Below, piece by piece: positions 1 through 64,000 of a stretch of 64,000 bases of DNA. The first letter of the stretch is position 1, and every line of letters starts with the position of its first letter. Source of the stretch: Candidatus Methylacidiphilales bacterium (GTDB taxonomy: Bacteria; Pseudomonadota; Gammaproteobacteria; JASGCS01); NCBI GenBank assembly GCA_030054035.1, contig JASGCS010000006.1, positions 1-64,000 of the forward strand, in the 5' to 3' direction. Made by a program: the position numbers and the translations under genes. Below the pieces are notes generated by a model. It was given only the letters and a program-made list of their open reading frames with translations. It had not been told where the DNA came from and ran no database searches.

Positions 1-3000
1 GTTGCGGAGGCGGAAATTAAAATTATATTGGTGGCAGCAGTTGCGCTGGTAATTGCACCAAGGGTAAGTGATGAAGAAGTTGATGAGAGGTAGATATTTC
101 CTGCAGCTGCAGATGCACTAAGGTCTCCTGTAATTGCGTTTTGAGTAATCAAAATGGGGTTCGTTGAGGAACCGATATCTCCATTGGTGGAGGTGAGGGA
201 GATAGTTCCAGATGCTCCTGATGTTAGGATGCCCGTTGTAGTGGTGAGGTTTGTATCAGCGGTAAGGGAGATTGTGGTAGCGGTAATATTGAAGCTAGAG
301 AGATCTATGGTTGCAGAGGTAGCTGATGCGGTAAGTTTAATAGTTGCATTTGGATATATCAGTGAGCTTGGAAGACTAATATTTCCTGCGGTATACTCAT
401 AATCAAAAGTAGCACTTGGACTAAAGGCAATAGTAGAGGAAGGAATGGTAAGCACAGTTAGAATATCTGGTATTGGTGTTTTGATGTATATTGAGCCTGC
501 AGGTGCAGAGAGGGTGAGGTTAGAGGTAGTCCAATTACTTGAAGTAGTATTTAAAATCAGCGACGCGAGAGAAGTTCCTATTGAGCCATTAGTTGCCACC
601 AATTGTAACCTTCCATTAGCATCGGTACTTAGGGTACCAGAGCCAGAAATATTTAGAGGCGCTGATAATAAAATTGAGTCCGATGAAATTGAAAAGCTAC
701 CTACATTGATAGAACTCCCCGACTGTAATGCAGAGATTTGCAAGGTTAGAGGTCGTTGTGAAGTAGGTTTTATAAAAGAACTTGTGAAAACCACATTACC
801 AGTAGTTTGTTCAAGAAAAGCGAAATTAGTATTTAATGATCCTAACAGGTAGCTACTGACATTCACGGTATTGCTACTTCTTAAATACACTGATCCAAAA
901 GGCGCGTACAATACTATACTGTTCGCACTAATTGGAAGAGCGGGAGAAATGATATACCCTAGGCTGGTACCTGATTGTCCAATATCACCATAGTACGCTC
1001 GCAAAGTAACTCGCGAAGCAGAAAATGTTCCCGAACCAATAATACCTGTAGCTGAAATGAGTTGAAGTGCTGTAGAACTTGATGTGGTGATAGAAAAAGA
1101 ATTGGTATTTATTGCAGAATTTTGAGCGAGCGTGCGTAAGGTTAGCGTGCCAATAGAGTTGGCGAACAAAATATTTGAAGTCAAATTAATTCCACCATGT
1201 AACTGGGACAAGGAAAGCTCATTAGCAGAAGCCACCGAAAGGCAAGAAACACCAGAACAACTTCGTTGAGAAGCGCTGATGAGATACTGAACATTGGAGA
1301 CATGGGCAAGATACAAATTACCACCACTGGAAGCCGCGGTTAGATTGGCTAACTGCCCATCAAAAATTAGTGGATGTAATTCTGTACCAATATCACCTGT
1401 TGCATTAATAGTTAGATTAGTAACAGTAACGATATCCGATTTTGGAAATAGATAATATGCATTAATGGTTGGAGCAGTTAAGGTGAGCGTGTTTGCACCG
1501 AGATAAGTAAATGAGGAAGCAAAGCTAATGTCCTTCGTCGCGATCAAACTAACATTTGCACTTAGCATAGAAGTTAACGAAGCGGTTGAAATAATTGTGG
1601 TGTTAGAGGCTAGCGTACCGTAATTGGCGATTAAATACAAGAAAGCATTGCCATTGGCATTGTTCTGACCTGGTGCCCCGACTAAAATATAACTATTACT
1701 TAAAGCAATATCATAGCCAAAATAAGAATTAATGGCTAATGTATTTGCAGGATTTGAAGCGCCGCCAGATCTTACATTATTAAATGTAGTGGTTGCTATT
1801 TCATACAGGTACGCAGTCCCTTCTTCATTAGCATGAAAATAAGGAGAGCTCACCGCTACAAAGGAATCATTTATTGATACCGACCACCCAAACTTATCGC
1901 CAGCTACAGCAGGATACGCAGCAAGTGAAGAGAGCCTGCACCATGGCGTAGTTAATGTTCCTGCAGTAGTAACACAGGAACTATCAAAATAATTTGTCCC
2001 ATTGATGCGGTATAAAAACGCATTCCCTCCGACTGATGCATTTGGTGAGCCAACCAATAGCACATTATTATTTAGCGCAACCGAATAACCGAACCAATGC
2101 CCTGAAGCTAAAGATAAAGTTGAAAATCCTGTTGCGGTCGACAATTTGCACCAAGCTGAAGTAGCAGTAGCAATGCCACAAGTTGCATTGAAGGTTGGCT
2201 CCCCTGAAATGCGATACAGGAACGCATCACCTCGTAGTGATGATGCCCCTGGTGCTCCAATAAGCGCATACTGTGCATTTAATGCTACTGAAAATCCAAA
2301 GTTGCTGCCTTGTGTTATCGCTTGACTTGCAAAATCACCTGAGTTTGATAGTTTACACCACGGTGTGGTAGGACCTGCTACTCCACAGGTAGCATTAAAA
2401 GAATCAAGACCAGACACATTATAAAGATAAACATCGCCTGTTTTTATCTGAGTAGGACTTATGCCAGTAATTGCACCAGGCGCGCCAACAATAGCCATGA
2501 GTCTTGTAGCGTCTGAGTAAAGCGCAACTGAAGTACCAAATAAACTGCCTTCTGCTAAAACACCAACGGTGCTCATAGTAGCATCCTCAAGGTTACACCA
2601 CTGACTTGATATACTTGCAGCATTAACTTGACAATTAGTTGAGAAGGTTAGACTATTGATTTCAGGTTGGCTGTACAGGTATGCGCTTCCTCTGCCATTA
2701 GATTTGCCAGGTGCGCCAATTAAAAATACAGATGAATTTTTACCCCCAATCAAATGATTTGAATTAGCAACAGCCACCGAAGCCCCAAAATTAGATCCAA
2801 CTGGTAACGCCAAAATTGGTTGCCGAATTGTAGTAGCTAGATCTAGCCAAGTTAAATCTTTTATGGAAAGTATAAAAGCATCACCACGACCAGAAAATAA
2901 TCCTGGTGCGCCAATAATAACCGTTGTGTCAGTTAACGCAAGAGAGACTCCAAATACTGAAGCTCCACTCAAAGAGGAGGAAGGTGAGGCTCCACTTAAT

Positions 3001-6000
3001 AAATTAGAACTAGTTAAAAAACGAGCAAGTGAGCATGTTGACACACTTGGAGTAGCTCCTCCAACTGGTAGAGCACATTCAGTAGTAAAGCGATTTACCT
3101 GATCGTTGTAGAAGATGTATGCCTCACCCAAATTGTAAGACACCCCTGGTGCCCCCACTAATGAGTAGTAACTATTTAATGATACTGAAGTGCCAAAGGC
3201 ATAGTTTGCATAACTACCGAAAGGTTGTGATTGGCTTGAGCTGAGTTGAAACATACACCAAGAATTAGAAGTAGTAGTAGACACGCAACCCAGTTTATGG
3301 GTAGTAGTATTTGTAGAATTTATATTATAGAGATACGCACGACCTTGGCCAGCACTATCTTTTGGTGCGCCAATTAACACAAAATCAATATTTTGTGTGA
3401 CGCTCAAAACCGTGATGGGAATAGTTTGAATTGAAACTGAAGCGCCGAATGACGAACCTGCTACCAGAGGTAGGCTACTATAATATGAGTGCGTTGATAA
3501 TTTACAAAATGGAGTGTTTAAAGTTCCAGAAATTGCACAATTACTGGAAAACACATTGGCGTTATCGGTTTTATAAATTATCACTTCACCCTTCATAGTA
3601 CTAGTACCTGGGGCTCCAATAGCGACTAATCTACTATCGCTGGTTATAGACACAGACGAACCTAATTTGCTTCCGGTTGGTAAAGCAAGGGCAGAATAAC
3701 CATTAGCATTAGAAATCGTACACCACAATGAGTTAGGTGTTGAAGTGCCACAGCTTGCATTAAAAGAATTGGTATTACCATTAATTCTATAGATATAGCC
3801 ATTACCAATTCCAGAGTTAGCATTTGAGGCACCAATAACTGCATAGGTTGAATTTATAACAACTGATTCACCAAATCTCGCACCACTCGTTAAGGTTGTA
3901 ATTGGATTAGGATTAGTAGTAGTAGTTGATAAATCACACCAAAAGGTGTTGAAGGTTGGCCCAGCACCGGTATGACAATTGCTGTCGTAGTTAGTTGCTG
4001 GATTAAGAGATAGTAAAAAAGCATTTCCAGTAGCGGTGTTAGTTGCACCAGTTGTAGCCTTAGGTGCACCAATTATAATATGGTCATTACTAGATATAGA
4101 AACAGAGTAACCAAAATTTGCATTGGCTGCTAATAATAAAATTGGATTTTGCGGTACTTGATTTCCTCCTGTAGTGTCTGTGTCATAATTAGATAAGTTA
4201 CACCAAAGCCAAGGTTGCATAGTAGTTGAAGTTGGAGTAGGGCAAGTGTTGCCAGGATTAGGGACATTATTATTATGGTCAAGCCTAAAGATATATGCTC
4301 CACCTTGTCCAGCATTTTCACCTGGCGCGCCTATCACTGCATAGGTGCTATTGATAGCCACTGAAGTACCAAACTTGCTACCTCCAGTACAAAGACTCCC
4401 TGGTGTTGATGAAGTTGTGCAGCTTCTTAAATTATTACTTACCTGCTGATTACTAAGTAATGCGGCGGAAAGATCCTCCCACCAAAAATCTAAGTGTGAG
4501 TTTACTTTAAATTTAAGCAGATACGCACTACCCCGATCATTTACGGAACCTGGCGCACCAAGTAACACATAAGAATTAGCTGGTGTCGCAGTATCAATGT
4601 AGGTTGCTACAGAAGTGCCCAATGCGCTTCCACTACTAAATGTATCAGAAGCATTATAATTAGTATTATAAATGTCAGTGAATGATCTGTCTCTTAAGGC
4701 ATACAGATACACATTGCCTCTGTTAACTAAATATTTCCAGGCCCCAGCTGCTATAAAATTAACATTGAGCGTAACTGCGTTTCCTAATTGATACTCTGTA
4801 CCAATCGGAAATGCCGTAAATGGATTTTGAATACCTGCTTGAGTGATATTTTCATCAATATCTATTAATGAAGTCCATGGATTAGCACATGGGGTTGAAT
4901 TAAGGACACAGAGCGCAACAGTGTACACATTGCCCGTATAAAATTTAATATCTCCAGTGCTTGGTGTAATATAATAATTTGTTGCGCCAACAACTAGAAA
5001 TGAATTATTGGACGCAAGTGAGCTTCCTAGGTTAATTTCATCTCTACTGGTATCTGCAAGTCGCACAAAAGGTGAACTTGGTAATAATGAAAAATCACAA
5101 AATGGTGATGCTGCTCTGATCAATCCCGTTGTGCCACAGTTAGTAGATGATGATTGGAAATATTTAGTTCCATCAATACGGTACGCGTAAATTTTTCCAA
5201 TAGCATATTCGCCAGCATAATTAGCGCTTAGGAAAATAAATGAATCATTAATTGTAAGCGCATTGCCAAAATAGCAATACAGATTATCCTTGCACGCAAC
5301 TAATGTGAATGGGTTTTGGACTCCAACAGTAGCAGTATCCACATCAATGGTTGATAATGCACAGTAGGGAGAAGTAAGCGTTCCAACGGTCTCACAAGCA
5401 GATGTAAAGGCATTGGTTCCATTGATTCTAAAGAGAAATACTTCACCATTTAAAATACAGCTATTGCCTGTGCAGGAAGAATCCAATGTATATTCTCGAG
5501 CTCCAACTGCTAAAAAATCTGAGTTTAATGCAACTGACCATCCAAATTGAGCATTAGCACGAGATACCGTAGTTGGATAGGTAGTGCCAATATTTGTCCA
5601 GACTTGTGAAGTGATATTGTATAAATATACATTCCCATGTTTTTTTGTAGCAAGTCCTGCTGGAGCTACACCTATCGCACCAATCGCAATATTGTTATTT
5701 CGCACGGCAACCGCTGAGCCAAAGCCACTATTGGCTGCAAGTGAGGGTACAGGGGATGCAGGAATACTAGAAAGATCACACCAAGCGCTAATAAGAAGAC
5801 CAGTCGTAGCACAAGTAGCTGTAAAACCATTTCCGCCATCTAATTTATAAATAAATGCTTTTCCGGTTACCAATTTAACTCCAGCATTATTTGTAATTGC
5901 CCCTGGCGCTCCAATGACAAGATAGTCACCATAAAGAGAAATTGAGCTACCAAAACTAGGATTTAAGCCTACCACTGTGTTATCAATTAGTAAGGAAACA

Positions 6001-7448
6001 GGGCTATTTGTAGTGTTATATAAGTCAGTCCAAGAACTAGTATTTAGATTAAGAATATACACATTGCCAGTTTTATCACCATTGCTATTTGTAAAATTTG
6101 AAGCTCCAATAGCTAAATATAGATCGCTTAAGGCTACCGATGAGCCAAAGTTAGAGTCATTGACTAAATCTCGCGTTGGATTAAATGTTGAGACAAATCT
6201 AGAAATAATTGTTTGAAAAAAATCTACTGAAGTAGGAAGATCTGAAATCAAAATATAATCTGGATCTATCACAATAGTACCTGCACTAGCAAATTGCGAG
6301 AATGCTTGTACTATTCCATTGCCTAATTTTAATTGGGTATGGGCTGATATTTCTATAAAACCTCCATTACCATATTGTGCATTAGCCAACAAAGTACCAT
6401 ATTGCTCAACAAGATTGCCCTTAATAAAGAGATATCCTGCTGATGTAGTATTGGTCGCACTTACTGACAGCAACGAAGAGGTATCTATAGCAATGATAGC
6501 AGGGTATGTCTGTGGCGTACCAAGAACAATGGTGTGGGCAAACACTTGCGCGCCAAATAATGAAAGTGAGTTTTTTGCCTGTAGCATAACCGAGGTGGCG
6601 TTAATTGTTGACGACAAAATAATATCACTACTGACTGCTGACACGGATACTGTTTGAGCATTGAGGCGCGACTCGGTGTTAAGCGCTACTGCACCACCAC
6701 GAATGGAAATGGTATCAGCGCGATAGTTGCCACTGAGTGAAATATATCCAGCATTTAATTCCGCAACGTTTGCTTGCACTTCCCCGCTACCTATCAATGA
6801 AGCCGAAGCAAACAAGTCTACTTCCCCTTCAACTGCACTAACACGCCCCTGCAACAAGATATCCTGGTACGCTCTTATTAACACCTTCCCATATGCTTGA
6901 CCTGAATGAGTGACTGAGTTTTGATGGATGCTAACAGTTTCTGCTAGCAATTGTATTTTTTTTGCCTGGATAACACCTTGAAGCTCAATGGAATTAGTGG
7001 GGAGTCCGTTTTCAATGGAAATTAAATTTTGATCGGCGTTATATGCTATTTGCCGAGCAGTAACAGTAGCTGCAATAAAAGTATTTGCAGAAACTGAAGA
7101 GTGTGCACCAAAATAAAATCCGTTTGGATTAAGTAATACCACCCGTCCATTTGCTACCAGTGAGCCTAGTATCTGGCTTGGTTGTTGTCCCAGTATTGCA
7201 TTAATTGCAATTGATGTAGTTGATGGCTGTCTAAATTCAACTACAGAGCCTTGGCCAATTGAAAATGATTCCCATTGTATGATTGTGGAATCAGTAAATT
7301 GAGTAATTATGGTTTGGTTACCACTCTGTTCAACTTGAGCCCCCCCATCACCTGAATGAAAAACTGGTTGCTCTGCAAATAAATCTGAAACCAAGAGCAA
7401 GGTACTCCAGAATAACAACAAACTCAATGTTTGTATATTATTCTTCAT
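1..7448 (-). CDS. Giant two-partner-secretion adhesin with FG-GAP repeat block (3' end outside window)
   Basis: About 2,482 codons are present. The frame stays open from the ATG at 7448 to the left edge, so the C-terminus is missing. Visible in order: a Sec signal peptide (residues 1-25); a TPS/haemagglutination-activity secretion domain with NQTIITQ (44-50) and NPNGFYFG (107-114); beta-helix-like sequence ending in AGTIVIDPDYILI near residue 400; about 21 FG-GAP-like repeats (about 435-1,930); then filamentous-haemagglutinin-type sequence resuming with SLTSMLSANVSLIAT and continuing with LTLTA and DIG motifs. Proteins of this family are exported by a TpsB (FhaC/ShlB) outer-membrane porin, and no such gene is visible here. 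The start codon lies inside pilY1, overlapping its last 11 bases, which implies translational coupling to the pilus operon. The identity of the TPS domain is firm. The adhesive role and its ligand are inferred. Confidence 0.9.
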   Translation of the reverse strand, partial: MKNNIQTLSLLLFWSTLLLVSDLFAEQPVFHSGDGGAQVEQSGNQTIITQFTDSTIIQWESFSIGQGSVVEFRQPSTTSIAINAILGQQPSQILGSLVANGRVVLLNPNGFYFGAHSSVSANTFIAATVTARQIAYNADQNLISIENGLPTNSIELQGVIQAKKIQLLAETVSIHQNSVTHSGQAYGKVLIRAYQDILLQGRVSAVEGEVDLFASASLIGSGEVQANVAELNAGYISLSGNYRADTISIRGGAVALNTESRLNAQTVSVSAVSSDIILSSTINATSVMLQAKNSLSLFGAQVFAHTIVLGTPQTYPAIIAIDTSSLLSVSATNTTSAGYLFIKGNLVEQYGTLLANAQYGNGGFIEISAHTQLKLGNGIVQAFSQFASAGTIVIDPDYILISDLPTSVDFFQTIISRFVSTFNPTRDLVNDSNFGSSVALSDLYLAIGASNFTNSNGDKTGNVYILNLNTSSWTDLYNTTNSPVSLLIDNTVVGLNPSFGSSISLYGDYLVIGAPGAITNNAGVKLVTGKAFIYKLDGGNGFTATCATTGLLISAWCDLSSIPASPVPSLAANSGFGSAVAVRNNNIAIGAIGVAPAGLATKKHGNVYLYNITSQVWTNIGTTYPTTVSRANAQFGWSVALNSDFLAVGAREYTLDSSCTGNSCILNGEVFLFRINGTNAFTSACETVGTLTSPYCALSTIDVDTATVGVQNPFTLVACKDNLYCYFGNALTINDSFIFLSANYAGEYAIGKIYAYRIDGTKYFQSSSTNCGTTGLIRAASPFCDFSLLPSSPFVRLADTSRDEINLGSSLASNNSFLVVGATNYYITPSTGDIKFYTGNVYTVALCVLNSTPCANPWTSLIDIDENITQAGIQNPFTAFPIGTEYQLGNAVTLNVNFIAAGAWKYLVNRGNVYLYALRDRSFTDIYNTNYNASDTFSSGSALGTSVATYIDTATPANSYVLLGAPGSVNDRGSAYLLKFKVNSHLDFWWEDLSAALLSNQQVSNNLRSCTTSSTPGSLCTGGSKFGTSVAINSTYAVIGAPGENAGQGGAYIFRLDHNNNVPNPGNTCPTPTSTTMQPWLWCNLSNYDTDTTGGNQVPQNPILLLAANANFGYSVSISSNDHIIIGAPKATTGATNTATGNAFLLSLNPATNYDSNCHTGAGPTFNTFWCDLSTTTTNPNPITTLTSGARFGESVVINSTYAVIGASNANSGIGNGYIYRINGNTNSFNASCGTSTPNSLWCTISNANGYSALALPTGSKLGSSVSITSDSRLVAIGAPGTSTMKGEVIIYKTDNANVFSSNCAISGTLNTPFCKLSTHSYYSSLPLVAGSSFGASVSIQTIPITVLSVTQNIDFVLIGAPKDSAGQGRAYLYNINSTNTTTHKLGCVSTTTSNSWCMFQLSSSQSQPFGSYANYAFGTSVSLNSYYSLVGAPGVSYNLGEAYIFYNDQVNRFTTECALPVGGATPSVSTCSLARFLTSSNLLSGASPSSSLSGASVFGVSLALTDTTVIIGAPGLFSGRGDAFILSIKDLTWLDLATTIRQPILALPVGSNFGASVAVANSNHLIGGKNSSVFLIGAPGKSNGRGSAYLYSQPEINSLTFSTNCQVNAASISSQWCNLEDATMSTVGVLAEGSLFGTSVALYSDATRLMAIVGAPGAITGISPTQIKTGDVYLYNVSGLDSFNATCGVAGPTTPWCKLSNSGDFASQAITQGSNFGFSVALNAQYALIGAPGASSLRGDAFLYRISGEPTFNATCGIATATSAWCKLSTATGFSTLSLASGHWFGYSVALNNNVLLVGSPNASVGGNAFLYRINGTNYFDSSCVTTAGTLTTPWCRLSSLAAYPAVAGDKFGWSVSINDSFVAVSSPYFHANEEGTAYLYEIATTTFNNVRSGGASNPANTLAINSYFGYDIALSNSYILVGAPGQNNANGNAFLYLIANYGTLASNTTIISTASLTSMLSANVSLIATKDISFASSFTYLGANTLTLTAPTINAYYLFPKSDIVTVTNLTINATGDIGTELHPLIFDGQLANLTAASSGGNLYLAHVSNVQYLISASQRSCSGVSCLSVASANELSLSQLHGGINLTSNILFANSIGTLTLRTLAQNSAINTNSFSITTSSSTALQLISATGIIGSGTFSASRVTLRAYYGDIGQSGTSLGYIISPALPISANSIVLYAPFGSVYLRSSNTVNVSSYLLGSLNTNFAFLEQTTGNVVFTSSFIKPTSQRPLTLQISALQSGSSINVGSFSISSDSILLSAPLNISGSGTLSTDANGRLQLVATNGSIGTSLASLILNTTSSNWTTSNLTLSAPAGSIYIKTPIPDILTVLTIPSSTIAFSPSATFDYEYTAGNISLPSSLIYPNATIKLTASATSATIDLSSFNITATTISLTADTNLTTTTGILTSGASGTISLTSTNGDIGSSTNPILITQNAITGDLSASAAAGNIYLSSTSSSLTLGAITSATAATNIILISASA
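1660..6130 (-). repeat. Array of about 21 FG-GAP-like protein repeats inside the TPS adhesin
   Basis: Reading the minus-strand frame, the pattern FGxSVAxN..Y.LIGAPG followed by a G-A/N-x-Y/F-L-Y strand recurs every 55-85 residues. Cores fall near 6110, 5900, 5680, 5450, 5200, 4980, 4770, 4560, 4340, 4090, 3850, 3620, 3380, 3150, 2930, 2730, 2490, 2260, 2060, 1860 and 1690. This is the FG-GAP motif of integrin-alpha-type beta-propellers. Most units carry a Cys pair, one after the YLYRI strand and one in a WCxLS motif. The count of 21 would fit three seven-bladed propellers, but this is a hand count and two or three units are degenerate. Repeats are diverged at the DNA level. Confidence 0.85.
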
Positions 7449-10400
7449 ACCAATAGCTTTTTATTAATCCATTAGTAATACTTCGGTCATCTATAACTTT
7501 CTGTAATTTTTGATTATTAGGGGCAATTGCACCACCAGCTTGAGCAATTAACCTGGTTTGGTTTCCTAGTTGTGCGATAGATAAATTAGGGATAGTCCCA
7601 CCTCTGTACAATTTTCTATCTGAAATATCTACAATTCCATCATTATTAAGATCATCAAGCGGAAGTGCAGTTAGCACATCAATATGATAAGTAAACCCTG
7701 ATCCATTACTTACTGCACAAGTATTGCCCGAGCTGACAAAATTAGTCCCAGCTCTAGTAAATGAAGGAAAATTCCAAATGCCGTAGAGAACAAAACCACC
7801 ACTCGTAGCTCTTTCACTATTAGCATTATCAAAATTGAAATACCATCCACCAGTTCCAGTACTAGGGTTATACACCATAGTTAATATTTGCGCACTGGTT
7901 AAGGTAGTATTAGAAAGATTGGTAAGATCTGAAACTGTTTTTACAGATGGATGATTATTATAGTAATTAGCTGCAGCGCTATTACTACTCATTCCGTTTA
8001 ATGCAAAGTTTTCAATGATAGCAAATGCACCATCTTGTTTAAGATCGCTCGTAGTAAGCTTTTCTCTGTTTCCACTGGTAATTAATATCAGATCAAAACT
8101 CGCACGAAATGCTCCAAAATTATAATCTCTCACTTGGACAACTTCTGGGCGATTAAAGAAAAACCTTCTCGTAGTGTTGTTACCTAAGGTGCTCAAAGAT
8201 GCAATTTTTTTTACGATGACTCTAGGAGAACTAGAGGCACCAAGATCTAGCACATCAACTCTCCAGACATTGCCAACGATATCAACAGCGTAAACTCGGT
8301 CTATACAATTAATAGCTGTAGCAGGACAATTTGAGGTAGTGTTTTTTGTCGCTACTACCGGCGCCACGATAGGGTAGAGCATGTCCGCATAATCCCCAAC
8401 GACTGCCCCGCTTACATTTGTCCCAGAAATATTTGCACCATCGTTAGAAACTCTTAGTACGATGGGATTATCGGAAGATTCATAAATACTTGTTACTCTA
8501 GAGCCGCCATTTCTCAATTTTTCAGCAATTTCAGAAGCTTGCTCCTTACCAAAAGCATTAACAAAATAAATTGCATTTCCATAATTTACTGGTACAGCCG
8601 CTGGAGTAAGTGCGACATAATCAGTGCTGTCAAAAGTATCGTGAAAACCCCCTCCAAACACCACAACATCTCTGTAATTATTCGGAGTATTTAGAAAATT
8701 ATAATTAGTTTTTTTATCACTATCACCAATTCCAACATATACACTCGTTGAAGAAGTTGATAACGAATCACGCACTAATACAGTTGATGGCTCAAACCAA
8801 ATCTGACCAATACGATTATCTAAAACCCATGTAGCTGGTAATGCACTCTGGGTAGGGTAATTTGGATAGCAGTTAGTAAAATCGCTACCAGAATCCGTGT
8901 ACGAAGCAGAACATTGCGGAAGTGCAGTAAGGGGTGAGCTTATGTTTGGGGGAGCAGGCGGGTTAATAATATTATTTGCGGTAATTCGATAGTTTAAACT
9001 TGGGATAACATGATTATTATGGCTGGAATTTTCACCGATGATTAATTTATCTTTATTACCAAAATTGAGATTATTAATTAGGTTTAGGCTTAATGAATAT
9101 AATCCAACCCCACCTCTTCGAAGTCCAAAATATGTATTATACCCATCGAGGGATACTACTTCGCCATTGGATCGTTGAATTGAACGATCAGCTTGGGAGC
9201 AATTAGCACTTGAAGTGCTTGGATTATCTAAATCACCAGTAGCATACGAAGTTAAGCAACTAATTCTCTTGATAGAAATCTCTCCATCCATACCAACCGT
9301 ACGATATTCAGTGCTATAGTCGTAGTTTAAAGTATTTGGATCGTTAGGATTAAACAATTTATAAACTTTTGGAAAAATATCAACTAATTGGTACGCCCAT
9401 TCTTCTCTTCCTGTATCATCATTGATTAACCGAATCTGACCATCATTAGTGCCGATTAAAATTTTAACTACATCATTCGGGGACTCACCATTGAATGACA
9501 GAACTCGAGGGGTGACATGCACGGCAGAAGGAAAATTATAACGAACACTATTAGTCGTAAGCGGCAATGATCCGCCACCTTCATTTACTCCATAGAGCCA
9601 CGAAAGAACGCTTGAAATACCACTGGTGCCATCTTGTGTGTAATACACAAGTGAATTTTCATTTAGCGATCTCAGTCTGCAATTTGGTAATGGGGAAGTT
9701 GGATTACTATATTGAACAAAAGATCTTAAATACCAACAGTTATATGATCCATAGTATTTAGATTGGTTGTTTTCACTTTGCGCGAATGAGGTTAACCATG
9801 GAATAGTGTCTTGATTAATTATATTAAACTGTCTTTGCCCATATCTTTTAATACTTACAGACGACTTAAGATTTGACCAATCAACTAAATTATCATGCGG
9901 AGCAACTGACGATGTTGGATAGTACGAAGCGGTATTTGGAAACGGGTAGGTAATATCTTGGTGTGGGAATATTGAAGAAAATAAAACTCTTCTCGCGTCT
10001 ATAGTAATATCCACACCAGTTGCTATTGGAGAGCCAACACTTGGACGATAAAAATTAAAACTAGTGTTGGATGTTGTATTAAAATTCATCTGATTATACA
10101 ACTGTTGCCTTGCCCCTCCCTTTAATACATCGGTGCTATCTGCTGACGACCAGTATGAATTTAACAACAGACCTGTTGAACCGTTGTCATCTACAAATAT
10201 TTTCCCATCGCTCCCAACTATGTATCCTGCTTTACCACTACAAGCAGTGTCTGTATCAGAAGATAAACATAGTCTATATTTCTTAAGATTTCCTTCCCAA
10301 TAATGTCTCTGAGATGGAATATATAAAGAAAAATAAATGAAACCGCTCGCCCGATCACTTCTAAACTGATCAATCGTTACAGCAGGTGATGCAAATGAAG

Positions 10401-13400
10401 TGCCAGAAGTTAATATTGATATTAATGAATCATTTAGCCATCCTGAAAGATCATATGAAGAAGCATTCAGTCTAACCGTGCCACTACTGATTCTACTTAT
10501 ACCATTGATAACTGCATTTGAAGCACCCCCTGAGGTTAAAAAACTTGGACGAGTAGCAGATGCATTAATAGCATTAGGCTCCCAAATACTAGTTTGGGTT
10601 AACCCTGCTACAGGGACGGAGCCGAGTAAGAATGAATTTACTATAAACGGTTTTATAGAGCCACCGCCAGTAGCCGTAACTGACTTGGTCTTATTGGCTA
10701 ACCATGAAACCATTTCGTAAATGCAATTCGCAGTATGTTCATACGCTCGAGCATTGGATGATGCAATATGATTTGCAATTGCAGATGTCGTTCCTAAAAC
10801 TGTCGCTAAAGACTGAAAAGTACCAGTTCCTGTTGTATCCCAAGTAGGCGGAATCGTGCCACTAAAATTTGCATTGCTACTCAGATCAACAGTTGTTGTA
10901 TAGTAAACAGGATTTATACCAATTGGAGCAAATACTGAAATCGGTGAAATACAAGTGCCTGAGCTACTTACACCAGAGCTTGCTATGTAGTTTAAAAATG
11001 TATCGCTAGGATTTGTGGTTTGGGCTACACTAGGGTTTAAACAACTTTTGGCTTTTTCTACTTCAGATAAGGGCAAAGTTGCACTAGGTTGTGCGCCAGT
11101 ATTTGATGCAAAATACCCACTATTGGTAGCAAGGTAAGGGTCACAAAATGCAAGCACATATGGATTGTTAGCACTCACACTACCACCAGAGATTGCTCTA
11201 ATATTGGAAGTAACTTTTAAAGAGAGTTCTGGCCAATCATTAGCATTTCCTATCACTAAAATATAAAACTTATCACAGTCTGAAAAGGTAAATGTATCAA
11301 ATGGTGAGCGATATCTAATTGGTGCCCCAGAATATCTTTGGATAGCTGTAGAAGAAAAACAAGAAGGATCAGAAATATTCCAAGCAGAACATGCTGAGGG
11401 CAATCCTGCAACCAACACTGGAGACTGTATAGCATTAGGATTAGAGATTGTGTCATTTGTTTGGATAACACCTTCTGTTACGCTGTCCGATTGATTGTTA
11501 ATTCGCAAACGATTTGCATAGGTGGTGTCATTTGGGCTTGCGATATGAGCGCCCCTTCTAAGACCATAAAAGACTGAATCCCCTTTTATATATCGGATCA
11601 GTTCTTGAAATTGTGCCTGAAGCGACCATTTACCGAATGGTTTTACTTCCGAGCGAATAAAATTAGGAATATATTCCTTAACTGTTTGACAAGATTCAAC
11701 TGCAGAAATTACGCAACGATAATAAATTGTTAACCTAGGCTGAGGCAATGTACCAAAAGTTGGCGAATCACCAGCCGCACCAAACCCAATCAACCTAGGA
11801 GGGCTAGACGAGCAATTAGGGTTACATTTGTAGCGATTGTAATCTGAATCATTTGTAATTCCTGTACTATTCTGCAAAGTAAAACTTAATGTACTCCCTG
11901 GTTGCCACCGTATCGTACTACCACCAGAAGTAGCCGTCATGCTAGTCAAGGCGGTAATTTGATTAGCAAGATTTGGTGAATCATACTGCACATAGGTAGC
12001 TGGAAGTGTTGCATTAAAGTCATTGGGGTTTGTAGATATGGGGGTGTTGCCTGGGAGTTTTGAATATTGATAGCTCCAAGTACCCAAACTCCAATTAGTT
12101 ACAGTTCCCACCGAACCTGATGGTGACAAATGTTTAGCGCCACATATTTCTGCAATTTCTTTTGATGTTGGCGTGTATCCGACACCACTATTATTTTCAA
12201 ATTTATACACCATGGCAGGAGAGCTGTCTCCTTCAATTGGGTAATTAAAAGAGCTTGCTTGCGTTAGTCCATTAGGGTATAGCCATTCACTATCAATTTT
12301 TGCATTTTTATTTTTTGGTGAGTTCAAATATATATCTAACGACGATACTTGAGTACTAGAATAATTCCTAGTAGTGGTGTACTCATAGTCATAGGGAGAT
12401 GTATTGGCACTAGGATTAAATGACCCTGCAGGCACAGTAACTCCATTAACTTTAGTAATCTGACTTGCGCTTGTGTCTGTTGTGTATCTGCTTATAATAG
12501 GCGTGCTTAAAGTTAGAAAGGCTCGGGTAATGTTACTCGTGCTATCAAGAGGTACTTGATCAAAATTCAATACCATGGCGCCCCGCTTACCTACATACAT
12601 GTCAAAAGAATAATTTCTAGTGTTGTTTTCTACTGAATCCGATGTTTGCGCTGAAGGTTGGGCCTCACAGGAGATATACCCTGGCTGATAAAAATTCCTA
12701 TTCTTATATCTACTAGAAGGAACAGTAACTTTATTTACCCAATTTGGATTAACTTGTCCCCAACTCCATGATTTTGTCCCATTAGCATACAGCACAGTTT
12801 TTCTCTCTAGGCAACCATTATTAACTCCAGAAGCAGGATACAGCTGACTTAAAGAGACACTTAAAGATGCTTTAGAAGTTAACATTGGTCTCATATACAT
12901 TATTGGTCTAAAGCTAGGACCAATGGAGGAAGTATTTGAAAATTGAAATCTATCAATGGGTTGTTGCGTGGAATTCACTGAATCAAAATTCGTACTACTA
13001 TTTGGGTCGCCGCTTTTAAAACTTGGCAAACCAGCTGTATTAGCATTAGTTGAGGCACTGTAATAGTAATTACTTGAACTTAGCTCAGGTCGGACTCTAA
13101 CAGTTATGCCTTTATCATACGCCCCACAATAAGATGATCTATTAATCAAACTTTGCAATAACTGACCTATTGGTAAAGAAATGACAGAGCTATTATGATT
13201 ATATGTATAGTAGGCGTCGCAAACTCCACTCCCAAGATTAGTTGTTGCTGCTGGAATTCCAGTAGGTCTAGAAGCGCAGATCACTAAAGAAGCGCCATTA
13301 AAAGTTGATCTTGAATTTGGTTTTGAGGCGCTAAATGGCAACGAATCATCAATATACTCAATAGTAACTTGAAAATTATAATTATAGATAGGTAGTCTAG

Positions 13401-14799
13401 TTACAATTGGAGCTCTTCTTATAGCAGAACTAGACTGCACAGTAGTAAAAACACTCGGATAATTTGTGCCCCGTGATGATGGGGTAGAAGTAGATAGGTC
13501 TTGGCTACAATATATATTATCTACAGAGCCCGCGTAAATTTTCTGCAGAGCTGATAAGCTCCCAGAATTAACGACTGGGTTTGTAACATCGTCATTATCT
13601 TTTACAGTATTGATACCTAAACAACCAAGAGAAATTTCCAAATTTGAATTAGCAACCGTTGCCGCTCTATTTAATGGTAAATTAGTAAAGCGATAGAATA
13701 ATTCAGGACTCGTGCCAGTTACTTGTTCACTCGTGCTACAAATAAAAGGGATCAGCCAATATCCAACTTGGCTCGTAGTAGGTATAAAACTACCAGGGTT
13801 GTTAGCAGTTATATAGGAATTATTTACGGTAGGAATAGTAGTATCTAAGTATCCTGGAACTTTTTTAACAAATACTATGGTATATGGCTGTAATAGGTAA
13901 GGAAAACTACCGTAAGTAAGAGGATTAGGCCCGCTATTAGAAAATACATCCCAATTAGCGCCTATAGTTGTATTATTTCTAAAATCAGTTTGTGCTGTTA
14001 ATACTATATCACCCCTTCTTTGAATGGTAAGATTACTATTATACTGACCTACTCTAACTGTAACAGAACTAGGCAATCCAGTTGGTAAACCAGACGCAGC
14101 GGGCGGAAAAGTGATAGTTGAAGTAAGGGAAGATGTTCCTCGACCAGTATCAGCAAGATTAAATACATAGTAAGGCACTAAAGCAGAAGTGGGGTTTGGA
14201 TAAGGCAAGAGATAAGCATCTTCGCCAGTTGGGGTAGTACTTGGACAAGAGTAATTAAAATTATTTGGGACAAATGAAGTTACTCCTTGAGCAGTATAGT
14301 AATGCGCAGAAATGGTAGAGATTTTATTTCCAGAAATCTTATTAGCAGTTATAGGATTGGTAGTGCTGTATTGTTCGGCTTCGTAGTTATTCAATTGTTG
14401 GTTAAAATTATTTGCGGTTGGATTCTTAAAAGCATTTTGTGCGGTTGGATTTGCTGCAGTCGCATTAAGGTTTAGATCAACGGCTGGGATAGCAACTTTG
14501 GCGCCATGTGAACTGGTTAAAAGCCCAACTTTACCATTGTATCTACTGAGCTGATCTAATATTGGTGTGAGCGCGTCAGCAATGGTTGCTCTATCTCCCT
14601 GTGTCATAAGCGCCCCAGTGTCTAGCATAATTAAAACCAATGGCCCAGTAAGCGAAGTAGCGCTTGGAGTAATGAAAAAGATATCTGTGTCTTCTGCGTT
14701 AGATAATGCACTAGCGAGAAGTGTTAGTGTTACACTTACACTCATGATTCCCAACAGGATAAGTCTAGTAATACTTCGCTGTAGCTTTGGAAAAATCAT
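7438..14799 (-). CDS. pilY1: PilY1-type type IV pilus tip adhesin, unusually large
   Basis: 2,453 residues, about twice the usual PilY1 length. A signal peptide (1-35) is followed by a von Willebrand A-like start, LVLIMLDTGALM (residues 54-65), in which the usual DxSxS metal-binding motif is reduced to DTGAL. A very long Ser/Thr/Asn-rich middle has no domain I recognise. The C-terminal PilY propeller begins near residue 1,800 (DGQIRLINDDTGREEW) and includes GNVWRVDVLD near 2,176. A calcium-loop motif DLNNDGIVD sits near 2,383. In the family, PilY1 sits at the pilus tip with the minor pilins, mediates adhesion and modulates retraction. It overlaps pilX by 4 bases upstream and the TPS adhesin by 11 bases downstream. 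The large size suggests an expanded ligand-binding region (inference). Confidence 0.92.
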   Translation of the reverse strand: MIFPKLQRSITRLILLGIMSVSVTLTLLASALSNAEDTDIFFITPSATSLTGPLVLIMLDTGALMTQGDRATIADALTPILDQLSRYNGKVGLLTSSHGAKVAIPAVDLNLNATAANPTAQNAFKNPTANNFNQQLNNYEAEQYSTTNPITANKISGNKISTISAHYYTAQGVTSFVPNNFNYSCPSTTPTGEDAYLLPYPNPTSALVPYYVFNLADTGRGTSSLTSTITFPPAASGLPTGLPSSVTVRVGQYNSNLTIQRRGDIVLTAQTDFRNNTTIGANWDVFSNSGPNPLTYGSFPYLLQPYTIVFVKKVPGYLDTTIPTVNNSYITANNPGSFIPTTSQVGYWLIPFICSTSEQVTGTSPELFYRFTNLPLNRAATVANSNLEISLGCLGINTVKDNDDVTNPVVNSGSLSALQKIYAGSVDNIYCSQDLSTSTPSSRGTNYPSVFTTVQSSSAIRRAPIVTRLPIYNYNFQVTIEYIDDSLPFSASKPNSRSTFNGASLVICASRPTGIPAATTNLGSGVCDAYYTYNHNSSVISLPIGQLLQSLINRSSYCGAYDKGITVRVRPELSSSNYYYSASTNANTAGLPSFKSGDPNSSTNFDSVNSTQQPIDRFQFSNTSSIGPSFRPIMYMRPMLTSKASLSVSLSQLYPASGVNNGCLERKTVLYANGTKSWSWGQVNPNWVNKVTVPSSRYKNRNFYQPGYISCEAQPSAQTSDSVENNTRNYSFDMYVGKRGAMVLNFDQVPLDSTSNITRAFLTLSTPIISRYTTDTSASQITKVNGVTVPAGSFNPSANTSPYDYEYTTTRNYSSTQVSSLDIYLNSPKNKNAKIDSEWLYPNGLTQASSFNYPIEGDSSPAMVYKFENNSGVGYTPTSKEIAEICGAKHLSPSGSVGTVTNWSLGTWSYQYSKLPGNTPISTNPNDFNATLPATYVQYDSPNLANQITALTSMTATSGGSTIRWQPGSTLSFTLQNSTGITNDSDYNRYKCNPNCSSSPPRLIGFGAAGDSPTFGTLPQPRLTIYYRCVISAVESCQTVKEYIPNFIRSEVKPFGKWSLQAQFQELIRYIKGDSVFYGLRRGAHIASPNDTTYANRLRINNQSDSVTEGVIQTNDTISNPNAIQSPVLVAGLPSACSAWNISDPSCFSSTAIQRYSGAPIRYRSPFDTFTFSDCDKFYILVIGNANDWPELSLKVTSNIRAISGGSVSANNPYVLAFCDPYLATNSGYFASNTGAQPSATLPLSEVEKAKSCLNPSVAQTTNPSDTFLNYIASSGVSSSGTCISPISVFAPIGINPVYYTTTVDLSSNANFSGTIPPTWDTTGTGTFQSLATVLGTTSAIANHIASSNARAYEHTANCIYEMVSWLANKTKSVTATGGGSIKPFIVNSFLLGSVPVAGLTQTSIWEPNAINASATRPSFLTSGGASNAVINGISRISSGTVRLNASSYDLSGWLNDSLISILTSGTSFASPAVTIDQFRSDRASGFIYFSLYIPSQRHYWEGNLKKYRLCLSSDTDTACSGKAGYIVGSDGKIFVDDNGSTGLLLNSYWSSADSTDVLKGGARQQLYNQMNFNTTSNTSFNFYRPSVGSPIATGVDITIDARRVLFSSIFPHQDITYPFPNTASYYPTSSVAPHDNLVDWSNLKSSVSIKRYGQRQFNIINQDTIPWLTSFAQSENNQSKYYGSYNCWYLRSFVQYSNPTSPLPNCRLRSLNENSLVYYTQDGTSGISSVLSWLYGVNEGGGSLPLTTNSVRYNFPSAVHVTPRVLSFNGESPNDVVKILIGTNDGQIRLINDDTGREEWAYQLVDIFPKVYKLFNPNDPNTLNYDYSTEYRTVGMDGEISIKRISCLTSYATGDLDNPSTSSANCSQADRSIQRSNGEVVSLDGYNTYFGLRRGGVGLYSLSLNLINNLNFGNKDKLIIGENSSHNNHVIPSLNYRITANNIINPPAPPNISSPLTALPQCSASYTDSGSDFTNCYPNYPTQSALPATWVLDNRIGQIWFEPSTVLVRDSLSTSSTSVYVGIGDSDKKTNYNFLNTPNNYRDVVVFGGGFHDTFDSTDYVALTPAAVPVNYGNAIYFVNAFGKEQASEIAEKLRNGGSRVTSIYESSDNPIVLRVSNDGANISGTNVSGAVVGDYADMLYPIVAPVVATKNTTSNCPATAINCIDRVYAVDIVGNVWRVDVLDLGASSSPRVIVKKIASLSTLGNNTTRRFFFNRPEVVQVRDYNFGAFRASFDLILITSGNREKLTTSDLKQDGAFAIIENFALNGMSSNSAAANYYNNHPSVKTVSDLTNLSNTTLTSAQILTMVYNPSTGTGGWYFNFDNANSERATSGGFVLYGIWNFPSFTRAGTNFVSSGNTCAVSNGSGFTYHIDVLTALPLDDLNNDGIVDISDRKLYRGGTIPNLSIAQLGNQTRLIAQAGGAIAPNNQKLQKVIDDRSITNGLIKSYWYEE

Positions 14800-15473
14800 A
14801 ATGTTACATTTACCCCCTGATTTATCGTTGACACCACTCCATTATTTAATCGGAGTTGAAACCTAACATTAACCCGGTAAGTACTTCCAACAACAATTCC
14901 AGCAAGTGGCCCAGAGCCTACTCCTGATCCGATTAATGTACTACTTGCATTAACTTTCTCTAAATAATAAATCTGTAAGTTGTAAGATCGAATATTGGTA
15001 AAATTTAAAGTAGTGTCTTGAATTATATTGTTAATATTATTTCCTAGTGTGTTTAGTTCAGTAACAATACTAGCAGCAGCGCCATTGTATATCGTTATTA
15101 CAGGAGTAGTGCAAGCTCCAGCAGTAGTAGTACATGCTACTTGATAAAAAAAATTATTGGTAGGCGCAGTCAATGTTGCAATTTGATTAATGTCATTTAG
15201 CAATGACGGAAGTACGGTTTCTCTTGCCAGTACATTTGCAATGGTAAATGCGGCACCTACTTGAAGCGCGCTTCTTGTAGCAATGGATAAACTAGAATCA
15301 GTTAATAAGAAACTTCTCGTAGAATTTTGATACGAGATTGCGTTTAGGTATTCATTGGTGTTAAGTTGGTAGGTAGATAATATCAAAGCGGTAAGTATTA
15401 TAAGAGTGAGTAACGCACCAGGAAGCGCAACCCCCTTCTGCGATTTACTATTTTTATAATTAATGGGTAGCAT
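14796..15473 (-). CDS. pilX: PilX-like minor pilin
   Basis: 225 residues. A type III signal sequence ends at KSQKG, and the cleaved protein would start VALPGALLTLIILTALI, one hydrophobic helix. Position 5 after cleavage is Gly rather than the Glu of major pilins, as is usual for PilX/GspK-like subunits that occupy the pilus tip. Position in the operon (between pilW and pilY1) supports the assignment. The start overlaps the pilW stop as TAATG, and the stop overlaps the pilY1 start as ATGA. Confidence 0.85.
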   Translation of the reverse strand: MLPINYKNSKSQKGVALPGALLTLIILTALILSTYQLNTNEYLNAISYQNSTRSFLLTDSSLSIATRSALQVGAAFTIANVLARETVLPSLLNDINQIATLTAPTNNFFYQVACTTTAGACTTPVITIYNGAAASIVTELNTLGNNINNIIQDTTLNFTNIRSYNLQIYYLEKVNASSTLIGSGVGSGPLAGIVVGSTYRVNVRFQLRLNNGVVSTINQGVNVTL

Positions 15474-16687
15474 TATAGTTGTCTTCTCTGCATGGTAAAT
15501 TCAAATCGTCTGAGTAGATCTACGGTAGGTGTCGTTATCAATGCATTATCGATTGTGATAGTGCCAAAGTTAGCTCCTAAGTTTGGATTGTGAATACTTG
15601 GATTTACTCCGACTCTAAAAAATCTTTCGCCTCTTAAAATAAATAATACCCGTACCGCCTGTACTTGCTGGCTTGATGGAATTGCCACTGAAGAAGATTG
15701 AAAAGTATCAATTGCACCACTTGCCCCTACTCCCACCAGCAATCTAAAAACTTCAACATTTTGTACAATCACTTGTGGGGGGAGAGCGGGATTACCGGTA
15801 TATACTGCCAAACCATTAGCAATTGCTGGTGTTCCGCCACAAGTAATTGTCGCATCGTAGCTACAAATATAATAGAGGCGATAGCTTGAAGTATGTATTC
15901 TACTGCCTGCAGAAAAAGGCACCGATGACGCTACTCTATTAATTGAGGGTATTTGAAAACAAGTTGATTTAACTACTTCGCCAGTAGCAATAGTTACTGG
16001 GGTTGGGTTACACACGCCAGAAGTAAAAGCAGTAACTGTTCCAGCGCCTACCGAAAAAGGCTCTGCATCTGTTGAATTAATTAAAACCCCCAGACTATTT
16101 TGATTGAGAAGTCTTTGGCTATCTGCCCCTCCTCCAAGTTGTAACACACTAGCAATGACTGGAGTAGCTGGAATGGCATGACCCTGTGCAATGACACCAT
16201 TCACCACAACAGAATCAGTTGTGTTAGAAGTAATTGCGCCAAATGGAATAGGGCCGCTAAATCCTGATGTTATGTTAGTAGCTAAGGCTAAATAGCCAGT
16301 TGAAATTCCTCTGGTAATGAGAATATCTTCAGACGCAACCAACCCTGCCAATGTTCGGTTAGTGGTTGGAGGAGAAGAGCCTGGAAACACTGAGATAGGT
16401 GCTGCGCTTGCTAAAAATTGATCTGTTGAAACCACGGTAGCGCCATTTATTGATACACCTGCAAATCCAGGAAAAGATGTGATGTATCTAAAACCTGATA
16501 ATCGGATATCTCTACCTAATGTATCAAAAATATACCTTGTGTCATTGCTCATTGAAACAACAACTCTGCTCGCAACACTGGTTTGCTGATTAGAATTCAT
16601 GAGCTCAGCTATACCCAATAGCAAAATCGCACTCATCCCCACTGCCACCATCGTTTCGATTAAGGTAAACCCGGCTTGTTTTTTCAT
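15473..16687 (-). CDS. pilW: PilW-like minor pilin
   Basis: 404 residues with a prepilin leader MKKQAG followed by FTLIETMVAVGMSAILLLG. The conserved Glu5 is present, as expected for a prepilin-peptidase-processed subunit. The remainder is a Ser/Thr-rich pilin globular domain with several Cys residues (for example C-N-P and Y-I-C-S-Y), which is typical of PilW. PilW, PilV and PilX form the priming tip complex beneath PilY1. The gene is coupled to both neighbours through single-base stop/start overlaps. Confidence 0.88.
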   Translation of the reverse strand: MKKQAGFTLIETMVAVGMSAILLLGIAELMNSNQQTSVASRVVVSMSNDTRYIFDTLGRDIRLSGFRYITSFPGFAGVSINGATVVSTDQFLASAAPISVFPGSSPPTTNRTLAGLVASEDILITRGISTGYLALATNITSGFSGPIPFGAITSNTTDSVVVNGVIAQGHAIPATPVIASVLQLGGGADSQRLLNQNSLGVLINSTDAEPFSVGAGTVTAFTSGVCNPTPVTIATGEVVKSTCFQIPSINRVASSVPFSAGSRIHTSSYRLYYICSYDATITCGGTPAIANGLAVYTGNPALPPQVIVQNVEVFRLLVGVGASGAIDTFQSSSVAIPSSQQVQAVRVLFILRGERFFRVGVNPSIHNPNLGANFGTITIDNALITTPTVDLLRRFEFTMQRRQL

Positions 16688-17151
16688 TATATACTCACCG
16701 TTGCAACAAACTCTCTTGTGCGACCAAATGTTTTATCTTGCCAAGTTAATCTAATCGTAGCAGTAGCACCAACAGCCGTAACCGTTAGGGTTGAATCCTT
16801 GAGCAGCGTGGCAGACCTTAAACGGACGCACTCCCCAAAATTATTAATGTTGGTAAGAGGCTGTGTGAGATCGCAAGATGACCCAGAAGTTCCAGTCAAG
16901 ATGGATGGATAATTATATGTACTGACAATATTGCCTGTGGTGTTACTGCGTTCTAAATAATTAATGGTATCAACAACTTCAAAGACAATTTGTGATGCAA
17001 CCAACTGATCTCTGGCATTGCCAGTTTGTGCAAATGAAACTCCTTGTAACTGCACCAATGCTAAGGTAACCGTAGATATAATCAATAATGCAACCAGCAC
17101 TTCTACGATAGTGAACCCTTTAGATAGTTTTACACAAACTTTATTACGCAC
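16687..17151 (-). CDS. pilV: PilV-like minor pilin
   Basis: 154 residues from a GTG start at 17151. I prefer this start because a perfect GGAGG lies 5 bases upstream (17161-17157), and it gives a short leader VRNKVCVKLSKG before the cleavage site and mature sequence FTIVEVLVALLIISTVTLAL. A longer ATG at 17217 is in frame but would put a long leader inside the preceding gene. A mature domain with a Cys near SSCDL and another near FGECV follows. The start overlaps the fimT stop by 8 bases. Confidence 0.87.
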   Translation of the reverse strand: MRNKVCVKLSKGFTIVEVLVALLIISTVTLALVQLQGVSFAQTGNARDQLVASQIVFEVVDTINYLERSNTTGNIVSTYNYPSILTGTSGSSCDLTQPLTNINNFGECVRLRSATLLKDSTLTVTAVGATATIRLTWQDKTFGRTREFVATVSI

Positions 17152-17830
17152 AAATGCCTCCGAGTAATTCAACGGTAGCAGCAGTTGCACTTCTTGTCGT
17201 AACAACTCCTCTGGCATTTACGAACACTTCCCTGGCTTCGTTTTCTTGAGCGTCAGAACAAATAAAAATACTAAAGGGAACTCCGTTGGCAAGCTCGCCT
17301 CTATTATTAAAAGTAACCACTCCGCATGGAAGTAAAGGATATTCCACTAATGGGGTAAGTGTTGCTGCAACTCCACAACCTGCAATTCCTGATACAATTG
17401 CTCTAACATTGGCAAACTCAACTTCGGGGGTAACATCATCAACTCCTGACTGTACGGTAATGGCGTCTGATGAGCCCACAGCTACATTTGGTAAGCCTGA
17501 ATTAATGCTACGAGCGATGGCGCCATTTGCATCAATCTCATTTACAATGGTGTCAAACCAGATATGCTCAGCAACTACTGTGGCTGGTGGTGGGGTAGTA
17601 AGGTTAGCAAGTATCGCTCTAACTTCTACGGATATTGGAACTTTATTTATAGCGGCTTTATTGCTAGCCTGTCTAAACACGCCTGCAATTCTAGAAGTGA
17701 GATTAGTAAGTTGGTTAGAAGTTTGAAATGAGGCAAATCCAATGTTTGCCATGGTGGCCAACACTCCTACTATGGCAACAGTTACCATTAACTCAATTAA
17801 AGAAAAACCATTCTGCTGATACGACATCAT
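17144..17830 (-). CDS. fimT: FimT/GspH-type prepilin, first gene of the pilus tip operon
   Basis: 228 residues. The leader MMSYQQNG is followed by FSLIELMVTVAIVGVLATMA, the class III signal with Glu5. The C-terminal half, with a Cys in VIFNNRGELANG-type surroundings and GVVTTRS near the end, fits the GspH/FimT domain. It heads the operon fimT-pilV-pilW-pilX-pilY1-TPS adhesin. No clear ribosome binding site precedes the ATG. A TAGAAT hexamer lies 6 bases before it, so the transcript may be nearly leaderless. Confidence 0.87.
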   Translation of the reverse strand: MMSYQQNGFSLIELMVTVAIVGVLATMANIGFASFQTSNQLTNLTSRIAGVFRQASNKAAINKVPISVEVRAILANLTTPPPATVVAEHIWFDTIVNEIDANGAIARSINSGLPNVAVGSSDAITVQSGVDDVTPEVEFANVRAIVSGIAGCGVAATLTPLVEYPLLPCGVVTFNNRGELANGVPFSIFICSDAQENEAREVFVNARGVVTTRSATAATVELLGGICA

Positions 17831-17836
17831 GTGATT

Positions 17837-17842
17837 ATTCTA
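17837..17842 (-). promoter_or_regulatory. Possible -10 element of the pilus operon
   Basis: TAGAAT on the minus strand ends 6 bases before the fimT ATG at 17830. There is no convincing -35. It is listed because the same close spacing recurs at other operon starts in this window. Confidence 0.3.
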
Positions 17843-17995
17843 ATCTGGCAGGCTTGATTTAAGCTATTTTTAGACACCTAAATTGATAAACGGTAGATTT
17901 TTAAGGCTGAATGGTAGGACACGCAACCTTTCCTACTAGAGTATTGCACCGATGATCGATACTTGGGTGCGCAGTGTGGTCACAGATTCTGTGTA

Positions 17996-20872
17996 CTATA
18001 ATCTAGTTATCTCTTTTATCAAATCGCTTATATTTTTGTTTATAAATTGTTTTTTAAATTTTATTTTTACTGCATCACCAAAAAATACTTCAGCATGTCT
18101 TATTTTTTGCTTTTCTTCATCTCTTAAACTGCTTTCATTGGCATTTTTCGTTTCAACAATGAATAATAATTTACTCCCTCCATTCTCATTTTTTAAAACA
18201 TAGGCAAAATCAGGAGAATAACTTTTACCTCCTGCCACTGGTATCTTGATAGAATTTTTTGGAATTTTAGTAAATACTACCACCTCGGCAATGGTTGTTC
18301 TAATGTTATCTTTCTCTAAATCGCTGTCATAAAAAAGTTTATCAAATAAATAATTTGACGCGACTGCTTCATCAGAATACAGTATCCCAACTTCAGAAGC
18401 ACTGATTTCATTTTTTATTTCTCCACTTGTGTCAGTGATTTTAGTAGGATGAAAAGTATTTGTTACTTTTTGATATTCAATACCAAAGGCACCAATGGCA
18501 TTATTTAAAAGATACATATCAAACTCTTGCTTCAATCTTCTAATTGTTGAAATATTGAGGTAATCATTGATTTTTACTTCTGCTTCAATAAATGCCTTGT
18601 GTAATGTTTTGATATTTATATTAAGGTCTTGTGACAGGTGCTTGATAAAGTCATAATACTTCATCGTTGATATTTTTATCAAGACATTCTCTTGTATTGA
18701 TATTTCCTCAGATACTACTGCCTGACCATCTTCTATAGCAAGCCTTCTCTGACTATATACCAGCCCATCTTGAGTGAATAGTGATACATTATTTTTAAAG
18801 AATCCTACAATTAAATTTTGAAAACACGCTTCATTTTCAAACTTGTATTCCAAAACAACTTTTTGATTGAGCTTTTCCCATAAGTCTTTGAGCTCACTAT
18901 ATTTTTCTGTTCTTATACTAATTTTTTTCTTTTCGTCAGTTGCGTTTCTTATTTTGTTTGATCCAACACCTTTAAATATGAGCGGATAACTTAATTTGAT
19001 ATAGTCAAAACCACCTTCTTTGAAATCATTAGTTCTACTGATAACCCCAGCATCTTCAAGTTTTTTTAACAATTCTTCTTCATCACGATAGAGATTTGGA
19101 TATTTTTCGAGGATTTGTTTTATCATATTCTCATCGAGTTTGGTAACGACCTGCTCACTTGAGATTGCCCCAGACTTTGCATTGACTTCATCGACAAGCT
19201 TCTTTGCAAAATCAATCTCCGTAATATCTACAAAATAATTGAGATAAAATTCTTCGTCTTTGACACGATTACCATATTGATTAACTGGCAAACGAAGTCC
19301 ACGACCTACTTCCTGGAGTTTTGATACATCACTTCCACTACTTCTGAGTTTGCAAATTTGAAATACATTAGGGTTGTCCCAACCCTCACGGAGTGTCCAT
19401 TTGGAGAAAATAAATCTTCTGGGATTATCCAATGAAAGCATGGTTTGTTTGTCATGCAGAATCTCAATGACTTCCTGCTCTATGGCTTCATCTTTTTCGT
19501 TATTATCTCTACTAAAATACCCCCCATGAGTTTTACTAATATCAACCAGTGTCTTCTCTAAATAGTTTTTATAAAAAGAATCTGTCTCAGTTTTTAGTAA
19601 TTTTTCTGCCTGAGCCTTGATGTACAGTTCAACTGTCTTTTTCAAAAATCCATCGGCATTTCTATACTCTTCAATATTGTCAATAAAAAATAAAGTCAAT
19701 GGTTTTATTTTCACTTCTCTATTTAGTAATTGTTTTTCTAGTTCAAAATGTTTAGCGATTGCATCTGCGATCATTGTTTCTTGTAAAGTTTCTGAATAGC
19801 TGTATGGATTGATTGCGTTGCCTTTTTTGAGTTCTAAACCGTTTGATAAATTAACCTTATTTATTTTAAGAGCTTCAATAAAAAGATCTTTCATCGCGCT
19901 ATGTATTTTTTCAAAACTTTCTTTTTTGGTAAGTTTTACGGTGTGTTTTTTATTGTTTTCAGTGAGCTCGAAAGTCGCCTCTGTTCCATCGGAATTAATA
20001 AATCTCACTATTGCATTTTCACCGCTAGCAAATCCTTTAATATGAGTAATCACCCCTTTGACAAGATTTCTATTAAACGAATCTACTGCCGTAAGTGTAT
20101 AAATTAGATTCTCATGTTCTAGGAAAGTAGCGCCATAACGAATAATAAATTGTGGTTTCATTTTTTTAATATTTTCCCAAGTTATGTTGGCTTGAGGAAA
20201 TTTGTGTGGCTCATCAATAATCACAAATGAGCGAGTAGCAGAAATTGCATCGAACGGTACGGAGTATTTATCAAAAATACTTGTATCAAAACTTTTTTGC
20301 ATAGTTTCAGAATTGATCATACCTGCATTAATAATCAGTACTTGAATATGATTTTTCTCAAACGCACCAGCATTTACGAAACTATTCACCGCAGGGGGGA
20401 GGTGCGATTTCTTGCTTTTTCCTCCCTTTTGACTTTCCACTATATGGAGTCTGAGTGTTTTTCCATATTGCTCTTTGAAATGCTCGCGACTACTTTCTGA
20501 TTTGAGAAAATCTACTGTTCCAGCTTTAATAGAAAGTGTCGGAACGACGATGACAAACTTAAATATTCCATAGAGTTTATTGAGTTCATAAATCGACTTG
20601 GTGTAGGTGTAGGTTTTTCCTGTCCCTGTTTCCATCATAATATCAATGATATTACTGTCATATTTAATTCTCCCATCATGTACTCCATACTCAGATCGAG
20701 CAAGACGGATATTTCTCGCATATTTTGCCCCTGATTTATCTATGAGAGGATTGATAAACTGTTTGTCAAATTCTTTCGGTTTTGCGATTGGCAAATCATC
20801 AAAAACAGACACCGTAGCGGACACTGCATTGCTTTGATGTACTAGGTTCTTTTCAAAATTAAACCTCATCAA
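17996..20872 (-). CDS. res: Type III restriction enzyme, Res subunit
   Basis: 958 residues. This is a superfamily 2 helicase/translocase with Walker A METGTGKT (residues 80-87), DExH motif IIDEPH near 218, and late helicase motifs ending QEVGRGLRLP. A C-terminal PD-(D/E)xK nuclease core has PDFAY near 886 and VETK near 906. In type III systems, Res joins Mod, translocates along DNA and cuts when two unmodified sites face each other. It is the third gene of a mod-dinD-res operon with 3-base gaps, so expression is likely coupled. All key motifs are present, so it looks intact. Confidence 0.93.
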   Translation of the reverse strand: MMRFNFEKNLVHQSNAVSATVSVFDDLPIAKPKEFDKQFINPLIDKSGAKYARNIRLARSEYGVHDGRIKYDSNIIDIMMETGTGKTYTYTKSIYELNKLYGIFKFVIVVPTLSIKAGTVDFLKSESSREHFKEQYGKTLRLHIVESQKGGKSKKSHLPPAVNSFVNAGAFEKNHIQVLIINAGMINSETMQKSFDTSIFDKYSVPFDAISATRSFVIIDEPHKFPQANITWENIKKMKPQFIIRYGATFLEHENLIYTLTAVDSFNRNLVKGVITHIKGFASGENAIVRFINSDGTEATFELTENNKKHTVKLTKKESFEKIHSAMKDLFIEALKINKVNLSNGLELKKGNAINPYSYSETLQETMIADAIAKHFELEKQLLNREVKIKPLTLFFIDNIEEYRNADGFLKKTVELYIKAQAEKLLKTETDSFYKNYLEKTLVDISKTHGGYFSRDNNEKDEAIEQEVIEILHDKQTMLSLDNPRRFIFSKWTLREGWDNPNVFQICKLRSSGSDVSKLQEVGRGLRLPVNQYGNRVKDEEFYLNYFVDITEIDFAKKLVDEVNAKSGAISSEQVVTKLDENMIKQILEKYPNLYRDEEELLKKLEDAGVISRTNDFKEGGFDYIKLSYPLIFKGVGSNKIRNATDEKKKISIRTEKYSELKDLWEKLNQKVVLEYKFENEACFQNLIVGFFKNNVSLFTQDGLVYSQRRLAIEDGQAVVSEEISIQENVLIKISTMKYYDFIKHLSQDLNINIKTLHKAFIEAEVKINDYLNISTIRRLKQEFDMYLLNNAIGAFGIEYQKVTNTFHPTKITDTSGEIKNEISASEVGILYSDEAVASNYLFDKLFYDSDLEKDNIRTTIAEVVVFTKIPKNSIKIPVAGGKSYSPDFAYVLKNENGGSKLLFIVETKNANESSLRDEEKQKIRHAEVFFGDAVKIKFKKQFINKNISDLIKEITRL

Positions 20873-20875
20873 AGT

Positions 20876-21724
20876 TTAATTTTCAGGTTTGGTAAAAGTA
20901 TCTTCATTTATGAGAATTTTTTTCTCTGTACTTTTGAGTTTTCTTTCAACTTTCTTGACATCTTCTTCTGGAGGTAATTCTTCTGGGGTGATACCACGAG
21001 AAATAAGAGTATCTCTAACGGATTTATTATTAGTAACATGCTCATCTGATATTAAATTTTCTGTTTGCATATTTTTACTTTTAGCATTGAATATAGTGAT
21101 CTCTGTCGCAAAGTCCTTGGCTTTGAGTAAGATAGTCTGCATAAAATCAGCAAGTGGTTTATTTTTGATTCCCCATTTATCTTTCATCTGTTGTGTCGTT
21201 TTATTGAAAAGCGCTTGATCTCCTTTGCTTCTAATAAGCGCAAAATCTTTATCGCTTTCAGTTTGTTCAAAAATTATTTTTGAAAGTTCTTTTTCAGTTT
21301 TTGCAAGCTTATGTCTAGCTTGAATTCTTTCGTGTTTTAATATCGTTTGCTCAATGATCTCGGCTTTCCTTGTCTGGACGGCAAAATAGGTTTGAGCAAA
21401 AGCGATTTCTTGTTTTCTTGAGTCTCCGTTTTGAGCGATTAGATAGCAAGCGTAACGAGTTAGCATCAAATCATCAATTTCTTTTTCTGCATTTTTAGGC
21501 ATTTCTATCGTTTTGCCGACATCAGCAAAATGATCGGTTATTTTATGTCCAGAAAGTTCACACGCAGCTTTTGCTTTGCCAATGACATTAAAAAAGCTTC
21601 TCCAAGTATCGTAACCCAAAAGATGTTGCAAATCTCTTGCCAACCAAAATTCTACCCCATTACTTGTTTTTTGAGATGAGTCCTCAAATGTAGCTGTGAG
21701 TTTATAAACAATTTGTTTTTCCAT
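20876..21724 (-). CDS. dinD: DinD-like DNA-damage-inducible protein
   Basis: 282 residues. The N-terminal half resembles the BRO-N-type domain of DinD: VEFWLARDLQHLLGY near residues 25-39, and MLTRYACYLIAQNGD near 87-101. A charged helical half follows (KAEIIEQTIL, RHKLAKTEKELS) with a Lys/Glu-rich tail. E. coli DinD (about 274 residues) is LexA-regulated and inhibits RecA-mediated strand exchange. Here the gene sits exactly between mod and res with 3-base gaps, so it is a component of the R-M operon rather than a free SOS gene. Its role in the system is not established. Confidence 0.85.
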   Translation of the reverse strand: MEKQIVYKLTATFEDSSQKTSNGVEFWLARDLQHLLGYDTWRSFFNVIGKAKAACELSGHKITDHFADVGKTIEMPKNAEKEIDDLMLTRYACYLIAQNGDSRKQEIAFAQTYFAVQTRKAEIIEQTILKHERIQARHKLAKTEKELSKIIFEQTESDKDFALIRSKGDQALFNKTTQQMKDKWGIKNKPLADFMQTILLKAKDFATEITIFNAKSKNMQTENLISDEHVTNNKSVRDTLISRGITPEELPPEEDVKKVERKLKSTEKKILINEDTFTKPEN

Positions 21725-21727
21725 AGT

Positions 21728-23761
21728 TTAGTATCTAGTTATAAAATCAATATCTAGTTTTTTCTTGTTTGCATAATTGGACACATTTTCTGCAATTTCT
21801 CTCAAAACTTTACTTTCAAAATTATAACCAAAAACAATTATACTGACTGGATTAAATACAGAGTCTTCATCAATCTTATTGAGAAGTGATTTTAAGTGTT
21901 TCGTCTCAAATCCCTTGTTCATCAGATATAATCTGCCATTGCCATAATATCCTGTATACCCATCAAGAACAACACTCTCCAGACTTTCCGTAAGCAGAAT
22001 ATTATCATATGTTTTCCAAGTGGTAAGAAGTATTTGCAAATCTTCACTAGACAATTTGCTTTCATCAAAGAGTTTAGTTTGCGGATCAAATTCTTTTGCC
22101 ACAAATTCGTAATCTTCCCAAATTGGCATAGTCTCGTAAATCTTAAAGCCAAAATCTATACCTGATAAATCTACTGCTTTTTTAGCATCAATTTTGATGG
22201 TAAACTCTCCTTTACAAGCAGGACAGTGCTCTCCTTCAAAACCATCACATCCTTCACATTTAATTTTTTCTGACTTTGCAGATTGGTCAACATTCTCATC
22301 CAATATTTTTTTACCAGCCCTAATCAATCTTTCTTTCGTAATATCAAAAATTGTCGGTTCAGCAATCCCAAGTTCATTTTTCACAAAATCAAAAGCAGTT
22401 TTATTTTTATTAGGATCTATCAATTCTGGAAGCTGCACTAGGATATATTTTCTATTTCCCTCTTTTCCATTTGCACAATCTTCGGCATTAAGCTGCATCA
22501 CCGCATCGCCAGTCGTACCACTTCCTGCAAAAAAGTCGAGAATTAGGTCGTTCACATCAGTAACAGAATTTATAATAATATTAAGCAATTTAGTTGGTTT
22601 AGGATTCTGAAAGACTCCTTTTGATAATAAAATTGATATTTCTTGATTTGATTGTCTTGTGCTTCCTGCAAATTTATAATTCCAAAAAGTTGTCAATTTT
22701 ATATATTCAGATACATCTTTTAAATAAGTTTTCTTCTGAGGAATTGAATTATTATCTTTACCAAAATAAATTTGATTTTTGTCTTCTAGCTCTTTCAATG
22801 ATTCTTTCGAGTATCTAGGAAAAGTTCCTTTTGGAGGTTCATACACAACACCATTTTTAAAATAATATTTATAATTTGCACCATCAGTTCCACTTTTGGC
22901 ATTTAATGGGGTGAGCAAATAATCACCATTTGGATCATTGTCATTATTCTTGTAAACTTTATTATGATTTTCTGTCCTAGCAAATCCATTTATTATTAAT
23001 TTATCTTTATATTTTGAATAACACAATATAAATTCATTATTTTTGGAAAAATAATCTGCATCATTTTTTATAGTGTCTAATCCTTGCCAAACGATATGCC
23101 CCACATAATTCTCCTCACCAAATATCTCATCCATTAGAATTCTTAACTGTGCCACTTCATTGTCATCAATACTCACAAATATCACTCCATCATCTTTGAG
23201 AAGTTGCTTGGCGATATAAAGTCTTGGATACATAAAAGTGAGCCATGCAGAGTGAGAGTTGCTTTTGCTATTCACAAAACTCAAAACTTTTTTAGCTTGC
23301 TCTTCATCAATTCCTGCAAGTTCAGAAAATTGCTCTATTGTAAACTTGCGATCATCTTTATAGACAAAGCCATCACTTCCAGTATTATATGGAGGGTCAA
23401 TATAGATCAGTTTTATTTTTTCATGATACGCATTGGAGAGGTGTTTAAGTACTTCCAAATTATCACCTTTGATAAGCAAATTATTCGATTTTATGTTTGC
23501 TTCTTTGCTGTTCCAGTCTTTGTCTTCTTTGATCAGTGTTTTTGCAGGATCAGTGGCGAGAAGTCTGGCGTAGCTTTTACCGAGCCAGTCCATTCCATAA
23601 CTTTCTTTGGAGAAATTAATGTCATGGTTTGAAAGTTCATTCTTAAATTTCTCAAAATCAAAATCACCGTTCTTGTTAAAGCAATGCGGATAATTAATCT
23701 TCAATACTTCCAGATTTTTATTTAAGGCTTGTATATTGTTTGTTGTGTTTTCTATTTTCAT
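21728..23761 (-). CDS. mod: Type III DNA methyltransferase, Mod subunit
   Basis: 677 residues. This is a beta-class adenine-N6 methyltransferase with catalytic motif IV DPPYNTG (residues 122-128) ahead of the AdoMet motif FAGSGTTG (about 410). A target-recognition region lies between them. An unusual Cys cluster CEGCDGFEGEHCPAC near residue 505-520 looks like a small zinc ribbon. Mod sets the recognition sequence for the complex and protects host DNA. First gene of the operon. No repeat tract suggestive of phase variation is visible in the reading frame. Confidence 0.92.
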   Translation of the reverse strand: MKIENTTNNIQALNKNLEVLKINYPHCFNKNGDFDFEKFKNELSNHDINFSKESYGMDWLGKSYARLLATDPAKTLIKEDKDWNSKEANIKSNNLLIKGDNLEVLKHLSNAYHEKIKLIYIDPPYNTGSDGFVYKDDRKFTIEQFSELAGIDEEQAKKVLSFVNSKSNSHSAWLTFMYPRLYIAKQLLKDDGVIFVSIDDNEVAQLRILMDEIFGEENYVGHIVWQGLDTIKNDADYFSKNNEFILCYSKYKDKLIINGFARTENHNKVYKNNDNDPNGDYLLTPLNAKSGTDGANYKYYFKNGVVYEPPKGTFPRYSKESLKELEDKNQIYFGKDNNSIPQKKTYLKDVSEYIKLTTFWNYKFAGSTRQSNQEISILLSKGVFQNPKPTKLLNIIINSVTDVNDLILDFFAGSGTTGDAVMQLNAEDCANGKEGNRKYILVQLPELIDPNKNKTAFDFVKNELGIAEPTIFDITKERLIRAGKKILDENVDQSAKSEKIKCEGCDGFEGEHCPACKGEFTIKIDAKKAVDLSGIDFGFKIYETMPIWEDYEFVAKEFDPQTKLFDESKLSSEDLQILLTTWKTYDNILLTESLESVVLDGYTGYYGNGRLYLMNKGFETKHLKSLLNKIDEDSVFNPVSIIVFGYNFESKVLREIAENVSNYANKKKLDIDFITRY

Positions 23762-23776
23762 ATTTTATGTTGCTAC

Positions 23777-23787
23777 CTGTAATACAG
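23777..23787. promoter_or_regulatory. 11-bp palindrome just upstream of mod
   Basis: CTGTAATACAG is an inverted repeat (CTGTA/TACAG around one base) centred about 20 bases before the mod ATG. Its half-sites resemble a LexA half-site, but the spacing (3 bases) is wrong for the E. coli CTGT-N8-ACAG box. It could be an operator for the R-M operon. Confidence 0.25.
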
Positions 23788-23935
23788 CATATTTTCATAC
23801 AAATAATACAAGTATATCTTACCCATAATTATTAATTAGTACTACATCAAATCATTTCCTAAGAAGCTATTTTGAGCAATATGCAATTATCTCAAATGCT
23901 TAAGATAATAATGCAAATTATAGTAAACTATTAGG

Positions 23936-24199
23936 ATGTTGATAGATCAGTTAAAAAAATGCCAGGAATTTATTAATGCTCGTATTGAGCTACTTGAAGG
24001 AGAAAATCAAGGAAACTCTAACTTTGAATCCAATCTTACTGCAATTAAAAATGGTTGCAATCGTATGGTTGGGATGATTGAGGAATATCAAGAGGAGCAA
24101 GGCTTTGATGATGAAGTTGATGAAAATGAAGAAATTGAAGAGCTTGATGCTAAGCAACTTGGTTTTGGCGAAGGCGATTTAGAGGAAAACGATTTTTAG
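23936..24199 (+). CDS. Small acidic protein of unknown function
   Basis: 87 residues. The first two thirds form a predicted helical segment (LIDQLKKCQEFINARIELLE, then AIKNGCNRMVGMIEEYQEE). The tail is very acidic (DDEVDENEEIEELD). There is no signal peptide or membrane segment, and I do not recognise a family. A possible -10 TATAGT lies at 23919-23924, 11 bases before the ATG. The gene overlaps the convergent exporter gene by 4 bases. It looks like a real gene because it is preceded by a promoter-like sequence and has biased protein composition, but there is no functional evidence. Confidence 0.6.
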   Translation: MLIDQLKKCQEFINARIELLEGENQGNSNFESNLTAIKNGCNRMVGMIEEYQEEQGFDDEVDENEEIEELDAKQLGFGEGDLEENDF

Positions 24200-25422
24200 T
24201 GACGCTTGATGCCAAGCAATCGTTCATCGCGTTTGCTTTTTAGTCTATGGATGTAGAGTAGCGCTAGGGAAGCTAATACCACGATAACATTTCCTGAGGC
24301 AAGTGATAGATTGGTTCCGTCATACTGTTGAGCGACAATATAACCGATAGTCGCCCCACCAAAGTTAACCACAAAACCACCAAAGGCGCTTGCAGTGCCA
24401 GCAATTGCACCAAGTTTTTCCATTGCTCGGGCGAGGAGATTCGGACGCAGAAATCCTAAGGTAAAAATTATCAGAAACTGAAAAAATAAATATTCATACA
24501 GATTCGGTTCATGCCACAGTGAAAAAAAATAATCGCAGCAAGTGACTACCAGCATAACTAGGATGGCATTTTCTATTATGCGCACCGTACCAAAACGAAT
24601 GACTATTCGAGCATTAATTAATGATGAAAGTACGATTGAAAAAGCAATGACAGCAAAATATAATGGAAACAAGTTACCGGTCTGATAGGTATTAACAAAA
24701 ACCTGCTGAGCAGCACTAAGGTAAGAAAACATCAACCCAACTAATATGCCCGATGCGCAAAGTAACATAACTGAACTTGCGTGTGATAAGACTTGACCAT
24801 ACCGTATCAGTGAAGACATGAGCAATCCTTTTACTTCAACTTGCAAAGGAGCACTCTCAGACATTCGATATGAAACCCAAATGATAATCCCTAGTGAATA
24901 CAGAGCAAGTAAATAAAATAAATACCGCCACGGCATGATGAAAAGTAATAGCTGTCCGAGTAGTGGCGCAAATATTGGCACAGTAATAAAAATTGAAACT
25001 GCAATTGAAGTAACTCGAGCCATAAACTTACCACGATAGCGATCGCGGATCAACGCTACGGCAATGACTGAAGGACCCCCAGATGCCAACCCTTGTAAAA
25101 ACCTGGCTAACAAAAATGAACTAAAGCTGGTAGTGAGCGCTGAATATATCGCTAAGGCAAAATATAACCCTAACGAAAATAACAAAACTGGTTTCCTGCC
25201 ATAACGATCCGATAATGGCCCAAACAACAGTTGCGCTATTCCTAACCCCATCAGATAATAACTAATGATGCCTTGTCTTTGATTATCATGGTCTAATCCA
25301 TAATAAACACTGATCTCATTAAAGGCTGGAAGAATTATATCAATGGCAAATGCTGTGATTGACATCAGTGATGCGATGAGCAAAATAAACTCACCTCTAC
25401 GCATACGAGTAATAATTACCAT
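24196..25422 (-). CDS. Bcr/CflA-type MFS drug exporter
   Basis: 408 residues with about 12 hydrophobic segments. The loop 2-3 signature GPLSDRYGRKPVLL (about residues 68-81) and motif C-like GPSVIAVALIRD are typical of drug:H+ antiporters. The N-terminus, with FAIDIILPAF, is the Bcr/CflA (DHA1) hallmark. An inner-membrane efflux pump; its substrate is unknown. It is the last gene of a minus-strand hemW-nuclease-exporter group, 11 bases after the preceding stop. Translation may start at the second Met (MRRGEF). Confidence 0.85.
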   Translation of the reverse strand: MVIITRMRRGEFILLIASLMSITAFAIDIILPAFNEISVYYGLDHDNQRQGIISYYLMGLGIAQLLFGPLSDRYGRKPVLLFSLGLYFALAIYSALTTSFSSFLLARFLQGLASGGPSVIAVALIRDRYRGKFMARVTSIAVSIFITVPIFAPLLGQLLLFIMPWRYLFYLLALYSLGIIIWVSYRMSESAPLQVEVKGLLMSSLIRYGQVLSHASSVMLLCASGILVGLMFSYLSAAQQVFVNTYQTGNLFPLYFAVIAFSIVLSSLINARIVIRFGTVRIIENAILVMLVVTCCDYFFSLWHEPNLYEYLFFQFLIIFTLGFLRPNLLARAMEKLGAIAGTASAFGGFVVNFGGATIGYIVAQQYDGTNLSLASGNVIVVLASLALLYIHRLKSKRDERLLGIKRH

Positions 25423-25433
25423 TTAGTAAGGTA

Positions 25434-26198
25434 TCATTGTAATTGAATCAATCTCTGATCGAGGATATCTAATTGTTTGCGCATAGTTTTTTTGGAATTA
25501 ATCCAGCCTCGTGCAATGATTTTTTTATGGAGAAACACTTCAGGGTTATATCCAGTGTCATATTGTTTTAATCGTAAGGTATACCCATTATGTAGAGAAA
25601 AATAAATAGTTTGATCGCTTACCACCTGTATTGATTTTACCTTACTATACATAATGGCAAATCCACCTTGAAATTCTTCAAGTTCACTATCAGTGATATG
25701 CCACTGTGTGACTTTAGCCCAATTAGCTTTTCTTGCAATTCTAGGAATTTGCTCCAAGGCTAGATAACAATCTGCCATACTACTATTGGGAGGAATGATG
25801 GCAACAGCAACAAGGCCTTGGGATATAAGCTTACTAGCGATATTTTCTCCTTTATTATTTTGCACATGAGCTAAAAGTCTACCAAAGCGATCTACTTTTT
25901 TTGTTTCAAAAATTACATTGATAGAATTATGCGATTGTTCTAACAGTCTGGTAAGCTCCAAACTTGCTTCTCGGGCGCCGGGATCTTCTGGTCGATAACG
26001 GTTTTGAAGTTCTGGAGCATTGATTCCGATGATGCGCACTTCGTCACCGCCTTCTAGTTTAATGGTATCACCGTCAAGTACCCGTTGCACTTTAGCTGAC
26101 AGAGCCTGTTTGGGTAAAGCACATGAGCTTTGCTCGGTGCGACCACTTGAGGTAATAGCAACAGCTAGGCTAAGAAATAGAAAAGCCGCTAAGCGCAT
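25434..26198 (-). CDS. Secreted thermonuclease-like (SNase) protein
   Basis: 254 residues with a signal peptide (MRLAAFLFLSLAVAITSSG). The SNase fold motifs are VLDGDTI (40-46), VRIIGINAPE (53-62, containing the first catalytic Arg) and DRFGRLLAHV (about 106-115, containing the second). The C-terminal 90 residues extend beyond the domain with no recognised motif. Staphylococcal-nuclease-family proteins cleave DNA or RNA with Ca2+, and here the protein would act in the periplasm or outside. The start overlaps the hemW stop by 10 bases. Confidence 0.85.
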   Translation of the reverse strand: MRLAAFLFLSLAVAITSSGRTEQSSCALPKQALSAKVQRVLDGDTIKLEGGDEVRIIGINAPELQNRYRPEDPGAREASLELTRLLEQSHNSINVIFETKKVDRFGRLLAHVQNNKGENIASKLISQGLVAVAIIPPNSSMADCYLALEQIPRIARKANWAKVTQWHITDSELEEFQGGFAIMYSKVKSIQVVSDQTIYFSLHNGYTLRLKQYDTGYNPEVFLHKKIIARGWINSKKTMRKQLDILDQRLIQLQ

Positions 26199-27349
26199 AT
26201 CTCAAGGAGCATGGTAGTTTGGAATCTGAGTGCTTTTTGGCTCGGAATTATATTGTTGCCATGTATCTCAATCCAATGATTGGATAGTAAGTGCTGTAAG
26301 ATTTCATCAACAGTTGGGTCGGGAATATTGGTACGGGCTTTAAATTTCTCAATGGCAAAACCTTCGCAGAGTCTCATGAAATTCATCAAGGCGTCAAGTG
26401 GAAGAGAAGAAGCTTGTACTGTTTCACACGAAGCTACTCTTGATTGATTACCGGCATGTTGAATGTATTGCGATGGTGAGGCAATTTTTGCATAACGAAT
26501 AATATTTTCATCTTGGGTTATTTTGCTATGCGCACCTGCCCCAATACCCACAAAATCTCCATACTCCCAATAATTTATATTATGGACACAGCGCTGATCA
26601 ATAGTATCTTGCACTTTAGACCAAGCGGAGATCTCATATCTCTCAAAACCATGCTGTCCTAAAAAATCTAGCCCGTCGCAAGTCATTGCCCAAAGTGCTT
26701 CATCTTCGGGCAATGGGGGTGGGCGCTTACCAAATGCAGTAAGTGGCTCAATGGTAAGCTGGTACCAAGAAATATGGTCTGGCTCTAACTCTGTTGCTTT
26801 TTGCAAATCATTCAAGCACTGCCACGGTGTTTGATTAATTAAACCATACATAAGATCTATATTGATTCTGGTAAACCCGGCTTGTCTAGCCTGAGTCATG
26901 GCTGTGTAAATCTCTTCAACTGAATGAATCCGTCCAAGTTGTTGTAGTTGGAGTGGTTCAAAACTTTGTGCACCAAAACTAATTCGGTTAATCCCAGATT
27001 CTCTAAACCCAATAAGTTTTTCATTGTCGGTAGTAGCTGGGTTGGCTTCAATGGTTATTTCAATTGAGTCTTTTTTCACTCCCCATTCATCTAAGAGTGA
27101 GCGCATGAGTTGGTCAATAGCAGAAGCGCTGAAGAGACTGGGAGTCCCCCCTCCAATAAATATAGAGGTTATTTGAGGTGGGCCATGTGGAAAGCGATTT
27201 AATTCTTGTCTCCAGTCTTGCTGGAGGGCTTGGATGTAGTTTTGCTCATGGCGGAGTACCTGATCGCGACTGGCTTGATGTGAATTAAAGTCGCAATAGT
27301 AACATTTTTTTACGCACCAAGGGATATGTATATAAAGACTAAGGGCCAT
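26189..27349 (-). CDS. hemW: Radical SAM HemW (heme chaperone, coproporphyrinogen oxidase-like)
   Basis: 386 residues. The N-terminus is YIHIPWCVKKCYYCDF, giving the CxxxCxxC radical-SAM motif at Cys12, Cys16 and Cys19. IFIGGGTPS and the HemN-family motifs INIDLMYGL and DHISWYQLT follow. The fourth Cys of true HemN is absent, which fits HemW, a heme-binding chaperone that inserts heme into respiratory enzymes, rather than the oxygen-independent coproporphyrinogen oxidase. Divergent from degQ with only 23 bases between the two start codons. Confidence 0.9.
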   Translation of the reverse strand: MALSLYIHIPWCVKKCYYCDFNSHQASRDQVLRHEQNYIQALQQDWRQELNRFPHGPPQITSIFIGGGTPSLFSASAIDQLMRSLLDEWGVKKDSIEITIEANPATTDNEKLIGFRESGINRISFGAQSFEPLQLQQLGRIHSVEEIYTAMTQARQAGFTRINIDLMYGLINQTPWQCLNDLQKATELEPDHISWYQLTIEPLTAFGKRPPPLPEDEALWAMTCDGLDFLGQHGFERYEISAWSKVQDTIDQRCVHNINYWEYGDFVGIGAGAHSKITQDENIIRYAKIASPSQYIQHAGNQSRVASCETVQASSLPLDALMNFMRLCEGFAIEKFKARTNIPDPTVDEILQHLLSNHWIEIHGNNIIPSQKALRFQTTMLLEICA

Positions 27350-27358
27350 GAAATATAA

Positions 27359-27366
27359 ATTATAAT
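27359..27366. promoter_or_regulatory. Self-complementary ATTATAAT between hemW and degQ
   Basis: ATTATAAT reads TATAAT on both strands. On the plus strand the hexamer (27361-27366) ends 6 bases before the degQ ATG. On the minus strand it ends 9 bases before the hemW ATG. It is a candidate shared -10 giving leaderless or nearly leaderless mRNAs in both directions. Confidence 0.5.
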
Positions 27367-27372
27367 ATGTAG

Positions 27373-28764
27373 ATGAAAACAGTGACTATTCTATACAAAG
27401 TACCGCAAGTAATTCTTCTGATATTGTTAACAACTATTGCCCCAATCTCTTTGGTACTGGCTGCCTTACCTTATTCTAAACAATCTACCCTTGCCCCAAT
27501 TCTTAAAAAGACTATGCCTGCAGTAGTTAATATCAAAACTACTTCAATACAAAAAATAACACACCCTTGGTTTAACGACCCTTTTTTTAAGAATTTCTTC
27601 CCTCCGACGCAACAAGAGGCGAGTAGCATTGGATCTGGTGTAATCATAGATGCAAAAAATGGTTTAATTATTACTAACCAACATGTCATTGCCAATTCCA
27701 ACAAAATTCAAGTAAGGCTTATGGATGGGAGAGAGTTTGAGGCAACGCTGATAGGAGAAGACACGGCAACAGACCTCGCATTAATTAAAATCAATGCGAA
27801 CAATTTAGTAGAAATTGAGTTTTCTGATTCTAAAGTTTTAGAAGTAGGCGACTTTGTTATTGCGATTGGCAATCCATTTGGGCTAGATCATACGGTAACC
27901 TCTGGAATAATTTCAGCATTGGGACGATCCGGAAGTGAAGCTGGTTTTTCAGGTCCATATAAAACATTTATTCAGACTGATGCATCAATAAATCCTGGTA
28001 ACTCTGGTGGCGCATTAATAACCTTAGATGGAGAATTAGCAGGAATTAACAGTGCGATTATTAGCCAAAGTGGAGGCAATGTTGGAATAGGATTTGCGGT
28101 ACCCAGCAATTTAGTCTCACAAGTAGTTACCCAATTGAGGAAATATGGTTTGGTCAAAAGAGGTAACTTAGGTGTCAATGCTCAAACCTTGACTCCAGAG
28201 TTAGCAAGCGCATTTTCTCTAAGCAATAATATCAAAGGTGCATTAATCACTGAAGTTCAAAAAGGCTCTGTAGCAGAACGAGGCGGACTGCAGTCTGGTG
28301 ATGTGGTTACAATGTTAAACGGGACGATTACGATTATATCAGCCCCACAGCTTATTTCTGAATTTGGCCAGCTTGCCATCAACACTCTGGCAACTTTAAC
28401 AGCAATTCGCAATAATAAAATAATTCAGGTGCGAGTTACCGTCTCTGATAAATCTATCGCGATCACCTTAGATGGGAAAAAACTCCACCCAAGATTGCAA
28501 GGTGCGTTTTTTGGGGTGATTGACAAACTTGATATAACCAAAGACCAATCTACCATTAGCAGTTCTGTTATATCGGTTATTCGAGTAGAAGATAATTCTC
28601 TGGCCGCACAGGTGGGGTTAATGGCTTCAGATACGGTGATAAAAGTAAACGGTGACAATATTAGTTCGCTATCAGAATTTGAAAAAGCATTTAAGCGATC
28701 TAAATTTTTAGAAATTATTTTATTACGCGGGTCAACGTACCTAACACTAAGAGTACAACAATGA
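27373..28764 (+). CDS. degQ: DegQ/DegP-type periplasmic serine protease
   Basis: 463 residues with a signal peptide (about 1-31). The trypsin-like catalytic triad is His104 (NQHVI), Asp134 (ATDLALI) and Ser211 (GNSGGAL). Two PDZ domains follow (about 255-350 and 375-460). HtrA-family enzymes degrade or refold misfolded periplasmic proteins, and the size and two PDZ domains match DegQ/MucD. The loop before the triad ([10 protein letters not shown]) is the LA loop. It forms a two-gene operon with yggX, overlapping by 4 bases. Confidence 0.92.
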
Positions 28765-29039
28765 GCGAGTCAATTAAAACTGTTTTTTGTGCCAAATTAA
28801 AAAAAGATCTTCCGGCGTTAGAGCGAGTGCCGGTGGCTGGAGAACTTGGAAAAAAAATTCTAACATCGGTAAGTAAAGAAGCTTGGCAAATGTGGCTAGG
28901 CCATCAGACCATGCTAATTAATGAATATCATTTATCCCTCATGGACAAAACCGCGCGGGATTATTTACAAGAAGAAATGCATAAATTCTTCTTTACCGAA
29001 GAAGGCAGTAGCAAGCCTGGTGGATTTACACCAACCTAG
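28761..29039 (+). CDS. yggX: YggX-type Fe(II)-trafficking / oxidative damage protection protein
   Basis: 92 residues matching YggX end to end. Visible are [14 protein letters not shown] with the conserved Cys, [29 protein letters not shown] and [13 protein letters not shown]. YggX protects iron-sulfur enzymes from oxidative damage and is linked to base excision repair. The ATG overlaps the degQ stop as ATGA, so the two are co-translated. Convergent with recG. Confidence 0.95.
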
Positions 29040-29045
29040 CCGATG

Positions 29046-31079
29046 CTAACCTTGCACTACCATGGTGTCGTCATTCCACCTTCGGTAGAGCGTGAGGGCT
29101 TTTTCTGAATTTTCTTTAATCATTTTTTGTGCAAAAGGTTTTAGGGTTTTAAATAGCTCTAGGTCCTGTGGAAATTTTGCCACGCGAAATTCATGAAATC
29201 CAGATTGTTTTACCCCAAGCAATTCTCCAGTGCCCCGTAATTCTAAATCTTTTAAAGCAATAGTAAATCCATTGGTTTCATTGCGCATGGTTTCAATTCG
29301 GTGGCTGGCAATTTCGTTGAGAGGTTTTTGATAAAGCAAAATGCAATAGGACTGAGCACTGCCCCTTCCAATTCTGCCTCGTAACTGATGGAGTTGAGAC
29401 AGTCCGAGTCGTTCGCTATTTTCAATGACCATGATGCATGCATTGGGGACATCAACACCAACTTCAATTATGGTGGTTGCGACAAGAAGCGAAATAGTGT
29501 TGTTCCTAAATTTCTGCATGGTAGCTACTCTTTCATTTTCAGTCACCCTTCCATGAATAATTCCAATAGTTATTCCGGTTAGAGCTTTAGAGAGCTCTGC
29601 TTCAATTTCTTCAACGGCGGCTCCTTCCATTTCGGAAGTAGCATCTATCAGTGGGCATACCCAATACACCTGTGCGCCTTCCTGTATTTTCTTGCGTACT
29701 CGTTCTATAACTTCCCCCCGTCGATCTTGAGAAACCGCCACCGTAGTTATCGGCATTCTACCTTTAGGGTGTTGATCCACTAAGGTAATGGGTAAATCGC
29801 CAAACACCACTAAGGCTAAGGTACGAGGAATAGGCGTTGCGCTCATGATCAACTGATGGGGAACAAGTTCCTGAGCTTCTTGTTTTTCTTGTAACCGCGC
29901 TCTCTGCTCAACACCAAATCTTTGTTGCTCATCAATGATAATGAGTCCAAGCGAGTGGTAACGCACCGCTTCTGAAAAAACAGCATGGGTACCAACGATA
30001 ATATCAGCATTGCCACTTTGGATTTGGGAGAGCCTCTCACTTCTTACTTTCGGAGGGAGCGAACCACTGAGATGCACAATTGAAATTCCCAATGCATGGC
30101 ATTGCTCAAAAAGCGTCAAGGCATGCTGCTCTGCTAAGATTTCGGTTGGGGCGAGTAGCACAGCCTGTAATTTTGCTTTTGCGCAAAGTATCATGCAGGC
30201 CGTTGCCACTGCAGTTTTTCCACAACCGACATCGCCTTGTAAAATCCTCATCATCGGCGTGGGCCTAGCAGTGTCACTTGCGATTTCTGCAATCGCTTTC
30301 TGTTGTGCTTCAGTAAGGGTAAAAGGCAGCCTAGCTATCCAATCAGAGAGCAAATTTGCATGATGAGGAATTGCCGGTGCTTTGCATAACATTCTATCTA
30401 CCTGCAGGTATTGTAGTCCGATACTCCAAGCAAATAGCTCTTCGACTTTGATGCGAAAGTAATGCTTTGAATCTTGGGTTGAATCTTGGCTTGGATGATG
30501 GATACTGCGAAGGGTATTTTCTAGTGAGTCAAGATTAAAATATGAGAGCAACTCAGGTGGTAGTAAATCTTCTATCGGATTATTTTCCAGCGCTTGTAGT
30601 TCTTTATCAATCCATCTTCGTAACTGGGTTTGTGAGACTCCACTAGTCAGTGGATAGAGCGGGGTAAGCGAGGTAGCTAAATCAGGTGTGTCACTTTTCA
30701 AAAATGTGAGCTCGGGATGAAAGATTTGATGTTTATTTCCATAGTTAGTTAATTTGCCATAGCAACGAACACGAACGCCGGGCATACATTTTTGCATCAA
30801 GTCTTTAGTAATGTAGTACATACGAATGTGCACCACTCCGGTAGCATCCCGAGCAGTGATGGCAAGATGTTTCCGACCAAAATAAACTGGCCGCGCTCCA
30901 GTGATTTCTAGTTCAAATAAATTATTAGTGAGCGGATTGGCTTCTGTTACTGTAACTATTTTTGTTTTATCTTCATAGGCCCTCGGGACATGGAGGAGCA
31001 AACCAATCGCATCTCTGATACCCAGACTGGCAAGTGATTTTTTTTGTACCGTAGTTAATTTGCTTACAAAGTCCCTGAT
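29046..31079 (-). CDS. recG: ATP-dependent DNA helicase RecG, probable AUC start
   Basis: The helicase core has Walker A LQGDVGCGKT, DEQQ box IIDEQQRFGV, motif III SATPIPRT, and motif VI QLRGRIGRG. The wedge/OB domain starts at LLLHVPRAYEDKT. RecG reverses stalled replication forks and processes recombination intermediates. The first ATG/GTG/TTG in frame is the TTG at 31001, but family sequence (KLTTVQ, then LASLGIRDAIGLLLH, aligning with the E. coli RecG N-terminus) continues upstream to about 31065. The frame is open to 31100 with no usual start. An ATC at 31079 has GAGG 8 bases upstream, so I take it as the start (677 residues). It overlaps the ridA 3' end by 16 bases. Confidence 0.88.
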   Translation of the reverse strand: MRDFVSKLTTVQKKSLASLGIRDAIGLLLHVPRAYEDKTKIVTVTEANPLTNNLFELEITGARPVYFGRKHLAITARDATGVVHIRMYYITKDLMQKCMPGVRVRCYGKLTNYGNKHQIFHPELTFLKSDTPDLATSLTPLYPLTSGVSQTQLRRWIDKELQALENNPIEDLLPPELLSYFNLDSLENTLRSIHHPSQDSTQDSKHYFRIKVEELFAWSIGLQYLQVDRMLCKAPAIPHHANLLSDWIARLPFTLTEAQQKAIAEIASDTARPTPMMRILQGDVGCGKTAVATACMILCAKAKLQAVLLAPTEILAEQHALTLFEQCHALGISIVHLSGSLPPKVRSERLSQIQSGNADIIVGTHAVFSEAVRYHSLGLIIIDEQQRFGVEQRARLQEKQEAQELVPHQLIMSATPIPRTLALVVFGDLPITLVDQHPKGRMPITTVAVSQDRRGEVIERVRKKIQEGAQVYWVCPLIDATSEMEGAAVEEIEAELSKALTGITIGIIHGRVTENERVATMQKFRNNTISLLVATTIIEVGVDVPNACIMVIENSERLGLSQLHQLRGRIGRGSAQSYCILLYQKPLNEIASHRIETMRNETNGFTIALKDLELRGTGELLGVKQSGFHEFRVAKFPQDLELFKTLKPFAQKMIKENSEKALTLYRRWNDDTMVVQG

Positions 31080-31456
31080 TGATTTATCCTCACTATAGCA
31101 TCAATCTCAACTCTAGCGTCTCTGGGTAGTGCAGATATCTGAACCGTAGCTCTGGCTGGAAATGGCTCATTAAAATATGAAAGACTAACTTGATTAACAT
31201 CGGCAAAAAATCCTAAGTTAGTTAAGTAGACCGTGTACTTAACAGTTTGATTAAGGTTAGCACCACATGATTCAGCTATTGCTTTGATATTATCAAAACA
31301 CTGCTTAATTTCATCTTGAATAGAGCCAGTTTTTAATTCGCCATTAGGCGTCAGTGGAATTTGCCCAGATATGAACAACAGATCTCCTGATCTAATTGCT
31401 TGGGAATATGAGCCAATCGCTCTTGGAGCGTTACTAGTTTTAACTTCTTGTATCAT
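31064..31456 (-). CDS. ridA: RidA-family enamine/imine deaminase
   Basis: 130 residues, full family length. Visible are the YjgF/RidA motifs APRAIGSYSQAI, FISGQIPLTP, VKYTVYLTN, PARATVQISALPRDARVEI and the conserved Arg in the last. RidA hydrolyses reactive 2-aminoacrylate and related enamines made by PLP enzymes. A strong Shine-Dalgarno AGGAGG lies 8 bases before the ATG. It lies between xerC and recG. The link to the PLP enzyme in the nearby microcompartment operon is thematic only. Confidence 0.93.
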   Translation of the reverse strand: MIQEVKTSNAPRAIGSYSQAIRSGDLLFISGQIPLTPNGELKTGSIQDEIKQCFDNIKAIAESCGANLNQTVKYTVYLTNLGFFADVNQVSLSYFNEPFPARATVQISALPRDARVEIDAIVRINQSGTL

Positions 31457-31468
31457 TTATTTAGCCTC

Positions 31469-32365
31469 CTAATTGTTAAGTTTAATATTTGATCTGGGGT
31501 GGGTTTTATCGTAGACTTTAGCCAAATGTTGATAATCCAAGTGGGTATAAATTTGTGTGGTTACAATACTTTCATGCCCTAATAATTCTTGCACCATACG
31601 CAACTCTCCAGATGACTCTAGTAAATGAGAAGCACAACAATGCCTGAATAAATGTGGGTGAAGTCTAGGAATGCCGGTCAGTGCTGTGAGTGATTTAATA
31701 TGATACTGCACTGCACGAGTTGTTAACGCTTTTTCAAATTTACTTAAAAAAACTGGTGAGCTACCAATTCGTTTTGACTCTGGTCGCATGGCTAAATACC
31801 TGCAGAGAACTTCTTTTGACAATTTACCTATTGGGACTAAACGCTCTTTATTTCTTTTACCATGCACGCGCACTAACGATTGCTCAAAATCTAGATCTTG
31901 TATTTTTAATGATACTACTTCGGATACTCGTAACCCACTTCCATACATGAGCTCAATGATGGCGTGTTCTCTGAGCGAGAGGGATTTAGATGCCTCAATC
32001 ACCGCACTTACTTCTTCAATTGAAAGGGTATTTGGTAGCGTTTGTCTTACTTTTGGTCCTCTAATATCCCACCTCACCGGCTTGCCATTTTGTAAAGCGC
32101 TATGGTAATTGACTAACCCCCTCATTGAAGCAAGTGAACGCTTTACCGTGCGAGGCTGCGCCCCCAATTCAAATCTACTTGCCAACCACATTTCAACTAA
32201 CGCTTCGGTAATTTCACTCATTTCACTTACCTTTTGACTCCCAGCATACTCAAGGAACTGTGCAAGGTCATATCCGTAATTTAACACTGTGTGTTTAGAA
32301 TAACATCTGTCAAATTCTAGATGTTGCAAGTAATTTTTAATTGCCTTTGAAATAAGTATTGGCAT
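31469..32365 (-). CDS. xerC: XerC tyrosine recombinase
   Basis: 298 residues. The N-terminal SAM-like core-binding domain is followed by the catalytic domain with Arg146 (GSGLRVSE), Lys170 (VHGK), His238 and Arg241 (HLFRH), His264 (LLGH) and nucleophile Tyr283 (QIYTH). XerC acts with XerD at dif to resolve chromosome dimers. The DUF484-xerC neighbourhood is the usual beta/gamma-proteobacterial arrangement and supports XerC over XerD or an integrase. Confidence 0.9.
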   Translation of the reverse strand: MPILISKAIKNYLQHLEFDRCYSKHTVLNYGYDLAQFLEYAGSQKVSEMSEITEALVEMWLASRFELGAQPRTVKRSLASMRGLVNYHSALQNGKPVRWDIRGPKVRQTLPNTLSIEEVSAVIEASKSLSLREHAIIELMYGSGLRVSEVVSLKIQDLDFEQSLVRVHGKRNKERLVPIGKLSKEVLCRYLAMRPESKRIGSSPVFLSKFEKALTTRAVQYHIKSLTALTGIPRLHPHLFRHCCASHLLESSGELRMVQELLGHESIVTTQIYTHLDYQHLAKVYDKTHPRSNIKLNN

Positions 32366-32378
32366 TTTAATAAATTGG

Positions 32379-33077
32379 TTACTCTATGTTACTACCTAAG
32401 TAACGATCAAAAGCACTAGAAATGGTTAACTGGAGATATTCTAGAAACTCAATGCCTTTATCTTCAGAAAAGCTATCTTGATCTGGGCTACCAAGTGCAA
32501 TAACTGCTTTTGCTTTAAGTGAGTTGATTGGGATCATGGCCATAGAGTTAATAGCTCTGGCATCCTGTGGAAATAACAATGTGACTTGATGGGCATTATA
32601 GTTACCCAGGCGAGGTTTTCCACTAAGCAATAGTGGAGTAAATAATTGATGCATGGATTCCGGAAGCAGCTCGAGTGATTGATGAAACCCATCAAATGAA
32701 ATAAAAAGTATGGATACATGGTGGATGGGAAAATAGGATTTAATTTGAAATTGAATCAGACTAACTAGCTGTTCAAAAGAGGTGGCTTTTTGCAACTCTG
32801 CAGAAAAACGAATAATCCCTTCCACTAAAACTTGGTTAGCTCTAACATTATTAATAATATCTTCAAGAAAGTTTTGGCTTGCCTTAGCTTCTTTTTTCCA
32901 CAATTCAATTTGCCGTTCTAATAGAGATAGACCGGTGCTTTCCATGTGCGGAATATTTATTGCCTTAAAAATATCAGGGTGTTTGTCTAAAAAATCTTTG
33001 TGACTAGTTAGATATGATGCGACAACTTCTTCAGTTAGTTCTGAGTCTGTAAGCACTGACTTTGTGTTATCATTCAT
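32379..33077 (-). CDS. DUF484 family protein
   Basis: 232 residues. The N-terminal motif VVASYLTSHKDFLDKHPDI (about 18-36) is the DUF484 signature. A coiled segment and a GAF-like C-terminal half (about 90-225, with HHVSILFISFDG) follow. Function is unknown. The gene is commonly found between dapF and xerC. Here dapF is absent, and the upstream neighbour is the last gene of the microcompartment operon, 23 bases away. This suggests the operon was inserted upstream of an older DUF484-xerC unit. Confidence 0.85.
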   Translation of the reverse strand: MNDNTKSVLTDSELTEEVVASYLTSHKDFLDKHPDIFKAINIPHMESTGLSLLERQIELWKKEAKASQNFLEDIINNVRANQVLVEGIIRFSAELQKATSFEQLVSLIQFQIKSYFPIHHVSILFISFDGFHQSLELLPESMHQLFTPLLLSGKPRLGNYNAHQVTLLFPQDARAINSMAMIPINSLKAKAVIALGSPDQDSFSEDKGIEFLEYLQLTISSAFDRYLGSNIE

Positions 33078-33100
33078 ATGAGGTAATATCTTAATGCAAT

Positions 33101-34099
33101 TTATGCGTAAGAAATTATATATTCTTTAGCAAGTTTTGCAGTATCAGCAGCAAAATGTGGTAGCATACTAAGCGCTAGGTCAGTTTCACTATGTGAGCCG
33201 ACCCAAGCCAGCAATGCCAGTCGCCGAAGCATAATAAAGGTTGGTATTTCTTGTTCATCGCTAGTTGATAGTTCGGCTTTTTTTCGATAGCCAGCTTTCC
33301 AAGCCTCAAGCCATTCGGGCACGAGAGGATCAGTTTCAATAAAAGAAATTGCGGTAGCAAAATCATACAGATAGAAACCAAAACCGCAGTCATCAAAATC
33401 TATCACTGAAGCTTTGCCTTCATGAACTAATAAATTGGCCAGCCGAAGGTCCGCATGAATTAAGCCATACTTATCGCCATGTTGATTAAATTGAGAGATT
33501 CTAAATTTAATAATTTCCACAGCTCGTTCTATAATTTCACTATGTTGTTTTGAGACCAAAGGAGCGTCTCGCCAATCACCCCAATGCGCATTGCGACCAA
33601 AAATAGTTTCAAGATTCCATTCCAGTCGTTCAAAACCTTGAGGAATTTTCCAAGTCTTACTATGCTGGTGCATCAAGGCAGTTATCTCACCTAACTGGAT
33701 AAATGATTTGCTCAGCTCACGATCGGCGTCAGGTTCTTTGCCGGGTAAAAATTCAAACATTACCGCATGCCTAGGTTCAATGACATTACTATGGACTAAG
33801 TAGATTAGTTCGCCACTAACACCGCGAGTCGCTACTGGAGTTTCTATATTGGTTTGCTTGCGCAACGCTTCTAACCACTGTAACTCACTGGCTATTGATA
33901 GTTTGCTGTGGTAATTAGGCCTGTGTAATCGCAATATCGACTTCTCGCCATTCGGGGCTTTGACTAAATATGTAGCGTTTTCTGAAAGATTGAGTAGCGA
34001 GACGCTTGATTCTTTAGTAAATCCCCAGCTAGCAATAGCTTGTTCTGCCATTAGCTTAAGCTCGGCAAGATACTTTTGGTGTTCAGTGTTACTGTTCAA
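33101..34099 (-). CDS. APH-type small-molecule kinase, probably amino-alcohol kinase of the microcompartment pathway
   Basis: 332 residues of the aminoglycoside/choline kinase fold. The nucleotide-binding Lys lies in EKSILRLHRP. The catalytic loop is LIHADLRLANLL, and the metal-binding motif is VIDFDDCGFG. It starts directly after the SDR gene stop (1 base apart). In RMM/AAUM microcompartment loci a kinase of this type is thought to phosphorylate 1-amino-2-propanol so that the class III PLP enzyme can eliminate ammonia and phosphate. No encapsulation helix was noticed, so it may act in the cytosol. The substrate is inferred from context only. Confidence 0.75.
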   Translation of the reverse strand: MNSNTEHQKYLAELKLMAEQAIASWGFTKESSVSLLNLSENATYLVKAPNGEKSILRLHRPNYHSKLSIASELQWLEALRKQTNIETPVATRGVSGELIYLVHSNVIEPRHAVMFEFLPGKEPDADRELSKSFIQLGEITALMHQHSKTWKIPQGFERLEWNLETIFGRNAHWGDWRDAPLVSKQHSEIIERAVEIIKFRISQFNQHGDKYGLIHADLRLANLLVHEGKASVIDFDDCGFGFYLYDFATAISFIETDPLVPEWLEAWKAGYRKKAELSTSDEQEIPTFIMLRRLALLAWVGSHSETDLALSMLPHFAADTAKLAKEYIISYA

Positions 34100-34882
34100 T
34101 TATTTTGTCGCGTTAAGCGCATCAATGGATTCAGGTAAAATTTGCCCACCATCTACAATTATTGTCTGACCAGTAATGTACCCAGCTTCTTTGCTGGCGA
34201 AAAATAAAGCGGCATAGCCGATATCTTCTATGCTGCCTAATTTATTCATTGGTATTGTGGCGGCCATGCTTTTCTGATAATCTTCGCCGAGCGCAATCAG
34301 CCCTTCGGTCAAAATATTTCCAGGTAATACTGCGTTAACGGTGATATTGTATTTTGCTAATTCAAGTGATGCAGTTCTGACAAAACCTAATTGACCGGCT
34401 TTACTGGCAGCGTAATGTGACCAGCCTGGATACCCAGTTACCGGTCCAGTAATACTGGAGGTAACTATAATTCTACCCATGCCTTTTTTTTGCATGTAGG
34501 GCACCACGGCCTTAACCGTTTGAAAACAACTGCGTAAATTAGTAGTTAAAACAAAATCCCAATCATCGGTCGTCATTTCTAATAATGGTTTTTGTGGAAA
34601 AATTCCGGCATTGGCACAAAGGATATCTATGCCACCATGTTTATCAGAAGCTGTTCGCATTAATTGTTCAACTTGGTCTTGATTAGTAACATCTGCAATA
34701 AAATAATCCACAGTTCCACCATGAACTTTTAGTTCTTGCACTGTTTTTATTGAATCTTCTTTGTTCCGACCTACGATCATAACTTTGGCTTTACTTTTAG
34801 CAAAAACTTTGGCAATGCCTTTGCCAATGCCTTTACTTGATCCAGTCACAACTACGCTTTTATTTTCAAATGATGTAAACAT
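34100..34882 (-). CDS. SDR dehydrogenase, candidate 1-amino-2-propanol dehydrogenase / aminoacetone reductase
   Basis: 260 residues. Classical SDR: cofactor motif TGSSKGIG (13-20), NAG motif ANAGIF, catalytic Ser in VTSSITGP and the YxxxK pair in HYAASKAG, with C-terminal TGQTIIVDGGQ. FabG-like on its own. Its place between the PotC gene and the kinase, in an operon with BMC shell genes, points to the SDR of aminoacetone/amino-propanol microcompartments. That enzyme interconverts aminoacetone and 1-amino-2-propanol. A good ribosome site (GAGGAG) precedes the ATG. Confidence 0.75.
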   Translation of the reverse strand: MFTSFENKSVVVTGSSKGIGKGIAKVFAKSKAKVMIVGRNKEDSIKTVQELKVHGGTVDYFIADVTNQDQVEQLMRTASDKHGGIDILCANAGIFPQKPLLEMTTDDWDFVLTTNLRSCFQTVKAVVPYMQKKGMGRIIVTSSITGPVTGYPGWSHYAASKAGQLGFVRTASLELAKYNITVNAVLPGNILTEGLIALGEDYQKSMAATIPMNKLGSIEDIGYAALFFASKEAGYITGQTIIVDGGQILPESIDALNATK

Positions 34883-34910
34883 ATTTATGTCTCCTCAGGT
34901 TGCCTTGCCA

Positions 34911-35732
34911 TTAAATTATGTTACTATATTTTTTGTTTATATTTCCCCATATTTTAATGAAAATAAAAAAAAGTGCCATCGCCAAAGCAGAAAATACCAT
35001 AGACAAAATCCCAAGTGTGGGTATTTTTTGATCATAGGCACTTTTAATTTTAGTAAACATCCACTTGGATAAGGTATTATCAACACCAGAAGTAAATAAA
35101 GTGAGCGCTAAGTTGCCCCAAGATAATAAAAACGCAAAGATGCCTGCAGTGACTATTGCAGGAAGCAAGAGCGGAAAGGTAATCTCTCGTAAGACTACTG
35201 GGTGTGAGGCGCCAAGCACTTTAGCGGCTTCTTCCAAAGCAGGGTCTAGTTTATGCGTCAACACCACAACGATGAGTGTCGCAATCGGCGCGATCCAAAC
35301 CAAATGAGCAATAATAGTGGTTTGCCAAGATGGTGTTATACCAATAGCGTTAAAATACAGAAGCATAGAGAGCCCGAGCACATATTGAGGGAAAAATATT
35401 GGAATTAATATAAATTTTTGATACCAGGACCTGCCCCACCATTGATAGCGAGTAAATGCCAGTGCGCCAAAAAACGCAAACACCATAGATGCTACAGATA
35501 CAATAGCAGATATTGCTAATGAATACGCGGTGAGATTTGCGATTTCCTCAGATTGAAGTACAACGCCATACCACTTAACCGAATAGTCTGTAATTGGAAA
35601 ATGTATGTAGCGGTCGGCTGAAAATGATGCCAGCCCTACTCCTAAAAGCGGCAAATATAATATAAAAACTATTACGAGTGCGTAGGCATACCAATACCAA
35701 TTTGCAGGAAGTTGAATGGTTATTCGTTTCAT
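34911..35732 (-). CDS. Polyamine-type ABC transporter permease, PotC-like
   Basis: 273 residues from the ATG at 35732, which overlaps the preceding stop as ATGA. A longer in-frame start would read through the preceding gene. About six membrane helices. The cytoplasmic EAA loop is EEAAKVLGASHPVVLREITFP-like, spanning the central third. With the PotB-like, PotA-like and binding-protein genes it makes a complete importer inside the microcompartment operon. The likely substrate is the amino alcohol or amine that feeds the pathway (inference). Confidence 0.85.
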   Translation of the reverse strand: MKRITIQLPANWYWYAYALVIVFILYLPLLGVGLASFSADRYIHFPITDYSVKWYGVVLQSEEIANLTAYSLAISAIVSVASMVFAFFGALAFTRYQWWGRSWYQKFILIPIFFPQYVLGLSMLLYFNAIGITPSWQTTIIAHLVWIAPIATLIVVVLTHKLDPALEEAAKVLGASHPVVLREITFPLLLPAIVTAGIFAFLLSWGNLALTLFTSGVDNTLSKWMFTKIKSAYDQKIPTLGILSMVFSALAMALFFIFIKIWGNINKKYSNII

Positions 35733-36574
35733 GTCGCTTTGATCATTTTCATTATTGGGATAAGCAAACAAACAATGCACGCAATCATCATCATGGATAC
35801 CGCAGAGCCGAGTGGCCAATTTTGCGCATAACTAAATGCATTTTGCACTTCATAATTAATCATAATTACTTTTTTGCCACCGAGAATCTCAGCTTCTGCC
35901 ATTGACCCAATTGAAAAAACAAATGTTAACAGTGAGCCTACAATAATTCCTGGCATGGCGAGGGGTAAATCAATTTGAAAGAATAGTTGTTTTGATGACG
36001 CGCCTAAATCTCTAGCCGCATCACGAAGGTCCTCTGGAATGCCAGAAATACTCTGCACTAGGGGAAATAACATAAAAGGGAAGTAGTTATAAATTAATCC
36101 AAATATCGTTGCCGAGGTATTGTAGAGCAAGTCACTATACGCACTGGCGCCAAACCATGACTGCAAATATCCATCTAAGAGCCCTCCTTTCATAAGTATT
36201 ATGACCCAACCATACAACCGTACCCCTTCGGAAATAAATAAAAGTGAAACTATGGCAACCGTTATAAAAAGACTAAATTTCTTAAAGATTTTTGCCATCG
36301 CATATGCCATGGGATAACACAAGATCAGCAATACCACCGTTGAGATAAAGGCTACATAGATTGAAATAAACAATGAGTGGTAATATTGATTGGCAAAAAA
36401 CTTTCTATAATTTTCAATAGTGGGAATATGAAACAAATCAAAACTTCCAGAAGGCATGACCGAGTAAAGTGCCACGATGATTAGTGGTCCGACAAACGCA
36501 ACCAGCAATAGCGTTACCATTGGAATGCTTAAGACAAAGCCTATAGAGATTTTTTTTCTTAGCGTAAATAGCAT
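35729..36574 (-). CDS. Polyamine-type ABC transporter permease, PotB-like
   Basis: 281 residues with about six membrane helices, beginning FVLSIPMVTLLLVAFVGPL. The EAA motif that docks to the ATPase is EDLRDAARDLGASSKQLFFQ (about residues 187-206). It pairs with the PotC-like subunit to form the transmembrane channel. It lies 14 bases after the PotA-like gene. Confidence 0.87.
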   Translation of the reverse strand: MLFTLRKKISIGFVLSIPMVTLLLVAFVGPLIIVALYSVMPSGSFDLFHIPTIENYRKFFANQYYHSLFISIYVAFISTVVLLILCYPMAYAMAKIFKKFSLFITVAIVSLLFISEGVRLYGWVIILMKGGLLDGYLQSWFGASAYSDLLYNTSATIFGLIYNYFPFMLFPLVQSISGIPEDLRDAARDLGASSKQLFFQIDLPLAMPGIIVGSLLTFVFSIGSMAEAEILGGKKVIMINYEVQNAFSYAQNWPLGSAVSMMMIACIVCLLIPIMKMIKAT

Positions 36575-36588
36575 CTCATGCCCAGCCG

Positions 36589-37641
36589 TTATGATGGTAA
36601 GTATTTTAGGTGCTCAGCGTGTACTGCTAGAGAGATTTTTTTTCCGACTCGCTCTTGCACTTCAGAATTTGAATCTTGTGATTCGTAAGTCAACATAGCA
36701 TCGCTATGCGTATCTACTAAATATTGTACTTTAGAACCGAAATGATACACTTCATTAATAACACCGTTGCAAGCTATTATTGCATCGTTCGAGTCTGTGG
36801 TTTCATAAAAATGCTCGGGACGAATCAGAATTTTTCCTGAAGTACTGCTGTTAGTGATTTTTTTTATATTTTGCTTTGCTGCGTCAGAAGTTGCCCATTT
36901 GAGCGCTTGAGCAGGAGAAATAAAATTAACTTCCCCCATAAAATCAGCAACAAACGAGTTGATTGGGTTGGTATAGATAAGCGAAGGGGTGCCAACTTGG
37001 ACGATGCTACCCTTATCTAAAATTGCCAGTCTATCACTCATCACCATAGCTTCTTCAAGAGAATGCGTAATATAGACAAATGTTTTTCCTGTGCGTTTAT
37101 GAAGTTCCTTGATTTCTTTTCCTAAAGTTTTTTTAAGTCGATAATCAAGCGCACTCAACGGCTCATCAAAAAGAATAATTTCAGCATTGTATGCTAATGC
37201 TCGAGCAAGAGCAATTCTTTGTTTTTCTCCTCCTGAACATTCATGGATTTTTTTGCTATAAAAATGAGCAGGTAGTCTAAAAAAGCTCAGTAGCTCTAAG
37301 GCAGTCTTCTTTCTTGATTCTGCTGTTTCGCCGCGGATCTTTAAGGGAAACTCTATATTTGCACCCACACTTAGATGTGGAAATAAAGCGAGTGATTGAA
37401 ATACCAGACAAGTTGGCCTTTTCTCTGGGCTAATCGTCTCTAAGGAAATATTATTATACAAAACCTGGCCTTGAGATGATGTCTCAAGGCCAGCTAAAAT
37501 TCTCAATAAGGTTGTTTTACCTGAACCTGAAGGCCCGACGATAGAAAAAAATTCACCTTTTTCAATTTCAAGATCTATATTTTTAAGTACCGCTTGGTCA
37601 GAAAAATATTTAGATAAATTTTGTATTGATAATTTGTTTAT
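36589..37641 (-). CDS. Polyamine-type ABC transporter ATPase, PotA-like, probable AUA start
   Basis: ABC ATPase with Walker A GPSGSGKTT, signature ECSGGEKQRIALARAL, Walker B EIILFDEPLSALD, H-loop YITHSLEEAM, and a C-terminal TOBE-like domain (KILIRPEHF). The first ATG/GTG/TTG (TTG at 37506) lies after Walker A and would make a dead protein. The frame is open upstream to a TGA at 37647. KLSIQNLSKYFSDQAVLKNI and the complete Walker A are encoded there. The only near-start codon at the right place is ATA at 37641, 6 bases after the binding-protein stop, giving 350 residues, the usual PotA size. No clear Shine-Dalgarno is seen, so re-initiation after the upstream gene is plausible. Confidence 0.85.
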   Translation of the reverse strand: MNKLSIQNLSKYFSDQAVLKNIDLEIEKGEFFSIVGPSGSGKTTLLRILAGLETSSQGQVLYNNISLETISPEKRPTCLVFQSLALFPHLSVGANIEFPLKIRGETAESRKKTALELLSFFRLPAHFYSKKIHECSGGEKQRIALARALAYNAEIILFDEPLSALDYRLKKTLGKEIKELHKRTGKTFVYITHSLEEAMVMSDRLAILDKGSIVQVGTPSLIYTNPINSFVADFMGEVNFISPAQALKWATSDAAKQNIKKITNSSTSGKILIRPEHFYETTDSNDAIIACNGVINEVYHFGSKVQYLVDTHSDAMLTYESQDSNSEVQERVGKKISLAVHAEHLKYLPS

Positions 37642-37647
37642 TTTTCA

Positions 37648-38805
37648 CTACCCAGTTCTTTTCGCAGCGGTGATAATTTCTATCAATTTATCATGTGAAG
37701 GCACAATCGGATAATCAATTGACCGAGCCATTTCTTCTTTTAACGAATCCCATTGCAGTGCGTCTAGTTCATCAGGTAAAAATTGCTTGAGTACTTCAGG
37801 ATTTCCCATCTGTGCGACTGGGTTATGCGTACCTTCTGCAAACGCGACAACTTTGCTAATTTCTGGTTGCTGAACATACTCTAAGAAATCAGCAGCCAAG
37901 GTTGATGGGTTTGGATTATTAACTAAAGAAGTTACTTCTACCCAAACCACTCCGCCTTTTCCATCTACTGGGCCTTTGGCTGGAGTAATAGCTCTAATTT
38001 GTTTATGGCCCTCAATACGAGCAGGCGATGCGGTATAGGTGCCACCAGTAAAGTATGCAGAAATTTCATTATTGACTAGCGCTTGATTTAGTTTAGTCAT
38101 ATCATCACTAAGAAGTTTTGCGTTCTTGAATATTTGATCGCTAACCAACTTAAATTTCTTAAAGTCATCTTCGCTAAATTCTTTAGAAGGATCTAGATCA
38201 GCTGCTAAGGCAAGGTGGATAATATTCCAATCATCATAAGTTAAAATTGCATATTTTCCTTTCATTTTTGGATCTAAAAATAATTTAAAGCCTTGGTCTT
38301 CTGCAGTTTTTCTAGAAACTTTATCAGTATTAACCACGAAGCTAAAAGGTCCAAATCTTTGCACCATCCCGATTAATTCTTTTCCTGATTGATCAAACGC
38401 ATAAGGATAGGGGCCTTTAAATTCATCCATCATTAAATCATAATATTTAAGAAACCTATCTTTATCTAATGTTTTAATTAAATTGCTTGGAAACAATTGT
38501 GCTCTGGCCCATGGTTGGTTTACATTAATTAAATCCCAAACATTTGTCTCGCCGGCTCTTAATTTATTGATCATATCAGGATCATTTGTTCCACTCTCGG
38601 CACGAACTTTTGCTCCAAGATTTTTGGCTCTAAACGGTCCGAGTACGCGTTCTGAGTTATAACCTTCCCAACATAAAATATTAAGGTGATCATTTCTAGA
38701 TTTAGTTCCGCTGCAAGCTGATAGAATGCTAGATCCAACTCCCATACTTGCTAAAGTTGCAACTAGTCCAGTTGATTGTAAAAATTTTCTTCTTGTATTA
38801 TTCAT
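37648..38805 (-). CDS. PotD-like substrate-binding protein with Tat-type lipoprotein signal
   Basis: 385 residues. The N-terminus NNTRRKFLQSTG is a twin-arginine motif, followed by a hydrophobic stretch and a lipobox LSAC. It is therefore likely a Tat-exported, membrane-anchored binding protein. The mature part starts LNILCWEGY, as in PotD/PotF-type proteins. It supplies substrate to the importer encoded just downstream. A Shine-Dalgarno AAGGAG precedes the ATG. Position next to BMC-T suggests the importer delivers microcompartment substrate. Confidence 0.87.
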   Translation of the reverse strand: MNNTRRKFLQSTGLVATLASMGVGSSILSACSGTKSRNDHLNILCWEGYNSERVLGPFRAKNLGAKVRAESGTNDPDMINKLRAGETNVWDLINVNQPWARAQLFPSNLIKTLDKDRFLKYYDLMMDEFKGPYPYAFDQSGKELIGMVQRFGPFSFVVNTDKVSRKTAEDQGFKLFLDPKMKGKYAILTYDDWNIIHLALAADLDPSKEFSEDDFKKFKLVSDQIFKNAKLLSDDMTKLNQALVNNEISAYFTGGTYTASPARIEGHKQIRAITPAKGPVDGKGGVVWVEVTSLVNNPNPSTLAADFLEYVQQPEISKVVAFAEGTHNPVAQMGNPEVLKQFLPDELDALQWDSLKEEMARSIDYPIVPSHDKLIEIITAAKRTG

Positions 38806-38838
38806 AATATAGGTCTCCTTTGAGTGTAATACTGTTTT

Positions 38839-39444
38839 TTATTGTAACACATTATCCATTTGAATTTGCGCCTTTTTTAATTGCTGGAAACTACCAGACA
38901 TAAATATTCTACCACTTGCACCGATTAGATCTACATGAATCAGTTTAACTTCAGCGAATTTTAGCGCTTCATTTGCCGCTAATCCTGCATAGAGTGCTGG
39001 GGTTAGCTCATAGACTAAGAGCGATTCCCCTGGAATTATCATGGAAGCCTCTCTAGTTCTATTAAGTATGATGGCGTGCTGATCATTAATATTCTCAACA
39101 ATATCGGAATAAAGGACTTTCGGAGGGGTTAATTGCCCCTTCTCAACATTTAAATAAGTAAGAATATTGTCGCCAGCCACCTCGAGCAACTGCTTGTCTT
39201 TGGCATGTAGTTCTAGGAGTCCAAACTGCCGTTCGGTATATAACATGCCAAATTCTAAGGTTGGGCTAGACTTAATCGCAATGTCTGCAATTTTATGAAT
39301 TGCCAATGCCGGCTCAATTTCAATAAAAAGACTATGATCACCTTCTGAAGGTGGATACCCTCTGGCCCGTGTCGGCGAACTGAGCCATGCAACAAATTGA
39401 GGTTGCAAATATGGCACGGTCATGTACACCCGTAATTTATACAT
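38839..39444 (-). CDS. BMC-T (tandem-domain) microcompartment shell protein
   Basis: 201 residues. Paralogue of the shell protein at 40502-41122: both start with a YLQPQFVAWLSS / LQPQTMSYMATW-like segment and contain ERQFG(L/Y)LE(L/F)H and a central NxxDxQHA-(I/Y) linker before the second BMC domain. Trimeric BMC-T proteins form pseudohexameric shell tiles, often with a gated central pore. The C-terminal domain has IGASGRIFMSG. It is the last shell gene before the importer genes. Confidence 0.85.
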   Translation of the reverse strand: MYKLRVYMTVPYLQPQFVAWLSSPTRARGYPPSEGDHSLFIEIEPALAIHKIADIAIKSSPTLEFGMLYTERQFGLLELHAKDKQLLEVAGDNILTYLNVEKGQLTPPKVLYSDIVENINDQHAIILNRTREASMIIPGESLLVYELTPALYAGLAANEALKFAEVKLIHVDLIGASGRIFMSGSFQQLKKAQIQMDNVLQ

Positions 39445-39455
39445 GTACGCTTAGT

Positions 39456-39740
39456 TTATTTTTCACCAATATCAAAATGTTTTTCCAAATCTTGATGAGG
39501 TCGAGGGATAACATGAACGGAGACGAGTTGGCCAACTTGGGCGGCCACTTCTGAACCCGCTTCAGTAGCTGCTTTGACTGCGCCAACATCTCCTCTAATA
39601 ATCACTGCCACTAACCCATCACCCACTTCTACTCGGGCAACCGTAGTCACATTTGCTGCTTTTACCATTGCGTCGGCTGCGGCAAGTGCTGCCACATACC
39701 CTTTTGTTTCTATCATACCTATTGCTTGTTGTGTACTCAT
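39456..39740 (-). CDS. BMC-H (PduA-like) hexameric shell protein
   Basis: 94 residues from the ATG at 39740: [45 protein letters not shown] and HVIPRPH are textbook PduA-family motifs. I chose this start because AGGAG lies 8 bases upstream and the length equals PduA. An ATG at 39803 would add a 21-residue polar tail. Hexamers tile the facets of the shell and provide the main metabolite pores. Confidence 0.95.
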
Positions 39741-39808
39741 ATTTGTATCTCCTACTTCAGTTGTTGGTTTATTTGCTACTTTTTGTTTTTTTTCGTTTGT
39801 CATATATT

Positions 39809-40066
39809 TTATTTATTTTTGATTTCTGGTTGGCTATCAATAATACCTACAATGATTGCGTCAATTGGGTTTTTACTTGAAGGAAAAAAACTTGCTGCCA
39901 CGGAACCTTGTGTGATAAGCACTTCTTGATTGGTTGCGCAACCGATTGGGTCATAGGCAACTACCATAGTACCATTAGCAAGCATGACTTCCAACAATGC
40001 CCCTTTTGGCAAAGTATCAATTCTTCGCGTTGACCATATTGAACCTGTTACTTTTCCTCTTACCAT
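39809..40066 (-). CDS. BMC-P (EutN/CcmL-like) pentameric vertex protein
   Basis: 85 residues from the ATG at 40066, which has GAGG 8 bases upstream. An earlier ATG at 40096 is in the preceding gene. [17 protein letters not shown] and [20 protein letters not shown] are the EutN/CcmL motifs, and DAIIVGIID is the C-terminal strand. Pentamers cap the twelve vertices, so this single gene should allow shell closure. Confidence 0.92.
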
Positions 40067-40076
40067 TTTTAACGCC

Positions 40077-40502
40077 TCATTGTTTAGATCGTTCAATTTT
40101 AATTTTTCTAGAACGAATTATATCTAATGCCATTGGACTAATAATACAACCAGCACTTACCACTATTTTATCAGTAGTGCTAGGTAGGCTTCTGATCTTC
40201 TTTTCAGTGATTAGACCCTCGACGAGATGCACGGTGTTCCCACGAGCAAAACTCGGAGTAGTTTGATTATTTTTAGATAAAGTAAATTGCACGGCACCGC
40301 GTTCAAGTTGTGAGACAATCTCTTGGCTGTTGCATAGCTTAGCAATGGTGATGGCGAATTTATTTAGGTCTGCGTCACTAGCAATACTAACCAATTGAGT
40401 TTGCCCAGCAAAAGCACGGTTATGGTCAGGCTGCTGTCTAAACTCTTCTTGAAGCACTTCTCGGATCACAGACTGAATGGTTTGTTTTAAATTTACATCC
40501 AT
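40077..40502 (-). CDS. Microcompartment-associated protein with helix resembling an encapsulation peptide
   Basis: 141 residues, not recognised as a named family. Residues 1-24 form an amphipathic helix (LKQTIQSVIREVLQEEF) that resembles the C-terminal helix of the aldehyde dehydrogenase in the same operon. The middle is a compact domain (LVSIASDADLNKFAITIAKL). The end, VVSAGCIISPMALDIIRSRK, resembles the P-x-A-x-D segment seen in some EutQ/EutT/PduM-like accessory proteins (weak similarity). It lies between BMC-T and BMC-P and is coupled to BMC-T by a TAATG overlap. It could be a core scaffold or assembly factor. Confidence 0.7.
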   Translation of the reverse strand: MDVNLKQTIQSVIREVLQEEFRQQPDHNRAFAGQTQLVSIASDADLNKFAITIAKLCNSQEIVSQLERGAVQFTLSKNNQTTPSFARGNTVHLVEGLITEKKIRSLPSTTDKIVVSAGCIISPMALDIIRSRKIKIERSKQ

Positions 40503-41122
40503 TATGAATTAATTCCTTTAGCAATTTGAGCTAGGGCATTTTCTGCAGCCTGCCGTGCGTTTTGCATCTCGGCTTCAGTGCCAGCTAAATAGACTCTGCC
40601 ATTTGCTCCAATCATGCGGTAATCAATGACTTTAACCTGCGCCTGTTTTTCTGCTTCATTGCAAGCCAGAATAGCATACGATGCTGGCTGCACTTCCATT
40701 AAGAATACCGATTCACCTTTTAACAATAACGAACCCTTTCTATTTCTGTTTATAAGGTAGGCATGCTGTTCGTCAATATTGGTGATAATCTTAGAGCCAA
40801 AAATCTGCGGCTTAATGACAGAGTTAATATCCAAATTTAGAGTATCAAGCACTGCTTGAGCTGCGGCTCTCACTTCAGCTATAGATTCAGAATGAAACTC
40901 TAGATAACCAAACTGCCGCTCAACAATAAGAATTCCAGCCTGCACCCTTCCATACTTCAAAGCAATATCAGTAATATATTCTATATCTTGCCCTGGAGCG
41001 ATTTCAATGATTTGGGCTGCGACATTCATCCTCGGCAGACTTCCGCTAATCCAAGTTGCCATATATGACATAGTTTGCGGTTGTAACTTGTCAATACAAA
41101 TAAATGATCGTAATTCGCTCAT
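40502..41122 (-). CDS. BMC-T (tandem-domain) microcompartment shell protein
   Basis: 206 residues with two BMC domains: residues about 1-100 (ITDIALKYGRVQAGILIVER) and about 105-200 (VQPASYAILACNEAEKQAQV, IGANGRVYLAG). Paralogue of the protein at 38839-39444. Two BMC-T, one BMC-H and one BMC-P is the shell complement reported for mycobacterial RMM microcompartments. The ATG overlaps the aldehyde dehydrogenase stop as ATGA. Confidence 0.87.
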   Translation of the reverse strand: MSELRSFICIDKLQPQTMSYMATWISGSLPRMNVAAQIIEIAPGQDIEYITDIALKYGRVQAGILIVERQFGYLEFHSESIAEVRAAAQAVLDTLNLDINSVIKPQIFGSKIITNIDEQHAYLINRNRKGSLLLKGESVFLMEVQPASYAILACNEAEKQAQVKVIDYRMIGANGRVYLAGTEAEMQNARQAAENALAQIAKGINS

Positions 41123-42732
41123 CGCTTTTTAGCTCTAGTCATTTCTTCCTGAATTAATTTTCTAATTTCAGCTTTAAGTTGCGCGTCAATATTTTTTGTT
41201 TTTAGACCTTGGGTAACTTGGGTAGCGAGGGTTTGAAAAACTTTTTGTTCTATCCCCACACCATCTTGTGGAATCTTAATCAATTCACCGGGAAAATCAA
41301 TTTGAGCATCTAAATATTCTTGTAGTGATTTAGTATTACTTTTATGTGGGGCAACATGGACCCAATGCACGAGGTGTTGGGGCCCAATATTATCACCCAC
41401 TGAACTTCTCCCAAAAAACCCTGTGCCAATGGTAAAGGATGGGGAGAGCCCAGTACCAAACCCTGCTGCACCCTGGCTACATGGAGCATTAACCACTACT
41501 CTATAGACCGGAACATGGAGTGCAAAATCCATAACTACTTGTCCGTCATCGCTATGCACCGCGGCAGAATGCCCAGCTCCACTGAGATTTAATACTTGTC
41601 TCGCAGAGTAATAGGCTTGCTCTCGAGTAGCAACTCTTTTCCAAGCCAGCACTGGACATAGTTTTTCTTTACTCAGTGGCTCTTCTACTCCTATAGTGTG
41701 GATTGGGCAAACTAGTACTTTAGTGTTGGCTGGAACTCGCATGCCAGCCAGTGTGGCAATCCAACTCGCATGTTTTCCAATCACCTCAACATTAAAACCG
41801 ACTTCAGAAAATAACAATTTTCGTAATTTATTTACTTCCTCATCTGAACAAACATAAGCGCCAGCCCGGCCTAGTTCTGTTTCAAGTTTTTTATAATCTG
41901 ATTCTAAACTAATCAGCACCGATTCATTAGTACATAGTACTGAGTTATCAAATGATTTGCTTGAGACTAAATGTTTGACGGCCTCTGAAAAGTTAACCGT
42001 ACTATCAATAAAAACTGGTGCGTTGCCCGGACCTACTCCAATTGCAGGATTTGAAGAAGAATAGGCGGCGCGTACCATTTGAGGACCGCCGGTCGCTAAA
42101 ATCAAATTAGTTTTATTTGACTGCATACATTTTTGAATAAATGGTAATTTTGGCTCCCGAATCACTTGAATAATTCCAGATGGAGCGCCAGCTTTTTCAG
42201 CGGCGGCAATTAACAAGTCAGCGGCTTGGGCGCTGCATTGCTTTGCCAATGGATGCGGACATAACACAATGGCATTTTTAGTAAGCAGAGAAATAATGGT
42301 TTTAAAGTTAATGGTTGCGATTGGATTGGTAGAAGGGATGAGCGCAAAGATAACTCCGGCTGGTCTTGGAATTTCAACGCAAGTTCCATCTGCAGAAATC
42401 CTTGGAGAAATATAATCGTGATTTTTATAATGTGAATAGAGCTCTCTACTTGTTAATTGATTTTTAATTGTTTTATCATCAACGACACCAAACCCAGTTT
42501 CATCCACTGCGAGTTGGGCAAATTTTGCTGCATGTTGATAAGCTACTTCTGCAACACTAGAAACTATCTCATGAACTTTGCTGTGACTATAGCGTCTAAA
42601 TACTTCGCTTGCCCATTGGGCATGCTCAAGGATTTGCGTAGCATGAGATGTTAGACTTGCATCACTTTGACTAATGTCAACGAGTAATCTAAATGCGACT
42701 GGATCTATATTTTGATTATCTAGCGTAGGCAT
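41119..42732 (-). CDS. CoA-acylating aldehyde dehydrogenase of the microcompartment (PduP/EutE family)
   Basis: 537 residues from the ATG at 42732. A GTG at 42765 would overlap the upstream gene by 32 bases. Motifs: IPSTNPIATINFKTI, GVGPGNAPVFID and the nucleophile Cys267 in KSFDNSVLCTNES, the PduP/EutE context. Such enzymes convert an aldehyde, CoA and NAD to acyl-CoA. The C-terminal 22 residues (LKAEIRKLIQEEMTRAKK) form an amphipathic helix after a linker, a likely encapsulation peptide. With the PLP enzyme upstream, the expected substrate is propionaldehyde. No phosphotransacylase or alcohol dehydrogenase gene is in the operon. Confidence 0.9.
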   Translation of the reverse strand: MPTLDNQNIDPVAFRLLVDISQSDASLTSHATQILEHAQWASEVFRRYSHSKVHEIVSSVAEVAYQHAAKFAQLAVDETGFGVVDDKTIKNQLTSRELYSHYKNHDYISPRISADGTCVEIPRPAGVIFALIPSTNPIATINFKTIISLLTKNAIVLCPHPLAKQCSAQAADLLIAAAEKAGAPSGIIQVIREPKLPFIQKCMQSNKTNLILATGGPQMVRAAYSSSNPAIGVGPGNAPVFIDSTVNFSEAVKHLVSSKSFDNSVLCTNESVLISLESDYKKLETELGRAGAYVCSDEEVNKLRKLLFSEVGFNVEVIGKHASWIATLAGMRVPANTKVLVCPIHTIGVEEPLSKEKLCPVLAWKRVATREQAYYSARQVLNLSGAGHSAAVHSDDGQVVMDFALHVPVYRVVVNAPCSQGAAGFGTGLSPSFTIGTGFFGRSSVGDNIGPQHLVHWVHVAPHKSNTKSLQEYLDAQIDFPGELIKIPQDGVGIEQKVFQTLATQVTQGLKTKNIDAQLKAEIRKLIQEEMTRAKKR

Positions 42733-42733
42733 T

Positions 42734-44002
42734 TTATTTTCTTGGCACCTCTTGCGCTTCCTCACTTGCAGAAGCTAGTGATTTTTCAAATCGGTAGAGT
42801 ATTTCTTGACATAATTCAAGATTTTTTAAGATGCCAAGCTTAAACTGTAAGACGGTAGGATCTAGTGAAGAAAAAATTGCCCAGATTCCATTTTGATATA
42901 AATGTTTCATGACAATCTTGGCGCCAATGGGGTGATCAAACTCTAATCCCAAAATTACTCCATGTTGTCGTATGCCAATAAAAAAATCGCCGTACTTTTC
43001 TCGTATCGCATCTAACCCTTCTCTCATGTAGCTTGCTATGTAACCCACCATGGATACTACCGCAGGACGAGTGCAAATTTCGAGTACCTTCATTGCCACC
43101 ACACAGCCTATCTCGGCACCTCCAAAAGTAGCCATATGTCCAAACCCATCTTTTTTCATCCATGCCCCACATCGTTCAGAGACCACGACACATGCAATTG
43201 GATACATGCCTCCTGAAATTCCCTTCCCAGTTACTAGAATATCTGGCTCAACATCGTAGTTGCTAATTGCCCATAAAGAACCAGATCTCATTAGCCCAGT
43301 TTGTACTTCGTCAGCTATGTATAAAGCATCGTAGCGTTCGCATAATTTTTTTACTCCCGATAGATAGCCTTTTGCAGGCATAGGAAATCCATAGGTAGCA
43401 GGAATGCTTTCCATGATAACTGCGGCCACATCTCGTCTTCGCAATGCTTCTTCCATCGCATTTAGATCATTAAAAAGCACTTGGACAAATTCTCCTTCTG
43501 TATCTTCAGCCAAGAACAACTCACTAAACCGAGGAGCGCCAGCTTTTACCGCTAACCCTGTATGCCCATGATACGCATTGATAATTGAAACTATTTTTTT
43601 CTTGCCCATTGCAGACCTTGCAGTTTTGAGCGCTAAATCAATTGCCTCTCCCCCTGCAGACGCGTACAATGTATATTTCAAATTACCAGGCGTTAAAGCA
43701 CACAATGTCTCAGCTAATGCAGTTCTCGCAATGGCAGGAAAATGGTGATTACCAATATCAAACCTCGTAGTAGCTGCCTTCATTACTTCTACCACTTCAG
43801 GATGGCGATGACCAATATTGTAAGTGCCGCCATTCAAATGTATATCAATCAGTCTTTTGCCATCGTAATCATATAGGAAGTAACCCTCTCTTCTGTCAAT
43901 AACTAAGTCAACGCCCATATCCTGCCAAGACTGTGTCTTACCAGGATTCCAAAAAGCAATTGACCTTTCAATAAAGTCTCTTTTTTGAGCGCTCTGTTTC
44001 AT
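42734..44002 (-). CDS. Class III PLP enzyme, candidate amino-alcohol-phosphate phospho-lyase
   Basis: 422 residues of the class III aminotransferase fold: NGGTYNIGHRHPEV, YASAGGEAIDLALKTAR, NAYHGHTG, IADEVQTG, and the PLP lysine in VTGKGISGGMYP. Relatives include true transaminases and the ethanolamine-phosphate phospho-lyase group. Association with a kinase, an acylating aldehyde dehydrogenase and BMC shell genes favours phospho-lyase chemistry releasing an aldehyde, ammonia and phosphate. This is inference; sequence alone does not separate it from a transaminase. First gene of the 13-gene operon. Confidence 0.85.
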   Translation of the reverse strand: MKQSAQKRDFIERSIAFWNPGKTQSWQDMGVDLVIDRREGYFLYDYDGKRLIDIHLNGGTYNIGHRHPEVVEVMKAATTRFDIGNHHFPAIARTALAETLCALTPGNLKYTLYASAGGEAIDLALKTARSAMGKKKIVSIINAYHGHTGLAVKAGAPRFSELFLAEDTEGEFVQVLFNDLNAMEEALRRRDVAAVIMESIPATYGFPMPAKGYLSGVKKLCERYDALYIADEVQTGLMRSGSLWAISNYDVEPDILVTGKGISGGMYPIACVVVSERCGAWMKKDGFGHMATFGGAEIGCVVAMKVLEICTRPAVVSMVGYIASYMREGLDAIREKYGDFFIGIRQHGVILGLEFDHPIGAKIVMKHLYQNGIWAIFSSLDPTVLQFKLGILKNLELCQEILYRFEKSLASASEEAQEVPRK

Positions 44003-44231
44003 ATCAATATTCTAATAGATAAATCTTAAAAACTACTCGTATACCTTAATTTATTTTACAATGTTAATATTTTGAAATTTATTAGATTACTACAGTGCTC
44101 TAGTAGTTATTGTTATACTTAATAATATAGGGATTTATTTTTATTTAATATGTATTTATTACAAGTTATAATGAGGTGTATAATGACTATATTATTTACA
44201 AACAGAATTAATGTTAGTTGTTTAAAAAGTC
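44003..44231. promoter_or_regulatory. Divergent control region of the microcompartment operon and the ABC-2 permease genes
   Basis: 229 AT-rich bases. On the minus strand TTAACA and TATACG, 18 bases apart, could drive the microcompartment operon. On the plus strand TATAAT occurs at 44167-44172 and 44179-44184. An imperfect operator-like dyad ACTAC-N9-GTAGT covers 44089-44107. A 23-codon frame (44171-44242, starting MRCIMTILF) overlaps the first permease start and might be a leader peptide. No regulator gene lies beside it. Confidence 0.35.
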
Positions 44232-45002
44232 ATGGTAATTGAAAATCACATTGGATGGTATGCGTTATATCGTAAAGAAATTATTCGCTTTCTCTCCGTC
44301 TATATTCAAACCTTTTTAACTCCAGTAATTAGTGCGTTTTTGTTTTTAGGAATTGCGCATTTAACTGTAGCAAAGTTAGCCTTGACGGTAAATAATTTCC
44401 CCTATACCCATTTTTTAGTGCCTGGATTATGCGCCATGGCGATGGCTATGTCTGCTTTTTCTAACCCTTCATTTTCATTATTATTATCAAAATTACAAAG
44501 AAACCTGCCAAGTATTATTATGGCACCTTTGTCTTCATTTGAATTTTACAGTGCGTATGTTTTAGCGGCGACAACGAGGGGAATGTTAACTGGCGCTGCA
44601 GTCTGGCTAAGTCTAAGCTTGGTTACCCAGTTCAATGCTAATAATTTTTTCTACTTTATTTTATTTTCATTTTTAGGTTCGTTATTATTTGCTCAGATTG
44701 GTTATATCGCCGGTATCGTGGCAAAACGATTTGAACATTTGTCTGCAATGATGACCTTTGTCATTACTCCCCTGACATTTTTATCTGGGGGATTTTATTT
44801 ACAGGCCACCTTACCAGAGACTATTCGTCAATTGGCACATGGCAATCCAGTGTTTTACTTTATGGATGGGGTGCGTGGGAGTTTATTGGGCATCAATGAA
44901 TCTAGCTTTATGATTTCATTTTTTGTTTTAGTGCTAATCAATATATCGTTAGGGTATGGCGCGATGCGGCTGACTAAAAGTGGATACAATTTAAAACAGT
45001 GA
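44232..45002 (+). CDS. ABC-2 type transporter permease
   Basis: 256 residues, six predicted membrane helices, with the ABC-2/NodJ-like segment ITPLTFLSGGFYLQATLPET followed by NPVFYFMDGVRGSLLG. These subunits export polysaccharides, drugs or lipids with a partner ATPase. The next gene is a second, dissimilar ABC-2 permease, so the pair may form a heterodimer. No ATPase gene is adjacent. It lies just upstream of fucosyltransferase-like genes on the other strand, which hints at glycan export without proving it. Confidence 0.82.
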   Translation: MVIENHIGWYALYRKEIIRFLSVYIQTFLTPVISAFLFLGIAHLTVAKLALTVNNFPYTHFLVPGLCAMAMAMSAFSNPSFSLLLSKLQRNLPSIIMAPLSSFEFYSAYVLAATTRGMLTGAAVWLSLSLVTQFNANNFFYFILFSFLGSLLFAQIGYIAGIVAKRFEHLSAMMTFVITPLTFLSGGFYLQATLPETIRQLAHGNPVFYFMDGVRGSLLGINESSFMISFFVLVLINISLGYGAMRLTKSGYNLKQ

Positions 45003-45754
45003 TGCTTGGTATTTCGTTTATTACCTTAGTCAAGAAAGAATTAATTCGCGAATGGTCTTCAAAACATTTTAGTTTACTTCCTGAATTAGGTATGATTGTG
45101 GTTTTTGGTATTATCATAAAAACTGCTCCGATACCATCTGATCTCATCATTCAAAATTTTGATTTCATGACTTTTATTGGACTTGGGTTGGTCACAACCT
45201 CAGTGATAACCAATAGCTTTGCTTCAACTGCTTTTGGACTAGTCCATGCAAAAATGGAAAATTATATTGTAGATTTTATTATGCCCCCACTAGGGAAAGA
45301 AGTGGTGTATTTGGCTCTGATAATGACTGCTACGATTAGCGCTCTGCTATCTTCAATATGCATAGGCGGTGTGTTGTTTTTGTTTGGCATGAAACTTCCC
45401 GGGATATTGCCCATGCTTGAAGTAATTGCGATCTGCAGTATCCTAGCATTCAGTTTTGCATTGCTGGGAATCGTGGCAGCTTGCTATTCACAAGATTGGG
45501 ATTCAATTAGTGCAAAATTTAGTTTAATGCTGCTACCCTTAATCTACTGTTCAGGTGTTTTTTATGAGTTGCAAAGCATAGATCCGAATTTTCAATGGAT
45601 ACTGTTATACAACCCAGTGTACTATCTTTTTTGTTTGATTAGAGAGATTGCGAGTGGACAAACAATCTCTGGAATCGGCCTGTTCTCACTAGCAGGATTG
45701 GTAGGAATAAGTTTACTGGTATCTTTTGTGTTTTTGCGTAAAAGAATATTTTAA
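44999..45754 (+). CDS. ABC-2 type transporter permease, second subunit
   Basis: 251 residues, six predicted membrane helices. The conserved ABC-2 core is LMLLPLIYCSGVFYELQSID followed by NPVYYLFCLIREIASG. The start overlaps the preceding permease stop by 4 bases (GTGATG context), showing tight co-translation. The 3' end overlaps the convergent glycosyltransferase-like gene by 4 bases. Likely heterodimer partner of the first permease. Confidence 0.82.
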   Translation: MMLGISFITLVKKELIREWSSKHFSLLPELGMIVVFGIIIKTAPIPSDLIIQNFDFMTFIGLGLVTTSVITNSFASTAFGLVHAKMENYIVDFIMPPLGKEVVYLALIMTATISALLSSICIGGVLFLFGMKLPGILPMLEVIAICSILAFSFALLGIVAACYSQDWDSISAKFSLMLLPLIYCSGVFYELQSIDPNFQWILLYNPVYYLFCLIREIASGQTISGIGLFSLAGLVGISLLVSFVFLRKRIF

Positions 45755-46830
45755 TTTTTTACTTTAAAAAAAGCCGCTCTCTGACCTTGGTGTTTTTGTA
45801 GGTGGTACGCAATCTTTGAAAATCCTGTTAACCTTGGTTCAATCTTTTCATATTTTAGAGTTACCACTTCCGATACATATAATTTTGAAGCACCACTTAA
45901 AGCAAAAAGATCTGTCAGCATTTCAACATTGCGATGATAGTTTATTACTTTTAGGGTCTTAATTCCATGGAGTTTAGTGTTATCTAAACTTGCATAAGAG
46001 CCAGTAGTAAGCACAGTATGTTCCTTGAAATATTTTCGAGCATCGTTAATTGCATTCAGATTATCCGAACAAATCAGAATTATTGGTTTACTAATTTGTG
46101 GTTTAATTTTTTTATAAAATTCTTTATAATCAGTTTTATAGTCAGTAGATCGTATGTGAATTGCCTCATACTCATTGCCTGAGACTATATGCTTGATTCT
46201 ATGATAAATAATATTACTTATTTCTGGTAGCACATTAAAGTAAGAAAACATACCGAGTGTAGTAATATCTTCAGCACAAAAGCCATCTGAATGATGGTAG
46301 ATAAGAAGCTCAGAATTATTATCTTGATTCAGATCAAATCGAATGGGCAAAAGTGAATCAGCCTCTAAATAAGTTTTTGACGATTCATCATATACAGTGT
46401 TATAGTTAAATTTATCAAACCCTATTTTATTTTTTAGAGATGGTTGTAAAGAATGATATGTTGCTAAGATTGGTAGTAACTCCTTTGGGAACTTAGTCAA
46501 TACTGCAGTAGGTAATGGGTGCTGTAATTCAAAATAGTAACTGAAACTATCTTTAAATCCCGATAACTCAGTATCAATGATCAGCGTTCTATGGTATGTT
46601 TTAGCATACTGCAAACAAGTGTGAATCAAAAAAAGTATATCAGCAAACCCACCAATTGGCCTGCAAAGTAAAACGCTAGGATTTTTATGGTTCCAATGAA
46701 GTAAACATGGCGCTTGGGTTTTTCTTCGCCAGAAGGAAATCATAATTGTAAAATTACAATACTTAATTACATAATACCACCGATATATAATCCTAATGAG
46801 TGAACACAGCGCTATCATAAAAGATAACAA
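45751..46830 (-). CDS. Fucosyltransferase-like protein, paralogue 1
   Basis: 359 residues. Shares with the proteins at 48090 and 49139 the motifs LLCRPIGGFADILFLIH, LIIDTELSGFKDSF, IHIRSTDYKTDYKEFYKKI, ILICSDN, and LTDLFALSGAS. The HxRxxDY motif and the N-terminal GGxxD-x-L pattern resemble GT11/GT23-type fucosyltransferases (GT-B fold). The N-terminus is hydrophobic, suggesting membrane association. The family assignment is by pattern only. The first 15 bases overlap the AAA-like gene. Confidence 0.55.
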   Translation of the reverse strand: MLSFMIALCSLIRIIYRWYYVIKYCNFTIMISFWRRKTQAPCLLHWNHKNPSVLLCRPIGGFADILFLIHTCLQYAKTYHRTLIIDTELSGFKDSFSYYFELQHPLPTAVLTKFPKELLPILATYHSLQPSLKNKIGFDKFNYNTVYDESSKTYLEADSLLPIRFDLNQDNNSELLIYHHSDGFCAEDITTLGMFSYFNVLPEISNIIYHRIKHIVSGNEYEAIHIRSTDYKTDYKEFYKKIKPQISKPIILICSDNLNAINDARKYFKEHTVLTTGSYASLDNTKLHGIKTLKVINYHRNVEMLTDLFALSGASKLYVSEVVTLKYEKIEPRLTGFSKIAYHLQKHQGQRAAFFKVKN

Positions 46831-48071
46831 TATTGCATTGGTAGTTGGATAATTTTATCTAAAGGATGGATTTTGAGTTCGGATTTCTCGGTTACAAAAA
46901 ATCCAATTTGTGCATTTCTTTTTTTAATTCTCGCCGCCAAGGCGCTTATCGTGTCTGTAGAACTACAACTAAATAATATTGTTTCATTATTTTTTTTCTT
47001 AATCAATATGCCATGGAGACCTTCAGAATACATGCTAGTCTCTTGCGAGATAGTGGTATGTAACATTGCTCCAAGCGCATCAAGGGGAACATATTGTTGA
47101 TACAGTTCTTGTGAAATATGAGCGCTTTTAGCAATGATTGCCCGAAGTCCAGGCAAACTAAATAGTTGCAAATAAGGCTTTTTAGAAGAGCTACTTAATG
47201 GCTCTCGATCAATAGATACAGGTGGTAATGAATTACAAATGCCAGAATTAGAGAGCGCTTGAAGTAATTCTCTGATTGTAGCTCTATTACATTGCAATTG
47301 ACTGGCTAATTCGTAGCCACTCAGTGCTGGGGACTTGGCAAGTATTGCAACGAGTTTTGGAATAATCAAAACCGAAGCGTGTTCTACTGATACCAGTGGC
47401 GGGATAATTTGAAATATTGCTTTTTCAAATGAACTGATTCCTTGCGGTACATATTGAAAGTAGTTCGCAATGCTTTGGTTATGTAAACCTGCCCACTGGG
47501 AGCGAATATTTGGTTTTAGTAATTGTAATTTGGTTAAAACCTCACGAGGATTATTTGATTCTATTAACGCATTGTAGATTTGCAATCTCAATCGATCAGG
47601 AATCTTTTTACCTCTCACTATTTGTACATAATCTGAAAATGTAAGTGCTGGTACTGACACACTAACAGTCTCAATATCGTATAAAGGTTTTTTCATTGTT
47701 GCGTTCGTACCAATAACTCCCATAATTCCAATTCCTTCTTTGCGATTGTTAAGCACTGTTACAAGAGATTGTTCTAAGGTAGAAATCTCTATGGGATTCC
47801 CATAGCAGACGCCACAATCTATAATATTGCTCTTTGGTGCTAGGTTTTGAAAAAGAGAATTAATTTTATTTTGTTGGTAGAGCAGAATTTCTTGTACCGG
47901 AATATGAACTTTGCGTAGCGTTCCCGAATTCAACTCCTCTAATATAGCTACGACTGTATCTCTAATCAAGTCGTAATGCTCAATGAGTAGTGGGTTGATC
48001 TGTATTTTAATTAATAAGCATGAAGGATTTTTTGCTCCGTACAATTGCTTTTTTATTTTATTAAAATGCAT
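46815..48071 (-). CDS. AAA/DUF4143-like protein lacking a P-loop
   Basis: 418 residues. The middle (GVIGTNATMKKPLYDIETVS, then VPALTFSDYVQ) resembles the sensor and PLSF region of AAA_14/DUF4143 ATPases. The region around 240-330 (LASQLQCNRATIRELLQALS, then KPYLQLFSLPGL) resembles their winged-helix/DUF4143 part. No GxxGxGK(S/T) motif is visible, so it is either degenerate or a distinct non-ATPase family. Sits between fucosyltransferase-like paralogues, 18 bases after one and overlapping the next. Function unknown. Confidence 0.5.
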   Translation of the reverse strand: MHFNKIKKQLYGAKNPSCLLIKIQINPLLIEHYDLIRDTVVAILEELNSGTLRKVHIPVQEILLYQQNKINSLFQNLAPKSNIIDCGVCYGNPIEISTLEQSLVTVLNNRKEGIGIMGVIGTNATMKKPLYDIETVSVSVPALTFSDYVQIVRGKKIPDRLRLQIYNALIESNNPREVLTKLQLLKPNIRSQWAGLHNQSIANYFQYVPQGISSFEKAIFQIIPPLVSVEHASVLIIPKLVAILAKSPALSGYELASQLQCNRATIRELLQALSNSGICNSLPPVSIDREPLSSSSKKPYLQLFSLPGLRAIIAKSAHISQELYQQYVPLDALGAMLHTTISQETSMYSEGLHGILIKKKNNETILFSCSSTDTISALAARIKKRNAQIGFFVTEKSELKIHPLDKIIQLPMQYCYLL

Positions 48072-48089
48072 TAGGGAAATGGGTCGATC

Positions 48090-49106
48090 TTATATTCCAA
48101 AAAAATTCTTTCGCTCATGTTGATTATGATGGAGATAAAACGCAGCATTAGAAAATCCAGAATACTGTGGCGTGAATCCTTTAGTTTTAGTTATAGGTAT
48201 ACGATGGTATTTTGACGCCCCGCTTAACGCACATAAATCTACCAATAAATCAATATTTAACTTAAATCTTTCCTGCTTAGAAATTTTACTATATCTCGCC
48301 CATCTATCATGTAAGGGGGCATTATCTTCGCTTGAAAATGAATTAGTCGATAAAACTATCTGGCCAGTAAAATACTGCATACCATATTCAATCACTTCCT
48401 GTCGATCCGAACAAATTAAGAGATATGTGGAGGTTATTTCAGGTTTTATTTTCTCAAAAAATGTTTTATAATCTGAAAAGTAATCAGTGCATCTCACATG
48501 AATTGATTCATACATTTTCCCATTGAAGTGTTCTAATCTAGAAATTATTTGGTTGCTAATTGTTGGTTTTACTCTAAACCATGTAAAAACTCCTAAAGAT
48601 TTTATTTCTTGTAGATCTTGAAACCCAACGGAATTCTGATAAATCAATAGTTGCGAATCGTAGGGTTTGGTCAAATCAAAGAAGGTTGGTTGCTTTGAAT
48701 CGGGATTTATATAACCAAGTATAAGACCTGAATTATCAAAACCAAAATTATAGTTCATTTTTTGTTCTGTAGTCTTATGTAATAAAAATGGTTGCGTTGA
48801 AGGTAGTGCAAATATTTTTTGCTTCAACGCTTCAGTTAACTCAAGCTCAACACGAATTGGTAAATTTTTTTGTAGGACAAAATATTTTGCAAAGGCGTCA
48901 TGTAGACCAGAATATGATGTGTCAATCACTAACATTCTGTTATTAGTTATTGCATATTGTAAACAGCGATGTATGCTTGCCATCGTATCAGTAAACCCCC
49001 CCATACTACGACAGAAAACAACTCGCACTTCTCGAAAAGCAAAATAATAATATTTTTCTTTTATAAAAAACAATAAAGGTGTAAATATAATCTTTAGAAT
49101 AATCAC
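48090..49106 (-). CDS. Fucosyltransferase-like protein, paralogue 2
   Basis: 338 residues. A hydrophobic N-terminus (IILKIIFTPLLFFI), then VFCRSMGGFTDTMASIH, LVIDTSYSGLHDAFAKYF, IHVRCTDYFSDYKTFFEKI, LLICSDRQEVI, NIDLLVDLCALSGAS. The same motif order as its paralogues suggests gene duplication followed by strong divergence. It presumably adds sugar to a cell-surface glycan. The donor and acceptor are unknown. Confidence 0.55.
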   Translation of the reverse strand: MIILKIIFTPLLFFIKEKYYYFAFREVRVVFCRSMGGFTDTMASIHRCLQYAITNNRMLVIDTSYSGLHDAFAKYFVLQKNLPIRVELELTEALKQKIFALPSTQPFLLHKTTEQKMNYNFGFDNSGLILGYINPDSKQPTFFDLTKPYDSQLLIYQNSVGFQDLQEIKSLGVFTWFRVKPTISNQIISRLEHFNGKMYESIHVRCTDYFSDYKTFFEKIKPEITSTYLLICSDRQEVIEYGMQYFTGQIVLSTNSFSSEDNAPLHDRWARYSKISKQERFKLNIDLLVDLCALSGASKYHRIPITKTKGFTPQYSGFSNAAFYLHHNQHERKNFFGI

Positions 49107-49138
49107 AACAGTGCTACCTAATTATTTTTACCAAACTA

Positions 49139-50152
49139 TTAATCATTATTAACAAAGATTTTATTTCTGATTGTCTGGTGTTTTTGTAAATGCATTGCTA
49201 AGATAGTAAATCCTGAATATTTAACAGTTTGGGCTTTACTAGGCAGTAATATGGCTGGGTGAAATCGCACAGATCCACTAAGTCCATATAAATCAGTTAA
49301 TAGGTCAATATTTAAATTGTATCGCTTCGATTGAGATAATGTGTAATAGCTACTTTCCTCAGCATGAAGTGGGGTACCGTCAAGACTCGCGAATGAATTG
49401 GTAAATAGTAATTCAATAGAATGTAAATTATTTTTTGCGTATTCTATAACCTCTTGATTATCAGAACATAGTAATAATGTTTTTGTTTTTAACTTACTTT
49501 GGAGCTTCTGGAGGAAAACTTGATAGTCAATACTATAATCGGTACATCTAATATGCGTTGCGTCATATTTTAGAGCGCTAAATGAATTTGTGCGCTGTAC
49601 AATTTTCTGGGAGACTTCAGGTCTCAATTTCAGATACGGTAGTACCTTTATAGCATTATGCGCGCCTCCTCCAAAATAATGGTAGATTAGAAAATCTGAA
49701 TTGTAATCCCTAGTCAAATCAAATGAAGTTGGCTCTCCTGAAAGGGGCTCAATACAATTTTTAGTATGAGCATTAATTTCTGTTTGATACTGTAACATTT
49801 CTATTCCATTTCTATTTTTTTGAAACGGCTGAGTGGTGCTCATCGCAATGATCTGCTCAGTAAGCACAGGAGTCAACTCCAGCCCCAGCAAACCAGGTAT
49901 AGGCTTTTGCAATGTGAAATAATTAGCCAACGAGTCATGCAGGCCTGACAATGTCGTGTCAATTATTAATAATCGATTATACTTCTTTGCGTATTGAATA
50001 CACTTATACATTACACCAAGGGAGTCAGTAAGACCGCCCGTAGGTCGACATAATAGTAATCGGGATTTACCAACTATCTTGCGCTTCGTAATGATAATGA
50101 CTTCAATGGCTCTTATGAAAACATTTCTAGCCACAAAGTAAAGTATTGCCAT
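49139..50152 (-). CDS. Fucosyltransferase-like protein, paralogue 3
   Basis: 337 residues. Motifs: LLLCRPTGGLTDSLGVMYK, LLIIDTTLSGLHDSLANYF, THIRCTDYSIDYQVFLQKL, LLLCSDNQEVIEYA, NIDLLTDLYGLSGS. N-terminal hydrophobic segment. Follows pyrF by 10 bases, so the pyrF promoter probably drives the whole group pyrF-GT-GT-AAA-like-GT. Confidence in glycosyltransferase identity is moderate because it rests on motif resemblance. Confidence 0.55.
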   Translation of the reverse strand: MAILYFVARNVFIRAIEVIIITKRKIVGKSRLLLCRPTGGLTDSLGVMYKCIQYAKKYNRLLIIDTTLSGLHDSLANYFTLQKPIPGLLGLELTPVLTEQIIAMSTTQPFQKNRNGIEMLQYQTEINAHTKNCIEPLSGEPTSFDLTRDYNSDFLIYHYFGGGAHNAIKVLPYLKLRPEVSQKIVQRTNSFSALKYDATHIRCTDYSIDYQVFLQKLQSKLKTKTLLLCSDNQEVIEYAKNNLHSIELLFTNSFASLDGTPLHAEESSYYTLSQSKRYNLNIDLLTDLYGLSGSVRFHPAILLPSKAQTVKYSGFTILAMHLQKHQTIRNKIFVNND

Positions 50153-50162
50153 GAAATGCGGG

Positions 50163-50828
50163 TTAAATAAACTTTTCTATTTCTTTTAATCTATTGCTTG
50201 CATGCACAATTGGTCTGCCCACGACAATATAATCAATCATCATTTGTCTAGCTTGCTGGGGGGTGATAGTAGCCAGATGGTCATTGTTTTCTTGAGTTTC
50301 TAATCGTATCCCAGGTGAAATTATTTTAACTGAGGCTAAAGATTTAACCGTTTGCTGTAATTGTAAAAATAATCGCAGATAATCGCCAGAAACGATGAGC
50401 CCCTGAGCGCCCGCATCCAGAGCTTCATACCAACTTTGAGCCACTAATGATTCATCCATTTCTTCTATGGATCGACTGCTAGAGAGGCTGCGTAAATAAA
50501 ACACCTCTAGATCAGGTCTTTCTTGTCTAGCAACTGATACGCTGGTTGGATCGCCTTGAATACTTATCATTGAGACTCCTTTTGGGATTGCTTGAACTGC
50601 CGAAGCAATTGTCCTAGGAATATCTCCTAATTTAAGGTCTAAAAATATTTTTTTATTACTTTCCAGTATTTTATTGACACAGCCCATACCTTCTCTAAAG
50701 AATAGCTGGTATCCAATTTTATAAAAATTACAAGAGTTTCCGAGTTCTAAAATGATTTGTCTGGCCTCTTCCCAAGTGTCAACATCCAGGGCAACAATTA
50801 ATTGGGTAGTCTTTGTACTATTCTTCAT
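50163..50828 (-). CDS. pyrF: Orotidine 5'-phosphate decarboxylase
   Basis: 221 residues from the ATG at 50828. Longer in-frame starts would run through the promoter into rsmG. LIVALDVDTWEEA (phosphate/ribose site), FYKIGYQLFF, the catalytic FLDLKLGDIPRT with its Lys-Asp pair, ISPGIR, and IDYIVVGRPIVHA are all present. Makes UMP in pyrimidine synthesis. Divergent from rsmG with only 22 bases between start codons. Confidence 0.93.
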   Translation of the reverse strand: MKNSTKTTQLIVALDVDTWEEARQIILELGNSCNFYKIGYQLFFREGMGCVNKILESNKKIFLDLKLGDIPRTIASAVQAIPKGVSMISIQGDPTSVSVARQERPDLEVFYLRSLSSSRSIEEMDESLVAQSWYEALDAGAQGLIVSGDYLRLFLQLQQTVKSLASVKIISPGIRLETQENNDHLATITPQQARQMMIDYIVVGRPIVHASNRLKEIEKFI

Positions 50829-50835
50829 GCAACTA

Positions 50836-50843
50836 ATTATAAT
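50836..50843. promoter_or_regulatory. Self-complementary ATTATAAT between pyrF and rsmG
   Basis: ATTATAAT gives TATAAT on each strand. On both sides exactly 7 bases separate the hexamer from the start codon (rsmG ATG at 50851, pyrF ATG at 50828). A shared symmetric -10 would start both transcripts at or next to the AUG. No Shine-Dalgarno fits in the 22-base gap. Confidence 0.5.
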
Positions 50844-50850
50844 ATATATA

Positions 50851-51435
50851 ATGAAAATAGTTCTTAAGGAGCCCATACTCAGATCCTACCAACAATTGGT
50901 GTCTGAGTGGAATGAAAAAATAAACCTCGTGAGCAGGAACAGTATGGTAGATTTCTGGGAGAAGCATATCGTAGAGTCATTATTGTACACTGATCATATT
51001 CAAGGAAATGCAGTGCTAGACTTAGGAAGTGGAGCTGGGTTGCCAGGTATTCCATTAGCTATTCAATTGAGCGAGGTGCATTTTTATCTTATTGAAAGTA
51101 GAGAAAAGCGGGCTTGGTTTTTAAGAGAGACGGTGCAAGCATTACAATTAACAAATGTCACCGTACTCAACAGCACTGTAACTCCAACTTCTGAGAAAAT
51201 AATTCCCAATGGATTTACTACTGTAGTGGCTCGTGCATTTGGTGAGCTAAGACAGTTGTATCACCTTTTAAAAGACCAACTTTCTGAAAATGGCAAAATA
51301 GTTACAGTTAAAGGCGAAGGGGTTGATGGAGAAATCAAACGATTAAACTCAAAATATAAACATGTCAATTTAGAAACCACTCCGCACCCAAACTCATCAA
51401 CAAGATTTTTTATTAGTCTAAGCAATTCAAAATAA
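50851..51435 (+). CDS. rsmG: 16S rRNA (guanine-527-N7) methyltransferase RsmG
   Basis: 194 residues from the ATG at 50851. WNEKINLVSR, the AdoMet-binding VLDLGSGAGLPGIPLAI (about 63-79), YLIESREKRAWFLRE and VARAFGEL are RsmG motifs. It methylates G527 of 16S rRNA. The order rsmG-parA-parB is the conserved origin-proximal arrangement. The stop is followed after one base by the parA GTG. Confidence 0.92.
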   Translation: MKIVLKEPILRSYQQLVSEWNEKINLVSRNSMVDFWEKHIVESLLYTDHIQGNAVLDLGSGAGLPGIPLAIQLSEVHFYLIESREKRAWFLRETVQALQLTNVTVLNSTVTPTSEKIIPNGFTTVVARAFGELRQLYHLLKDQLSENGKIVTVKGEGVDGEIKRLNSKYKHVNLETTPHPNSSTRFFISLSNSK

Positions 51436-51436
51436 T

Positions 51437-52234
51437 GTGATTATTTCAATCGCCAATCAAAAGGGTGGGGTAGGTAAAACTACTACATCAGTAAACCTAG
51501 CATCCAGTCTTGCTAGCCTTGGTCAAAAAGTTCTATTGATAGATCTAGACCCTCAAGCCAACGCAACGATATCTTGCGTATCAGGCATTGAAGAAACCCA
51601 AGACCTGTCTACTCTACCAGGATCGTATCAAATTCTCCATGGCCATTTAAGTGCCGCTCAAGCCACAATACGACTTCCTGCTTTTGGTTTTGACTTAATC
51701 CCATCTCAAGCGATGTTAACTGCAGCTGAAATTGACCTGCTCTCGATTGATTCGCGCGAACACCGTCTTAAAAAATCACTGCAGGAAATCAAAGATACCT
51801 ACGCTTACATACTAATTGACTGTCCACCTGCAATAAATTTATTAACCTTAAATGCGCTGATCGCATCCACAAGCGTTCTCATACCGATGCAGTGTGAATT
51901 TTTTTCACTGGAGGGTATTGCCAGACTTGTGGATACCATAACTACTTTACGAGAATCGTTAAACCCGCAATTAACTATTGAAGGAGTGCTAAGAACTATG
52001 TACGATGCCAGAATGACACTAGCCATTGAAGTTGCTGAAAGATTAAAACAAGAATTTGGCACAAAAGTATTTGATACATTAATCCCAAGAAATGTGAGAT
52101 TGGCAGAAGCCCCAAGTCACGGAAAACCTTGTATGTATTATGATAAAGGATCTAGGGGAACTTTAGCATATTTAGCACTTGCCTCAGAAATATTGAACAT
52201 TGCCAATCAAACAAAACAAGGAGCGCTCGCTTGA
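51437..52234 (+). CDS. parA: Chromosome partitioning ATPase ParA (Soj)
   Basis: 265 residues from a GTG start. The deviant Walker A KGGVGKTTT (residues 9-17) has the signature Lys. LLIDLDPQANAT and ILIDCPPAINLLT are Walker A' and B. The short N-terminus marks a chromosomal Soj-type ParA rather than a plasmid type. It segregates origins with ParB. It overlaps parB by 4 bases. Confidence 0.94.
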   Translation: MIISIANQKGGVGKTTTSVNLASSLASLGQKVLLIDLDPQANATISCVSGIEETQDLSTLPGSYQILHGHLSAAQATIRLPAFGFDLIPSQAMLTAAEIDLLSIDSREHRLKKSLQEIKDTYAYILIDCPPAINLLTLNALIASTSVLIPMQCEFFSLEGIARLVDTITTLRESLNPQLTIEGVLRTMYDARMTLAIEVAERLKQEFGTKVFDTLIPRNVRLAEAPSHGKPCMYYDKGSRGTLAYLALASEILNIANQTKQGALA

Positions 52235-53157
52235 ACAAACAAAGAGGTTTAGGTAAAGGAAGTTTAGGTAAAGGTACTGGAGATCGACTTGCCCGAACAG
52301 GTGGCATGACTGCATTTATCAAAAGTATAGAAAAGCGAGATACTCGCTATGGGGATTCTGAATTATTAAAAATAGATATCTCGTCAATAGAACCAAATCC
52401 ATATCAACCGAGAAAACAATTTCCAGCAGATACAATCAAGGCGCTTTCAGAATCAATCTTAGCAAAGGGCATTCTTCAACCAATCATTGTCAGAAAAAAC
52501 AACAAAGATGGCTTCCAAATCGTCGCAGGGGAAAGAAGGTGGAGGGCTGCCGCTCTGGCAGGCATAAACACCATTCCTGCTATTGTGCGCCAGGTAAGCG
52601 ATCGTGACTCTGCAATGTATGCGGTTATAGAAAATATTCAACGAGAAGAGCTTAATCCAATTGAAGAGGCGTTTGCACTTAATAGCCTTATCAAAGAACA
52701 TGGCGCGACTCACGAAGATATCGCATCAATGATTGGAAGAAGCAGATCTGCAGTAACGAACAGTCTTAGACTACTCACCCTCACCAAAGAAGTAAAAACA
52801 TTTCTATCTGAAAAACTACTTGATCAAGGCCATGCCCGCACATTAGTCCCTCTTAATGAAAAGCAACAACTTCAAGTTGCCTCAGAGATAATAAAACACA
52901 AACTAAGCGTTCGCCAAGCTGAGAAGTTAGCACAAGGCCTTCTCAAACAAACAGAAGCCAAAACTAAACCAACAACAAAAAATTTCATACTCTCTTCCGA
53001 CAGTAGCAAATTAGAAAACGCCATCAGCAATGAACTTCAAGCCAAAGTCAGCATCTCTCACAACAAAAACTTTAAGGGCACTATTTCTTTTCACTTCAAC
53101 AACAACGATTCATTTATACATATACTGCATAAACTAGGGCTAAAGCGATTTTTGTAA
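52231..53157 (+). CDS. parB: Chromosome partitioning protein ParB (Spo0J)
   Basis: 308 residues from a TTG start with AAGGAG 7 bases upstream. The N-terminus RGLGKGSLGKG, the IEPNPYQPR motif, the CTPase box GERRWRAA, and the helix-turn-helix HEDIASMIGRSRSAVTNSLR are present. It binds parS, loads SMC and stimulates ParA. The last 136 bases of the gene are repeated at 55662-55797, beyond the downstream R-M cassette. No parS sequence was noted in the window. Confidence 0.94.
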   Translation: MNKQRGLGKGSLGKGTGDRLARTGGMTAFIKSIEKRDTRYGDSELLKIDISSIEPNPYQPRKQFPADTIKALSESILAKGILQPIIVRKNNKDGFQIVAGERRWRAAALAGINTIPAIVRQVSDRDSAMYAVIENIQREELNPIEEAFALNSLIKEHGATHEDIASMIGRSRSAVTNSLRLLTLTKEVKTFLSEKLLDQGHARTLVPLNEKQQLQVASEIIKHKLSVRQAEKLAQGLLKQTEAKTKPTTKNFILSSDSSKLENAISNELQAKVSISHNKNFKGTISFHFNNNDSFIHILHKLGLKRFL

Positions 53158-53165
53158 TCTAAACT

Positions 53166-53312
53166 TTAAATACCTAGATTATCAAGTGGCTTTTTATACT
53201 GTTCAAATAAATCAATAATTTCGCCTAATTCACTAATGTATTGTCTCCGATCTTTCAATAGTTTGATTGTAACTTTGTCGTTTAGGTAATCTTCCAATGT
53301 TAGCTCACTGAC
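53166..53312 (-). pseudogene. 3' remnant of an unknown gene
   Basis: Minus-strand frame of about 48 codons ending with TAA at 53166: VSELTLEDYLNDKVTIKLL, then ISELGEIIDLFEQYKKPL. It looks like the C-terminus of a helical protein but has no start codon of its own, and a TGA precedes it. I do not recognise the parent gene. It sits between parB and the R-M genes, so it is probably debris from the same insertion. Confidence 0.35.
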
Positions 53313-53521
53313 CTTCCCCCATCAAGCGGGTGTGTAGTAAACGAGGTCGGGAAATTCCTTACGATTTCCTTCATAAAATGTGAATTTTATAGAATTTGGT
53401 TAGAGAAAGCTTGAAACTGTTTCGAGAAAATACGAATAATTAAAAACACTTATCTGGACTCGTCAGAGCGATACAATTTGTCTGAGGGAAAGGGAGTCAC
53501 CTGCCTCAGTTGGTTTCCTGC
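53313..53521. other. Non-coding stretch between gene remnant and methyltransferase
   Basis: 209 bases with no supported gene, RNA or strong hairpin seen. Together with the remnant at 53166-53312 it makes a 360-base spacer between parB and the R-M cassette, much longer than is usual in this window. Confidence 0.4.
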
Positions 53522-54541
53522 TCAAAAGAGGGATCTGGGGAGGAATGCGGGTGCATTTTTTAATCTTTTCTTTTTTGTTTCCGAATTTAGTGCCACTTGA
53601 AAACTGTCCCGCCACATTACTTCTTTGTTCTTCCTTGCTTCTCGTTTTAACTTAATCTTTGTAAAATCAATATCTTTCGGATTTTCAGGAATTTCAAAGT
53701 GTTTTGATAATGAATCCCAATCTTTATCTCTCAAGGTTCTTATTTCATCGAGATAGAAACTAACCCAAACCTTATCAATTTTAGAATCAGCTTTCACTTT
53801 TTCCAAATTAGCTTCGCTAATCTGAGTGTATTTTTTGTCTAAATCAAAACCAATATAATTTCTACCTAGTTTTTTTGCAGCTATTGCTGTTGTGCCAGTT
53901 CCGCTGAATGGGTCCAAAACAATATCGCCTTCATCGGTAGTCATTAAAATTAGTCTTTCAAGTAAATGAACCGGAAGCTGGCAAGGGTGTGCGTCTCTAT
54001 ACTTGTTATGTTTAATTCTGTGAATATCAAACCAAACATCTGAAACCAAAGGACCAAACGGATGAAGTCCTGCCTTTTTCCCACCATAATCCTTTTTTAA
54101 ATATGCGGACTTCCTCTCTCTTTCGTGAGGCATTCTGATTTCGTTAATCTTTGTTTGCTTGGGCTCTTTTACATAGAACAAAATTCCATAATGACCTGGT
54201 TGCAAGCTTTTTCCCATTGGTGAAGTAGGGGCATTCCAAGCAATCCAGTGTTTAAAATTCGCGTGCTCGTTTAATAACTTCACATAAAAAGTTAGCCATT
54301 TTGGTATATTGTGAACAAAAATTGATCCGGTGGGTTTTGTAACCCTTACCATCTCACTAATCCACTTATCGCACCAATCAATATATTCTTTAAACTCTAG
54401 ACTATCTTTATACCCGTTATATTTTTTCTTTAGATTGAATGGCGGGTCAGCAAATGTCATGTCCACAGAGTTACCCGGAATATCTTTTAATAATTTTAGA
54501 CAATCACCCTGTATTATTTTATTTAAGTATTTATTTGACAT
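53522..54541 (-). CDS. Type II DNA methyltransferase (beta-class)
   Basis: 339 residues. Catalytic motif ADPPFN (31-36) precedes the AdoMet motif DPFSGTGTTAIAAKKLGR (about 213-230), the beta-class order. DPPF suggests adenine-N6 (or cytosine-N4) methylation. The C-terminal 100 residues are Lys-rich with no known motif. It protects the site cut by the endonuclease encoded just upstream, 11 bases away. The host context (parB duplicate, debris) indicates an acquired cassette. Confidence 0.88.
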   Translation of the reverse strand: MSNKYLNKIIQGDCLKLLKDIPGNSVDMTFADPPFNLKKKYNGYKDSLEFKEYIDWCDKWISEMVRVTKPTGSIFVHNIPKWLTFYVKLLNEHANFKHWIAWNAPTSPMGKSLQPGHYGILFYVKEPKQTKINEIRMPHERERKSAYLKKDYGGKKAGLHPFGPLVSDVWFDIHRIKHNKYRDAHPCQLPVHLLERLILMTTDEGDIVLDPFSGTGTTAIAAKKLGRNYIGFDLDKKYTQISEANLEKVKADSKIDKVWVSFYLDEIRTLRDKDWDSLSKHFEIPENPKDIDFTKIKLKREARKNKEVMWRDSFQVALNSETKKKRLKNAPAFLPRSLF

Positions 54542-54552
54542 TCGGCCTATAA

Positions 54553-55533
54553 TTAAAGAAATATTTTAATAAGTAATTTTTCGAATCTTCTCAATTCATC
54601 TTTATGAAAAGTAAAAACATCATCATAAGCTGATACCATTCTTTTTAGATCTCCTTTTCTAACATACCAGCCGACACCATCAACGAAGCCAATAAATCTA
54701 GCTTTTGGATAGTGCGACTTAATAAGTTTTTCTATGGATATTTCCGTTTTTGATTTGTCCCCTTGTCCGGAACTTGTTGTTGCTAGAAACGAACTTTCTA
54801 CGATAATTAGCGGTTTTCTCTGGTTGGGGACAATAAAATCCATTGTTCTTTTATTATCTGGTGCACTATTTTTTAACTTGCTTAAATCGCCTTTCTCGAA
54901 TGGAATGTCAAGGTTAATAAGTATTTTCTCTATTAATAATTCTGGGTTGTTTTCTCTCATACCAGAGTAACTTCCTTTTTCCTTATATCTAATTAAGGTA
55001 TCAATCATTTCAGGCAATTCAAATTTTAATTTTGAAATGCTTAATTTTTTCAATTCAAACAAAGGAACTGTTTTTGTTAGAAATGGAATGCTTGAACCTT
55101 CAAAAAAAATATTGATTATTCCTTTTCTAAAATATTTATTTTCTTTTATAAGTTTCGTAATCTTTTCATCTGACCATTCTGTTAAATTATCAATATCATC
55201 ATTTTGAAACCATTTATCTTTGTAAACTAATTTACTCAATTCTGGATCATTAACAACACGAATAATAGTTGTCAATCTTTTTAATGTTTCATTTGAAAAA
55301 CCTGTGAGTGCGAGTAACGCCCTCAACCCATTTTCTTTATCAATTAACAAAGCTTCAAAATATTTCTTTTTTAATCCTTTTGTATCAATTTCGTTTTTCA
55401 ACATCAATAATATTTCTTTTAATGAGTTTAGATAGCCTTCATATTTTTGTTCATAATCTTGATTAAAAAAATAAAAAGTATTCTTATTAATTACGGTTTT
55501 AAATTTTAAATTAGTTGTGGGTTTATTTGCCAT
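54553..55533 (-). CDS. Type II restriction endonuclease, DpnII/MboI-like
   Basis: 326 residues, Lys- and Ile-rich. The C-terminal third carries a PD-(D/E)xK-type core: TMDFIVPNQRKPLIIVESS (Asp then Glu, about 230-248), then a polar SGQGDKSKTE and FIGFVDGVGW, the layout of DpnII-family enzymes. The N-terminal two thirds are probably the DNA-recognition domain. First gene of the R-M pair. The recognition site cannot be read from the sequence. DpnII-family membership is tentative; nuclease identity is more secure from its pairing with a methyltransferase. Confidence 0.75.
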   Translation of the reverse strand: MANKPTTNLKFKTVINKNTFYFFNQDYEQKYEGYLNSLKEILLMLKNEIDTKGLKKKYFEALLIDKENGLRALLALTGFSNETLKRLTTIIRVVNDPELSKLVYKDKWFQNDDIDNLTEWSDEKITKLIKENKYFRKGIINIFFEGSSIPFLTKTVPLFELKKLSISKLKFELPEMIDTLIRYKEKGSYSGMRENNPELLIEKILINLDIPFEKGDLSKLKNSAPDNKRTMDFIVPNQRKPLIIVESSFLATTSSGQGDKSKTEISIEKLIKSHYPKARFIGFVDGVGWYVRKGDLKRMVSAYDDVFTFHKDELRRFEKLLIKIFL

Positions 55534-55630
55534 ATTTATTAAATTAAATCATCAATTTGAACATCTAATTATTTCTTTCATAATTCTATAGCATTATAGT
55601 ATATAGAAGACCTTACTCTTAAAACAGTGT

Positions 55631-55802
55631 CAAATCTTCGCTGATGTTTCTAACAAAATACAAAACGCCATCAAAAACGAACCTCAAGCCACAGTCAGCA
55701 TTTCTCACAACAAAAACTTTAAAGGCACTATTTCATTTCACTTCAATAACAACGATTCATTTATACATATAATTCATATACTAGGGTTAATGCGATTATT
55801 TA
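55631..55802 (+). pseudogene. Diverged duplicate of the parB 3' end
   Basis: Bases 55662-55797 align without gaps to parB 53015-53150; a hand count gives 122 identities in 136. The frame still encodes the ParB C-terminus (SISHNKNFKGTISFHFNNND), but the stop position is changed and there is no start. The R-M genes lie between the two copies. It looks like the old gene end displaced when a foreign segment with its own parB end joined, or a duplication followed by drift. Confidence 0.85.
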
Positions 55803-55827
55803 ATTTTATATTATACCTTTGCCTGGA

Positions 55828-55889
55828 TTATGGATCAATAATTGAGTACTTTTGATTAATTATTCTGATTGGTATATTTATGGATCAAT
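55828..55889. repeat. 12-bp direct repeat at a probable deletion scar
   Basis: TTATGGATCAAT occurs at 55828-55839 and 55878-55889. The second copy contains the stop codon of the truncated NTPase gene. Short repeats of this kind often bracket deletions. Confidence 0.4.
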
Positions 55890-56102
55890 GCAAAATAAAA
55901 ATATATTGGGATTAATCCAAACTACAAAGTAGTTGGCTTTATACTTCTCGTTCTTAAAATAATCTTGGACAAATGTTGATTTACCTATTCCAAATCTGCC
56001 CGAGAACAGTATTCTTTTGCGATCTTTAATATACTCATCAAACTCACTTAGTAGCTCATCTTGTGGCACCCAGAGATAGTTTCGGGGACTAGCTTCATGC
56101 AT
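55878..56102 (-). pseudogene. N-terminal fragment of a P-loop NTPase
   Basis: 74 codons. LWVPQDELLSEFDEYIKDRK is followed by Walker A ILFSGRFGIGKSTFVQDYF (about 31-49), after which the frame ends within 25 residues. A real P-loop ATPase needs at least 150 residues beyond this point, so the gene is cut. The pattern suggests a STAND or KAP-like defence/signalling ATPase, but this cannot be confirmed. A TATAAA lies 9 bases before the ATG. Confidence 0.6.
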
Positions 56103-56196
56103 AAAATTAATTTTATAACAAAATACTCTGTTGGTTTTGATTTTCTCTTTGATTATTCTGATTTACGCAATATCAGAAGACGCATTTGGTCTATTC

Positions 56197-56225
56197 TTGA
56201 AAGTTATGGGCGAGTGTGGTATAAT
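56197..56225 (+). promoter_or_regulatory. Sigma-70 promoter of gyrB
   Basis: -35 TTGAAA (56197-56202), 17-base spacer, and a perfect -10 TATAAT (56220-56225). It points into the gyrB leader. The predicted start near 56232 leaves a leader of about 90 bases. Confidence 0.8.
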
Positions 56226-56229
56226 AGGG

Positions 56230-58738
<2,509 letters not shown>

Positions 58739-58742
58739 TTCT

Positions 58743-59366
58743 CTATGTCAGTAAGTTGGCCTCAGTGAGACTAACCACAGAAGGTCTTTTCGCAATTTGC
58801 TCGCTAAATGACGCGCAATGCTTGAAGGGAGTAAAGTCAACATTTGCATAGGACGCCCAACCTAAAAGCACATAAAAATAGATATCCGCAACGGTAAACT
58901 CGTCACCAAAAAGATACTGGTGTTTTGCTAGATGATCTTCAAATACCTGTATCTTAGGAAATAAATATTTTTCAAACACTGGCTTTGCCCGTTTAGTTAA
59001 GTCTTCATCTTTGCCCACTCGAGGAATGATAAAAAAAGGAGAGAAGGATTTATGAATTTCGGTAGATAGTATATTTAAAAGTGCCATAAAACGATACCGC
59101 TCTATAGTTCCCAATTTTGGTATCAAGGACTGTTTCTGATCTGCAAGATACTGAATTATAACAGCAACTTCGGTCAGATAACTTTCATCATCAAGTTTTA
59201 GGATTGGGACATACCCACCAGGATTATGATCAATAATAGAAGTCCCGTCTTGGAATTTTCTTGTTTTATTGTCGTATCGCTGAACTTCGTAAGGCATTGC
59301 TAATTCTTGTAACACGATAAGTGGCACATTTGAGCAAGTGCCATTGCTGTGATACAATTTAATCAT
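58743..59366 (-). CDS. Glutathione S-transferase family protein
   Basis: 207 residues. The thioredoxin-like N-terminal domain has the active-site region HSNGTCSN (Cys11, as in beta-class enzymes), NPGGYVPIL with the cis-Pro, and DESYLTEVAVIIQYLA for glutathione binding. An all-helical C-terminal domain has LFGDEFTVADIYFYVLL. Probable cytosolic detoxification or redox role; substrate unknown. Shine-Dalgarno AAGGAG upstream. Convergent with gyrB, 4 bases apart. Confidence 0.9.
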   Translation of the reverse strand: MIKLYHSNGTCSNVPLIVLQELAMPYEVQRYDNKTRKFQDGTSIIDHNPGGYVPILKLDDESYLTEVAVIIQYLADQKQSLIPKLGTIERYRFMALLNILSTEIHKSFSPFFIIPRVGKDEDLTKRAKPVFEKYLFPKIQVFEDHLAKHQYLFGDEFTVADIYFYVLLGWASYANVDFTPFKHCASFSEQIAKRPSVVSLTEANLLT

Positions 59367-59383
59367 TTGAATTTTCTCCTTTA

Positions 59384-60490
59384 TTATTTAGTTGCTTTCA
59401 GCTCTGTCCATAATTGAGTTTGCTTTCTGCTATATTCTTGTGAATTAACTCTGCTAGGGACTAGTTTTTCTTTAATGGCGTCTTCGGGATACACTGCCGG
59501 GTCATCTATAATTTCTTTTTCAATAAACTCTTTTGAATTTATATTACTATTTGCATAATAGGTATGATTAGTAATTCTAGCTGTTACTTCTGGAGTTAAA
59601 AAATAATTTAGAAATTCATGTGCTTCGGCAACATTCTTGGAGTCAGCAGGTATCACAAGGGTATCCATCCACAAAACCGCTCCTTCTTTTGGAATACTGT
59701 ATACAATTTCATCATTAAATCCAGATTCTTTCGCGCGATCTCGGGCCTGAATAATATCACCATTGTAGCCAACCACAACACAGATCTCACCATTAGCCAA
59801 ATCATTTAAATATCTTGAAGAGTCAAAATATTTAATGAATGGACGGATCTTCAAGAGAGCAGCTTGAGCCTGCTCTAACTGCTTTAGATCTTCTTTGTAG
59901 GGATCTAGACCTAGTGCGATAATTACATTAGTATAAATATCTTTAGGGTCATCTAGCAAAGCAATACCACATGTGCTTAATTTCTGTGCATTTTTTGGAT
60001 CAATGACTAGTTTCCATGAGTCATAAGGCGCATTAGGGAGCGCTCTTGCTATCTTAGTTTTGTTGTATCCGATTCCACTAGTCCCCCACATATAGTTAAC
60101 TGCATATTGATTTTGCGGATCATACCCTTCTAGTTTTTTATAAATACTTGGATCAACATTGCTAAGATTGGGGATTTTAGATTTATCTATTTTTTGAATA
60201 AGTTTTGCACTAATAAACCGTTCAGCAAAATCAGCAGTGGGGACAACTAAATCGTAACCTGAGCCACCAGCAAGTAATTTGGCTTCAATGACTTCATTAC
60301 TATCGTAATTATCATAGATAACTTTGATGCCAGTTTTAGTTTCAAATTCTGGAATAGATTTCTCGTCTATATAATCATTCCAATTATATATATTGAGTGT
60401 GCGCTCTTTGGTTTTCTCTCCGCAAGAAACTAGTAACATGGCCACACCAACGCTCATCATAGTTATAAAAATTCCACTTGTTCTTCTCAT
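59384..60490 (-). CDS. PotF-like polyamine-binding lipoprotein, no transporter genes beside it
   Basis: 368 residues. Lipoprotein signal with lipobox LVSC (Cys23). The mature protein starts LNIYNWNDYID, the PotD/PotF hallmark. GSGYDLVVPTADF and WMDTLVIPADSKN are further family motifs. Binds putrescine- or spermidine-like amines in relatives. No permease or ATPase lies next to it. The only importer in the window is the PotABCD set of the microcompartment operon, which it might also serve. Confidence 0.88.
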   Translation of the reverse strand: MRRTSGIFITMMSVGVAMLLVSCGEKTKERTLNIYNWNDYIDEKSIPEFETKTGIKVIYDNYDSNEVIEAKLLAGGSGYDLVVPTADFAERFISAKLIQKIDKSKIPNLSNVDPSIYKKLEGYDPQNQYAVNYMWGTSGIGYNKTKIARALPNAPYDSWKLVIDPKNAQKLSTCGIALLDDPKDIYTNVIIALGLDPYKEDLKQLEQAQAALLKIRPFIKYFDSSRYLNDLANGEICVVVGYNGDIIQARDRAKESGFNDEIVYSIPKEGAVLWMDTLVIPADSKNVAEAHEFLNYFLTPEVTARITNHTYYANSNINSKEFIEKEIIDDPAVYPEDAIKEKLVPSRVNSQEYSRKQTQLWTELKATK

Positions 60491-60552
60491 AATCTTGTCT
60501 CCTATATTGGTAATTATATTATATGGTTATTTTTACTACAATATTGCCTTAA

Positions 60553-61398
60553 TTATTGGGCTTTCATTTTTTTTAACTTTTGCATTGCTAAAGGATATTT
60601 TTGATCCGCAGAGTTTTTTAAGTACTGAAATGTGAGCTCTTCATTTTTTCTAGCACCAATACCGTACTGATACATTATCGCTATGTTGTACTGAGCCACA
60701 GGATTATTTCTAATTGCAGACCGTTGCATCCAATAAAATGCCGCCTCTCTATTTTTGCCTTGATCTACACCAAACAATAACAATAGCCAGGCAAGTGGCC
60801 TAGGCAATTTACTTGAATAATTCCTACTATATAAATAGGCTACAATTGGCATGGATTCTTCATCTCCATTTTCTGCCGCTTTGAGAAACCAATTAAACGC
60901 TTGATGAATATCTTTAGCAACACCAAAACCAAAATAATAACATTTTGCCAAAGCAACATACGCTAACACAAATGATTTATCTGAGCTTTTTTTATACCAT
61001 TTGAACGCCTGATCATACTCAGACTTACCAAGTACATTAGACTGACCGTTTTGATACAAAACTCCTAAATTGTACTCAGCTATCGCACTCCCAAGTGTGC
61101 TCGCTCGCTCTAACCACTCTTTTGCTCGCTCATAGTCTTTTGGGACTACTTGCCCATCTAAATACAACACCCCTAATACATTGGCAGCCTTTGCCACATT
61201 GTAGACTAGCCCTAATTCATTTAATAGTTTTACTGAGTTTGGTACATCCTCTTTATTAAAGTACGACACTGCTTGGCCCCATTTTTTTTCAATGATTGCC
61301 GCATCGTACATGCTCATGGCATCGGTATTTAATTCGGCATACGCAACACTCATGAGGGAAAAATACAATGCAAAAACAAAATTAATTCGAGTCTTCAT
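60553..61398 (-). CDS. Sel1-repeat protein, exported
   Basis: 281 residues from the ATG at 61398, which opens a clear signal peptide (MKTRINFVFALYFSLMSVAYA). Earlier in-frame Mets would place polar residues first. Sel1-like repeats include GVLYLDGQVVPKDYERAKEW, AEYNLGVLYQNGQS, and CYYFGFGVAKDIHQAFNW. These repeats form a solenoid for protein-protein contacts. Third of three tandem, overlapping Sel1 genes. Confidence 0.88.
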   Translation of the reverse strand: MKTRINFVFALYFSLMSVAYAELNTDAMSMYDAAIIEKKWGQAVSYFNKEDVPNSVKLLNELGLVYNVAKAANVLGVLYLDGQVVPKDYERAKEWLERASTLGSAIAEYNLGVLYQNGQSNVLGKSEYDQAFKWYKKSSDKSFVLAYVALAKCYYFGFGVAKDIHQAFNWFLKAAENGDEESMPIVAYLYSRNYSSKLPRPLAWLLLLFGVDQGKNREAAFYWMQRSAIRNNPVAQYNIAIMYQYGIGARKNEELTFQYLKNSADQKYPLAMQKLKKMKAQ

Positions 61399-62149
61399 AT
61401 TCCCCATCACACCGCATTGGTACAAATGTATATTGTTCATTAATTTTACTTTTCAATTTTTTCATTTGGGCTTTAACTTTATTTTGCTCTTCGGTATCCA
61501 AATCTTTAGTCCAACTTTCATATGCTAACGATGCTTCTTTCGAGCCGAAATGCATGGCAAGAGCTTGCCATGCAAGCGCCAAGGTACTATTTGTTTCGCC
61601 AAGAAGTGTGGATTGATAGATGGTCGCTAATTGCCATTGAGCGTCTTTGTCTCCTTTATTTGCTGCCTTAGTATACCAATAAATAGCTTTTGGAATATCC
61701 ATTTTAACACCTCTACCTAAATGGTAGTTCCAGGCTAAGCTAAACATTCCATCAGTATCGCCCTGTTCTGCTGATCGGAGTAAATATTGTCTCGCCGTTT
61801 CTCTATTTTTATCTGAGAGATTATTACTTCTCTCAAGTAAAGTACTATAACTGTAAGAAGCTGGGCCATAGCCAGCTTTTGAAGCGAGGAGGTAGTTTTC
61901 AGTTGCCCCGACTAGATCTAATGGCACTACCAATCCATCTTCTAATATAGCGGCATAGCGATAAAATAGCGGGGCGTTTTTTTTATTGGAGTAGAGTAGC
62001 TCATATGCTTTATCAATACTCCCCATTTGGACTAGGCACCAAAAAGTATCCGCGACAAGCTCTTTTTTATTTAGAGTAGAAGCATTGCTATTGTAAATAA
62101 GAATTGAAACCAATAACAATGTCCAAGGTAATGGCGAACATGCTTTCAC
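61382..62149 (-). CDS. Sel1-repeat protein, exported
   Basis: 255 residues with a signal peptide (PLPWTLLLVSILIYNSNAS). Repeats include FSLAWNYHLGRGVKMDIPKA and AQWQLATIYQSTLLGETNST. Starts inside the stop of the upstream Sel1 gene (ATGA-type overlap) and ends 17 bases into the next. A single Cys (WCLVQMG) and a Cys near the end (RCDGEYE) could pair. Function unknown. Confidence 0.86.
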   Translation of the reverse strand: MKACSPLPWTLLLVSILIYNSNASTLNKKELVADTFWCLVQMGSIDKAYELLYSNKKNAPLFYRYAAILEDGLVVPLDLVGATENYLLASKAGYGPASYSYSTLLERSNNLSDKNRETARQYLLRSAEQGDTDGMFSLAWNYHLGRGVKMDIPKAIYWYTKAANKGDKDAQWQLATIYQSTLLGETNSTLALAWQALAMHFGSKEASLAYESWTKDLDTEEQNKVKAQMKKLKSKINEQYTFVPMRCDGEYEDSN

Positions 62150-63204
62150 TGGGTAGAATATTTTTCTAAAGCTTTTTTATTTTTTTCTATTTCAAATCGT
62201 AAATCTGCAATCTTGGTATTTGCTTCTTCCTTTTGTTGCCCATCAAGCCATTTACCGGCACTCTCAAGTTTCTCAGCCGCAATACTTGATCCAAATTCTT
62301 TTGCTAATGTGTAATATTGAAAGGCTAGCTGTAATTGATTCTGAGATTTATCTTCAAACGCTTGATCTGCTTTCCAAGTAAGCGCATAGCTATTACCAAC
62401 ATCTGCGGCATGTGTAAAGTACTCTTGTGCTTTTTCCAGATTTTCTTTAGTGCCAATACCATAAAAATACATCTGCCCAAGTACTTTCCGTGAATCATCA
62501 AAATAGTTACTTGATTTTTCAAAATAAATTCGTGCCACGGAAAGATCTTTTTTCATTCCTATGCCAAATAAGTTTCTATAGGCCAAAATATTTAATACCA
62601 ACGGGTTTTCAGATTTTTTCACTTCCTCGATAAGAGATTGAAGTTTGGGAGGATTAAGTTCCGGCTCATTGGGATTTGTTAATTGTAATGTGGCAAGAGT
62701 TTCTTTTGCCTTTTCGCTATTTTTAGCATAGGCTTTTTTCAACCATACAATTCCAGCAGAGAAATCTCTCTTGGTACCAATCCCAGATACATAATACACT
62801 CCAGTTAAAAACATACCGTCCACAAATCCTCCCTGCGCGGATTTTAGAAATAATTCAAACGCTTTATTGAAGTTTTGCAAAACACCTTTACCTTGGCTAT
62901 ACAAAATACCCGCATTAAATGTCCCTCTAAGATCTCCGATTGAATGTGCACGAATAAATTTAGCGAACGCTGTGTCATAATTTTTATTATTAAACGCTTC
63001 AACTCCAGCATTAAAATTATTGTTCGCTTCTTGTGTTGTTTTTTGATTATCGGCTGGGTTACTATTTGTATTTGAATCCTTTTTCTCTTGCTGCTGGATG
63101 CCAAGCAACCGTTCCGATAGCGATGGCTCGGCATATAGACTTAGACATTGAGTTAGTATTATTAGTGTCGTAAGTGTCTTTATAATGCGAGTATAACAAA
63201 TCAT
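62146..63204 (-). CDS. Sel1-repeat protein, exported, with coiled C-terminus
   Basis: 352 residues. Signal peptide (1-26), a polar Asn/Gln-rich linker, then Sel1 repeats from about residue 60 (FNAGILYSQGKGVLQNFNKA, YYVSGIGTKRDFSAGIVW, MYFYGIGTKENLEKAQEYF). Ends with a charged helix (IADLRFEIEKNKKALEKY). First gene of the three-gene operon. Transcription probably starts at the -10 listed at 63212-63217. Confidence 0.88.
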   Translation of the reverse strand: MICYTRIIKTLTTLIILTQCLSLYAEPSLSERLLGIQQQEKKDSNTNSNPADNQKTTQEANNNFNAGVEAFNNKNYDTAFAKFIRAHSIGDLRGTFNAGILYSQGKGVLQNFNKAFELFLKSAQGGFVDGMFLTGVYYVSGIGTKRDFSAGIVWLKKAYAKNSEKAKETLATLQLTNPNEPELNPPKLQSLIEEVKKSENPLVLNILAYRNLFGIGMKKDLSVARIYFEKSSNYFDDSRKVLGQMYFYGIGTKENLEKAQEYFTHAADVGNSYALTWKADQAFEDKSQNQLQLAFQYYTLAKEFGSSIAAEKLESAGKWLDGQQKEEANTKIADLRFEIEKNKKALEKYSTQ

Positions 63205-63211
63205 ATAAATA

Positions 63212-63217
63212 ATTATA
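63212..63217 (-). promoter_or_regulatory. -10 element close to the first sel1 gene
   Basis: TATAAT on the minus strand, 7 bases before the ATG at 63204: the same spacing as at pyrF/rsmG. A leaderless transcript is likely if this hexamer is used. Confidence 0.45.
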
Positions 63218-63258
63218 TTACACTATCAACTAGAAATTACCATAAAATAACTGTCAAC

Positions 63259-63891
63259 ATGATTTTCTCTATATTCGTAGCTTTTTTGTTGGGAAGTAGA
63301 CATGCTATTGAGTCCGATCACGTAGCCACTGTATGTGGACTAACGGCAATGAAGCAAGGGATAATAAGTAAAACTACCGCCATTAAAACTTTCGCACTTT
63401 GGACATTTGGACATAGTGTCTCAATCTTTCTTGGAGCAATAATTTTAATCTCTTTTTCAGTTACCGTAATACATAAAATTGGGCACTGGTTGAATGCAAT
63501 AGTTGGTATTGCAATGATATTTTTGGGAATAAGAATAATGTATCTTGTAACTACCTATAAAAAAAATTTGTATAGGTCAACTACTTCAAAACAAGATAAC
63601 CATGCCCCTTCATCATTCTCAATGGGTGTTATTCATGGCTTAGCAGGTTCAGGTCCAGTTTTGTTATTATTCCTGAGCAATTCTACTAGCACATCATTTG
63701 CATTCGTACATCTATTTGTGTTTACCCTTGGGGTTTTACTCACCATGTTGGTAGTAGCATTAATTTTTTCATATTTTTACCATGAAGTATCCAGAAAAAA
63801 AGCACAGGTGTTGGTAGCTTTCCAATGTCTCACTGGCATGATAAATTTTATATTGGGGGGCCTTATGTTGGTGCCTGATATAATACTATAA
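63259..63891 (+). CDS. Nickel/cobalt permease-like membrane protein (NicO/UreH type)
   Basis: 210 residues, about six membrane helices. Helix 1 carries SRHAIESDHVA, the HX4DH signature of nickel/cobalt permeases. Later HGLAGSGPVLLLF is the second conserved block. Likely moves Ni2+ or Co2+, direction unknown. A TAAAAT lies 10 bases before the ATG. The stop overlaps the next ATG as TAATG. Confidence 0.8.
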   Translation: MIFSIFVAFLLGSRHAIESDHVATVCGLTAMKQGIISKTTAIKTFALWTFGHSVSIFLGAIILISFSVTVIHKIGHWLNAIVGIAMIFLGIRIMYLVTTYKKNLYRSTTSKQDNHAPSSFSMGVIHGLAGSGPVLLLFLSNSTSTSFAFVHLFVFTLGVLLTMLVVALIFSYFYHEVSRKKAQVLVAFQCLTGMINFILGGLMLVPDIIL

Positions 63892-64000
63892 TGAGATTGC
63901 CCGTCATTACATTAGCAAAAAAACTGTTGTTTGGAATTGCTCTTGGTGTCCTTGTCTTAATTGCTTTTTATGTTTATTATTTTTATAGTGCCTTCAACTT
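63891..64000 (+). CDS. N-terminus of a membrane-anchored protein, cut by window edge
   Basis: 36 codons visible: RLPVITLAKKLLFGIALG then a hydrophobic run ending YVYYFYSAF. This is a signal anchor with basic residues before it. Coupled to the preceding permease gene by a TAATG overlap. Identity unknown. Confidence 0.6.
   Translation, partial: MRLPVITLAKKLLFGIALGVLVLIAFYVYYFYSAFN

What the first reader, a model, noticed from the sequence alone, without database searches (positions are those of the whole stretch)
53015..55797. R-M cassette bracketed by two copies of the parB 3' end
A 136-base segment at the end of parB recurs beyond the type II R-M genes with 122 identities by hand count. The second copy is non-functional. 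This is the footprint expected when a cassette joins at a gene 3' end and replaces it with its own version, or of a duplication that trapped the cassette. Insertion beside the partition locus near the origin is notable.
Basis: partly seen in the sequence, partly recalled or inferred. Interest (0 to 1): 0.6.

Follow-up and report, generated by a model that had tools for sequence, protein, structure and literature searches.

The report
Mobile restriction-modification cassette beside parB
A DNA-cutting/DNA-protecting gene pair has inserted just after the chromosome-partition gene parB and duplicated the gene's last ~155 bases in the process, and close cousins of the same pair in three unrelated bacteria are bracketed by duplicated ends of quite different genes, which marks it as a recurrent, known way for such pairs to move.

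Summary
The repeat is real: window 53004-53158 (3' end of parB, to 1 nt past its stop) recurs at 55651-55804, ~85-88% identical, far beyond chance. Between the copies lies an intact, constrained type II R-M pair (R 54553-55533, M 53522-54541, both minus). I tested the cassette family instead. Its M and R are up to 84% identical in Moranbacteria, Blackburnbacteria and others, so the pair moves widely. Three other members sit between long direct repeats of a different host gene's 3' end: prepilin peptidase 457 bp (98%), an AddB-like nuclease (~424 bp, partly deleted) and a hypothetical gene (120 bp, 99%). For the first, a near relative lacks R-M and has one copy running straight into the downstream flank: a direct empty site. 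Best reading: insertion with long target duplication, described for R-M genes by Nobusato 2000 and Furuta 2010. The distal parB copy is a decaying duplicate. Replacement of the parB end by a version carried on the cassette is not supported, though not excluded. New member of a known kind.

The parts
52231..53157 (+). parB, intact (308 aa); its 3' end is the proximal repeat copy
   Evidence: ParB_N, HTH_ParB, ParB_C domains
53004..53158 (+). proximal copy of the duplicated target (parB residues 259-308 plus stop plus 1 nt)
53159..53638 (.). about 480 nt between the proximal copy and the native end of M; single copy in the genome, no relative found; origin unknown
53639..54541 (-). M: beta-class N6/N4 DNA methyltransferase, conserved part (301 aa); 84% identical to Moranbacteria M
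53522..53638 (-). non-native C-terminal extension of M: native stop lost, frame reads on 38 aa
   Evidence: L041/L042/L043 M end at aa 301
54553..55533 (-). R: type II restriction endonuclease, DpnII-like C-terminal part, BstEII-like predicted fold
55534..55650 (.). upstream region of R up to the distal copy; no M1 gene here, unlike in the closest relatives
55651..55804 (+). distal copy of the parB 3' end, decaying relic with a 1-nt deletion at the stop
55878..56102 (-). fragment of a P-loop ATPase between distal copy and gyrB (flank, not cassette)
56324..58738 (+). gyrB, flank on the far side

Best explanation
A horizontally travelling type II R-M cassette (R-M here; M1-R-M2 in its closest relatives) inserted at the end of parB with a long target duplication. 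About 155 bp of host DNA ending at the parB stop codon was copied, so that one copy completes parB on one side of the cassette and the other was left as a free 3'-end relic on the far side. parB stayed intact because the duplicated stretch reached its stop codon. The relic has since decayed by ~12-15% while R and M stayed under purifying selection. Shown: the repeat, the cassette, the same anatomy in three other hosts, and an empty site in one of them. Inferred: that the same event happened here, and that the DNA step was joining of an incoming fragment into a long staggered or repaired break followed by fill-in (no transposase or integrase lies between the copies).
For: Repeat and its limits. 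R and M hit 80 kept loci in many phyla, 75 of them with R beside M, top 84%/81%. Substitutions are overwhelmingly synonymous (pN ~0.10 vs pS ~0.7-0.8). Bracketing repeats: 5 of 60 testable loci vs 3 of 267 random segments of the same loci, Fisher P 0.006 (other flank widths). Of the five, L092, L063 and L098 duplicate the 3' end of the neighbouring gene while leaving that gene intact. Empty site: relative L125 (98% identical prepilin peptidase) has one 457-bp copy running straight into the sequence right of the cassette in L092, and R is absent from that whole genome. In L063 the full repeat is confined to the two places flanking the cassette. The cassette is antisense to parB here but sense to its gene in L063, L092 and L098, so no fixed orientation. 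Literature: some R-M systems insert with long, variable (order of 100 bp) target duplications (PMC3874152; PMC3031569).
Against: No empty site in this lineage. The copies here are only 85-88% identical, so identity at insertion is inferred. About 480 nt of unexplained DNA lie between M and the proximal copy, so the cassette does not abut the repeat on that side. Differences are denser towards the edges of the repeat (P 0.04), which simple decay does not predict. Most family members (55 of 60) show no bracketing repeat above threshold.
Confidence: 0.8

Rival explanations
1. The incoming DNA carried a parB 3' end from a related strain and joined by homologous recombination, so the proximal copy is foreign and the distal copy is the displaced original.
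For: Four of the five changed codons in the central part are synonymous, as between two once-functional orthologues. In the L092 case the left copy is slightly further from the relative than the right (440 vs 444 of 457), with 5 of its 6 derived sites clustered next to the cassette.
Against: Over all 50 codons the synonymous share fits neutral decay (7 of 19, expected 4.5, P 0.13). The distal copy is off-consensus at conserved ParB residues (L269P, L261I, S266K, L299I). Other family members duplicate other host genes.
Confidence: 0.1
2. A partial tandem duplication of the parB end existed first, and the cassette later landed between the copies.
For: Cannot be told apart from the final product in this window alone.
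Against: It would have to happen separately in four lineages; the near relative of the L092 host has a single copy.
Confidence: 0.07
3. The distal copy is a remnant of a second, once complete parB or partition locus unrelated to the cassette.
For: The distal frame is open for 82 aa.
Against: No other part of parB is found at the site, and the only other match in the genome is this fragment. Identity ends at the parB stop.
Confidence: 0.03

Closest known systems
R-M insertion with long target duplication (Nobusato et al. 2000, Gene 259:99; Furuta et al. 2010, NAR 38:2428; seen through PMC3874152, PMC3031569, PMC4978471)
   Same: R-M genes bracketed by a direct repeat of host DNA of the order of 100 bp or more; no transposase or integrase between the repeats; variable length and site.
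   Different: Here the duplicated DNA is the 3' end of a gene in all four bracketed host-gene cases, including parB; the duplication at this locus is old and partly decayed; members range from ~120 to ~457 bp.
Integrase-type islands that enter gene 3' ends and restore them
   Same: Element next to a gene end with a duplicated end fragment.
   Different: No integrase, no shared core sequence, a different gene each time, and either orientation.
DpnII/BstEII-like type II restriction endonucleases with beta-class MTases
   Same: Pfam DpnII match and BstEII as best fold match for R; M resembles M.MboIIA, CcrM and RsrI MTases in sequence searches.
   Different: Low similarity to any solved enzyme; recognition site unknown; many relatives carry a second MTase (M1) that is missing here.

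Membership tests
R-M insertion with long target duplication | Direct repeat of order 100 bp or more flanking an R-M unit | tested here: met
   155 bp, 85-88%; others 120, ~424, 457 bp
R-M insertion with long target duplication | Single copy of the repeat and no R-M in an otherwise collinear relative | tested here: inconclusive
   Met for the family member L092; not testable in the window's own lineage
R-M insertion with long target duplication | Duplicated DNA is of host, not element, origin | tested here: met
   Different host gene in each bracketed host-gene case; L086 is the exception: its repeat is the 3' end of M
Type II R-M system | Adjacent REase and MTase genes, both intact | tested here: met
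Type II R-M system | Cleavage and protection of the same site | not testable with these tools
   needs enzymology or methylome data
Integrase-driven island at a gene 3' end | Integrase or transposase gene within the bracket | tested here: not met
   only R and M ORFs between the copies
DpnII endonuclease family | Match to Pfam PF04556 above the gathering score | tested here: met
   25.5 vs 23 bits, C-terminal part only; G224 homologue 31.8

The most novel reading that the evidence does not exclude
This M1-R-M2 / R-M2 family is a self-moving unit without a transposase whose own nuclease makes or exploits the breaks it enters, each time copying 120-460 bp of a host gene's 3' end. In L063 and L098 the stop codon of M lies inside the duplicated host DNA, and in this window M has lost its native stop, as if the mobile unit ended at the last codons of M.
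Probability: 0.2. Interest if true: 0.65.

Novelty: new member of a known kind. Interest (0 to 1): 0.42.

Why it matters
How R-M genes enter new chromosomes without a transposase is poorly understood. This locus leads to a widely transferred R-M family in which the same scar can be read in several phyla, with one clean before-and-after pair of genomes. That gives exact junctions to model and a defined cassette to test. For the window itself it explains an odd parB fragment as an insertion scar rather than a partition feature.

Tried and rejected
Relatives of the host for an empty site: none in the same order; 56 class-level genomes give ParB at 37-47% identity, too distant for DNA comparison. 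Genome contigs with ParB: nothing. R on plasmids: none of 72,556; phages: two matches at ~24%; one IMG/VR contig (L130) at 75% next to transposase-like genes. Tested whether the 480-nt stretch 53159-53638 is a repeat or known element: single copy, no match. Tested relatives of the L063 and L098 hosts for empty sites: none close enough. Inverted repeats around L041, L116 and L119 differ from each other and are not found at this locus, so they are not the family's ends. L086's repeat is the end of M itself, not host DNA, so it was not counted as a target duplication. L095's weak repeat involves a transposase-like gene and was not counted.

Full report
Observation. The 3' end of parB (53004-53158, ending one base after the stop) recurs at 55651-55804 on the same strand, 2647 bases away. 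The best local alignment scores 212, against a maximum of 36 in 1000 shuffles. It is the only direct repeat of 45 nt or longer in the window. The distal copy is an open but headless frame that matches ParB residues 253-307 only.

What lies between. Two minus-strand genes: R (54553-55533) and M (53522-54541). M is an N6_N4 methyltransferase, close to M.MboIIA, CcrM and RsrI in sequence searches. R matches the DpnII family over its C-terminal part, and its predicted structure (mean pLDDT 87) finds BstEII as the one significant solved match. The same pair in the same order occurs in genome G224 (L034; M 54%, R 30%). A scan of named genomes returned 80 M loci, of which 75 have R beside M. The nearest are Moranbacteria (84% M, 81% R), Blackburnbacteria (83%/82%) and Elusimicrobia (81% M, R not found there). 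Nucleotide changes between these and the window are overwhelmingly synonymous (pN ~0.10, pS ~0.7-0.8), so both genes have been kept working. Forty-two of the 75 loci carry a second methyltransferase, M1, in front of R, including the closest relatives L041, L043 and L044. This window has none, and none was found in the genome. The M gene here has lost its native stop at residue 301 and runs on for 38 residues.

Is the duplication a property of the insertion? The host belongs to an order with no other held genome, so I asked the question of the cassette family. With M1 counted as cassette where present and 1-kb flanks, 5 of 60 testable loci have direct repeats across the cassette, against 3 of 267 random segments in the same loci (P 0.006). 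Three of the five, plus this window, duplicate the 3' end of an adjacent gene that itself stays intact: L092 (Desulfamplus), 457 bp of a prepilin peptidase at 98%; L098 (Ignavibacteriales), an AddB-like nuclease with an internal deletion in the distal copy; L063 (Paludibacter), 120 bp at 99% across the end of a hypothetical gene and its terminator-like stretch. The other two are L086, where the repeat is the end of M itself, and L095, a weak repeat of a transposase-like gene. For L092 a near relative has the peptidase at 98% and no R gene anywhere. It has one 457-bp copy, and its sequence runs from the left flank of the L092 cassette straight into the right flank, overlapping by exactly those 457 bp. 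That is a direct view of an insertion with a 457-bp target duplication. In L092, L063 and L098 the cassette points the same way as the gene; at parB it points the other way.

Which copy is original here. At the conserved ParB positions that differ (257, 261, 266, 269, 299), the distal copy carries the off-consensus residue. The share of synonymous changes (7 of 19) does not differ from neutral decay (expected 4.5, P 0.13). This fits a duplicate that lost its function and decayed. It does not need a foreign parB end. Two details stay open: differences are denser at the edges of the repeat here (P 0.04), and in L092 five of the six derived sites of the left copy lie in its last 63 bp (clustering P 0.007). 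Error-prone synthesis at the junction, or a short donor tail, could both do this.

Mechanism. Shown: a mobile R-M family, repeated long target duplications at gene ends, and one empty site. Inferred: joining of an incoming fragment into a long staggered or repaired break with fill-in. Gene 3' ends are probably seen because a duplication that reaches the stop codon leaves the gene whole, so such insertions survive; this is inference. The fact that the stop codon of M lies inside the duplicated host DNA in L063 and L098 suggests fragments that end near the last codons of M.

Known or new. Insertion of R-M genes with long, variable target duplication was proposed from genome comparisons (Nobusato 2000; Furuta 2010, both read here only through PMC3874152, and PMC3031569). 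This is a new member of that kind, at a partition gene, with unusually good support from sister loci.

Noticed in passing
window 55878-56102 (-): Truncated P-loop ATPase fragment (weak similarity to NTPase parts of defence proteins) stranded between the distal parB copy and gyrB; no intact copy in the genome.
   Followed up: partly
window 53159-53638: About 480 nt of unmatched DNA between M and parB, with a short minus-strand remnant frame; it replaced the native stop of M.
   Followed up: partly
L092:3169-3625 and 7253-7709: Polarised against a relative, the copy inside the working gene has 6 derived sites vs 2 in the relic, 5 of them in the last 63 bp beside the cassette.
   Followed up: partly
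L086:4761-4840 and 6946-7025: The 3' end of M recurs upstream of R, perhaps the remnant of a tandem copy of the cassette.
   Followed up: no
L041:39-153 / 3737-3849; L116:3149-3374 / 8614-8839: Near-perfect inverted repeats around two M1-R-M2 cassettes, unrelated to each other; the L116 one has relatives in L113 and L118.
   Followed up: partly
window 48090-49106 and 49139-50152 (-): Two adjacent genes encoding similar-looking proteins of 338 and 337 aa, with no Pfam match.
   Followed up: no
window 7438-14799 (-): A 2453-aa open frame with no Pfam match.
   Followed up: no
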